Origin: an uncultured Cytophagales bacterium | Lineage (GTDB): Bacteria > Bacteroidota > Bacteroidia > Cytophagales > UBA9547 | Assembly (NCBI GenBank): GCA_945957555.1 | Contig: CAMFLX010000032.1 | Span: 1-37,179 of the forward strand | Direction of reading: 5' to 3' | Length of the DNA: 37,179 nt | Shown here: positions 1 to 37,179 of the stretch, in pieces | How positions within the stretch are numbered: position 1 is the stretch's first letter | Layout: each line of letters starts with the position of its first letter | Position numbers and translations under genes: made by a program | Notes under the pieces: generated by a model | What the model saw: only the letters and a program-made list of their open reading frames with translations | Databases searched by the model: none | What the model was told of the DNA's origin: nothing

Positions 1-613
1 TTTCTAAAATTACGTCCCTTAAAAGTTTTGAAATGTAAATATTTTGATCAAATTTAGAAATGTAAAATAGATCAAATTTACTTTCATTAATAAAATAAAT
101 TTCCTTCGATCTTAAATATGATTTCGGATCATGTTCTAGACAAAATTGTATATAAGTTTCATAGTTTCTAAATACTAACATATCATCAGTGATATGTTGC
201 ATAGGTATAGCAAACCTTGATTTCTCAAAATCTACTAAAGTCCTCATATCTGAAACTAGATGTAACCATTCATAACCTTCAATAACCGTATTTTTATGAT
301 TTAATTTGACATCAAAAAATTGACATTCGACTAAGTTGTATTGTAATAATAATTCTTTAAATCTTTTGCTGATCAACATATCAGATGTAGAAGATCCAGC
401 TGTTACACTTATTACATCAGTGAGTTTAGATCTTGACTTTATTTTAATAGAATCAAAATTTGGTACAAATGGAATTCGCGTTCCCTTATAGTAAGAAATA
501 TTACTAACACTCAATGGTGAGTCATAATCATACGGTTCTAACATTTCTTCTGATTGAGGGAAATTGGCACCTGTTTCGCTAGTAGCTACAGCTTCGTCAA
601 TAATATAATACAT
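1..613 (-). CDS. Imm11 (DUF1629)-like immunity protein, 3' end cut by window edge
   Basis: About 204 residues are readable from ATG at 613 to the window edge, and the frame is still open at position 2. The middle has the Imm11 pattern as I know it: a DVIS stretch, then an SKRFKELLLQYNL segment with QFFDVKL after it, then a hydrophobic strand and VDFEKSRF, then an IFR-like motif (VFRNYET) and a run ending in YISKLLRDVI. Imm11 proteins are cytoplasmic antidotes to polymorphic toxins, often nucleases. No toxin gene is visible; the only ORF upstream on the same strand is a 46-residue one ending 10 nt before this start. There is no purine-rich ribosome site, which is normal in this phylum. It could instead be an unrelated DUF1629 protein without a toxin partner. 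The family call is by eye. Confidence 0.62.
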   Translation of the reverse strand, partial: MYYIIDEAVATSETGANFPQSEEMLEPYDYDSPLSVSNISYYKGTRIPFVPNFDSIKIKSRSKLTDVISVTAGSSTSDMLISKRFKELLLQYNLVECQFFDVKLNHKNTVIEGYEWLHLVSDMRTLVDFEKSRFAIPMQHITDDMLVFRNYETYIQFCLEHDPKSYLRSKEIYFINESKFDLFYISKFDQNIYISKLLRDVILE

Positions 614-623
614 AATAAAGCAT

Positions 624-764
624 TTAAGGAGTAAATTCACCCAATTCTAATACCTTGTAATCAGTGCTCCTGTTATCTATCTGATTTCTCTCATACAAAA
701 ATAAACTCCAATAGTACAAACATGCCTGCCACAAATCATTCTCAATATTACTACTAAATTCCAT
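624..764 (-). CDS. Small ORF (46 aa) upstream of the Imm11-like gene, possible toxin fragment
   Basis: ATG at 764 runs to TAA at 624-626, ten bases before the Imm11-like start. The product is rich in aromatic residues (LWQACLYYWSLFLYERNQ) and ends in ELGEFTP. An in-frame stop lies directly before the ATG, so it is not the continuation of a longer open frame here. I do not recognise the family. Its position just upstream of an immunity-type gene would fit the last residues of a degraded toxin or an orphan toxin cassette, but it could be a chance ORF. Confidence 0.3.
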   Translation of the reverse strand: MEFSSNIENDLWQACLYYWSLFLYERNQIDNRSTDYKVLELGEFTP

Positions 765-792
765 TTAGAAAAAACAGTATAATTTACCTCAT

Positions 793-832
793 AAAAAAGG
801 GGATTCAGTATGTTACCAAATCCCCTTTTCTT
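793..832 (-). terminator. Rho-independent terminator of the CBM9/GSDH gene
   Basis: An 11-bp perfect stem (795-805 with 819-829, AAAAGGGGATT against its complement) and a 13-nt loop lie 16-50 nt past the stop codon at 849. Read on the minus strand the stem is followed by a T run. The plus strand also has T-rich flanks, so it may work in both directions. Confidence 0.8.
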
Positions 833-848
833 AAAAAGCCTGAAAGCC

Positions 849-3800
849 TTATTCTTTAACGATTTTCAGACGTTGTGCTTTACCGTTTTGTTTAAACTCT
901 AAAATATAGACACCTTTTGCAAGCTGAGTACCAACGATTGACTCCTTCTTGGCCAAAACACTATGTGTTTCTACTACCGCACCCATAAGGTTTCTGATCA
1001 CGATACCTTCAATTTGGGTATCTGCACTAGGTGCTACGATATGGAAACCTGTACTTGATGGATTTGGATATACCAAGACCTCTTCAGTACCAGATACTTC
1101 TTCAATGTCAGAGAGTATGGGTTTCTTTATCAAAAGTAGCTGTGGCGCTTTGCCAGAGCTGTTCTCTTTGGAATGGAAAATAACCCTAGGGAACAAGTCC
1201 CTGGTATTGATCAACACAAAAGTAACCAAGGTCTGGTTGGCCGCTTGTGCCTGTTTGATGTATGAAGTCACATCAAAGAAATAGTCCTTGCCTGTAGTAC
1301 CGTTATTGGTAACAGAAAGCGTATCTAGGAAAGTAGCACTTGCTACAGGTCTGGTTTTCCAAGTCACGGTGTTTTCATTCCAAGTTGTATTTGTGGATGT
1401 ATACACTGCCACTTGAATCTTGCTACCAGTCGTAAACTCTGTAGGCTCTATGCCCCCAAAGAGCTTAAGTTTTGCAGAACTGATTTCAGAGGTATAACCA
1501 GAGATGTCGAATCGTACCAAAACTCTTCTGTTGGGTCCTAAATTGTAGATCTTTGAAACCAATTGTGTCGGATTCGTCGCACCAAAGGCAACGGTAGAAT
1601 CGGCAGCGGTAAGTTTGCCATCTTGCACGTAGGCATCAGCCACAGTGGTGAATAGGGAACTGTCTGGAGTAAACGGCACATATATGGCAGTATATGTAGT
1701 GTTGCTGGTAGGGGTAGAAATGATCTGGTCATCAGGACCGCCTTGTGACCAGCTATCAAACTTGTAGTTCACATTGTTGAGCATCTGAGGAGAAATTGGC
1801 TTCAGACGTCTTTGTAGATTTTGCACAGATAAAATGCTCCTTGGACCTGTATATATCTGATCATCCACACTGATCTTAAGACCTGTAGGTTGTGTCTGAA
1901 AAGTCAAAGTAGACTTTAGTGGACGCAACTCTATGGTAGCAGTATCTTTTAGCCCTTTGGAATCTGCAACAATAAGTTTCAACACATACCATACCGTATC
2001 GCTAGTTTCTCCAATGGTAGGAATGGTGATGGATCCTGAACTCTGACCTGTCAATATAGCTGGGCCATCGTGTGTATGGGTATTGTGGTGGAAATCCAAG
2101 TACCAAGTAAAGGTAGTTGCTGGCAAAGTACCATCTTCTGCATCTGTACCCGCACCTGAAAAGGTAAAAGTATCACCAGCTTTGTACAAGGTACCGTTGC
2201 TTGGCGAGGTGATGGACGCTACCGGCTGAGTGTTTTTGGGACCAATGGTGATCTTGGCAATATTACTCAATACAGAACCAGCCGCATTAGTTACAGAAAC
2301 AGTATAGCTTCCGGAATCGCTTTGCGTAGTGGCGCTAATTGTGAAACTTGCAGATGTTGCATTAGGAATATTAACCCCGCTTTTCTTCCATTGGTAAGTG
2401 AAGGGCTCAGACCCTGTAGCTACTACTGTTAAAGTAAGCGGCTGTGTTTCAAATACCGTTTGTGTCAAAGGCTGTGTTACGATTTCAGGCTCTGCGGTCC
2501 CAGAAAAAACAATTTTGTATATGGAGGAATTATCTCTGCTCAGGTAATACAAATTACCGTCGCTTGCCACGTCTACTACCACAGGAGAACCTGCTAGGCC
2601 TTTGTAAAATTTAGACATTTTGCCAGTGCTGGGATCTATATAGTTCATCCAGTTGCTACAATAATCCATGAAGAAATACTTGTTTTTATACTTGGATGGA
2701 TAATTGGTAGTGGTAGGTGCAAAAAAGCAACCTCCTGTAATGGCACAGCCTGTAGTATCCGTAGTGCTATGCACATAAGTATATAATGGGTTTGCAAAAG
2801 CCGTATTCGTAGACATACCTTCCGCAGTAGGCCAACCGTAGTTTTTACCACCTGCAGTTGCATCATCTATTTCTTCCCACATATCTTGCCCGACGTCATT
2901 GATCAAAAGCTGACCTGTGGTCGGGTGTACATCAAAGGTAAATGGGTTACGCACACCATATGCCCAAACCCTTTTTCTTTGCTCTGTAGCTGTTGGGCTG
3001 TAAAATGGATTATCAGTAGGTGCTGAACCATCAGGGTTTACTCTTAAGATTTTGCCATGGTAGGTATCAAGATTTTGGGCATTGGCCGAAGTGTGATTAT
3101 CACCCACGGCAATGTACAGTTTTCCATCCTTACCGAAATTCATGGCCCCCCCGTTATGGTTGATGGCCGAAGAAAGAGGATCAAGTTCTAAAATAATGGT
3201 TTCATCACCGCTCATGACCACATCGCCCATAAGCATAAACCTGCTCACTCTATTATGCTTACCACCTGAAGCGGTAGTGTAGTACAAGTAGACATAACCG
3301 TTGGTAGCGAAGTTCGGATCTAGTGTGATCCCCAACAAGCCTCTTTCTGTATAAGTACCATCGCTGGTCAAATCTACAGTGAGAGATACTGCAGCGGTGG
3401 GTAGTAAAGCACCGTTTTTAATCACTCTTAGTTTACCTGTTTGTTCGCAAACCAAAATTCTGCCATCGGGCACACATACCATTGCTGTAGGGTTGGTAAG
3501 TCCGTTAGCAACCAATACATTAGTAAATATATTATTTACCTGAGTGGTGGTATTTACCAATGTAAGCTTACCAAAGTATGAGGCATTCTTATAGGCTTGG
3601 TTTTTATCAGTGCCTGCGATCACTTCTGAACCGATGAAGCTTTCTCTGGAAGTACCTCCGTCATTATCACAATAGGCCATTGCAAAACCCATTACTTTAC
3701 CTTCAGCTAAAACAGCCTTAGGATTATTTGCTGCTCCGTATACAAATTTATCAGTATACACATCAAAAGCCGCTTCCCAAGTATATACATTGCCTACAGC

Positions 3801-4286
3801 TGTTCTCTTCACCGTAAGGTTCGAGTTTACCAATTTCGGATTACCATCTGTACCAATATCTACTGCATCATAAAACTTAGAGATATGGTAGGCAAAAGCA
3901 TTGTAATTGTTTTGATGATCGCCTCCTGATCTGTCTTCATCCAGAAAAATCTCCCAAGTATCGTCCTCCCAATAATTAGAGAGCGGATCGGCATAGTTGT
4001 CATTCAACACATCATCAGTGATTTCTCCTAACACATACAATTTGTTTGCATCCCAAGATATTTTGAATTTTCCAGAGAAGTCTGCAGCATTTGGTGCTGC
4101 ACCCAACCATAATTGATCCACGACATACCAGTTGGCACCAGTCCAACAGGCATCATTGCCTATCCCATCTATTGTGGGTGCGGTAGCTGCTTTGGGCGCT
4201 TGATAGTCGCCACTCTGTGCATAGCCCATAGACCATAGCAATGCGAACGCTAGCACCATGATTATACTCCTCATACCTCTAATCAT
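849..4286 (-). CDS. Secreted CBM9-like / PQQ glucose-sorbosone dehydrogenase-like protein with T9SS type A sorting domain
   Basis: 1145 residues. A signal peptide ends near GYA at residue 23. Residues 33-245 look like a CBM9-type sugar-binding domain (IDGIGNDACW opening). Residues 252-598 form a glucose/sorbosone dehydrogenase beta-propeller, with RGLLGITLDPNF, INHNGGAMNFGKDGKLY and VGQDMWEEID as family landmarks. An Ig-like domain (598-680), a PKD-like domain (682-785), a short repeat-like domain (790-880) and a DNRLRE-type domain (882-1057, opening DAYVQDGK) follow. Residues 1065-1145 are a T9SS type A domain starting VYPNPSS and ending with a basic, valine-containing strand (KIVKE). The protein should be exported by the Sec system and then by the T9SS to the cell surface or medium, and probably oxidises or binds a sugar derivative. 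PQQ use is a family expectation; no PQQ genes are seen here. The next gene upstream, in the same direction, is a GH74 xyloglucanase. Confidence 0.88.
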   Translation of the reverse strand: MIRGMRSIIMVLAFALLWSMGYAQSGDYQAPKAATAPTIDGIGNDACWTGANWYVVDQLWLGAAPNAADFSGKFKISWDANKLYVLGEITDDVLNDNYADPLSNYWEDDTWEIFLDEDRSGGDHQNNYNAFAYHISKFYDAVDIGTDGNPKLVNSNLTVKRTAVGNVYTWEAAFDVYTDKFVYGAANNPKAVLAEGKVMGFAMAYCDNDGGTSRESFIGSEVIAGTDKNQAYKNASYFGKLTLVNTTTQVNNIFTNVLVANGLTNPTAMVCVPDGRILVCEQTGKLRVIKNGALLPTAAVSLTVDLTSDGTYTERGLLGITLDPNFATNGYVYLYYTTASGGKHNRVSRFMLMGDVVMSGDETIILELDPLSSAINHNGGAMNFGKDGKLYIAVGDNHTSANAQNLDTYHGKILRVNPDGSAPTDNPFYSPTATEQRKRVWAYGVRNPFTFDVHPTTGQLLINDVGQDMWEEIDDATAGGKNYGWPTAEGMSTNTAFANPLYTYVHSTTDTTGCAITGGCFFAPTTTNYPSKYKNKYFFMDYCSNWMNYIDPSTGKMSKFYKGLAGSPVVVDVASDGNLYYLSRDNSSIYKIVFSGTAEPEIVTQPLTQTVFETQPLTLTVVATGSEPFTYQWKKSGVNIPNATSASFTISATTQSDSGSYTVSVTNAAGSVLSNIAKITIGPKNTQPVASITSPSNGTLYKAGDTFTFSGAGTDAEDGTLPATTFTWYLDFHHNTHTHDGPAILTGQSSGSITIPTIGETSDTVWYVLKLIVADSKGLKDTATIELRPLKSTLTFQTQPTGLKISVDDQIYTGPRSILSVQNLQRRLKPISPQMLNNVNYKFDSWSQGGPDDQIISTPTSNTTYTAIYVPFTPDSSLFTTVADAYVQDGKLTAADSTVAFGATNPTQLVSKIYNLGPNRRVLVRFDISGYTSEISSAKLKLFGGIEPTEFTTGSKIQVAVYTSTNTTWNENTVTWKTRPVASATFLDTLSVTNNGTTGKDYFFDVTSYIKQAQAANQTLVTFVLINTRDLFPRVIFHSKENSSGKAPQLLLIKKPILSDIEEVSGTEEVLVYPNPSSTGFHIVAPSADTQIEGIVIRNLMGAVVETHSVLAKKESIVGTQLAKGVYILEFKQNGKAQRLKIVKE

Positions 4287-4330
4287 AAATCTTTAAATTA
4301 TCTAAATTAATCTCCGTTTACTATAAATTC

Positions 4331-4338
4331 CAAAATTA
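4331..4338 (-). promoter_or_regulatory. -7 box (TAATTTTG) of the CBM9/GSDH gene
   Basis: On the minus strand TAATTTTG matches the Bacteroidota -7 consensus TAnnTTTG. A TTTC lies 20 nt upstream, one base off the -33 consensus. The start codon is 45 nt downstream, giving a leader of about 40 nt. Confidence 0.45.
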
Positions 4339-4403
4339 GTGATTTTTCTTAATATATAGAAATGAGGATCTTTTAGATAGAAATGCCAAATATGATCACT
4401 TAC

Positions 4404-4700
4404 ATACATAGCACAGGCAAATGTCTTAATATAGAACTTAGTCGCCTACTTTGCCATGTAAAATATCATAATGCAGAACTCAATTGCATACATAGCAATG
4501 TCAAATGCCTTGATGTGGAACTCAATCGCATACATAGTAACGTCAAATACCTTAATATACAACTCAATCGTATACTTTGTCATGTAAAATACCCTAATGC
4601 AGAACTCAGTGGCATACTTTGCAATGTTAAATGCCCAAGTTTGTCACTAACCTGCCTACATCGTAATGACAAATGCCTAGTTGTGTCTCGAATAAGATAC
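4404..4700. repeat. Intergenic tandem repeat, about seven units of 42 nt
   Basis: The motif TACATAGCAATG (or TACTTTGCCATG) followed by a CAAATGCC-like stretch and an AACTCAATCGC-like stretch recurs with anchor T at 4405, 4447, 4489, 4531, 4573, 4615 and 4657, an exact 42-nt period, with a decayed eighth copy near 4699. Each unit splits weakly into two 21-nt halves. Because 42 is divisible by three, a 109-codon frame (4383-4712) stays open and reads as a 14-residue repeat, but it has no signal peptide, recognisable domain or convincing start. I treat it as repeat DNA between two cargo genes. Confidence 0.85.
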
Positions 4701-4765
4701 CATACCTACTAGGTAGAATCATAAGTTTTAAATGAATGGTTTCTGGAGAAACCAAATAAAACCAA

Positions 4766-4797
4766 AAGAGCGGCCTAGGAGATCTTAGACCGCTCTT
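4766..4797 (-). terminator. Rho-independent terminator of the GH74 gene
   Basis: A 12-bp stem with one mismatch (4766-4777 with 4786-4797, AAGAGCGG core) and an 8-nt loop lie 25 nt past the stop at 4822. On the minus strand the sequence after the stem is T-rich (TTTTGGTTTTATTTGG). Confidence 0.75.
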
Positions 4798-4821
4798 ACA
4801 GTGTTATGAATGAATTATTTT

Positions 4822-7800
4822 CTAGTCTTTTGTAATTCTAAGCAACTTGCTGCCCCCAGCATGCGATATTTTCAACAGATAAATACCTTTAGGGAGCTCA
4901 GCGCCCAAGGTGGTCATGTCAGTGGCACTGCCATGATCCATGGCTACACCTATTGCATTGTAAAGAACATAGTTAAAACTACCCTTCAACTCTATTTTAG
5001 TAGTGTGGTCAAAAGGATTCGGATATATGGAAAGTTCGCTTCCCATCATTTGATCGTGAATGCCAGTGATCACACCTATGGTCATATTTGCTGTATCGCT
5101 ACAGTTACTTTGTGTGACGGCGATGGCCTTCAAGGTATAATCGCCTGCAGCTAGGTTACTTATGGTAGTAGTATATGGACTTGAATTGTCCTCAATGATC
5201 AGTTGATTGTTATTGTAGAACTGTACTTTGCTAATACCTGTACCCACCACGTTTGCAGTGAAGGTAACAGAGGCTGGACCCGAAAAGGAATTACTTGTAG
5301 GTGAGGTAATGGTCACCACTGGTACAGGACTTACAGTTACGGGAGTTACTGCTGAGGTAGCTTTACAAGTATTACTATTAGTCACCTCTACTGTAAAGCT
5401 ACCACTGCTCGTAGCGGTGTAGCTACTGCTGGTACCTACTTGAGTAGTACCGTTTTTCCAAATATAGGAACTGCCCGTACTGGCTGTAAGGACTACTCTG
5501 CCCCCATCGCAAAAGGTAGTCGCCCCAACTGCTGTAATGCTTGCTGTCGGCAGGGCATTTACAGTAACTGTAATCGCACTTGAAGTAGCAACCGCGTTGG
5601 CATTGTCGTAAGCTTTGGCGGTAATGGTATGTGCGCCCACCGAGGCATTAGTCCATGAGTAGGTATAGCTACTGGTAGTAATGGTCGTCAACAAAGTACT
5701 GCCATCGTAAAATTCTACTTTGGAAATACTGCCATCGCCGTCAGCAGCATTAGCTGTTAAGGTAATGGCAGTACCAGAACAAACACTAATGTTGTTACTT
5801 GGTGCGGTTATGCTTACAGTAGGTGATGCATTGGTACTTGTCTGTAAATCCCCAAGTACGATACCACGGCCAACGGAACTCATATACACACGACCATAAG
5901 TATTCATGTCTCCGATCACAAACTGGCCATTGCCAGGGCCACCATATTCATGGGCGTCATCATTGATTCTTGTCCAAGTAGCACCTTCATCGGTAGATCG
6001 GTGTATGCCTAGCACGCCGCCAACTGTTCCCCAGATGTAAATAGTATGATAACTGGCGCCTATGGCAGCCTTACCCAAACCGACCGCACTACAAGTAGTT
6101 ACGTTTGAAATTTTGGTAAATGAAGTTCCTGAGTTTGTAGAGCGCGTTAGTCCGCCGCTATATAATGCCACCCAGATGTGCCCTTCCTTACCTGGAACAG
6201 TTCTAATGTTCATAGAGCCCCCTGTACCAGGCGAACCAGCACTTGAGAAGTTTGCTCCAGCATCGGTACTCACCAGCATATTGCCTCCAGAACTATTGTA
6301 TGCATAGAATTTATTGGTGTTTACCATGTCTGCAACAGGCACTGCACCTGTTATGCTTAATCCATTTACCGTACTCCATGAGCCACCATTGTTGGTAGAT
6401 CTGTAGGTTGTTCCTGAGGCATCCGGACAGTGGAGTATCACCGTGCCATTGGCTGAAAGCGCAACCCTGCCTTTGGTGCCACTAATGGCAGATGTTTGGG
6501 TCCAGCTGGTTCCTTGATTGGTCGTGTAGTACATTTTCTCGCCAACCCGTACCAAGGTATTAGTGCTTAGCGCTGCGCAAGCTAGGCCAGTAGTCGTACC
6601 CATTCTTGGTGTATGTACTGGAGGAAACTGGGTGATGTCTGTATGTTTAAAACCATCGAAATCGCCAATGACCGAAACCAAAGGCCCTCCGGTAATACTT
6701 ACTATGTCCAAAGGAACTGATTCTTCTATGCCTTTTGCGTTGAATTTCCAAGTTGTCTTAGTAGCATCAACATCGCTACAAGAAAATATACCGTTTCCTG
6801 AGACCACCCAAGCTTCTTTGCTGTTAAATGGATTAAACTCAATACATCCTGCCCAGTGGATAGATTGTCCAGAGATCCAAGTACATCCATTGGGGTCCAA
6901 GGTAATAGAGTTACTACCTACCAAGTCTCTCCAAGAGCTTCCCCCATCGGTACTTAGGTAAAAGCGGTCTCCATATACTGTGGCGTTGCTGGCATCCTTG
7001 TACTGAGAGGAGTAAACATTTATAGAAGACGTAATGAGTCTCTTCGCGTTGTTAGGGTCCACACTGATACCACCAAAGCCAGTAGTAACACCAGATGGGG
7101 TAACATTCGTCCACGTTTTGTTAGCAATATTGTATTTCCAGAGTTGTCCAGTAGCCGGATTATAAGGGCCTTCTTTATCAGCATAAGCAATAAAGAGGTT
7201 TCCATCACTGGCAAGCGTAGCCCTTTGTGGCATATATGAAGTAGGAGCGTTAGAAACCGCAGTAAAAGTGCTTCCTCCGTCGCTACTCATGTAGAAATTG
7301 GTACCCGTTTGTGACACTCCAACAAATATCCTTTGGGTAGCGTTTCCAGTAGTGCCAGTCGTAGGGTCATAAAGCACAAAACTAATTCCATTGGCATTGG
7401 ATGTAGTAGTTACATTCAGTCCAGTTAGTCTAGACCAGCTTGCACCTGAGTTCGTACTTTTGAACAGACCATTAGCCCTAGTACCACAGAGTAGGATAGC
7501 GCCGTTATTAGGATCTACTACAAGTTTTTCCCCATTCTGACGGCCCATACCATTGCCATGTGCTTTGAATTGCGAACTCACATCTGTAAGTGCAAAAGTA
7601 TTGCCATAGTCGCTAGATCGTAAAATGGCAGTTTTTCCCCCATTAAAATAAGAAGTTCCTACCAACATATAGAACTTGCTCGGTGTTTGTGGGTCAATAG
7701 CTATGGATTCTACACCCAGATATCCCGTTTCATTTTCAGAAACCCAATCCGTTAAAGGAGTCCATGTACTGCTAGTAGCATTCCATCTGTATGCACCGCC

Positions 7801-7998
7801 CACATCTGTACGGCAATACATCAAGTTTTGCTCTTTTGTACTGGTTACTATCCCATCCACAAAACCTCCACCGCCAATGAGCACATTGCCCCACTTATAG
7901 GTCTGTGATTGAGCATAAAAAGTACTTAAGAATAATAATAGAATAGGAGAACTAAAGAGTATATTTTTGAAACGTAAGAAGTATATATTTGTCTGCAT
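4822..7998 (-). CDS. Secreted GH74 xyloglucanase with Ig-like domains and T9SS type A sorting domain
   Basis: 1058 residues. A signal peptide covers about residues 1-31. Residues 33-715 are a GH74 double seven-bladed propeller with many Asp-box turns (STDGGSSW, STNNGGSW, STDEGATW). Both family catalytic aspartates appear present: Asp65 in YCRTDVGGAYRW (base) and Asp446 in VIGDFDGF (acid). GH74 enzymes hydrolyse the beta-1,4-glucan backbone of xyloglucan, in endo or reducing-end mode; which mode applies here cannot be told without the exo-loop alignment. Three Ig-like domains follow (725-813, 817-890, 893-975). A T9SS type A domain opens at YPNPFDH (992) and ends with LLRITKD. The product should be cell-surface or released. 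It may work alongside the neighbouring sugar dehydrogenase-like protein on plant cell wall material. Confidence 0.92.
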   Translation of the reverse strand: MQTNIYFLRFKNILFSSPILLLFLSTFYAQSQTYKWGNVLIGGGGFVDGIVTSTKEQNLMYCRTDVGGAYRWNATSSTWTPLTDWVSENETGYLGVESIAIDPQTPSKFYMLVGTSYFNGGKTAILRSSDYGNTFALTDVSSQFKAHGNGMGRQNGEKLVVDPNNGAILLCGTRANGLFKSTNSGASWSRLTGLNVTTTSNANGISFVLYDPTTGTTGNATQRIFVGVSQTGTNFYMSSDGGSTFTAVSNAPTSYMPQRATLASDGNLFIAYADKEGPYNPATGQLWKYNIANKTWTNVTPSGVTTGFGGISVDPNNAKRLITSSINVYSSQYKDASNATVYGDRFYLSTDGGSSWRDLVGSNSITLDPNGCTWISGQSIHWAGCIEFNPFNSKEAWVVSGNGIFSCSDVDATKTTWKFNAKGIEESVPLDIVSITGGPLVSVIGDFDGFKHTDITQFPPVHTPRMGTTTGLACAALSTNTLVRVGEKMYYTTNQGTSWTQTSAISGTKGRVALSANGTVILHCPDASGTTYRSTNNGGSWSTVNGLSITGAVPVADMVNTNKFYAYNSSGGNMLVSTDAGANFSSAGSPGTGGSMNIRTVPGKEGHIWVALYSGGLTRSTNSGTSFTKISNVTTCSAVGLGKAAIGASYHTIYIWGTVGGVLGIHRSTDEGATWTRINDDAHEYGGPGNGQFVIGDMNTYGRVYMSSVGRGIVLGDLQTSTNASPTVSITAPSNNISVCSGTAITLTANAADGDGSISKVEFYDGSTLLTTITTSSYTYSWTNASVGAHTITAKAYDNANAVATSSAITVTVNALPTASITAVGATTFCDGGRVVLTASTGSSYIWKNGTTQVGTSSSYTATSSGSFTVEVTNSNTCKATSAVTPVTVSPVPVVTITSPTSNSFSGPASVTFTANVVGTGISKVQFYNNNQLIIEDNSSPYTTTISNLAAGDYTLKAIAVTQSNCSDTANMTIGVITGIHDQMMGSELSIYPNPFDHTTKIELKGSFNYVLYNAIGVAMDHGSATDMTTLGAELPKGIYLLKISHAGGSKLLRITKD

Positions 7999-8122
7999 AT
8001 AACGTGTGTTTTGAATTTGGATGTTTAATGTATGTTCTAAGTGAATACATGCGAAAAATTAAAATGTTACACTATTTATAGAAATTTTATAAATATTTTA
8101 GGAAGATATTGGAGCTTCAGGT

Positions 8123-9037
8123 TTATAAGTCAGTATAAAGTCCCTTTTTGAGTTTGAATAGATACTTCAGGCTGAGCTCAAAGGACTGAATATTAGTTCT
8201 TCGTTGGTTAATGAAAGGAAAATTGTAGTTGAATATTAATGCAAAATCACCCCACTTGAGCGGAATATTTTGAAAACCAGCCATTACAGAAAACTTCGTC
8301 GCAGTGGTAAGGTTGCCACCCATGAGCAGTTGCCCCCTATAAGACATGTATGCGCCTATATCTGTAGTATTGTAGGTATCTGTTCGTATGTTTTCTTGGC
8401 CATACAAGCTAGTACTCCATTGCTGATTCCAGATAAAGTGCTTTTGTATATATAGGTTGTAGAATCGCTTCCACCGAAAGGACAAATCTTTGGGTTGTAC
8501 CGTAGTATTAAAGGCTTGATTTACCGAGAATCCCAAAACGATGTATTCTGGTCTGTAAAAAACCAAACCAAAGTCTCCGTCTGGTGCCGACGCAAAACCT
8601 TGCGTGTTGCCACTGGTACCACTGTAGGTATAGCCTGCCAGACCTAGGTATGCCCCAGCACCTAGCCAATAGTTCTGGGTAACGCGTAAGTGCCAACCAT
8701 AACTTACATAAAACCTGTTTCTGGTAATATATTCACCTTCATCCTCACCACTAAACTTGAGCCCTAGATTATGCTTGGAGCCTGCGCTGTCTTTGGGACT
8801 TAGATTGAAATTGGCAAAGAATAGCTTGTTGTTGACCTTGTCAAATGCGCCTAAATATCTTTGGTAGTTCAATTGTACCTCTGTATGCCCATCTATATTA
8901 CTCATGGCTGGGTTATAGGTTCTGATCACATTGAAAACTTGACTTTGATGTGCTGGATACTGACTGTACTGGGCATAAATACTCGCATGGGTTGCGTATA
9001 AAACCCAGATCATGATATATGTCAGCAGTTCTTTCAA
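8123..9037 (-). CDS. PorP/SprF-family type IX secretion membrane protein
   Basis: 304 residues. The mature protein begins YSQYPAHQSQVFNVIRTYNPAMSN, the family's usual opening (a few residues after the signal peptide, then NPA), and the rest is amphipathic beta-strand sequence ending in a YLFKL strand, as in an outer-membrane barrel. The TTG start at 9037 is preferred over ATG at 9013 because it supplies the lysine needed for a credible signal peptide (MKELLTYIMIWVLYATHASIYAQ); the shorter form would lack a charged n-region. In Flavobacterium, SprF is needed for export of SprB, a type B cargo; PorP homologues accompany PorK/L/M/N. The gene is divergent from an ECF sigma operon that encodes two proteins with type B-like C-termini, so it may be their outer-membrane partner. 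Confidence 0.85.
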   Translation of the reverse strand: MKELLTYIMIWVLYATHASIYAQYSQYPAHQSQVFNVIRTYNPAMSNIDGHTEVQLNYQRYLGAFDKVNNKLFFANFNLSPKDSAGSKHNLGLKFSGEDEGEYITRNRFYVSYGWHLRVTQNYWLGAGAYLGLAGYTYSGTSGNTQGFASAPDGDFGLVFYRPEYIVLGFSVNQAFNTTVQPKDLSFRWKRFYNLYIQKHFIWNQQWSTSLYGQENIRTDTYNTTDIGAYMSYRGQLLMGGNLTTATKFSVMAGFQNIPLKWGDFALIFNYNFPFINQRRTNIQSFELSLKYLFKLKKGLYTDL

Positions 9038-9142
9038 TTTAATCTATTCCTAACACAACATTACACAAAAAAAACTTTTAATATATAAATTTTATACATT
9101 TAATGTAACTTAAGCGCCCAAACGTTGTATTGACAATAAATA

Positions 9143-9718
9143 ATGAGTATTAGCGATTCCGAAATAATAACAGCTATAAGGGAAGGGCGGGATCAAATGG
9201 TCGTAAAGTCCATTTATGACAACGTGTTGCCCAATGTTAAGAGATTTATAGTTGCTAATGCTGGTAATAATGAAGATGCTCTAGATATTTTCCATGATGC
9301 AATGTTGGTCTTTTTCAAGTTGGTCATGGCGGGAAAATACGATGCCGACAAATACAAGGTTTATGGATTTGTATACACCATTTGTAGGAACTTGTGGATC
9401 AACCAAGCAAAAAAAAAGACTCATTTTGCAAAATGGTCGGAGTTTTCTGAAAAAGAAGAGTTTGATGAGACTGTACTAGAGCAGTTGATCTCTAAGGAAA
9501 AGCTCACATTGGTGAAGAAGTTGCTGAGTGATTTAGGTGACAAATGTGTGGAGGTGCTTACGCTCTTCATGTATAATGAACTCTCGTATCGAGAGATTGC
9601 CGTGAAAATGGGTTTCGAAAGCGAAAGTGCAGCAAAAGTAAAAGCACACAGATGCAGAAAAGCCCTTACAGAAAAGATAAAGACCGATAGATATATATTT
9701 GAACAACTACGAAATTGA
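9143..9718 (+). CDS. ECF-type RNA polymerase sigma factor
   Basis: 191 residues. Region 2 spans about 20-95, with DALDIFHDAMLVFFK and the GFVYTICRNLWINQAKK core-binding/-10 recognition segment. Region 4 spans about 128-185, with the helix-turn-helix ELSYREIAVKMGFES followed by AKVKAHRCRKAL. No region 1 or 3 is present, so it is a group 4 factor. It redirects RNA polymerase to a small regulon; ECF factors often activate their own operon. Its stop codon overlaps the TTG start of the next gene (ATTGA at 9714-9718), which indicates translational coupling with the putative anti-sigma factor. Confidence 0.92.
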   Translation: MSISDSEIITAIREGRDQMVVKSIYDNVLPNVKRFIVANAGNNEDALDIFHDAMLVFFKLVMAGKYDADKYKVYGFVYTICRNLWINQAKKKTHFAKWSEFSEKEEFDETVLEQLISKEKLTLVKKLLSDLGDKCVEVLTLFMYNELSYREIAVKMGFESESAAKVKAHRCRKALTEKIKTDRYIFEQLRN

Positions 9719-10824
9719 AAGACGAACAAGAATTATATGATTTTATAGACGATTACCTGAAAGGTGATCCTCAGGCCGATCTTCCTAAAGTAGAAGATAT
9801 GGACTTGGGGGAATTATCTCAAGAAATCGCTTACCAAAAGGTTCTTAAAGATGCCGTAGTACTCAATAGGCTATCGCAACTGAGTGAAACCATACACAAA
9901 GTGGACCAACAGGCTCAATTCAAAAAGAAGGTTGTGAAATATACCGTACTTGTGGCCTTGCTTGCTGCACTGGTCTCTACAGGAATTTTCTTCTACTCTA
10001 AAGAGAAATCAAACCATACCAAGACGACACTCACAACAAGTTCTGAAATTATAGTGGATTCCCCTTCGAAAACAGTCTTAGAGATATCATCAGATGTAAA
10101 ACCCACCCAAACGGTTGTTACGAATACTATGAAAGAACCTCAAGGGGTACCAGCAATGGCAGATAAGCCTAGTGAGTCACAGGAAAAGCCAGTAGCAGCC
10201 CATCCTGAGCAAGAAACAGCAAAGCACAGTTTGCTAACAAGTCCTGACCCAAATCCTGAAAGAGTGCCGATTCCTGAAAAAACGGTAACTCATAGTCTGG
10301 TTGATTGCAAACAAGTAAAGATTAAGGCCAATTATACTTTTGAAAACCCTTGTGTTGGGCAAAATAACGGTCAAATCACGATAGAAGAGATTTCTGGAGG
10401 AACCAAACCATACACTTTTTCTATAGACAATGCCAAAGGTTTTGCCACCGATTCGGAATTCAAAGATTTAAACAGTGGCCACTACAAAATCTTGATAAAA
10501 GATGCACATGATTGTATTTCTGATGTGATTGCGAATGTATCACTTACAGAGACTACTTGTGACGCAAAAGACGCCCAAAGTCATGTGTTCAATCCTTCAA
10601 GAGAATCATGGGAAATCCCAAATCAAAAAGAACATGCAGGCACAGTGGAGATCTACAACAATAGGGGGATTTTGGTTTATAGAGCAAATTTTAACAAATT
10701 TGAAACCTTGAACTGGAATGGCACAAGCCCTCAAGGCGAGCAGATCAGCCCTGGCGTATATATTTATAGAATTCAGTATGAAAATTCAACAAGTGAAAAA
10801 GGCTCTGTAAGCGTGGTGTATTGA
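9715..10824 (+). CDS. Putative membrane anti-sigma factor with SprB-like and T9SS type B-like C-terminal domains
   Basis: 369 residues. The start is TTG, overlapping the sigma stop; no ATG lies nearby. Residues 1-74 are acidic, helical and probably cytoplasmic (EQELYDFIDDYLKGD), the usual place of a sigma-binding domain, with no zinc-binding HxxxCxxC. Residues 76-94 form a single membrane helix. A Pro/Ser/Thr/Glu-rich linker (97-195) could cross the periplasm. Residues 198-282 resemble an SprB repeat (NPCVGQNNGQITIEEISGGTKPYTFSID). Residues 288-369 match the gliding-associated/T9SS type B C-terminal pattern: VEIYNNRGILVYRAN, then LNWNGTSPQGEQISPGVYIYRI and a final strand. I infer an anti-sigma role from position and topology. 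The combination of an inner-membrane anchor and a T9SS address domain is odd. The adjacent LRR gene overlaps its stop. Confidence 0.72.
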   Translation: MKDEQELYDFIDDYLKGDPQADLPKVEDMDLGELSQEIAYQKVLKDAVVLNRLSQLSETIHKVDQQAQFKKKVVKYTVLVALLAALVSTGIFFYSKEKSNHTKTTLTTSSEIIVDSPSKTVLEISSDVKPTQTVVTNTMKEPQGVPAMADKPSESQEKPVAAHPEQETAKHSLLTSPDPNPERVPIPEKTVTHSLVDCKQVKIKANYTFENPCVGQNNGQITIEEISGGTKPYTFSIDNAKGFATDSEFKDLNSGHYKILIKDAHDCISDVIANVSLTETTCDAKDAQSHVFNPSRESWEIPNQKEHAGTVEIYNNRGILVYRANFNKFETLNWNGTSPQGEQISPGVYIYRIQYENSTSEKGSVSVVY

Positions 10825-12701
10825 TGAATAAGTTTCTTTTCATAGCGCTACATACATGGTTGGTGTGCCAAAGTCTGGCTCAAGTCACTGATGTGCCAGA
10901 TAGTAACTTTAGGAACTATCTGAAGATCATAGTTCCGTCTTATTTTACGCCAGAAGGCAAGCTCATTGATACCATGGCGGTGAAATATGTAGGTGCTTTC
11001 AATTGCTCCAAATTCAATATAAGTTCTTTAAGTGGTATAGAGAAATTTAAAAACTTAAAGTACCTTCAGTGTACAGACAACAACATTGTCGATTTATCTG
11101 GGATCGAAAATTTGAGTGCTTTAGAAGAGTTACATTGTCACAATAATGCCCTTGTATCCTTACCTTCATTTGACAAACTCGTAAATCTTGTGTATTTCCG
11201 TTGCTCCTACAATCAGCTCAAAACATTGCCAGATTTTAGCAACAATACGAAACTTAAGACTCTACAGTGCGATTTCAATCAAGTTACGGAGATTAAAGGT
11301 TTAGATAAACTTGTCAATCTTGAAAATTTAATTATCTACTGTAATAAAATTGCACATTTGCCAGATTTATCTTCCTTACAAAATCTTCAGCTTTTAGAAT
11401 GCCATAGTAACAAATTGGACACCTTAACTGGACTTAACAATCTTAATAATCTAAAAACCATTGTTGCAGGTGATAATCTCTTTAAAAACCCTGGGGAGCT
11501 CAACGGTTTAAAGAGTCTTGAGTCGCTTGGTTTTTGGGTAAACCAGATTAATCACTTACCCGACATGTCTCTCATGACGAATCTCAAAGAGCTTGATTTT
11601 AATAATAATAAAATCAAGTCAATACCAGATTTTAGTCGGTTGCTCTTGCTTAAAACCATTAAGTGCCAAGACAACTTATTAGACTCTTTGAGCAATTTGA
11701 GTACCTTATCTGCCTTGGAGTTAGTACATGCTAAGAATAATAAGATATCCATATTCCCTAAGCTTACAGGTTCACAATCAACACTACAAGAATTACTCCT
11801 TGATACCAATGAATTGGCCACGCTACCAGACCTTTCTATGTTCACAAATCTCAAAAAGCTACAGCTACAAGGGAATAGACTCACCTTTGAGGATATTTTG
11901 CCGCTCACAAGTCTTAGTTATGCAAATGCTATAGTATATACTCCTCAAAAGGATGTATTGGCACCAAGTTTTAAGTCTTTAAAAGAAGGAGAGCTTTTTC
12001 AATGGCAAGTAGGTATAGATAAAAGTGTAAGCAACAATGTCTATGAATGGTATAAGGATGGTATACTTATTTCTCAAACCACCTCAGACCTATTTGAGAT
12101 CACTCAAATGAAAGCAAGCAATGCTGGGCTATATACATGTGTCATCAAAAACAGCGGATTGCCAAGTCTTGTTCTTAAAACGACCCCTATGCAAGTAGAG
12201 GTAGTTTCATGCATTGATTTAAGAGCGTTAAAGTACACCACTACAGAAATTGCCTGTGGTAAAGCAGGGAGCCTTACCATCGATCCTCAGAGTATCAGCA
12301 GTGACGATAGAAACTTTAGTTATGCACTTAAAGTTTCTCAGACAGGAGCTATCGTATCAGGAACCGGCAATATGGGTTTTGAAAATCTAATCAATACCGA
12401 ATATGTATTCTCTATCAGTAACGGAGCGGGTTGCTCAAACAATATAAATTTGACTGTACCTAAGAATACCACGGGTTGTGATCGGGCTATTATTCTGGCC
12501 ACTGGTGAAGACCCTAACAAGGCCAGCTTTTTTATAGAAGGAACTGGCGATGTAAAGATCTACGACAAATCTGGTCTTATTGTAAGACGTTTGACTGCAC
12601 CCACCTATTGGGATGGTCGCTTAGATGGTGGGGAGATAAAGCCTGGGCTATATGTAATAGACATCAACTCCAAATACCAAGAAGTTACCGTCATCAAATA
12701 A
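10824..12701 (+). CDS. Secreted leucine-rich-repeat protein with Ig-like, SprB-like and T9SS-type C-terminal domains
   Basis: 625 residues from ATG at 10824, which overlaps the previous stop (TGATG). The preceding TTG at 10821 adds only one residue and is less likely. A signal peptide ends near CQSLAQ. About residues 55-385 are leucine-rich repeats of 20-23 residues with an LxxLxCxxNxLxxLPDLS pattern. Residues 390-465 are Ig-like (YEWYKDGILIS, AGLYTCVI). Residues 468-555 resemble an SprB-type repeat with paired cysteines. The last 70 residues (GDVKIYDKSGLIVRRLTA, YWDGRLDGGEIKPGLYVIDI) follow the same type B-like pattern as the end of the neighbouring putative anti-sigma factor. It is probably a surface-exposed binding protein; its ligand is unknown. 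Shared end modules and overlapping genes suggest that the two proteins act in one pathway. Confidence 0.82.
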   Translation: MNKFLFIALHTWLVCQSLAQVTDVPDSNFRNYLKIIVPSYFTPEGKLIDTMAVKYVGAFNCSKFNISSLSGIEKFKNLKYLQCTDNNIVDLSGIENLSALEELHCHNNALVSLPSFDKLVNLVYFRCSYNQLKTLPDFSNNTKLKTLQCDFNQVTEIKGLDKLVNLENLIIYCNKIAHLPDLSSLQNLQLLECHSNKLDTLTGLNNLNNLKTIVAGDNLFKNPGELNGLKSLESLGFWVNQINHLPDMSLMTNLKELDFNNNKIKSIPDFSRLLLLKTIKCQDNLLDSLSNLSTLSALELVHAKNNKISIFPKLTGSQSTLQELLLDTNELATLPDLSMFTNLKKLQLQGNRLTFEDILPLTSLSYANAIVYTPQKDVLAPSFKSLKEGELFQWQVGIDKSVSNNVYEWYKDGILISQTTSDLFEITQMKASNAGLYTCVIKNSGLPSLVLKTTPMQVEVVSCIDLRALKYTTTEIACGKAGSLTIDPQSISSDDRNFSYALKVSQTGAIVSGTGNMGFENLINTEYVFSISNGAGCSNNINLTVPKNTTGCDRAIILATGEDPNKASFFIEGTGDVKIYDKSGLIVRRLTAPTYWDGRLDGGEIKPGLYVIDINSKYQEVTVIK

Positions 12702-12710
12702 TTAATGCTA

Positions 12711-13178
12711 TTAAAAAGGTCTAAACCAACCCCTTTGTGCTAACGGAGAGAAAGGCCAAGGGATAGCAATGAAAATAATCACAAAAGTTACGATACTATA
12801 GATCAACAATAGCCTGAATTTTTCAGCGTCTGCCTCTGCACGTTTTGCCAAAGCGGTACCTATGGTGGCCACTACCACAGCAACCGTCATCAGTAGAACA
12901 TGTATAATTCCGAAGAAACTTATGTTAAGATCGCCAAAGGTTGCGGTAAAGTTTTTCATAAAGTACTTGACAATTGGACTTGCGAAATATAGACAAAAGC
13001 CAATTACCGCCTGTAAGTGTATCAAACTTACCATCACCACACGGGTAATTTGGGCCTTTTTGTCAAATGGACCTTTGTTCCAGTAAGCTCTCGCACTCAG
13101 AAGAATTGTCCAAAGGAGTGAAATTACTACCAACCACCGCGTGTAGGAATGTAACGCTAACAAAAATGGATAAGACAT
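12711..13178 (-). CDS. Four-helix membrane protein, cytochrome b-like family of Bacteroidota
   Basis: 155 residues with four predicted membrane helices (about 7-28, 46-68, 88-110, 124-142). Histidines His10, His54 and His93 fall in the first three helices (ALHSYTRW, SLIHLQAVIG, IIHVLLM), which could be haem ligands; similar proteins in this phylum are often labelled cytochrome b, without proof known to me. It is convergent with the LRR gene, only 9 nt apart, with no terminator between them, so antisense overlap of the transcripts is likely. The function is unknown. Confidence 0.75.
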   Translation of the reverse strand: MSYPFLLALHSYTRWLVVISLLWTILLSARAYWNKGPFDKKAQITRVVMVSLIHLQAVIGFCLYFASPIVKYFMKNFTATFGDLNISFFGIIHVLLMTVAVVVATIGTALAKRAEADAEKFRLLLIYSIVTFVIIFIAIPWPFSPLAQRGWFRPF

Positions 13179-13225
13179 AAAAATAGGAATAATATAAATT
13201 GGTGATATCCTAAGTCAACAAAATA

Positions 13226-13261
13226 AACAATCGTCAAGTTGTGCATGACTTGACGATTGTT
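13226..13261 (-). terminator. Rho-independent terminator of the M48-YajQ operon
   Basis: A perfect 14-bp stem (13226-13239 with 13248-13261) with an 8-nt loop lies 17 nt past the yajQ stop. On the minus strand TTTATTTTG follows. Confidence 0.85.
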
Positions 13262-13277
13262 ATATCTGGTCACAGAC

Positions 13278-13769
13278 TTAGCTTTTCATATTGGTAAACG
13301 TGAGTGGCAAGTCTAAATTCGTTTTGCGCAATGCCGCGATAACTTCTTGGAGATCATCTATTTTCTTGCCAGTAACGCGTACCATATCGTCCATGATAGA
13401 TGCCTGTACCTTAGCATTACTGTCTTTGATTACTTTCATGATCTTTTTAGAAGACTCCTTGTCGATTCCTTGCTTGAGTTTAATCTCCTTCTTAAGGACC
13501 GTGCCACTTGCGTAATGTTTGCTACTAAAGTCGAAGCATGAAGTGTCCAAGTTTTGTTTCACACCTCTTTTAATGAACTCGTCTTCAATGGCAGTTACCT
13601 GCATTTCATTTGAGGTGGTAATATTGATCATATTAGCCTTTTTGTCAAACTCGATTTCAGTTTTCGAGTCTCTGAAATCGTACCTGTTGCCGATTTCTCT
13701 TTTAACCACATTTACTACGTTGTCTATAACTTGTGGATCTACCTTACATACGATATCGAATGATGCCAT
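13278..13769 (-). CDS. yajQ: YajQ family nucleotide-binding protein
   Basis: 163 residues, full length for the family. Landmarks are the opening ASFDIVCKVD, NRYDFRDSKTEIEF, the LKQGIDKESSKKIMKVIKDSNAKVQA block and VRVTGKKIDDLQ. YajQ proteins are small cytoplasmic proteins of two ferredoxin-like domains; a Xanthomonas homologue binds cyclic di-GMP, but the role in Bacteroidota is not known to me. It lies 20 nt downstream of the M48 protease gene on the same strand and precedes a strong terminator, so the two are probably cotranscribed. Confidence 0.95.
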   Translation of the reverse strand: MASFDIVCKVDPQVIDNVVNVVKREIGNRYDFRDSKTEIEFDKKANMINITTSNEMQVTAIEDEFIKRGVKQNLDTSCFDFSSKHYASGTVLKKEIKLKQGIDKESSKKIMKVIKDSNAKVQASIMDDMVRVTGKKIDDLQEVIAALRKTNLDLPLTFTNMKS

Positions 13770-13789
13770 ATAACTGCTTGATTTATGTA

Positions 13790-14599
13790 CTACTTTTTAT
13801 AATATTTGAGTGCTTCAGGCAGTGCTGCTTGAAGGTCTTTGATTCTCTTCGCATCAGACGGATGGGTCGATAGTATTTGAGGGGGCTTGCTGCCACCAGT
13901 AGCGCTCATGCGCTGCCAAAAGCTAATAGCGGCATTTGGATCGTATCCTGCCATGGCCATAAATATCAGCCCCATTTTATCGGCTTCGCTCTCATGCAAG
14001 CGAGAATAAGGCAACATCACACCTACCTGTGCCCCTAAACCTACAGCTTGCATGAAGATCTGTTGGGTTTGTTGCGGTTTTTGTGAAAGTGCTACTTGAA
14101 GGCCCATCATACCCGTTTGTAGTGCCAACTCTTGGCTCATTCTTTCACCACCATGATTGGCTATTGCATGAGCAACTTCATGGCCCATTACTACCGCTAC
14201 TCCGGTCTCATCTTTGCAGATAGGCAGTATGCCTGTATAAAAAACCACCTTGCCTCCTGGCATACACCAAGCATTTACCGTAGGGTCGTCTACCACATGA
14301 AACTCCCACGCGAATCCATTTAGCTTATCGGCATTATTGTTTTGCTGGAGGTATTGTTCTACTGCATTCTTGATCCTTATCCCTACATTTTTTACCATAT
14401 CAACCTGCGGACCACTTTGCACCACCTTAGCTTTGTTTTCAGACAAAAACTGTGAATACTGTGTATAGCTCATCGACTGCATTTGTGATGAAGGGATCAA
14501 GTTCAATTGGGATCTTCCCGTAACCACGTTTTTGGTACATGCGTAAGCCAACAATATGGCAATTGCGGATGCGCTTATCAGTTTTAGTTTGTATACCAT
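13790..14599 (-). CDS. M48 family zinc metalloprotease, probable lipoprotein
   Basis: 269 residues. The N-terminus is a short hydrophobic segment ending LAYAC with Cys21, a near-lipobox (Ala at -3). The zinc motif HEVAH is at 140-144 and the third ligand region is HESEAD at 202-207, as in the Oma1/LoiP/BepA branch of M48. WCMPGGKVVFYTGIL before the motif is also typical. Enzymes of this branch degrade or refold envelope proteins in the periplasm. It heads an operon with yajQ. Confidence 0.92.
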   Translation of the reverse strand: MVYKLKLISASAIAILLAYACTKNVVTGRSQLNLIPSSQMQSMSYTQYSQFLSENKAKVVQSGPQVDMVKNVGIRIKNAVEQYLQQNNNADKLNGFAWEFHVVDDPTVNAWCMPGGKVVFYTGILPICKDETGVAVVMGHEVAHAIANHGGERMSQELALQTGMMGLQVALSQKPQQTQQIFMQAVGLGAQVGVMLPYSRLHESEADKMGLIFMAMAGYDPNAAISFWQRMSATGGSKPPQILSTHPSDAKRIKDLQAALPEALKYYKK

Positions 14600-15174
14600 G
14601 ACAAATTCAATACGATTTCGAAAATAAAACTATAATACTTAATTTACAATCTTTCCTGTGAAATAGTGCTTAAGGCACTTAATCCCAAAAACCTTGGATA
14701 TAACCCTTTGAGAGCGCAATAAGTTTTTGCGAACGGAATCTAACCCTCCATAAGATTAAAAAAGCATTGCCAACTGGTGCAAGTGGGCAATGCTGTAGGT
14801 TGTGCCATATAAACAGAGTGATAATATGTCAGGGTTTATAATTCCTTTAGCCCAGTAGTAGGTTTCATATGAAAGAATAAACTCTTTAAAGAGCTCATAC
14901 TGTGCTATATTCTTATATACACTTGAGAGGGAAAAATGTAACGAATTACTTTCAGGCAAGAGCCTGCCTGTGTTGGTGTTATAGACTATTAAGATATGGG
15001 TTTGTCATGTGGATGGCTTGAAATAGCCGTTTTTAGAAAATATTGATAACATTTGCGATTCCTTGCTTATTTTGAAGAGAAAATAGCAAAAGGAAAGTTT
15101 CCAAGTGGGCGAGTAATGTATGCAAAGACAATACACACCAAGAAGCAACTAGTTATACCGATGAAGTTCATTTA
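14600..15174. other. Intergenic stretch of 575 nt with one strong minus-strand terminator
   Basis: I see no convincing protein gene. A 67-codon minus-strand frame (14756-14959) ends inside the terminator stem at 14763-14794 and has no recognisable domain. No tRNA-like structure is evident. The 380 nt between the end of the NlpC/P60-like gene (15175) and the terminator would be a long 3' untranslated region or could hold a small RNA. Confidence 0.5.
14757..14794 (-). terminator. Strong minus-strand terminator far from any gene end
   Basis: A 9-bp stem AGCATTGCC/GGCAATGCT (14763-14771 with 14786-14794) continues past a mismatch as ACT/AGT. On the minus strand the stem is followed at once by TTTTTT. 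The nearest upstream gene on this strand ends 380 nt earlier. Confidence 0.8.
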
Positions 15175-15702
15175 TTATTTTAGCCTTGCAAACACTATAT
15201 AATCTGGTAGGTCGAAGACATGAAGTCCAAAACCATCAGTTTGAGGATGGGACGAATACATATAGATTTTATGATTTTCATGATCTATGTGCTCAAGTAC
15301 GCCACAGTGTCCCCAAGTATAAAAGCCCAAAAAGCCTTTCCAAAATTGCACAAAATCTCCAGCCTTGGCTTCTTGTAAGGTAACGTATTTGCCCTTGCCA
15401 CTGCTATTGAGCGCATAACAGACACCATTAGGAACTTCAGATTTTGCTTTGATCAGATCATTAATAGATAGAGAAGTAATAATTTGAATCTTTTGATAAT
15501 CCCTTTTGTCTATCGTAATAAAATTCTTTAAGACCTTAATTAAAAAATCGGTACAGACTACCTGATTGTAAGATGGGGCAAGGTCGGCCCCATGTTTTTC
15601 CACATAATTAATTACATCGTCATTAGAGTTCGACTGCGCAGACAGATTAAGCCAAACGCATGATAACAAGATGAAAATTCTTTTGATTGCCACATTGTTC
15701 AT
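15175..15702 (-). CDS. Exported NlpC/P60- or CHAP-like putative cysteine hydrolase
   Basis: 175 residues. A signal peptide ends near NLSA at residue 22. Cys50 in QVVCTDFLIKVL, at the start of a helix, and His132 in TWGHCGVLEHI, at the start of a strand, occupy the places of the catalytic Cys and His of papain-like peptidoglycan hydrolases. AKAGDFVQFWKG between them resembles the PGDLVFF strand of the NlpC/P60 family. The acidic third residue is not obvious. It may cut peptidoglycan peptides or an amide in the periplasm. This is an inference from motif spacing and remains moderate. Confidence 0.62.
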   Translation of the reverse strand: MNNVAIKRIFILLSCVWLNLSAQSNSNDDVINYVEKHGADLAPSYNQVVCTDFLIKVLKNFITIDKRDYQKIQIITSLSINDLIKAKSEVPNGVCYALNSSGKGKYVTLQEAKAGDFVQFWKGFLGFYTWGHCGVLEHIDHENHKIYMYSSHPQTDGFGLHVFDLPDYIVFARLK

Positions 15703-15734
15703 GAGACGAATATACGTAATCCATACTGCGAAGA

Positions 15735-15758
15735 CGCCTAGACTTAGGTATCTAGGCG
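15735..15758. other. Hairpin between purN and the NlpC/P60-like gene
   Basis: CGCCTAGA and TCTAGGCG form a perfect 8-bp stem (15735-15742 with 15751-15758) with an 8-nt loop. No T run follows on either strand, so it is not a standard terminator. It lies 33 nt before the start codon of the NlpC/P60-like gene's neighbour spacing region, just beyond the purN stop, and could act in RNA processing or as a weak terminator of the purN-side transcript. Confidence 0.35.
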
Positions 15759-15788
15759 ATTGACTGAGTAAAGTATCGTTTTGAGATA

Positions 15789-16358
15789 TTAAATGGAGGC
15801 AAGCACTTCATCGACCACTCTTGGGAAATGCTCTGCTTCAAGTCGCTGAATTTTCTGTGCAACAGTTTCAGCAGAATCTGAAGGCTCAAGGCTACACTTG
15901 CCTTGAAAAATCACTTTACCTTCGTCATAGTGCTCGTTTACATAGTGAATGGTAATACCCGACTCTATTTCTTTATTTGCTACCACAGCTTCGTGCACAA
16001 AGTGCCCGTACATGCCCTTGCCGCCATATTTAGGCAAGAGTGCTGGGTGGATATTGATAATTCTATTTGGAAACGCTTTGACCAAACTTTCGGGAATGAG
16101 CCACAAAAAGCCAGCAAGCACCACAAGATCTATTTTTTGATGTAAGAGTTCGTTAACTACCACAGTATCTTCGACAAACTCCTTTCTACCAAAGAGTCGA
16201 GAGGTAATACCCAGCTTTTTACATCTTTCCAGTACAAAAGCTTTGCTGTTGTTGCAGTATACAGCTACAACTTCTACATCTTTGCGATCTTTGAAATAAT
16301 GAACAATATTTTCTACGTTACTACCGCTTCCCGACGCAAACAGTACAATTCTCTTCAT
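15789..16358 (-). CDS. purN: Phosphoribosylglycinamide formyltransferase
   Basis: 189 residues, the usual size. PurN transfers a formyl group from 10-formyltetrahydrofolate to GAR in step three of purine synthesis. Present are the phosphate loop FASGSGSN (7-14), the catalytic Asn102 and His104 in RIINIHPALLPKYGGKGMYG, and Asp145 in the NEHYDEGKVIFQ motif. It stands alone, without other pur genes nearby, and is divergent from a YbfF-type hydrolase gene. A TATCTTTG box lies 17 nt before the start. Confidence 0.96.
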   Translation of the reverse strand: MKRIVLFASGSGSNVENIVHYFKDRKDVEVVAVYCNNSKAFVLERCKKLGITSRLFGRKEFVEDTVVVNELLHQKIDLVVLAGFLWLIPESLVKAFPNRIINIHPALLPKYGGKGMYGHFVHEAVVANKEIESGITIHYVNEHYDEGKVIFQGKCSLEPSDSAETVAQKIQRLEAEHFPRVVDEVLASI

Positions 16359-16374
16359 GATGACCTATTTTGCC

Positions 16375-16382
16375 CAAAGATA
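16375..16382 (-). promoter_or_regulatory. -7 box (TATCTTTG) of purN
   Basis: On the minus strand TATCTTTG matches TAnnTTTG, 16 nt before the purN ATG at 16358, giving a very short leader. No clear -33 TTTG was seen. Confidence 0.4.
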
Positions 16383-16422
16383 AATCTTTTCCAAAAAACA
16401 TGAATAAATAATAGCGTATTGT

Positions 16423-16430
16423 TATTTTTG
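16423..16430 (+). promoter_or_regulatory. -7 box (TATTTTTG) of the YbfF-type hydrolase gene
   Basis: TATTTTTG matches TAnnTTTG. The upstream GTG candidate start at 16430 lies in this box, so translation must start later, at ATG 16478, with a leader of about 40 nt. Confidence 0.5.
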
Positions 16431-16477
16431 TGAACGTGTTAGGTTTTCGCTACTCGACAACCCCAACAATACAAAAC

Positions 16478-17242
16478 ATGAAACTTTTTTACAGAGAATT
16501 GGGTGAGGGCAGCCCCATCGTCATCATGCACGGTCTTTTTGGCTCTTCAGACAACTGGCTTACTTTTGCCAAAAAGCTAGCCGAAACACATAAAGTTTTT
16601 TTGCTGGATTTAAGGAATCATGGGCAATCGCCTCATGCCAGTGAACATAGTTACGCCACTATGTGTGAAGACCTTAGGGAATTCATAGACGAGCACAATC
16701 TTTTTGAGCCCGTCATCGTCGGGCATTCCATGGGTGGTAAACTGGCTATGAAATTTGCCACAAAGTATCCAGACCTGCTCTCCAAACTGGTAGTCATAGA
16801 CATTAGCCCCAAATACTACAAACCCCATCATCAAAAATACTTGGCTGCCTTACATGCGCTTCCTCTTCATGATTTACAGTCAAGACAAGAAGCTGATGTG
16901 GAAATGCAAAAGTATATCACCGAAATGGGCGTAAGGCAGTTTCTCCTAAAAAACCTATATAGGGACGAAAATAATGAGTTCAAGTGGAGGATGAACCTCC
17001 CCATACTTTCTGAACAAATCGACAATATAGGTGAAGGACTTGATGCCAACCAAAGGTTCAGAAAACCTTCACTCTTTGTAAAAGGAGAATTCTCTGATTA
17101 TATTACTGAAGACGATGAAGTGATGGCCAAATGGATTTTCCCTCAATCAAAAATGATCACTATAGCTGGTGCAGGGCATTGGGTACAAGCAGACAAGCCA
17201 GTGGAACTCTTAGAAGCTTTAGAAGAGTTTTTGAATAAGTGA
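16478..17242 (+). CDS. YbfF/ABHD11-type alpha/beta hydrolase
   Basis: 254 residues from ATG 16478. This start gives MKLFYRELGEGSPIVIMHGLFG, in line with YbfF-type proteins; an upstream GTG at 16430 falls in the promoter. The fold is clear: oxyanion loop HGLFGSSDNW, nucleophile Ser84 in VGHSMGG, and a late His in GAGHWVQADKP. LLDLRNHGQSP is the typical strand-loop of the family. Such enzymes are cytoplasmic esterases with poorly defined substrates (acyl-CoA or small esters). An 84-nt structured spacer separates it from moaCB, so the two may be cotranscribed. Confidence 0.92.
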   Translation: MKLFYRELGEGSPIVIMHGLFGSSDNWLTFAKKLAETHKVFLLDLRNHGQSPHASEHSYATMCEDLREFIDEHNLFEPVIVGHSMGGKLAMKFATKYPDLLSKLVVIDISPKYYKPHHQKYLAALHALPLHDLQSRQEADVEMQKYITEMGVRQFLLKNLYRDENNEFKWRMNLPILSEQIDNIGEGLDANQRFRKPSLFVKGEFSDYITEDDEVMAKWIFPQSKMITIAGAGHWVQADKPVELLEALEEFLNK

Positions 17243-17322
17243 TAATGTGTGACATTGCGTAAAGCATAAAGACGCACATCACACCTTGACACAACACGTC
17301 AAACGTAACACCTCACACATTA
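17243..17322 (+). promoter_or_regulatory. Candidate structured RNA leader before moaCB
   Basis: The spacer between the hydrolase stop and the moaCB ATG is enclosed by a perfect 10-bp inverted repeat (17243-17252 TAATGTGTGA with 17313-17322). Inside are two further hairpins: TGCGT/ACGCA (17256-17260 with 17272-17276, 11-nt loop) and TTGAC/GTCAA (17286-17290 with 17298-17302, 7-nt loop). Together they can form a three-way junction that ends 4 nt before the start codon. It does not match the known Moco riboswitch as I remember it. Confidence 0.4.
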
Positions 17323-17326
17323 AAAT

Positions 17327-18253
17327 ATGGTTGATATCACACAAAAAACCACCTCGCTCAGATACGCAAAGGCTCAGGCAATTGTAAAAGTATGTAAAGC
17401 AGAAACCATAGCGGCCATTCTCAATAAAACAGTGCCCAAAGGTGATGTATTGGAGTTTGCAAAGGTTGCTGGCTTGTTTGCAGTAAAAAAAACAGCGGAA
17501 CTCATTCCTGATTGCCACCCACTCCCAATAGAATACACGCACATTTCTTATGAGGTAGAGGCGCTCGAGATTAAAATATTTGTGGAGCTCAAGACGATCT
17601 ATAGAACTGGTGTGGAGGTGGAAGCCATGCATGGTGCATCTGTGGTGGCACTTACCATGTACGACATGCTGAAGCCTATAGATAAGGGTATAGAGATTTG
17701 CAATATCAAACTGGTCGAAAAAACGGGCGGCAAATCAGACTTCCAAGCCAGTGACAAAACCTTCCAAGCGGCGCTCTTGATTTACTCAAATGGTGTGGCA
17801 TTGGGCAAGAAAAATGATAAAATCTCTCTCCCTCTCGCAGACATATTACAAAAGCAAAATATACAACTATCCAAGGTTTCCGTTATTGAGGAAAATATCC
17901 AGCTTCTCGAAGAGTTCATCAGTTCCAATCAAATCGACCCATTCCAGCTGATTATTGTGGCTGGTGGCACGGGTATTAGCCCCAAAGATATAGTCCCTAA
18001 AACACTGGAGAAGCATATTGAGGTATCAGCCAACAGCATCATGGAGGCAGCCAGAAGTTATGGATTGGAGAGAGATTTCAAGGCAATGCTGTCTGAAGGC
18101 GTAGCTGGGCTCATCGGCAATAAGTTCATCATCAATATCCCCGGCTCTGAAAAAGGTGCTTTAGACTCCATCACACCTATCATAAAAGGTGTTAGGAAAA
18201 TTTTAGAGAATAATAATTATTCAAAAGACGATAGCGGGAATTTTAAGTGTTGA
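17327..18253 (+). CDS. moaCB: Bifunctional molybdenum cofactor protein MoaC-MoaB fusion
   Basis: 308 residues. Residues 1-135 are MoaC, which forms cyclic pyranopterin monophosphate: VPKGDVLEFAKVAG, LIPDCHPLPIEY, GVEVEAMHGASVVALTMYDMLKP keep the active-site Lys, His, Glu and Asp-Lys positions. Residues 145-305 are a MoaB/MogA-type domain, which adenylylates molybdopterin; AGGTGISPKD and NIPGS are recognisable. In this half the usual SDS motif reads SNG, the DKSG motif reads DKIS and LSRGVAG reads LSEGVAG, so its activity may be altered. No other moa, moe or molybdoenzyme gene lies in the window. The ATG follows a potential three-way junction RNA. Confidence 0.9.
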   Translation: MVDITQKTTSLRYAKAQAIVKVCKAETIAAILNKTVPKGDVLEFAKVAGLFAVKKTAELIPDCHPLPIEYTHISYEVEALEIKIFVELKTIYRTGVEVEAMHGASVVALTMYDMLKPIDKGIEICNIKLVEKTGGKSDFQASDKTFQAALLIYSNGVALGKKNDKISLPLADILQKQNIQLSKVSVIEENIQLLEEFISSNQIDPFQLIIVAGGTGISPKDIVPKTLEKHIEVSANSIMEAARSYGLERDFKAMLSEGVAGLIGNKFIINIPGSEKGALDSITPIIKGVRKILENNNYSKDDSGNFKC

Positions 18254-18313
18254 ACTTCGTTGCGTGTTATGTGAGTGATATTTCATGACATTTAGGGACC
18301 CAAGCATAGCGAT

Positions 18314-19486
18314 TCAGTTTAAGTCTCTTGACCACAGTGCAATCATATTGTTAGTAGTTTTTTGATAGTCGGTAAACTTTGCACTACGGTTTCGTTCTAA
18401 ACAATAGTCTATATCTGTGCTAAAAAGTGATTTTGCAAAATCTCTTCCCGATAAAGTTATAGCAGTTGTTTTTTCAAAGCGGATATTTTGATATGCTTCA
18501 AACGACTCTTTCAAAGTTCCAAAGTGAGCTAATTGATTAGCCAAATGCCAAGCATCTTCTATTGCCTGACAAGCACCTTGACCTGATGTGGGCAAGGATG
18601 CATGGGCAGAATCCCCCAATAAACACACATTATTTCTAAACCAAACTGGGTTTGGGTTGTGGTCAAAGACAGGAATTCGCTTTATGTGTGTTCCTTGTGT
18701 TTGCTCTATAACTGTTTTTATTAAGGGAGACCAATGTTGAAAAATTTGGAGCAATTCAAGTTGATCTGTTGGCTCTGTGTTACTGCTGTTTAAAGGCAAT
18801 GCCTTACAGCCTGCCCAGTATACTTTGTTTGTATGAATGGGCACTATGCCAAATCGTTCCCCACAACCCCAATAATCCAATATATTATTTTCAATAGGTA
18901 ATGGATTCTTACTTTCAAGCATACCAACCCAATTGATATAGTTTTGATAAATGGGTAGATTATCGCTTTGAATATAACTTTTCGAGATAGAATTCATTCT
19001 GCCATCCGCCCCAATTATAATATCTGCTTCTATGGTTGAATTGTCCGCCAGTTGCAAAAATGCTTTATCGTTCCCATTATCCTTCATAAACGAAACAGCA
19101 ATATTATTTTGAAACTTTATGCCCAATTCATTCACCTTCTTTCTTAACATGTTTTGAAATTCTGCCTTCCCAACTGCATAACTCGGAAAACCAATTCTTT
19201 CATCAATTGTTACTATGTCAATACCTCCTAAATAATCACCATCCATCGCCCAACGTTGCATTTGGTTCAGCCTTCCTCCAAATGACTCGACTTCATTCAA
19301 AATACCAAGTTTATGCAACACCCAACTTGCGTTTGCCCAAATCACAAATCCTGCACCTTTCGATTGTATTTCCGATCTTCTTTCATAAATAGTAAGATTA
19401 GAAAAACCTCTTTGCCTTAGTGCAATAGCGGTAGTGAGTCCCCCAATTCCTCCGCCAACGATTATAATTTTGGATCTCCTATCCAT
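18314..19486 (-). CDS. FAD-dependent aromatic-type monooxygenase
   Basis: 390 residues, class A flavoprotein monooxygenase (UbiH/PHBH-like). Present are the dinucleotide motif IIIVGGGIGGLTTAIAL (8-24), the DG motif GADGRMNSI, and the FAD ribityl GD motif CLLGDSAHASLPTSGQGACQAIEDA near residue 300. The enzyme uses NAD(P)H and oxygen to hydroxylate a small, often aromatic, substrate; the substrate is unknown. It starts 3 nt after the SDR stop, so the two form an operon divergent from the HxlR regulator. Distant resemblance to TetX-type enzymes is shared by the whole family and does not show drug resistance. Confidence 0.9.
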   Translation of the reverse strand: MDRRSKIIIVGGGIGGLTTAIALRQRGFSNLTIYERRSEIQSKGAGFVIWANASWVLHKLGILNEVESFGGRLNQMQRWAMDGDYLGGIDIVTIDERIGFPSYAVGKAEFQNMLRKKVNELGIKFQNNIAVSFMKDNGNDKAFLQLADNSTIEADIIIGADGRMNSISKSYIQSDNLPIYQNYINWVGMLESKNPLPIENNILDYWGCGERFGIVPIHTNKVYWAGCKALPLNSSNTEPTDQLELLQIFQHWSPLIKTVIEQTQGTHIKRIPVFDHNPNPVWFRNNVCLLGDSAHASLPTSGQGACQAIEDAWHLANQLAHFGTLKESFEAYQNIRFEKTTAITLSGRDFAKSLFSTDIDYCLERNRSAKFTDYQKTTNNMIALWSRDLN

Positions 19487-19489
19487 TCC

Positions 19490-20299
19490 TTAGAGTTTGA
19501 CAGGATTAATAGCCTTTTGCATCATTTTTTGATTTGACAGAGCCAAAGTAGTGTACGATAAAAACTTTTTAGCTATAAATGCCAGTATCCTATTCCTCTT
19601 ACCTGGAATGATTAAAAGCTTCTTTCCGAAATTCTGAATGGCTTCTTTAGCAACGTCCTCCGCACTCATCGTCATAACTGGAGTTTTCGACCAATCTATC
19701 CCTATGTTTTCAGACATAGGTGTATCCGTTACCCCTGGTGAAAGTACCGATATATCTACATTTTTTGATTTTAATTCCCCATAAAGAGAGGTCGCCAAAC
19801 TGAAAATATACGATTTAGTAGCGGCGTAATTAGAAAAATAGGGACTAGGTATATGCGCCGTTAGGCTTGAGACAAATAGAACACCACCCTTTTTTTGGCG
19901 TTCCATTTGTTTGATAAAATGATGTGTTAATTTTAAGCATGAAACTATATTGAGCTCAATGACTTGCAACTCTTTCTCAAGATTATTTTTTACAAATGCA
20001 CCATTGTTCTCAATTCCAGCCGATAACACAAGTAGTCCAATATCAATCTGTTGAGTTCCAGAAATGACCGCATTTATTCCCGTTTGGCAGGAAAGGTCCG
20101 CAAGCAACACTTTTGTTGAAACCTTGTACTTATTTTGTATTTCTCTAGCCAGCTCTTCGAGCTCCACTTGTCTCCTTCCCACCAATACAAGATTAAGTCC
20201 TTTTTGGGCTATTTCAATAGCAAGTGCTTTGCCTATACCTGAGCTTGCACCTGTTATTAAAGCCCATTCTCCGTACTTGTTTTTAAAATCGCTTACCAT
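19490..20299 (-). CDS. Short-chain dehydrogenase/reductase
   Basis: 269 residues from ATG 20299. A longer TTG-initiated frame up to 20368 overlaps the promoter and is rejected. The Rossmann motif TGASSGIG is at about 17-24, the NAG motif appears as SAGIENNG, and the catalytic Ser-Tyr-Lys are in SSLTAHIPSPYFSNYAATKSY. The Arg-containing VGRRQ after strand two suggests NADPH preference. A hydrophobic C-terminal tail (RNRILAFIAKKFLS) resembles the DltE/YqjQ branch. The substrate is unknown. It is the first gene of the pair with the FAD monooxygenase, presumably controlled by the divergent HxlR protein. Confidence 0.92.
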   Translation of the reverse strand: MVSDFKNKYGEWALITGASSGIGKALAIEIAQKGLNLVLVGRRQVELEELAREIQNKYKVSTKVLLADLSCQTGINAVISGTQQIDIGLLVLSAGIENNGAFVKNNLEKELQVIELNIVSCLKLTHHFIKQMERQKKGGVLFVSSLTAHIPSPYFSNYAATKSYIFSLATSLYGELKSKNVDISVLSPGVTDTPMSENIGIDWSKTPVMTMSAEDVAKEAIQNFGKKLLIIPGKRNRILAFIAKKFLSYTTLALSNQKMMQKAINPVKL

Positions 20300-20331
20300 A
20301 TTAACTATTTTATTGCTATTTTTACTTTCAC

Positions 20332-20372
20332 TTTGCAAGCAAAAATACAAATTACTTTTAAAACGCAAGCAA
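20332..20372. promoter_or_regulatory. Overlapping divergent promoters with GCAAGCAA direct repeats (HxlR operator candidate)
   Basis: For the SDR (minus strand), TTG (20366-20368) and TATTTTTG (20340-20347) are 18 nt apart. For hxlR (plus strand), TTTG (20332-20335) and TACTTTTA (20353-20360) are 17 nt apart. Two exact GCAAGCAA copies (20335-20342 and 20365-20372) are 30 nt apart, about three helical turns, and cover both promoters. Such an arrangement would let one bound HxlR protein repress both directions. Confidence 0.5.
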
Positions 20373-20385
20373 TAAGTACTAGAAT

Positions 20386-20820
20386 ATGGAAATAAATTTT
20401 AGATCCACCTGTCCGATAAGTTCGGCCTTAGATATTGTGGGAGATAAATGGTCGCTATTAATTTTAAGAGATATCATGTTCTCAGGAAAAAAAACGTTTG
20501 GAGAATTTGCTTCCTCTCCAGAGGGTATTGCTACCAATATTTTATCAGACAGGCTTGGTAATCTTGAGAAGTCTGGAATAATAACAAAAGGGAAATTACC
20601 CAATAATAAAAAAGCAAATATCTACTCGCTCACAGAGAAAGGAATAACATTTCTGCCAATACTCGTAGAAGTCATTTTATGGAGTAACAAAAATTTGTAT
20701 GCACATATTTCGGAAAACACCAAGAACTTAGCAATAACTATAATGAAAGATAAGAAATCTTTTATAGAATTGATGACAGACAAATTGAAAAATGAGATCC
20801 CCAATTCTCCAATTAATTAG
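20386..20820 (+). CDS. HxlR-family winged-helix transcriptional regulator
   Basis: 144 residues. The opening CPISSALDIVGDKWSLLILRDIMFSGKKTFGEF is the HxlR signature; Cys9 is the conserved N-terminal cysteine that serves redox or electrophile sensing in YodB/HypR-type members. Recognition helix GIATNILSDRLGNLEKSGII and wing IYSLTEKG follow. It probably binds the 20332-20372 region and controls itself and the divergent SDR-monooxygenase operon, a common arrangement for quinone or aldehyde response. Confidence 0.94.
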   Translation: MEINFRSTCPISSALDIVGDKWSLLILRDIMFSGKKTFGEFASSPEGIATNILSDRLGNLEKSGIITKGKLPNNKKANIYSLTEKGITFLPILVEVILWSNKNLYAHISENTKNLAITIMKDKKSFIELMTDKLKNEIPNSPIN

Positions 20821-20898
20821 CGACCTAAATGAGACCCTTTCGAGTGACACAAAAATTACCTTTGTGGCAAATGCATAACAATTGATCTCTGGCAATCT

Positions 20899-20939
20899 AA
20901 AACACAAAAGGCCTTCCAATTGAAAGACCTTTTTGTTTT
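20899..20939. terminator. Bidirectional terminator between hxlR and the YceI gene
   Basis: An imperfect stem (AAAACACAAAAGGCCTT at 20899-20915 with its partner at 20923-20939) stands between two convergent genes. Both strands have T-rich flanks: TTTTTGTTTTG on plus, TTTTGTGTTTT on minus. Confidence 0.7.
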
Positions 20940-20955
20940 GAGGAAGCTCTATTAC

Positions 20956-21624
20956 TTATTTCACATTAGCTTCAAGGTAAACCTTAAAATCAATTTTATC
21001 TTCAATTAATTTATCACCCAGATCCTTGAAGAAATTACCTGAGTTGTAAGTGATGTTCCACTTGGTTCTATCTATAGAAAAATCTGCTTTGGCAGTAATC
21101 TTCTTCTTTGAAAATGTAACTAGGGCTGGGAATTCAATTGATTTAGCTACACCTTTAATAGTGAGGTCACCTACAATGTTGTAATTAATTTGTCCTTCGG
21201 GCACATCCAGACGCGTCGCTTTGGTAATCTTAAAGTTTGAAGTTGTAAATTTATTAGAGTTGAAAAACTCTTCACTCTTCAAGTGATCTACCAATTGTTT
21301 GTTAAAGCCATCGTCTTTGATGTCATTGTCTTTGATACTTTTCATATCTATGTAGAAGAAGCCACTTTTGATCTGTTTGGTATCCACTTGCATATTGCCT
21401 GACTGAATATTAATGGTACCATTGTGTTTTTTACCGACACCTGTACCTACCCACTCCATCTTACATTTTGAGGCATCTAATAAAAATACTTCTACACCAT
21501 TACTTTCTGAAATTTCAGTGATTTCGTCTGGGGTTTCGTTCTTTTCCTCATCTTTTTCTTTTATTGTGAACGAAAACATCAAAGTGCTACCTACAGCAGC
21601 TACGACTAATAATTTTTTCAACAT
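20956..21624 (-). CDS. YceI-family protein
   Basis: 222 residues. An N-terminal hydrophobic segment (LLVVAAVGSTLMFSF) acts as signal peptide or anchor, then an acidic linker. From about residue 48 the YceI lipocalin-like barrel follows: SKCKMEWVGTGVGKKHNGTI, the MKSIKDNDIK strand, VGDLTIKGVAKSIEFP and a final DRTKWNITYNSG. YceI proteins bind polyisoprenoid lipids in the periplasm; in many Bacteroidota the function is untested. It is divergent from an M16 peptidase gene. Confidence 0.93.
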   Translation of the reverse strand: MLKKLLVVAAVGSTLMFSFTIKEKDEEKNETPDEITEISESNGVEVFLLDASKCKMEWVGTGVGKKHNGTINIQSGNMQVDTKQIKSGFFYIDMKSIKDNDIKDDGFNKQLVDHLKSEEFFNSNKFTTSNFKITKATRLDVPEGQINYNIVGDLTIKGVAKSIEFPALVTFSKKKITAKADFSIDRTKWNITYNSGNFFKDLGDKLIEDKIDFKVYLEANVK

Positions 21625-21647
21625 GCTTTTAAGAGTTTTAATACAAC

Positions 21648-21655
21648 CAAATATA
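21648..21655 (-). promoter_or_regulatory. -7 box (TATATTTG) of the YceI gene
   Basis: On the minus strand TATATTTG matches TAnnTTTG, 23 nt before the ATG at 21624. Confidence 0.45.
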
Positions 21656-21735
21656 CATTTTTTGATTCAAAATTGTAATAAGTAGGTAAAAAATTATACT
21701 TATTATGGATTTCTAAAAGGATTCGAAAAACTTCC

Positions 21736-21743
21736 TACATTTG
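21736..21743 (+). promoter_or_regulatory. -7 box (TACATTTG) abutting the M16 peptidase start
   Basis: TACATTTG matches TAnnTTTG and ends 5 nt before ATG 21749, so the transcript may begin at or next to the start codon. Confidence 0.45.
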
Positions 21744-21748
21744 CATAC

Positions 21749-22981
21749 ATGTTTGAATACGATAGTTTTACATTGCCCAACGGTATCAGGGTTCTACACA
21801 AACAAGTGGCCAACACCAAGATTGCACACTGTGGTATTATGCTCGACGTCGGTAGCAGAGACGAAGAAGCTGGCCAAGAAGGGATTGCACACTTTTGGGA
21901 GCACATGGCATTCAAAGGAACCAAAACTCGTAAGTCGTTTCATATCATCAGTCGCCTCGACAGCGTGGGCGGGGAACTCAACGCCTATACCACCAAGGAA
22001 AAAATCTGCTTCCACGCTTCTGTAACAGACAATCACTTTGACAAGGCGGTGGACCTACTGGTAGACATCACGTTCAATTCCATATTTCCAGAGAAAGAAC
22101 TTGAGAAAGAAAAAGGGGTGATCTTAGAGGAGATGTCCATGTATTACGACTCCCCTGATGATTACCTTCAAGACGACTTTGATGGCCAAATATTTGCTAA
22201 CCACCCACTTGGCGAAAATATAATTGGCAATGAACAAACGGTTCGATCTTTTAAACGGGAGGACTTTATAGCTTTCCTACAAAAAAATATGAATACCGAA
22301 CGAATCGTCTTCTCTTCTGTGTCTTCGATGCCCTTCGCCAAGGTAAAACGCATTACTGAAAAGTATTTTAGTGAGATCGTGGCTGTTAAAAACCCAAAGC
22401 ATAGAAGTCTTTTCAATAGTTACAGGCCAAGCATAATCACTAAACATAGAGATTTCACACAAACTTACTGCGCCATAGGCAATGTGGCCTATTCGCTCAA
22501 CGATCCAAAGCGGATTCCCTTCTTTATGCTGACCAATATATTGGGAGGTCCAGCCATGAACTCTAGATTAAATCTTGAGCTTAGAGAAAAATATGGTTTT
22601 GTATATTCTGTAGAATCTAGCTTTCACCCATTTTCAGACACGGGTTTGTTTGCCATCTATTTTGCCACGGAAAACAAACAAGCTGAAAAATGCCTAAACA
22701 TAGTAAAAAAAGAACTCGCAAAGCTTCGCAACACCAAAATCACCGACAAGCAACTGAAGATGTATAAGGAGCAGCTGAAGGGTCAACTGGCAATTGCTGA
22801 TGAACGCAACAATGGTTTGATGCTTATGATGGCTAGGAGCATTTTGGACATGGGAAAAATAGACAGCCTCGAAGAACTTTTCCAGCAAACGGATGTGGTG
22901 ACTTCTGGTAAATTGCTAGAAATCGCAAATGAAGTATTTGCTGAAGACCAGTTGAGTGTGTTGACCATACAAAAACCTTAG
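21749..22981 (+). CDS. M16 family zinc peptidase
   Basis: 410 residues, the size of bacterial processing-peptidase-like members (PqqL half, mitochondrial MPP beta-like). The inverted zinc motif HFWEH is at 48-52 with Glu51 as base, and the third ligand Glu lies in ILEEMSMYYDSP (127-128). The C-terminal half keeps the R/Y substrate region LREKYGFVYSVESS. Both domains are in one chain, so it likely works as a homodimer. No signal peptide is present; it is probably cytoplasmic and cleaves small peptides. Confidence 0.94.
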   Translation: MFEYDSFTLPNGIRVLHKQVANTKIAHCGIMLDVGSRDEEAGQEGIAHFWEHMAFKGTKTRKSFHIISRLDSVGGELNAYTTKEKICFHASVTDNHFDKAVDLLVDITFNSIFPEKELEKEKGVILEEMSMYYDSPDDYLQDDFDGQIFANHPLGENIIGNEQTVRSFKREDFIAFLQKNMNTERIVFSSVSSMPFAKVKRITEKYFSEIVAVKNPKHRSLFNSYRPSIITKHRDFTQTYCAIGNVAYSLNDPKRIPFFMLTNILGGPAMNSRLNLELREKYGFVYSVESSFHPFSDTGLFAIYFATENKQAEKCLNIVKKELAKLRNTKITDKQLKMYKEQLKGQLAIADERNNGLMLMMARSILDMGKIDSLEELFQQTDVVTSGKLLEIANEVFAEDQLSVLTIQKP

Positions 22982-23074
22982 TTGGTAAGACAGAGGGCAA
23001 ACACAACAATAGCCTGCTGTCACGATCAAATAATCGTACTCATATATACACCATGGAGATTGATAAATAATCTG

Positions 23075-23082
23075 TATTTTTG
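23075..23082 (+). promoter_or_regulatory. -7 box (TATTTTTG) abutting the sensor kinase start
   Basis: TATTTTTG matches TAnnTTTG and ends 4 nt before ATG 23087. Either the mRNA is leaderless or translation starts at the later ATG 23114. Confidence 0.45.
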
Positions 23083-23086
23083 AACA

Positions 23087-26000
23087 ATGGTTTTTGTGAG
23101 GAAACACATATTCATGTTCTTAGGCATCTTGTTTGGATGCGCTGCCTTTATCACCTATTGGGCTAAACAAACCAGTACCTTAAATAACGACCAAGAAATC
23201 CATCAAGAGATCAGCCATAATTTAAAGTTTGAGATCAGCTCTTGCGAAAGGGAACTCAATAAGCTCTCGAATTTCATAGAAAACGAGAAGCAGGTATTTT
23301 TTACAACTGTCGGCACCAACTATAAGCATCCCATCCTCATCTATAAGGGATCAAAATTGGTGGTATGGACTACCAATAAAATCCCGATAGAAACGGAAAA
23401 AATAGCTAAAAGCCTAAAGTATAGCTTTTACAATGAGCGTGAGGAAAAGTACGTATCAGTCGCCATCCAGAAAAAAATAGGCCGTGATATCTATTACATA
23501 GTTGGGCTACTGCCCATAGTTAAGAAATACTCCATTCAAAACGACTTTCTACAGACAGAATATAACCAAAACGTATTTTCATTTAAAAACTTCTCTGGTA
23601 TCTTTTTTGAATACAAATCAGAGCCTGAGTATTCTAATTACTATGCAAAAGACGGTACCTTTCTCTTTAGCTTAAACCTTCCCAATCAAATCGCCAACGA
23701 CCAAGAAGCCTTCGACTGGTTCATTTTGTCATTTCTTACACTCTGCATCAGCTTCTTTGTACTGGAGCTCTCACTATTTATCAACAGATGGACTAGAGAA
23801 CAAAACCCCTATAAGAGTATCTCAATTTGGATACTTTTCGTGGTAGGTATTAGAGCTTTTTTGATGCTCATTGACTACCCTTATGGCATCAAAAACTTAA
23901 AGATCTTTCAAACTAAATACTTCATCCACAACTACCTCTGCCCCTCTCTTGGCGATTTTTTTCTACACTTGGTAGCACTTGCGATCATTATCATTATTTT
24001 ATTTTTTAAACACAGGGAAAAAAGAGAGCACGAGTTTTTCAAAAAACTGAATCCTCGCACCAAATTACTCTTGGCAGTTGGTATAGTTTTCTTTATTCAC
24101 TTAATCTATAGGGGGGTATTTGAAGCCATCTGTTTGGTCAATTCAAATTATGAATATGGTATAGACATCACCAAAAACATAGACATTAACTCGTTCAAAA
24201 TCATCTCTTGGGCCATATATATCATTTTGGCATTTTCCTTCTTGGGCGTATACCAGATTTCTATTCGGTTATTTGACAGAATGAGCTTAACTACCCAAAA
24301 AAGTAGACATATTATTCTGTTTTGTGCAGGGACATTGGCGTATGCTGGCATTACTTTGATCTTAAACAGCCTCAACTGGCCTCTATTAGCAGTAGGTATT
24401 ATTCATTTTGTAATCATTATTAGGTTCAAACTTCTCAATATCATCAATAGATTTGATTATACCATTTATATCTATCTACTAGTCAATGCTACAGTATGCG
24501 CCACAGCTGGAAGTTTGGCTATATTCACTACTGAAAACAACAAAAACCTGCAAAACAAAAACTTATTCAGTACCACAATAATGACGGAAAACGATCTTTA
24601 TGGAGAATTTCTACTTAAAGAAGCTAGTGACAAAATCAAAAGCGATCCTTTGATCGTGAATCGCCTGAGCTCGGGACCGCTTACCTCGGTGGATCTCATA
24701 GAGCAGAAGATCTTAAAAATACATTTGAATAAATATTTCAACAAGTTTGACATCAAGGTAAAAGTCTTCACACTATCTGGTGAAGAATATTTCAACAGTA
24801 TGTCTGAAAACTATTTCTCGATGAGAAGCAGGTACTACAAACAAAACTTCAAAACTGAGTACCCTGACATATTTTTCATTAATACGGCTGGGGCTGATAA
24901 AAAATATCTCAATTTCATTGAAATCAAAGATTCTGATGAGCCCGTGGGTTATATCATACTTGAGTTTACCTTCAAAAAATATGTACCCAACAGTATCTAT
25001 CCAACGCTACTGATCGACAAGCGATTCAACAGAAGTAGCTATTTCCCTGATTATAGTTATGCCATGTACAACAATGATACCCTGAACAGCAGTTCTGGGA
25101 CATATATATATAGCAAACTATTCTTTGAGAAAGTCCAAGAAGCAAAGTACACCAACGTAAATCACTTTTTATACAATGGCTATCTGCATCACCTTACTTT
25201 CCTTAAGCACAAAACGATCATCGTTTCCTCTCCTGATCATAGATTTGAAGAGTTAGCCTCTAACTTTTCTTTTCTATTCATTATACAACTTGTGGCTATT
25301 TTAGCCATCGTTGGCTATTACTTTGCCTATCTCAACTATTCTAAACAAAACATCAACTACTCTACCAAGATACAGATTTACCTCAACATCGCCTTTATTC
25401 TACCCTTGATCGTGGTGACATTTGTGTTCATGCTCATTACCATCAAAAACTATAATGACGACCTTAAAACGAATTTCAACAACATAGCCCTTAAAGTTTC
25501 TGACAGGCTTACCGATTTTACTGAAGAGTATAGGACGGGCCGGATAGACTATCAACGCTTTGGTAACAACTTTGCGGAACTGGCCCAAAACTTCGAAACA
25601 GATATTAACCTATACGACAAACGAGGAAAAATCCTTAACACTTCACAGCCTTTGATTTACGAGAAAAAACTACTTTCTGAATACATAAACCCACTGGCCT
25701 ATTCAGAAATCATAGAGAAAAAGAAAAAATCAATCATCGTAAACGAGCGAATCGGCGAGCTCAACTACTACGATGTATACACCAGTTTGAAATCTCAAAA
25801 AAGTGGACAGATCCAAGGGATTGTAAGTATTCCCTTCTATGAGACCAAAGCCGAAATCCAGAAAAAACTTATTACCGTGATCGTAACCATCTTCAACATT
25901 TTCGTGATTGTATTTATTCTCTTTGTTGTAGTCACCTACTATGCAACCAAGACATTAACCTTCCCTATCGAACAACTGAAACTGAGCATGCAAAGTGTTT

Positions 26001-26800
26001 CGCTCCAGAAAGAAAACGAAGCGATTCATTGGAACTCTAAAGACGAGATCGGTCAGCTTATCAGCGAATACAATAAAATGATCTTGAAACTACAAGAGAG
26101 TAAGGAACAGCTCACCAAAACGGAAAAGGAAACGGCATGGCGCGAAATGGCCAAACAGGTAGCACATGAGATCAAAAATCCGCTTACGCCTATGAAGCTC
26201 AACCTCCAATACTTGGACATGATGATCAAAAACAATGACGATCCTGAGAAAATAGAGTTGGCTACCAATAAAACCATCAAAGTGATGTTGGAACAGATCA
26301 ATACACTGAGTGAGATAGCTACCTCTTTCTCTAACTTCGCTAAAATGCCACTACCTAAGCTTGAGGCTTATAACCTATACGCCGTCACGCAATCTATATA
26401 CGACCTGTACAAAAGTAACAAAGACATCTCGGTCCTCTTTATTGGCAAACCCAACAAAATAAATACCATTGGCGATAAGGAGCTCATGGGCAGGATCATT
26501 AATAACCTTATTATTAATGGTATTCAGTCGGTTAACACCTCTAAAAAGCCTAATATTACCATTACTCTAGAAACAACACAGACCAAAATCATCGTCAAGA
26601 TCAAGGACAATGGCGAGGGAATACCAGAGGAAATCAAAGACAAAGTATTTTTACCAAATTTTAGTACCAAATACACCGGCTCTGGCCTAGGTCTTGCAAT
26701 GGCCAAACAAGGGATAGAGTTTTTTGGAGGAAGAATCTACTTTATTTCGCAAGAAGGGCAAGGAACTGAATTTTTCATTGAATTACCCATAAAACATTAA
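23087..26800 (+). CDS. Large multi-pass NtrY-like sensor histidine kinase
   Basis: 1237 residues. One membrane helix (about 8-25) precedes an extracytoplasmic domain (30-205), then about eight helices (208-475), a second extracytoplasmic domain (480-720), two helices (725-785), a third outer domain (790-925) and a helix (928-948). HAMP follows (950-1000). His1027 in QVAHEIKNPLTPMKLNLQYL is the phosphorylated H box of the NtrY type. The ATPase domain has NNLIINGIQSV (N box), DNGEGIPEE and GSGLGLAMAKQG. No response regulator gene is adjacent. The ATG at 23087 is kept because it supplies Arg/Lys before the first helix; ATG 23114 is an alternative. Its input signal is unknown. Confidence 0.9.
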   Translation: MVFVRKHIFMFLGILFGCAAFITYWAKQTSTLNNDQEIHQEISHNLKFEISSCERELNKLSNFIENEKQVFFTTVGTNYKHPILIYKGSKLVVWTTNKIPIETEKIAKSLKYSFYNEREEKYVSVAIQKKIGRDIYYIVGLLPIVKKYSIQNDFLQTEYNQNVFSFKNFSGIFFEYKSEPEYSNYYAKDGTFLFSLNLPNQIANDQEAFDWFILSFLTLCISFFVLELSLFINRWTREQNPYKSISIWILFVVGIRAFLMLIDYPYGIKNLKIFQTKYFIHNYLCPSLGDFFLHLVALAIIIIILFFKHREKREHEFFKKLNPRTKLLLAVGIVFFIHLIYRGVFEAICLVNSNYEYGIDITKNIDINSFKIISWAIYIILAFSFLGVYQISIRLFDRMSLTTQKSRHIILFCAGTLAYAGITLILNSLNWPLLAVGIIHFVIIIRFKLLNIINRFDYTIYIYLLVNATVCATAGSLAIFTTENNKNLQNKNLFSTTIMTENDLYGEFLLKEASDKIKSDPLIVNRLSSGPLTSVDLIEQKILKIHLNKYFNKFDIKVKVFTLSGEEYFNSMSENYFSMRSRYYKQNFKTEYPDIFFINTAGADKKYLNFIEIKDSDEPVGYIILEFTFKKYVPNSIYPTLLIDKRFNRSSYFPDYSYAMYNNDTLNSSSGTYIYSKLFFEKVQEAKYTNVNHFLYNGYLHHLTFLKHKTIIVSSPDHRFEELASNFSFLFIIQLVAILAIVGYYFAYLNYSKQNINYSTKIQIYLNIAFILPLIVVTFVFMLITIKNYNDDLKTNFNNIALKVSDRLTDFTEEYRTGRIDYQRFGNNFAELAQNFETDINLYDKRGKILNTSQPLIYEKKLLSEYINPLAYSEIIEKKKKSIIVNERIGELNYYDVYTSLKSQKSGQIQGIVSIPFYETKAEIQKKLITVIVTIFNIFVIVFILFVVVTYYATKTLTFPIEQLKLSMQSVSLQKENEAIHWNSKDEIGQLISEYNKMILKLQESKEQLTKTEKETAWREMAKQVAHEIKNPLTPMKLNLQYLDMMIKNNDDPEKIELATNKTIKVMLEQINTLSEIATSFSNFAKMPLPKLEAYNLYAVTQSIYDLYKSNKDISVLFIGKPNKINTIGDKELMGRIINNLIINGIQSVNTSKKPNITITLETTQTKIIVKIKDNGEGIPEEIKDKVFLPNFSTKYTGSGLGLAMAKQGIEFFGGRIYFISQEGQGTEFFIELPIKH

Positions 26801-26866
26801 GTACAACATTTAGTTTCTCAAGTTATCGACAAGAGTAAAAACATATTCATCATTTCATTAGCCATC

Positions 26867-27655
26867 ATGGTCATTACCTTGTTAGGCGTGCATCTCAACA
26901 TTACCACGATACACAAGGGTGTATTTGACATTACCGTACCCAAAACCTTTAAGATTGCTCTTTTCGAAACCCAATACCTTTACTTACTTATCCATTCAAT
27001 CACCTTAATCCCTGTATTTTTATTGTCTTTCGACAAAAAAGTACATTTCTATAAAAAATGGAAATATATGTGGCAAGGAGGCCTGATCGTAGGTATATTC
27101 TTTATTATTTGGGATATGGGCAAAACCCATTTGGACGTATGGACCTTCAATCAAAAATATATCATTGGATATTATGTGTTCAATTTGCCCATAGAAGAAA
27201 TCTTATTTTTCATCACAATTCCCTATGCCTGTATGTTTATTTATGAGTGCCTGAATCACTACTTCCCATTCAAAGTCAGCGTATTTACGGAACAAATGAT
27301 CTCATGGATCCTGTTCATCCTATTACTTACTTTAGTTGTTTATTCCTTTGAGCAAACTTATACTTTTGTGACTGCCGTTATTGCTACTGCCTATCTCATC
27401 TACCATTTAGCGTTTGAATCTGGCAGAATACGGATGCGATTCTATTTCGCCTTTTTGGTGACTTTTATACCTTTTGTCCTAATAGATGGTATTCTTACAG
27501 GTGCCTTTGAAGCAGAACCAATTATTATCTATAATCCTGAAGAGTTTATGGGCTATCGTATTATCAGTCTACCTGTAGAAGACGCCATCTATCTGATCCC
27601 TTTGATGCTTGCCAACATCACTTTCTTTGAAAAGACAAGGAAAGGCATTTCTTGA
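26867..27655 (+). CDS. Fused CrtYc/CrtYd-type lycopene cyclase
   Basis: 262 residues, seven or eight membrane helices. The two halves each keep the carboxylate motif of the heterodimeric cyclase family: NLPIEEILFF (first) and SLPVEDAIYLI (second). The start of the usual homology is near TQYLYLLIHSITLIPVFLLSFDKKVHFYKKWK, so the first 33 residues are an extra hydrophobic extension. The frame is the same as that of the kinase and is open from the kinase stop, with no better start codon. The enzyme makes beta- or gamma-type ionone rings on lycopene; other carotenoid genes are not in the window. It lies 66 nt after the kinase gene, probably in one transcript. Confidence 0.88.
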   Translation: MVITLLGVHLNITTIHKGVFDITVPKTFKIALFETQYLYLLIHSITLIPVFLLSFDKKVHFYKKWKYMWQGGLIVGIFFIIWDMGKTHLDVWTFNQKYIIGYYVFNLPIEEILFFITIPYACMFIYECLNHYFPFKVSVFTEQMISWILFILLLTLVVYSFEQTYTFVTAVIATAYLIYHLAFESGRIRMRFYFAFLVTFIPFVLIDGILTGAFEAEPIIIYNPEEFMGYRIISLPVEDAIYLIPLMLANITFFEKTRKGIS

Positions 27656-27675
27656 GAGCAAATAACACTTAATCC

Positions 27676-27938
27676 ACGATTTCAGGCGTCATTTTGTCCT
27701 TTTAATTCTCTTTTTAACGCCTGCAGGCGTCATCTTCACGCCTGCAGGCGTCAAACATACGCCAACAGGCGTCAATTTGTCATTTCAATTCTCTTTTTGA
27801 CGCCTACAGGCGTCAATCGCAGGCCTCGAGGCGTCATTTCAACGCCCAAAGGCATCACTTACACGCCTGCAGGCGTCAATTTGTCATTTTAAGCATCAAT
27901 CATACGTCTGTAGACATCACTTGCACGCCCACAAGTTT
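27676..27938. repeat. Array of ten 14-nt palindromes (ACGCCTGCAGGCGT) at 21- or 41-nt spacing
   Basis: Copies begin at 27676, 27717, 27738, 27759, 27800, 27821, 27842, 27863, 27904 and 27925. The perfect palindrome ACGCCTGCAGGCGT occurs at 27717, 27738 and 27863; others have 1-6 changes, several of them matched on both arms (ACGTCTGTAGACAT). Short spacers are 7 nt and begin CA; the three long spacers (27 nt) resemble each other (TTTGTC then a TTTTAATTCTC-like run). Steps are 41,21,21,41,21,21,21,41,21. No long protein frame fits. Confidence 0.9.
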
Positions 27939-28159
27939 GTCTAAGGTATTTAATTTCGTCATTTTGCTACCAAATGCTACTAGTACTGTGTCTCTGGAGC
28001 TACAGTTTGTTCCAAAAGGCAACAGCAGCAATTCAATACCAAAGCCAATTATGTTTATAAATACGACCTTTAAAGTATATAAACTTAAAAAGCATTGCAT
28101 GTTCTTCTGCAATGGTCAAATCGTTTCTTATTAACACATTCTATACATGATAATACCAT
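27939..28159. other. Remainder of the intergenic region after the palindrome array
   Basis: Overlapping short frames on both strands (27937-28134 plus, 27900-28112 minus) lack recognisable domains or start signals. I see nothing else here. Confidence 0.4.
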
Positions 28160-28191
28160 AAAAAAAGGGCCACCCAAATGGGCGACCCTTT
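28160..28191 (-). terminator. Rho-independent terminator of the FG-GAP cargo gene
   Basis: AAAGGG/CCCTTT with an inner CCC/GGG stem around AAAT (28164-28191) lies 25 nt past the stop at 28216. On the minus strand a run of seven T follows. Confidence 0.85.
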
Positions 28192-28215
28192 AAACAGCCA
28201 TTAAACTAGGCTTTT

Positions 28216-31200
28216 TTAGTTTTTTACAAAAATCTGTGTAGCTATGCTCCCACCTTTTTTCATAATTTTCACAAGATAGATACCTGCACTAAAATCTTTC
28301 CCTAATGTTAAAACACTTTGAGTATTGTGGTTTTCTAAATTATAAACTACCGAACCTTGTTGGTTATAAACTACTACCTCCACAGTCTCTTCATGTACAG
28401 AACCACTGAATTCTAGTACCGTTTCTCCAGCAGAGGGATTAGGATACAAACTAAAATAAGTATCCAATGAAGTCAAATTAGCTGGTGTCATAACATCAGA
28501 CTTACGTACGAGTTGTTGATAGCCAGAACAAGATGTGAGCGAAACAATATATACAGCGCCGGCATCATAACCATCAGCTGCTTGCACTGGCACTGATGAA
28601 TTCCAGCCATCATCGTCTCTTGGCGCACTTACAGCCAGCTCTAGGTTCCCATCATTATTCAAGTCGCCCAAGGCTCCCATTGATTGTGCGAAGAAATCAT
28701 ATTCTATATTGATTTCTCCGTTAAATGGTGCATCTGTACTCTTAATGAGCTTGCTACATTTTACTGTTCCATCGCTTTTGAGATAAACAATCCAAAATCC
28801 ACCCATTGCCAAACTACCTGTTTTTATATAGGGGCTTCCTACTGCTATATCATTTACACCATCACAATCCAAATCCCCTAATTTTTCCAACGAACGGCCG
28901 AATCCTGTATCTGATGGCCCCACAAAACCACCTATACCGTTAGCAAAACGCTGATAATTTCTCACAGTACCGTTACTATTCATAAACAAAATGTATACTG
29001 CACCATCAGTAGCGTCTGCACTATAAATATCACCAACAGCAATCTCTCCATTACCATCCCCGTCCAAATCACCAATACCTTCAGAGAATGCCCCCCAAAT
29101 ATTCGAATAATTAGGCAACAAGCCTTGCATACCACCGCTTCTATCAGACACCTCTTGTACCTGCTTTATGGTGCCATCGGTATTCAAAAATATTACATAG
29201 AACCTTGGCGGAGTATTGCCGCTTGGCACTGCCAAACTCGCAACCATATCCGTAACGCCGTCATGATCCAAATCGCCAATATTGGTCATGGATATTCCAA
29301 ACTGCTCGTTACTAGCAGCAGGCAGAGTAGATGTAAGACCTGGGTGAGTAGTCCTGTTATGTTTCTTGTAGGTTTTAACGGTACCATCAGAGTTCAAGAA
29401 TAAAATCCAAAAAGCCCCGTTAAACAAGCCCGCATCACTATCCAAAGGTGCCCCAACAGCGATATCTGTATTGCCATCACCATCAAGATCACCCAACGAT
29501 GCCACCGATTGACCAAACATAGAACCATACTGTGCACTCAGACCTGTGTATGGAAGACCTCCAAAACCAGGACGAATAATGGTTCTGGATTTAACCGTAC
29601 CATTAGCATTCATGAAAATCACAAATAATTCTTCAGAATAACTTGCAGCTGTAGACATATTAAAAGGTGTGGTGCTCACCATATCTTCCACTCCATCCCT
29701 ATCTAAGTCTCCAATGCCAGTGAGCCCGGTACCAAAGTTCCCATAACCGGTAATTGGGCCTGCAAACCCACCCTGAGTGGCTGAGATCTTAGTAGTTGAT
29801 AGTAGATTACCAGATGTTACACTGCAGCATACTTGTGCGGGTGCCATATTAACAGTAGCAGTTACAGGCATACTTGTACAGGCCCCAAGTAGTGAGCTAC
29901 CTTTAACAGTGTAAGTTATTGCAGCAGTCGGGGAAGCGATCACGGCAGCGCCAGTGGTTGTATTTAAACCTGTGGCTGGTGACCATGTAAAATTAGGCGC
30001 CCCTGTTGCCGTTAGCGTCACTGATGACCCAGGACAAATTGTTGATGTTGACGGAGTCACCGTGATCACTGGTATGGTTTCAACTGTTACTGTAACATTT
30101 GCAGTTCTGGAACAAGTGCCTACTTTATTGGTCACTGTATAGGTAGTAGTCACACTTGGGTTAGCTACTACAGTAGCACCTGTTGTAGTATTTAAACCCG
30201 AAGCCGGTGACCAAGTATATGAAGCGCCTCCTGATGCTGTTAAAACAATCGAATTACCCTTACAAATCACAGGATTCGCAGGACTTATTGATATTGCTGG
30301 GTTCGGTTTCACATTAACAGTGACTGTTTTACTAGCAGAACATCCTGTTGCGAAACTTCCCTTAACCGAATAAGTTGTAGTTACCGAAGGACTAGCTACC
30401 ACAGTAGCACCTGTAGTGGTATTAAGTCCAGTGGCTGGTGACCATAAATAGCTTGTGGCTCCAGATGCTGTGAGGCTCACAGAACTTCCATTACAAATGG
30501 TGGCATTGGGCGGTGTCACATTAACTGCAGGATTGGGATTTACAGTAATTGGCACCAAAACAACTCTTGAACAAGTACCAACCTTATTAGTAACAGTATA
30601 TGTAGTGCTTACTGCAGGTTTTGCGGTAACTACAGCTCCTGTGGTAGTATTGAGACCTGTAGCAGGAGACCATGTGTAACTAGACCCTCCTGCAGCGGTA
30701 AGGACCACTGAAGAACCTACACAAATACTAGCCGATGGTGGAGTAACAGAAATCACTGGATTAGGCAAAACAGTGACGGTTACGGTTTTTGTCGCTGTAC
30801 AAGCACCAATTGCTCCTGTAACCGTATATGTGGTATTCACCGAAGGCTTTGCAATCACTGATGCACCAGTGGTTGTATTTAAACCAGTAGCAGGGGACCA
30901 AGTATAGGTAGTAGCCCCGTAGGCCGTGAGAGTCGTGGAGTTCCCATTACATATCGTTGCCACACTAGGATTCACAGTCACTGTTGGTTTTACATTGTCT
31001 ACCTTTACAGTAACAGTAGTATTATTTACACAGCCAGCAATACTAGTTCCTGTAACCGTATAAGTAGTAGTTACGACTGGGCTAGCTATAACATTTGCAC
31101 CAGTGGCAGTATTGAGGCCTGTGGCAGGAGACCAAACATAAGTATTGGCTCCTGAAGCAGTAAGTGCCACGGATGAACCTTGACAAATTACTGGTGTCAG

Positions 31201-32688
31201 GGGATTGACTGAGATAACAGGTCTAGGGTTTACCGTAACAGTTACGTTTTTAATTCCAACACAAGTAGTTGCAGAAGATATCCCAGTGATAGTATATACT
31301 GTGGTTACACTTGGACTTGCCATAACCGATGCACCAGTAGTTGTATTGAGCCCAGCTGCAGGTGACCATGTATAAGTACTGGCACCTGAAGCAACAAGCG
31401 CTACAGATGAACCTTGACAAATTATCGGCGCCACAGGATTCACATCTATAACAGGGTCTGGATTGACATTAACGGTTACATTTGCCCTACTTATACATCC
31501 ATTTGCGTCAGGAAGGCTTGATACAGTATAAACTGTAGTGGCCGCAGGACTAGCGGTAACCACGGGGCCGTTTGTCGTATTAAGACCTGTTGCAGGTGAC
31601 CATGTATATCCTGTAGTGGCTCCAGAAGCAGTGAGTACTGTACTTGAACCAGGACAAATACTTGCACTAGTTGGTGTAATCTGTATAGGCACTCCACCAA
31701 ACAAGCCTTGGGTAGAAGCAGCAAGATTCAAACTAAAACCTTGACCCGCACCCTGAGCTGCCGTAAGCGCCACACCTCCATTATAATAACTTACTAATAT
31801 CTTATAGGTACGGCCAGCAATTACATTTAAAGGTGTCCCGTATTGGGCACCTACCTGCCCATTAGGGCCTGTGGTACCTCGTACACCCGAATAATTACAA
31901 GAAACTTGAAGTGCTGGATTTGTAGCAATCGCCCCACAGTTGGTATTGGTCACATCGTATACTGCCCAATCATAATCACTGTTGAGTATCACAGGTGTAA
32001 TGGTAAAATTAAGAACGCCATTTACAGCTGCTGTAAACTCATACCAAACACTATTGATCTCGCCAGTACCAAGGCAGCTGATACCTGTATTAATTTCATT
32101 CCCTTGCAATGAATATGCATCAGGCTCATTAAATACCAGATTTGCACCACATATCAAATTGGCATTAGCACAATTTTGAGCGGCACCAACCCTTGCCCCT
32201 TTTGTATCGCTATGTACTGGAAACAATCTAGGATAAGGCGCAACTAATTGCTCTTTGGCGATTTCAAGATTTTCCAAAACCACACTCACCAGACTCATTC
32301 CAAGCACAGGATCTGCTTCCTCAACATGGAGCGAGAGATAATCAGTTGTTACTACCTCACCTGCAAGCAATCCTAAACTTGAGTTTGCAAATTGATACCC
32401 AAGAATTGAAGGACTTGCCACATAAGTACATGAAACTAAACCTTGATCGCGATAGCGAAATTTCAAGACTACATTACCAATGGGACTCCCCTTGACAGAG
32501 TTAACCACACTAGGAATAGCGAAATTTAATATTTGGTCCAAAGTATCTACAGCGTCATGACTGACGCCCGACGATTTATCAGCATCAAGCTGAACCGTGG
32601 CTATTGGACTCTTTGCCATTAAAGGAAATACTCCCATGACTAGGATAATAGCCATGAATAACAATGAAGGTAAACGGATTTTTTGCAT
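28216..32688 (-). CDS. Giant secreted T9SS cargo with eight Ig-like and six FG-GAP repeats
   Basis: 1490 residues from ATG 32688 (MQKIRLPSLLFMAIILVMGVF, a good signal peptide); the ATG at 32733 adds 15 residues that spoil it. Residues 25-330 are a unique region with paired cysteines. Residues about 333-946 hold eight tandem Ig-like units of 75-80 residues, each with a CxGSSVxLTASG opening and TWSPATGLNTTTGA core. Residues about 966-1373 hold six FG-GAP units with calcium-binding loops such as GDLDRDGVED and GDLDGDGNTD, as in integrin alpha-type propellers. The last 77 residues are a T9SS type A domain (LYPNPSAGE to IFVKN). It is probably a cell-surface adhesin or polysaccharide-binding protein; no catalytic domain is seen. 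Confidence 0.9.
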   Translation of the reverse strand: MQKIRLPSLLFMAIILVMGVFPLMAKSPIATVQLDADKSSGVSHDAVDTLDQILNFAIPSVVNSVKGSPIGNVVLKFRYRDQGLVSCTYVASPSILGYQFANSSLGLLAGEVVTTDYLSLHVEEADPVLGMSLVSVVLENLEIAKEQLVAPYPRLFPVHSDTKGARVGAAQNCANANLICGANLVFNEPDAYSLQGNEINTGISCLGTGEINSVWYEFTAAVNGVLNFTITPVILNSDYDWAVYDVTNTNCGAIATNPALQVSCNYSGVRGTTGPNGQVGAQYGTPLNVIAGRTYKILVSYYNGGVALTAAQGAGQGFSLNLAASTQGLFGGVPIQITPTSASICPGSSTVLTASGATTGYTWSPATGLNTTNGPVVTASPAATTVYTVSSLPDANGCISRANVTVNVNPDPVIDVNPVAPIICQGSSVALVASGASTYTWSPAAGLNTTTGASVMASPSVTTVYTITGISSATTCVGIKNVTVTVNPRPVISVNPLTPVICQGSSVALTASGANTYVWSPATGLNTATGANVIASPVVTTTYTVTGTSIAGCVNNTTVTVKVDNVKPTVTVNPSVATICNGNSTTLTAYGATTYTWSPATGLNTTTGASVIAKPSVNTTYTVTGAIGACTATKTVTVTVLPNPVISVTPPSASICVGSSVVLTAAGGSSYTWSPATGLNTTTGAVVTAKPAVSTTYTVTNKVGTCSRVVLVPITVNPNPAVNVTPPNATICNGSSVSLTASGATSYLWSPATGLNTTTGATVVASPSVTTTYSVKGSFATGCSASKTVTVNVKPNPAISISPANPVICKGNSIVLTASGGASYTWSPASGLNTTTGATVVANPSVTTTYTVTNKVGTCSRTANVTVTVETIPVITVTPSTSTICPGSSVTLTATGAPNFTWSPATGLNTTTGAAVIASPTAAITYTVKGSSLLGACTSMPVTATVNMAPAQVCCSVTSGNLLSTTKISATQGGFAGPITGYGNFGTGLTGIGDLDRDGVEDMVSTTPFNMSTAASYSEELFVIFMNANGTVKSRTIIRPGFGGLPYTGLSAQYGSMFGQSVASLGDLDGDGNTDIAVGAPLDSDAGLFNGAFWILFLNSDGTVKTYKKHNRTTHPGLTSTLPAASNEQFGISMTNIGDLDHDGVTDMVASLAVPSGNTPPRFYVIFLNTDGTIKQVQEVSDRSGGMQGLLPNYSNIWGAFSEGIGDLDGDGNGEIAVGDIYSADATDGAVYILFMNSNGTVRNYQRFANGIGGFVGPSDTGFGRSLEKLGDLDCDGVNDIAVGSPYIKTGSLAMGGFWIVYLKSDGTVKCSKLIKSTDAPFNGEINIEYDFFAQSMGALGDLNNDGNLELAVSAPRDDDGWNSSVPVQAADGYDAGAVYIVSLTSCSGYQQLVRKSDVMTPANLTSLDTYFSLYPNPSAGETVLEFSGSVHEETVEVVVYNQQGSVVYNLENHNTQSVLTLGKDFSAGIYLVKIMKKGGSIATQIFVKN
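29850..31700 (-). repeat. Eight coding repeats of about 230 nt in the FG-GAP cargo gene
   Basis: The core that encodes WSPATGLNTTTG recurs near 29970, 30199, 30430, 30656, 30884, 31112, 31351 and 31586, at steps of about 226-239 nt. Third codon positions differ between copies, so they are not recent exact duplications. Confidence 0.85.
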
Positions 32689-32812
32689 GATTTTAAATTG
32701 TTTTAGTTTTAAATAAAAATTGAATAAACACATAAAAAAATTTTGATTTTAGAAATAGAGTCCGCCAAATGATGTATAGTGTTTAGAGTTTTTTAACCTA
32801 ATATTAACTGTA

Positions 32813-32820
32813 CAAAATTA
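32813..32820 (-). promoter_or_regulatory. -7 box (TAATTTTG) of the FG-GAP cargo gene
   Basis: On the minus strand TAATTTTG, the same octamer as before the CBM9/GSDH cargo gene, lies about 125 nt before the chosen start. No good -33 match was seen. Confidence 0.35.
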
Positions 32821-33449
32821 GGAGCTATACCAAAAATGGGGAATACCTATTTTTAGGTATTTTTCATGTAACTCCTTTACAAATCCGAAACTACCTCTAA
32901 AACATAGAGATGAATATATCTTTTAAAATGTGACAATCTCATTTGAAAAAATATTAGAATGGGAACCAAATACTTCAGGAACCTTGATATTTAGAAAATA
33001 AATTCTTCAACGATTTTCAGAGTGATGCTTACAATAATCTAACAAATTTTACTTTTATGCCGCTTAAAACATTTCTAAACATAACCTTTAGTACAGTACC
33101 CTCAATATTAAAGCAGACCTACTGATTTAAATAACCTCAATTCGAGATAAGAAAAATAATACCTCACATTTATAGCTCTAATTTCATCGGTTAGCGGGTT
33201 TTCTATTATCACGTCGTCTCTTAGAGGCTTTTATCACCTAAGCTGGCCAGAAAGTCTAATATAATTATTGTAACCTCACCCAAAGGAGCCCTGAAAGAAC
33301 ATGTTCCGATTTTTAGGAAGCTTAATAATAACCTATTAGCAATTCTATAATCCAAATTGAGGCCTACATAGCCATAACCTAGCTCCACAAAATCCACCTT
33401 TTAACACAGCAATGACGAATTTCCGAAAAACTGTGTGCCTCACTCACAC

Positions 33450-33506
33450 TATTTTTGACTAAATGTTATTGCTTTTCCCTAAATTGCAGGTTGATAAGTG
33501 TATCAA
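33450..33506 (+). promoter_or_regulatory. gldA promoter box and leader hairpin
   Basis: TATTTTTG (33450-33457) matches TAnnTTTG and predicts a leader of about 70 nt. In that leader TTGATA-AGTG-TATCAA (33491-33506) forms a perfect 6-bp hairpin with a 4-nt loop, 27 nt before the ATG. Confidence 0.4.
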
Positions 33507-33532
33507 TTTAAGGACTGTTCAAATAATCATAC

Positions 33533-34447
33533 ATGTCAGTAATCGTTAAGGACTTAGTGAAGATTTATGGGGAGCAGCGTGCAGTAGACGGCATCAGCTT
33601 TGAAGCTCAAAAAGGTAGGATTCTTGGCTTTCTGGGACCCAATGGTGCTGGCAAGTCCACTACTATGAAAATCGCAACTTCGTACATCCCACCCAGCTCT
33701 GGCCAAGTGCAAGTCTGCGGGATTGATGTGGTCAACAACTCTATAGAAGCCAAAAAGAAGGTAGGTTATCTTCCGGAGCACAATCCGCTATATTTGGATA
33801 TGTATGTACATGAGTACTTGAACTTTGTAGGTGGCTTGCACAATATTTCTGGTAAGCACCTCAAAGATACGATCGCAGAAAAAATCAGCCTTACGGGACT
33901 TAGCATAGAACAAAATAAAAAGATAGGCGCGCTCTCCAAAGGCTATCGCCAACGGGTAGGCTTGGCGCAAGCCATGTTACATGATCCTGAAGTGTTAATC
34001 TTGGATGAACCTACTACTGGACTGGATCCAAACCAAATTGTAGAGATCAGACAGTTGATCAAAGACTTGGGTAAGGAAAAAACAGTGATCTTTTCATCAC
34101 ATATCATGCAAGAGGTACAGTTACTCTGTGACGAAGTCGTGATCATCAACAGAGGCAAAATCGTGGCCAACAGCAGCATACAGGATCTTGCTAAAGGTTT
34201 GAAACCCTCCAAGACAATCACGGTAGAGTTTGAAAAAGACATCGCCATGGAAGTACTGGAGAAAATAGCAGGGATCTCCAACATAGAAAAGATTCAGGGC
34301 AACAAGGTAAGGCTAAAGACAGAAAGCAGTGCAGACATTCGTTCGGAGATCTTCAAATGGGCAGCCGAAAACCAATTGCCACTCGTAGGCCTGAGCCTTG
34401 AAGAAAGCAACATGGAGGATATCTTTAGGGAATTAACTGGTAAATAA
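33533..34447 (+). CDS. gldA: Gliding motility ABC transporter ATP-binding protein GldA
   Basis: 304 residues. Walker A LGPNGAGKSTTMK (34-46), signature ALSKGYRQRVGLAQAML (the KGYRQR form common in this branch), Walker B VLILDEPTTGLDP and the switch His in IFSSHIMQEV are all present. The C-terminal 85 residues are the extra domain of the GldA/NosF type. GldA with GldF and GldG forms an inner-membrane ABC complex needed for gliding in Flavobacterium johnsoniae; its transported substrate is not established. Here it leads a three-gene cluster, with 105 nt before gldF. Confidence 0.94.
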   Translation: MSVIVKDLVKIYGEQRAVDGISFEAQKGRILGFLGPNGAGKSTTMKIATSYIPPSSGQVQVCGIDVVNNSIEAKKKVGYLPEHNPLYLDMYVHEYLNFVGGLHNISGKHLKDTIAEKISLTGLSIEQNKKIGALSKGYRQRVGLAQAMLHDPEVLILDEPTTGLDPNQIVEIRQLIKDLGKEKTVIFSSHIMQEVQLLCDEVVIINRGKIVANSSIQDLAKGLKPSKTITVEFEKDIAMEVLEKIAGISNIEKIQGNKVRLKTESSADIRSEIFKWAAENQLPLVGLSLEESNMEDIFRELTGK

Positions 34448-34552
34448 TGACTATGTTATTCGTTAAAATATTGGAATTCCTATTTCATTAAAAAATCCAG
34501 ATTAGAAAACTCACCCAAAACACTGAATAATACCCATTTGAAATAACACAAT

Positions 34553-35281
34553 ATGTTAAGCATCTTAAAAAAAGAATTTAACTCATTTCTAGACAGCACC
34601 ATTGCCTACGTGGTCATTGGGTTGTTTTTGTTAGGCACAGGTTTGTTTCTCTGGGTATTTCCCGAGACCAGCCTGCTCGACTATGGTTATGCCGACTTGG
34701 AGACTTTGTTCTCTATGACGCCCTTCATCTACATGTTCCTCATACCAGCCATTACCATGAAATCTTTCTCTGAAGAGAAACGTGGCGGCACCATGGAGCT
34801 TTTACTCACTAAGCCTTTGACCGATTGGCAAATCATCCTAGGTAAGTACTTTGCAGGCCTCTTACTCGTATTGTTTTCACTGGCGCCCACACTGGTATAT
34901 TACTACAGCGTGTACCAACTCGGTTTTCCCAAAGGCAATGTGGATAGTGCAGGGGTCGTAGGTTCTTATATTGGTCTGGTATTTTTAGGTGCTGTTTTCA
35001 CCTCCATCGGCATCTTTACTTCTTCCATTAGTGAGAGTCAAATCATCTCATTCATTGTTGGCGTCTTTGTTTGTTTTTTGTTCCATTCAGGCTTCACCGC
35101 ATTGTCTAAACTAGAATTTTGGGGCAATATGTCAAGTCTCGTAGAGGCCTTGGGCATAGACTACCACTATTATACCATCAGCAAAGGATTGATCGACAGT
35201 AGAGATATACTTTATTTTATCAGCATTATCGTAATCATGCTCAAAGCTACCCATCTTACAATAGGTGCTAGAAAATGGTGA
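34553..35281 (+). CDS. gldF: Gliding motility ABC transporter permease GldF
   Basis: 242 residues, ABC-2 permease with six membrane helices. Typical features are the opening LSILKKEFNSFLDSTIAYVVIG, an early FLIPAITMKSFSEEKRGGTMELLLTKPLTDWQI block (ABC-2 EERxxGTxELLLTxPL motif) and the late ISKGLIDSRDILYFISI. It pairs with GldA and with GldG, which begins 113 nt downstream. Confidence 0.94.
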   Translation: MLSILKKEFNSFLDSTIAYVVIGLFLLGTGLFLWVFPETSLLDYGYADLETLFSMTPFIYMFLIPAITMKSFSEEKRGGTMELLLTKPLTDWQIILGKYFAGLLLVLFSLAPTLVYYYSVYQLGFPKGNVDSAGVVGSYIGLVFLGAVFTSIGIFTSSISESQIISFIVGVFVCFLFHSGFTALSKLEFWGNMSSLVEALGIDYHYYTISKGLIDSRDILYFISIIVIMLKATHLTIGARKW

Positions 35282-35394
35282 TTTTCAAGTTGGCAGTAAA
35301 TGTTTACATACAAATCAAGGTTTTAAAATTCATATTTGGCAAAACAATTTGAGCATTAGGTTTTTAGCCTCATGCCTTAAGCAATACAAAAGAG

Positions 35395-37080
35395 ATGAAG
35401 AATTATTTCAAACTAGATGCATTATTTTACTTCTTGGCAACTGTCTTGGGTATAGTTTTGATAAATATCATTGCCAACAACTATTTCTTCCGAATTGACC
35501 TAACAGAAGAGAAACGATATACTATTGCCCCTGCCTCAAAGGAAGTATTGAAGGCTTTGGATGATCAAATCGACATAGAAGTATTTCTAGATGGAGAGTT
35601 CCCTCCGATGTATAAACGACTACAGAAGTCTGTAATAGAAACCTTGAACGAGTTCAAGATCTATGGTGGCAAAAACGTACAATTTAAGTTTACCGATCCT
35701 TCCGCGGAAACCGACCCAACAAAGAAAAATAGATTTTTGAGCCAAATCGTAAGAAAGGGCATCCAACCGACACAACTCACCTCTAAGGAGGGAGATGCAG
35801 AAACCAATAAAGTGATTTTTCCAGGAGCGATAGTATCCTATGGCAGCCGCGAAATCCCTGTGATGCTCCTTAAAGGTAATAGAGGTGAAGGTGAGGAACA
35901 AATGGTGAATCAGTCGGTGGAGAATATTGAGTACGAACTTATTACTGCCATTAAAGAGATCATCACCATGGACAAAAAACGTGTTGCTTTACTGTCTGGT
36001 CACGGCGAGCTTGATAGTCTTAAAACCATGGACATCATTAAAGAGCTCTCTGATTTTTACGACGTCAAAATGGTGGATATTAAGACTGTAGAAAACTTAT
36101 CAAAATACGAAGCCATCATTGTAGCCAAACCTACCCAGAAGTTTGACGATGAGAGCAAACTTAAGATAGACCAGTTTGTCGTAAACGGAGGCAAAGCACT
36201 CTTCTTTGTAGACATCGTAAACATTCAACTCGACAGTATGAAAGAGACGGGTTCACTTGCTTATCCATACGACTTAAATCTTGATGATCTGTTCTTCCAC
36301 TGGGGTATTCGATTCAATCAAGATTTGGTACAAGATGTGAGCTGCTCTAGAATCGCAGTAAATGTTGGCAATGTAGGGAATCAACCCAAGTTTGTACTCA
36401 TGCCATGGAGGTTCAATCCTCTACTCATGTCTTTTGCAGAGAAAAACCCCATCGTAAAAAACATGGACGCTCTGCTCTGTAACTTCGCAGGAACAATAGA
36501 CACCGTAAAGGCAAAAGGTATCCATAAAACGCCACTAGCTTTCACTTCAAGGTATACAAAAGTAATTGGTGCACCTGTAGAGATCAGTCTCAACGAGATG
36601 CGAAACAAACCCAAGCAAGAAGACTACAACAAGAAGAACCAGATCGTTGCCTGCTTATTAGAAGGAAAATTCAGTTCTAGCTACGCTTCTAGACCTTTAT
36701 ATCGCGAGAACTATCCAGGGATTTCAAATCAAAACAAAGACTCTAAGATCCTTGTATTTGCTGATGGGGACTTCATAAGCAACGATTTTGATCCAGTAAA
36801 ACAACAGATCGTGCCTGTAGGCATGAACAAATATACTCTAGAAAAATTTGCCAATCGCGATTTTGTAGTCAATGCTTTAAACTATATGCTCGACAACAAG
36901 GGCTTGATCAATATTCGTAACAAAGAAATATCGCTTAGGCCCCTTGATAGGATAAAAATAGGAAAAGAAAAGCAGAAGTGGCAGATCATCAATGTAGCAC
37001 TGCCAATTATCATAATACTTGCATCAGGAATCCTTAAATACCGGAGCAGGAAGAAGAAGTACGAAAACATCGGTAAATAA
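35395..37080 (+). CDS. gldG: Gliding motility-associated ABC component GldG
   Basis: 561 residues, full length for the family. A membrane helix near 12-32 is followed by RIDLTEEKRYTIAPASKEVLKALDDQIDIEVFLDGEFPP, the typical GldG/ABC-type uncharacterised domain start. The large extracytoplasmic domain contains VALLSGHGELDS and ALFFVDIVNIQLDSM, and a second helix (about 537-553) precedes a basic tail. GldG probably forms the extracytoplasmic part of the GldA-GldF complex. Confidence 0.94.
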   Translation: MKNYFKLDALFYFLATVLGIVLINIIANNYFFRIDLTEEKRYTIAPASKEVLKALDDQIDIEVFLDGEFPPMYKRLQKSVIETLNEFKIYGGKNVQFKFTDPSAETDPTKKNRFLSQIVRKGIQPTQLTSKEGDAETNKVIFPGAIVSYGSREIPVMLLKGNRGEGEEQMVNQSVENIEYELITAIKEIITMDKKRVALLSGHGELDSLKTMDIIKELSDFYDVKMVDIKTVENLSKYEAIIVAKPTQKFDDESKLKIDQFVVNGGKALFFVDIVNIQLDSMKETGSLAYPYDLNLDDLFFHWGIRFNQDLVQDVSCSRIAVNVGNVGNQPKFVLMPWRFNPLLMSFAEKNPIVKNMDALLCNFAGTIDTVKAKGIHKTPLAFTSRYTKVIGAPVEISLNEMRNKPKQEDYNKKNQIVACLLEGKFSSSYASRPLYRENYPGISNQNKDSKILVFADGDFISNDFDPVKQQIVPVGMNKYTLEKFANRDFVVNALNYMLDNKGLINIRNKEISLRPLDRIKIGKEKQKWQIINVALPIIIILASGILKYRSRKKKYENIGK

Positions 37081-37091
37081 TCTAAAAGTCC

Positions 37092-37129
37092 AAATACGGC
37101 TAAGCATAAATATATACTTAGCTGTATTT
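37092..37129 (+). terminator. Probable terminator after gldG
   Basis: A 13-bp stem with one G-T pair (37092-37104 with 37117-37129) and a 12-nt AT-rich loop lies 12 nt after the gldG stop. The T tract is short (TATTTAA), so efficiency is uncertain. Confidence 0.6.
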
Positions 37130-37179
37130 AACCCAGAATACGCATTGGGGATTGTGACGAGACGGAATGATACAAAAAA

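Follow-up and report, generated by a model that had tools for sequence, protein, structure and literature searches.

The window, by which we mean the whole stretch of DNA analysed here (37,179 nucleotides), is one whole contig (C32) of a draft genome of 6.25 Mb in 413 contigs from an uncultured Cytophagales bacterium. Positions 8123-12701 hold a minus-strand porP gene and, 105 bases away, a divergent three-gene operon encoding an ECF sigma factor, a one-helix anti-sigma-like protein and a secreted LRR protein. An initial annotation had proposed this layout of a PorP/SprF gene facing an operon of overlapping genes; all four genes were recovered at their positions, and the overlaps that join the sigma, anti-sigma-like and LRR genes to one another, through TTGA and TGATG, are real. 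The features are as follows.

8123..9037, minus strand: PorP/SprF-type outer-membrane carrier, 304 aa, with a short C-tail and no twin cysteine (PF11751, AF2 model)
9105..9129, plus strand: putative ECF promoter of the sigma operon, GTAACTT-N14-TGTA (the sole intergenic match in the window)
9143..9718, plus strand: ECF sigma factor, 191 aa (TIGR02937, 63.5 bits; in a clade with the 12 genome copies)
9715..10824, plus strand: anti-sigma-like gene (one TM helix, SprB repeat, CHU_C), with the five parts below
9715..9942, plus strand: N-terminal domain, residues 1-76, predicted cytoplasmic (its profile matches proteins encoded beside sigma factors in other Bacteroidota)
9937..10008, plus strand: single TM helix, residues ~75-98 (hydrophobicity; AF2 helix 31-94)
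10009..10302, plus strand: predicted disordered periplasmic tether, residues ~99-196 (pLDDT <50 over most of 92-194)
10303..10560, plus strand: SprB repeat module, residues ~197-282 (PF13573, 31.9 bits; pLDDT ~90)
10573..10821, plus strand: CHU_C / type B-like C-terminal domain, residues 287-369 (PF13585, 36.8 bits; fold; GhpA profile match)
10821..12701, plus strand, ATG at 10824: secreted LRR and Ig protein with a SprB-like module and a type B-like CTD (LRR_4, 94.7 bits)

The locus is flanked in the window by further large genes. A 1058-aa BNR-repeat protein resembling F510_1955 glycosyl hydrolases and ending in a type A T9SS tail is encoded at 4822-7998 (minus strand), its start lying about 120 bases from the porP stop, and another minus-strand gene (849-4286) encodes a 1145-aa protein with glucose/sorbosone dehydrogenase, CBM9, CBM96 and Ig domains and again a type A T9SS tail. 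On the other side lie a plus-strand gene for a 1237-aa histidine kinase whose long N-terminal part is without Pfam match at E 0.001 (23087-26800) and a minus-strand gene (28216-32733) for a 1505-aa protein with FG-GAP and Ig_7 domains and, once more, a type A T9SS tail.

Carrier, anti-sigma-like protein and LRR protein

The window's porP product scored 65.1 bits against PF11751 (cut-off 22.3) and 57.4 against TIGR03519, below the stricter cut-off of that model (90.55), and by sequence it is a member of a divergent subgroup of PorP/SprF. Its AF2 model has 14 strands (pLDDT 78) and was matched by Foldseek to FadL and to the PorV chain of 8gl6, a T9SS complex; in searches by sequence, neither this barrel nor the N-terminal domain of the anti-sigma-like protein gave a credible match to a solved structure. 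The source genome contains 33 PorP_SprF matches, among which a low-scoring group adjoins ECF sigma genes. The group's carriers are short, with a median of 295 aa where the classical carriers of the genome have 348 aa, and they form their own tree branch (support 0.79), inside which three sequences labelled "classical" are members of the set counted twice. The CxC twin cysteine of the C-tail was found in none of 55 carriers of the group. As SprF depends on this motif for binding to the gliding track by way of GldK (PMC12635249), the group probably does not ride on the track.

The sigma factor was recognized by Pfam (Sigma70_r2), and its gene is directly followed by that of a one-helix protein whose N-terminal domain is conserved, the arrangement by which the two were taken, from sequence, as a sigma/anti-sigma pair. 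In the AF2 model of the anti-sigma-like protein (hereafter anti-sigma), a helical N-terminus runs into the membrane helix (31-94) and the C-terminus consists of two small, well-predicted beta domains of about 85 aa each (204-277 and 288-367). The last of these carries the CHU_C match (residues 297-365, 36.8 bits, cut-off 27); it scored 18 against the narrower type B model TIGR04131, below its cut-off of 35, and 25.8 against the type A model TIGR04183, above its cut-off of 23, and "CHU_C-type, B-like" is therefore the safe wording. The initial annotation had called this a type B/CHU_C domain; the CHU_C assignment stands by Pfam, together with a less specific T9SS-type fold, and the narrower type B label does not pass its own model. 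The fold matches T9SS CTDs, namely those of PorZ (Z 8.9 over 78 residues), RemA (Z 7.3) and RemZ (Z 7.0), but unrelated Ig-like domains also reach such Z values, so that the assignment is carried by the sequence match. The anti-sigma also gave a profile match at the C-terminal end of GhpA, a giant surface protein (E = 6e-16 for the anti-sigma taken whole). As had been proposed, the end modules of the anti-sigma and the LRR protein are related, their tails aligning over 164 columns with 24% identity (E = 4e-9).

The anti-sigma has no signal peptide (a helix lies at residues 75-98 instead) and lacks the full set of type B motifs. The type B loop [ST]PNxDGxxD was found in none of 66 anti-sigma CTDs, versus 34 of 51 cargo CTDs. 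Since most cargo keeps the loop and no anti-sigma tail does, the tail looks like a cargo domain whose export signal has been damaged or altered. Across relatives the tether has a median length of 104 aa, rising to about 125-138 aa in most copies without the SprB module (of the nine listed as such, two with tethers of at least 180 aa are probably misclassified and one has 101 aa); sequence comparison thus pictures a tether that is longer where the module is missing, as if reach were conserved.

The window's LRR protein, a putative cognate cargo or adhesin, has LRR repeats and an Ig-like domain by Pfam, a degenerate type B loop and no Pfam CTD match. Among the proteins encoded at this position across copies of the set, LRR_4 was found in 40 of 45 and CHU_C in 30 of 45, and a crude signal peptide in 53 of 54; most copies appear to bear a full type B signal and are predicted to be secreted. 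SprA is encoded in the source genome.

Copies, synteny and covariation of the gene set

Twelve paralogous sigma loci of the source genome were read locus by locus. A divergent porP lies 50-264 bases from the sigma gene in all twelve, although one is split into two frames and another is truncated where its contig ends. Every locus also encodes an anti-sigma-like protein of like build, always with the CTD, and in 11 a further gene lies close downstream. The split porP (L037:1170-2044, contig C104) comprises frames of 122 and 167 aa next to intact sigma, anti-sigma and LRR genes, and reflects either gene decay or an error in sequencing. The twelve anti-sigmas all begin with a helical N-terminal part, followed by one helix and a low-complexity stretch in which K, S, T, E, N and P abound; then come a SprB module (11/12) and a CTD with the pattern FNPxxGExWEIP...WxGxSxxG...GxYxFxIxYxDG...KGxVTI; at the Pfam level CHU_C and SprB were each reached by eight of them.

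A search of 291 genomes from the order with a profile of the 12 sigmas found the clade in 28, of which four have the tail-less form only, and related Cytophagales carry 1-11 copies per genome compared with 12 in the source. Synteny was parsed by script in 17 genomes bearing the tailed form, and four loci missed by the script were added by hand. By script, porP adjoined 63 of the 66 loci whose anti-sigma carries the CHU_C tail (head-to-head in 58) and none of the 15 where a related sigma is paired with an anti-sigma without a tail (Fisher p = 1e-13); with the hand-read loci, making 85 sigma loci, the counts are 66/69 with the tail versus 0/16 without it. The genome collections partly overlap, as with Sporocytophaga BIN9 and G488, both of which have a contig of 685,739 bases, and include close species, which inflates the counts, so these p-values for co-occurrence are indicative. 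The conserved order for which the initial annotation had suggested a search is thus present, in 12 paralogues and in the 17 genomes inspected, and the four genes are shown by sequence comparison to be one conserved multicopy set. A chance neighbourhood was rejected on the strength of the 12 paralogues and of the two-by-two test of tail and porP. Three tailed anti-sigmas, at L098 (G027), L100 (G025) and L169 (G453), had no adjacent porP, and their carriers may be encoded elsewhere in the genome.

Named genomes, searched with a profile of four close sigmas, gave the full set in 12 of 13 clade loci (L195-L207), the remaining locus being at a contig end, and neither a tailed anti-sigma nor a porP in 67 more distant sigma loci (L208-L274). 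The anti-sigma N-terminal domain was nevertheless found by profile search just downstream of the sigma gene in 62 of these 67 distant Bacteroidota loci, which by sequence makes it part of a wide family of sigma/anti-sigma pairs. Tail and porP thus appear to have been acquired jointly, mainly in Cytophagales, as they co-occur in the clade while distant sigma loci have the N-terminal domain without either. Where named, nearly all relatives carrying the system are Cytophagales; at E <= 1e-44, with eight candidates scored per genome, the sigma clade was not seen in 395 sampled genomes of the phylum except the source genome itself. In loci L101-L110 and L208-L274 the N-terminal domain is common and the periplasmic parts are of other kinds, for the most part unassigned, some followed by a three-helix membrane protein, and these loci look like a widespread Bacteroidota anti-sigma family with swappable sensors.

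Single loci vary this arrangement. One genome (G465) has five loci of the clade on one contig. At L159 and L186 classical type B cargo and porP genes stand in line behind sigma and anti-sigma, which ties the four-gene set to known type B operons. Three loci (C149, L160 and L168) keep porP and the tailed anti-sigma with no LRR gene found at the next position. On contig C56 (L044:2938-5640) a porP of the same group faces a gene for a secreted protein with a type B-like tail, with no sigma or anti-sigma nearby, and from its gene content this is a cargo/carrier pair without the regulatory half.

The motif TTAC[TC]-N15-[TC]GT[AC] occurs upstream of 23 of 66 clade sigmas, versus 0.27 expected, with a sharp optimum at a spacer of 15, and the window's GTAACTT-N14-TGTA is a variant of it. 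ECF sigma factors usually autoregulate, and the shared putative promoter fits autoregulation of the sigma operon. On the porP side an ECF motif was found in one of 58 cases, so PorP need not belong to the sigma regulon.

Distances between PorP proteins and between anti-sigma CTDs were weakly correlated once sigma was removed (r = 0.18, p = 0.02) and also with both sigma and cargo CTD removed (r = 0.22, p = 0.002); given sigma and the anti-sigma N-domain, the correlation was not significant (r = 0.12, p = 0.09). These values suggest a weak covariation between PorP and the anti-sigma tail. No covariation was seen between the SprB module and PorP. Cargo CTD and anti-sigma CTD were strongly correlated given sigma (r = 0.59). 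Matching of anti-sigma and LRR tails locus by locus was also considered and set aside, cognate tails being only slightly more alike than non-cognate ones and, within the source genome, not significantly so (p = 0.11).

Proposed signalling unit and competing explanations

We propose, with a probability of about 0.5, that at this locus an ECF sigma/anti-sigma pair serves cell-surface signalling, with a dedicated T9SS type B carrier as its partner in the outer membrane, and that the unit probably informs the cell what its surface adhesins are doing. The N-terminal domain of the anti-sigma would hold the sigma factor at the inner membrane, and the tether of about 100 residues would give the cargo-like CTD enough reach to dock on its cognate PorP in the outer membrane. 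The T9SS would export the LRR adhesin, and the same PorP would hold it. When PorP is loaded, a ligand binds or the LRR protein is pulled, the docking of the anti-sigma would change and free the sigma factor, which would transcribe its own operon and other targets. We infer the contacts among anti-sigma, PorP and LRR protein, as well as the face of PorP that is used, the direction of the switch and the signal. Docking of the anti-sigma tail on PorP had been put forward in the initial annotation, and this putative contact gains support from the co-occurrence of tail and porP (66/69 versus 0/16) and from the weak PorP/tail covariation. That annotation had not noticed the missing type B loop of the anti-sigma tail, the multiple copies or the ECF promoter common to the operons. 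The tail could dock from the periplasmic face, unexported, or could first pass out through SprA and dock on the outer face; given the loss of the type B loop, we slightly favour a tail that is not exported.

The outer-face alternative can be taken further, to an anti-sigma threaded through both membranes, its N-terminus cytoplasmic, its tail exported by the T9SS translocon and held by PorP next to the LRR adhesin on the cell surface; one polypeptide would then relay the signal from there to RNA polymerase. We regard this as unlikely, although if true it would be categorically new. The tail is homologous to surface cargo domains, the tether would be long enough if nearly extended, and PorP/SprF picks up type B CTDs once they have been exported (PMC12618676). 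The conservation of PorP leans the same way: of its 30 most conserved positions, 17 map in the model to the predicted outer half or outer loops, seven to the inner half and none to inner turns, a bias to the outer face that is suggestive but not significant (overall p = 0.11). Against threading stands the loop that no anti-sigma CTD has and most cargo CTDs keep, for secretion of SprB needed all five conserved motifs of its CTD (PMC12618676), provided that the loop is one of those tested motifs, which is an assumption.

A different role for the same parts is a sensor of secretion status, answering to no outside ligand, in which empty and loaded PorP would differ in their binding of the tail and the sigma factor would tune LRR synthesis to the supply of carrier. 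The cargo gene does lie within the sigma operon in most loci, and type B carriers are apparently used stoichiometrically and are limiting (PMC12618676); but a divergent LRR head kept in 40 of 45 proteins and 12 copies in one genome favour diverse ligands over housekeeping feedback, and we consider this version rather doubtful. More improbable still is that porP serves the LRR cargo only and that the CHU_C tail of the anti-sigma, a captured domain with another periplasmic role, never meets PorP. A porP beside type B cargo is to be expected anyway, since porP normally adjoins such genes (PMC12618676), and the paralogous porP/cargo pair without a sigma on contig C56 speaks for this explanation. 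Against it stand the co-occurrence of anti-sigma tail and porP, which extends to the three loci where no LRR gene was found next to them, and the residual PorP/tail covariation.

Comparison with known systems

In FecIRA surface signalling an ECF sigma factor works with a one-helix anti-sigma and an outer-membrane receptor. The proposed signalling unit likewise has, in adjacent genes, a sigma factor and a one-helix regulator whose periplasmic end is expected at an outer-membrane barrel, but the partner here is a FadL-type PorP instead of a TonB-dependent receptor with an N-terminal signalling domain, LRR surface cargo is added as a fourth part, and no FecR domain was matched by Pfam among the 12 paralogues.

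PorP/SprF proteins are specific carriers of type B CTDs (PMC9143113, PMC12618676). With SprB-SprF and other type B pairs (PMC9143113, PMC12618676, PMC12635249) the locus shares a cognate carrier gene and a CHU_C-tailed secreted protein. It differs by a second CHU_C tail, on an inner-membrane anti-sigma, and by carriers that are short, are without the CxC of SprF and give no sign of gliding-track attachment. In PorA-PorXY-SigP of Porphyromonas gingivalis, too, a surface CTD protein influences an ECF sigma factor, although through a two-component system with no CTD-bearing anti-sigma, and direct contact between PorA and PorY was not detected (PMC7712824). The published literature searched, open papers with few subscription ones among them, contained no description of anti-sigma factors linked to PorP/SprF.

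If true, the proposed signalling unit would be a direct physical link between gene regulation and type IX secretion, one of the main ways of surface display in Bacteroidota. It would then become open to experiment how cells sense the objects that their adhesins touch, or whether the adhesins are in place. It would also give a role to the divergent porP genes found away from classical cargo, and in gliding Cytophagales up to a dozen parallel units in one genome, every one with a separate LRR head, would amount to a large unrecognised sensory repertoire.

Another close likeness is to the Dma anti-sigmas (PMC13088901), for which an ECF21 sigma is characteristic, known from Bacteroidota only, as is the system described here, and built in the same way from an N-terminal sigma-binding domain, one helix, a long disordered tether and a C-terminus directed to the outer membrane (here by prediction). 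In Dma the C-terminal barrel is part of the same polypeptide (PMC13088901), whereas at this locus the C-terminus is T9SS cargo-like and the barrel is encoded by a separate gene, so that by analogy the locus looks like a split Dma.

Follow-up and report, generated by a model that had tools for sequence, protein, structure and literature searches.

Tandem protein sites about two helix turns apart are familiar from plasmid iterons and partition-site repeats, and eukaryotic satellites keep a constant monomer length while their sequence turns over by locus. BIMEs and REPs, in the parts of the source drawn on here, are made up of palindromic units in intergenic DNA, separated by spacers both short and long, are arranged in mosaic blocks and are bound by host proteins, and the REP copy number is usually above 100 per genome (PMC2817692). 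BrickBuilt of Porphyromonas gingivalis, as far as the portion of its description drawn on here goes, is an intergenic minisatellite-MITE of 23-nt tandem units present at several loci, and it forms a single sequence family that has inverted repeats as leader and tail (PMC4596501). No title describing a 21-nt grid of the kind reported below was found among those listed in literature searches.

Layout of the array and its sister loci

The array studied here lies in a window of 37,179 nt (the whole stretch of DNA that was analysed, contig C32 of an uncultured Cytophagales bacterium), between convergent genes. The features of the window are as follows.

4403..4654, second array, 42/126-nt period, sequence unrelated to the first, between two minus-strand genes (codon-phase p = 0.91)
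26867..27655, plus strand, lycopene cyclase domain gene (PF18916, E 1.4e-31), stop 20 nt before the array
27676..27938, plus strand, whole array, ten palindrome-like 14-nt sites on a 21/41-nt grid
27676..27758, plus strand, 83-nt block 1: site, 41-nt step, site, 21-nt step, site
27690..27716, plus strand, long slot 1, a non-palindromic on-grid element, with TTTGTCATTATTATCGTCA as its conserved form in the sister arrays
27717..27730, perfect 14-bp palindrome ACGCCTGCAGGCGT (7/7 pairs)
27738..27751, perfect 14-bp palindrome (7/7 pairs)
27759..27841, plus strand, 83-nt block 2, 75% identity to block 1
27773..27799, plus strand, long slot 2 (block alignment, slot identities)
27863..27876, perfect 14-bp palindrome (7/7 pairs)
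27863..27945, plus strand, 83-nt block 3, diverged (block alignment)
27877..27903, plus strand, long slot 3 (block alignment, slot identities)
27904..27917, diverged site ACGTCTGTAGACAT (5/7 pairs), the sole clear compensated pair of this array
28164..28191, minus strand, terminator-like hairpin of the ordinary kind that belongs to the minus-strand gene, apart from the array
28216..32733, minus strand, convergent secreted FG-GAP/Ig_7 gene with a T9SS sorting domain (PF18962, PF01839, PF19081)

The ten sites start at positions 27676, 27717, 27738, 27759, 27800, 27821, 27842, 27863, 27904 and 27925, so that the successive steps are 41, 21, 21, 41, 21, 21, 21, 41 and 21 nt. The consensus 14-mer ACGCCTGCAGGCGT, with up to three mismatches allowed, has seven occurrences in the window where 0.52 would be expected; seven were reached in 0 of 100 shuffles. 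The initial annotation had read the 21/41-nt spacing as a two-turn grid, and the step list agrees with this, the unit spacing being a multiple of ~10.5 bp. Its description of ten palindromes on a 21-nt grid stands as to the ten sites and their 21- and 41-nt steps, but the palindromes are perfect in three of the ten and near perfect in four (5-6 pairs), and the other three have four pairs or fewer (complementary pairs, out of a maximum of 7 and in order: 4, 7, 7, 5, 6, 6, 4, 7, 5 and 2). The units are found in one orientation only, with CA on the right flank in most.

The end of the array is 278 nt from the stop of the convergent FG-GAP/T9SS gene, and no GC-rich hairpin followed by a T run, as in an intrinsic terminator, was found inside 27676-27938. 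The T9SS sorting domain of this neighbour points to the Bacteroidota. No replication or partition gene is among the five window ORFs tested (lycopene cyclase, histidine kinase, T9SS protein, ABC ATPase and M16 peptidase), and Rfam families gave 0 matches in the window and in loci L015, L016 and L017.

A scan of the genome for the array family, which the initial annotation had proposed, gave two sister arrays, at C57:16790-17038 and C105:9329-9556, and weak matches at C333, where units like GATGTCTGCAGGC have a 21-nt period. An 83-nt block of one 41-nt and two 21-nt steps is common to the three arrays, and the non-palindromic stretch of the long slot is best preserved in C57 and C105. The suggested growth by block duplication is borne out by the repetition of this block in the window array, to which TRF assigns a period of 83. 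Similarity between the sister loci ends inside the array, with no shared ends found in a coarse comparison. The nine blocks of the three loci fit into 83 alignment columns without a gap, while 153 of 747 letters differ from the column majority. Indels usually occur at 5-10% of the rate of substitutions, by which 8 to 15 would be expected across nine 83-nt blocks; the spacing noted in the initial annotation is in this form kept in the sister arrays. At L193:16612-16869 (contig C2), three 83-nt units at 94% match have the block length of the window array and an unrelated sequence.

A 21-nt grid across the genome

The grid goes beyond the window array and recurs genome-wide with other sequences. 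In a sample of 1,234,606 bases including the window, of which 226,195 lie outside long open frames, autocorrelation placed the best lag of 24 intergenic arrays at 21k in 15 and at 21k-1 in 4, that is 19/24 on the grid with the two window arrays, which were known beforehand, and 17/22 without them. The remaining five had best lags of 22, 22, 23, 123 and 124, and the sequences of the on-grid arrays were mostly unrelated to each other. Among controls from other bacteria (120 loci, 861,416 bases), the same analysis gave 48 arrays with scattered lags, five of them at 21k or 21k-1. The control loci had been retrieved by a pattern of 21-nt spacing, a bias in favour of 21, and a few Desulfobacterales assemblies supplied most of them. 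With TRF, restricted to intergenic arrays that span 84 nt or more and match at 65-97%, 19 of 26 arrays of this genome were on the grid versus 6 of 37 in the control loci (Fisher p = 7e-6). By extrapolation, the 6.25-Mb genome may hold ~100 arrays. Eight repeat arrays within its long reading frames had best periods of 78, 126, 126, 66, 126, 14, 14 and 99. By gene context, 8 of 27 array rows were convergent, 12 co-directional, 3 divergent and 4 unclassed. For the centred, A/T-periodicity, codon-phase and folding tests described below, array boundaries and periods were chosen by the analyst, and the arrays omitted include L168, L179 and the second part of both L196 and L260.

The spacing changes less than the letters do. 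The ratio of indels to mismatches was 0.10 in on-grid arrays, and control arrays had 0.41 (permutation p = 2e-4), a difference to which the choice of arrays by period itself contributes to some degree. Four paralogous arrays that belong to another family (C8, C75, C121 and C176), aligned pairwise within boundaries set by the analyst, had net length differences that were all multiples of 21 in five of the six alignments, the gaps being 21, 21 and 21; 21 and 63 (48+15); 21; 21; none; and +9/-1, with 65, 68, 18, 29, 10 and 24 substitutions in the same pair order. An IS200 gene and the C8 array (L172) are 1.5 kb apart, with an ORF in between.

Where steps deviate from the grid, they tend to be one base short: lags of 41, 62, 83, 104 and 125 occur in seven arrays, and lags of 21k+1 are confined to two arrays with 22-nt units. 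Since 83 bp over eight turns corresponds to 10.4 bp per turn, such steps bring the mean across long distances to ~10.4 bp per turn, in line with a helical phase that is kept. Phase is broken in the two unit-22 arrays (L176 and L251) and in one unit-23 array (L186). Modulation of A/T steps at 10.5 bp is weak and inconsistent in pure 21-nt units. Intrinsic curvature through such a periodicity was considered and dropped, as the apparently strong pooled p value came from a null that did not treat 42- and 83-nt units fairly, and the pure 21-nt units gave mixed results.

A search with the array DNA found it in 1 of 59 genomes, its own. A covariance model (R1) gave matches in 2 of 10 genomes of the family, the second being G003 with a row of terminator-like hairpins, and when 194 genomes from the order were searched with it, the genome of origin was the only match at E <= 1e-4. 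Viral contigs gave 0 matches. Samples of relatives contained 11 (G003), 2 (G004), 0 (G006), 0 (G013) and 1 (G011) arrays, and most of the periods in G003 were multiples of either 7 or 8 nt. The hairpins of G003, which belongs to another genus of the same family, are five tandem terminator-like AACACGCC-AAAA-GGCGTGTT units (L043:1430-1600, contig C37) and share the ACGCC/GGCGT core. A pattern scan of genome contigs for two palindromes 21 nt apart returned at least 120 stretches, and the 11 loci read among the matches listed had no relation to the array: they held REP-like hairpins of Desulfobacterales, coding repeats and one Prevotellaceae array. The Prevotellaceae array (RUG14088, L108:4450-4620) has several 21-nt tandem copies of GGCCTTCAGGCGCTTTTGCTT, and the Desulfobacterales genomes (L090, L045, L069, L056 and L123) carry many REP-like hairpins of the form AGTTCCGCCTTCAGGCGGT...CCGCCTGAAGGCGGAACT.

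Palindromes and folding

Symmetric changes in diverged copies had initially been taken to suggest selection on the palindrome, and this part of the proposal is not supported by the alignments. In the nine-block alignment, both sides had changed in 1 of 135 cells, the same as after shuffling (mean 1.0). Among 27 units, 144 of 189 cells pair versus 138.7 after shuffling (p = 0.06), with 7 both-changed cells versus 4.8 (p = 0.16), and the paired-cell test on five further unit sets gave p values from 0.06 to 0.83. As there is no excess of compensatory change, an outcome that the initial annotation had itself listed as refuting, the palindromes have been copied and are drifting, and selection on the palindrome itself is not demonstrated.

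The window array folds far below dinucleotide shuffles on both strands (z -11.9 and -10.1, 0 of 200 shuffles each) and also below column-permuted arrays (z -5.7 and -7.6). On the plus strand, and with the columns of all units permuted alike, 9 of 21 arrays of this genome folded far beyond the null (z between -3.8 and -7.0, p = 0.016); the other 12 did not. Palindromy as a general rule of the arrays was rejected in the centred test on 23 arrays (Fisher p = 0.17); it marks a subclass, 9 of 21. The arrays with 22- and 23-nt units all belong to this folding class. Those at L176:12614-12701 and L251:13436-13545 are off-grid 22-nt arrays of terminator-like AAAAGCT..AGCTTTT hairpins, and L186:4126-4240 is a 23-nt array of TGCTATTATAATAGCA palindromes. 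On contig C55, L179:17052-17483 has overlapping palindromes in a very AT-rich spacer with an 84-nt period.

Alternative explanations and known systems

Our preferred reading, held tentatively and at somewhat less than even confidence, is that these arrays are non-coding satellites that keep a two-turn spacing while their sequence drifts, and that they would provide helically phased DNA for a putative dimeric or architectural protein. The window array would then be a palindromic member of genome-wide intergenic arrays built on a 21-bp module of two B-DNA turns. Selection at the DNA level would act on the spacing, so that every unit presents the same helix face, and the palindromic subclass would be recognised by a dimeric protein, each palindrome of the window array being a candidate site aligned with the others along one face. 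Arrays of this kind might serve as local platforms, for docking or architecture, at gene ends and in other spacers.

The main rival holds that the arrays are functionless minisatellites: a species-specific process of slippage or unequal exchange would favour 21-nt units, arrays would persist in long spacers by chance, and palindromes that arose once in a founder unit would have been copied ever since. We regard this as possible, if doubtful. It fits the differences in sequence between loci, the nearly fresh state of some arrays (L182 at 93% and L193 at 94% match), the copying of units in blocks, the lack of compensatory maintenance of palindromy and the absence of the array family from the relatives searched, and a mutational bias with rare indels could yield a grid too. 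Less easily accommodated are the old, diverged arrays that are still in register, with fewer indels than the control arrays, and the paralogue pairs, most of which differ by whole-unit gaps only. It also counts against a functionless origin that, to our knowledge, no duplication process is known that gives 21 nt. That the array works as RNA, with read-through from the lycopene cyclase gene or the opposite neighbour producing a string of small hairpins by which transcription would be ended or 3' ends made more stable, seems improbable. The position between convergent genes, shared in kind by the 8 convergent rows, and the strong folding on both strands, which persists against column-permuted arrays, would suit such a role, but folding beyond the null is absent in 12 of the 21 arrays, the array at hand has no terminator-like T tract, the minus-strand gene has a terminator-like hairpin of its own at 28164-28191, and an RNA role needs no strict 21-nt grid.

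The genome has 10 Y1_Tnp matches, the two tested of which are REP-associated tyrosine transposases (RAYTs; NCBIfam NF047646); these genes, L196:1014-1571 (C2) and L287:242-835 (C121), are flanked by REP-like hairpins and lie ~0.3-0.6 kb from 21-nt-grid arrays. It is nonetheless very improbable that the window array is a REP/BIME-like element moved by a RAYT. None of the 10 matches is on contigs C32, C57 or C105, and REP/BIME-RAYT systems are marked by a RAYT gene beside the repeats, by high copy number and by palindromes at regular spacing whose orientation alternates, in place of which we find a 14-bp palindrome unit of constant orientation at three loci, plus the weak C333 matches, and no dispersed alternating family; the low copy number by itself already weakens the RAYT reading. 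RNA hairpins and REP/RAYT elements both explain less than the DNA-level reading. To coding repeats of seven residues we give next to no credence: 21 nt are seven codons and an open frame is kept in several arrays, but the frame is broken by steps of 41, 62, 83 and 125 nt, and a codon-phase signal was absent in 15 of 15 arrays of this genome (p 0.15 to 0.99). For the window array, a coding heptad repeat was ruled out by the frame-breaking 41- and 83-nt steps. In the 21-nt array L215:1434-1801 of the relative G004 (C1), variation falls at a single codon position (p = 0.002), which makes a coding heptad repeat probable, and the array was for this reason set aside as a relative's example of a non-coding grid. 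Because this is the only clear 21-nt array among the sampled family relatives, the 21-nt rule is so far supported for the genome of origin only.

The preferred reading of phased DNA has a stronger form, which we consider unlikely: that the arrays, ~100 by extrapolation, are sequence-free, length-constrained satellites in which selection would keep the spacing and not the letters, aligning one architectural protein or protein family on one helix face. If true, this would be a bacterial counterpart to length-constrained satellite DNA, and the genome would be a natural case in which to test whether chromosome or transcript ends can be organised by helical phase alone. Where selection keeps spacing and not sequence, ordinary similarity searches would miss the whole class, and period statistics would be a means of finding such arrays.

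Compared with the described systems, the window array resembles the BIMEs and REPs of enterobacteria and pseudomonads in its intergenic palindromic units, its short and long spacers and its mosaic blocks. It differs from them in that its family is confined to three loci and the weak C333 relative, with 14-bp units of constant orientation, and in the strict 21-nt grid that is common to arrays of other sequence. BrickBuilt, to judge from the portion of its description drawn on here, is like these arrays in belonging to the Bacteroidota, in being intergenic and in having tandem units of similar length at several loci, and unlike them in its 23-nt units, where we find 21-nt units and 83-nt blocks, and many unrelated sequences on one grid. 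Many unrelated sequences sharing one grid would, as far as these two sources extend, set the present arrays apart from BIMEs/REPs and BrickBuilt alike. Unlike iterons and partition sites, they are found on several chromosomal-type contigs, with no replication or partition gene among the five neighbours tested, and unlike eukaryotic satellites, they are bacterial, are built on 21 bp and extend over tens to hundreds of bp each.
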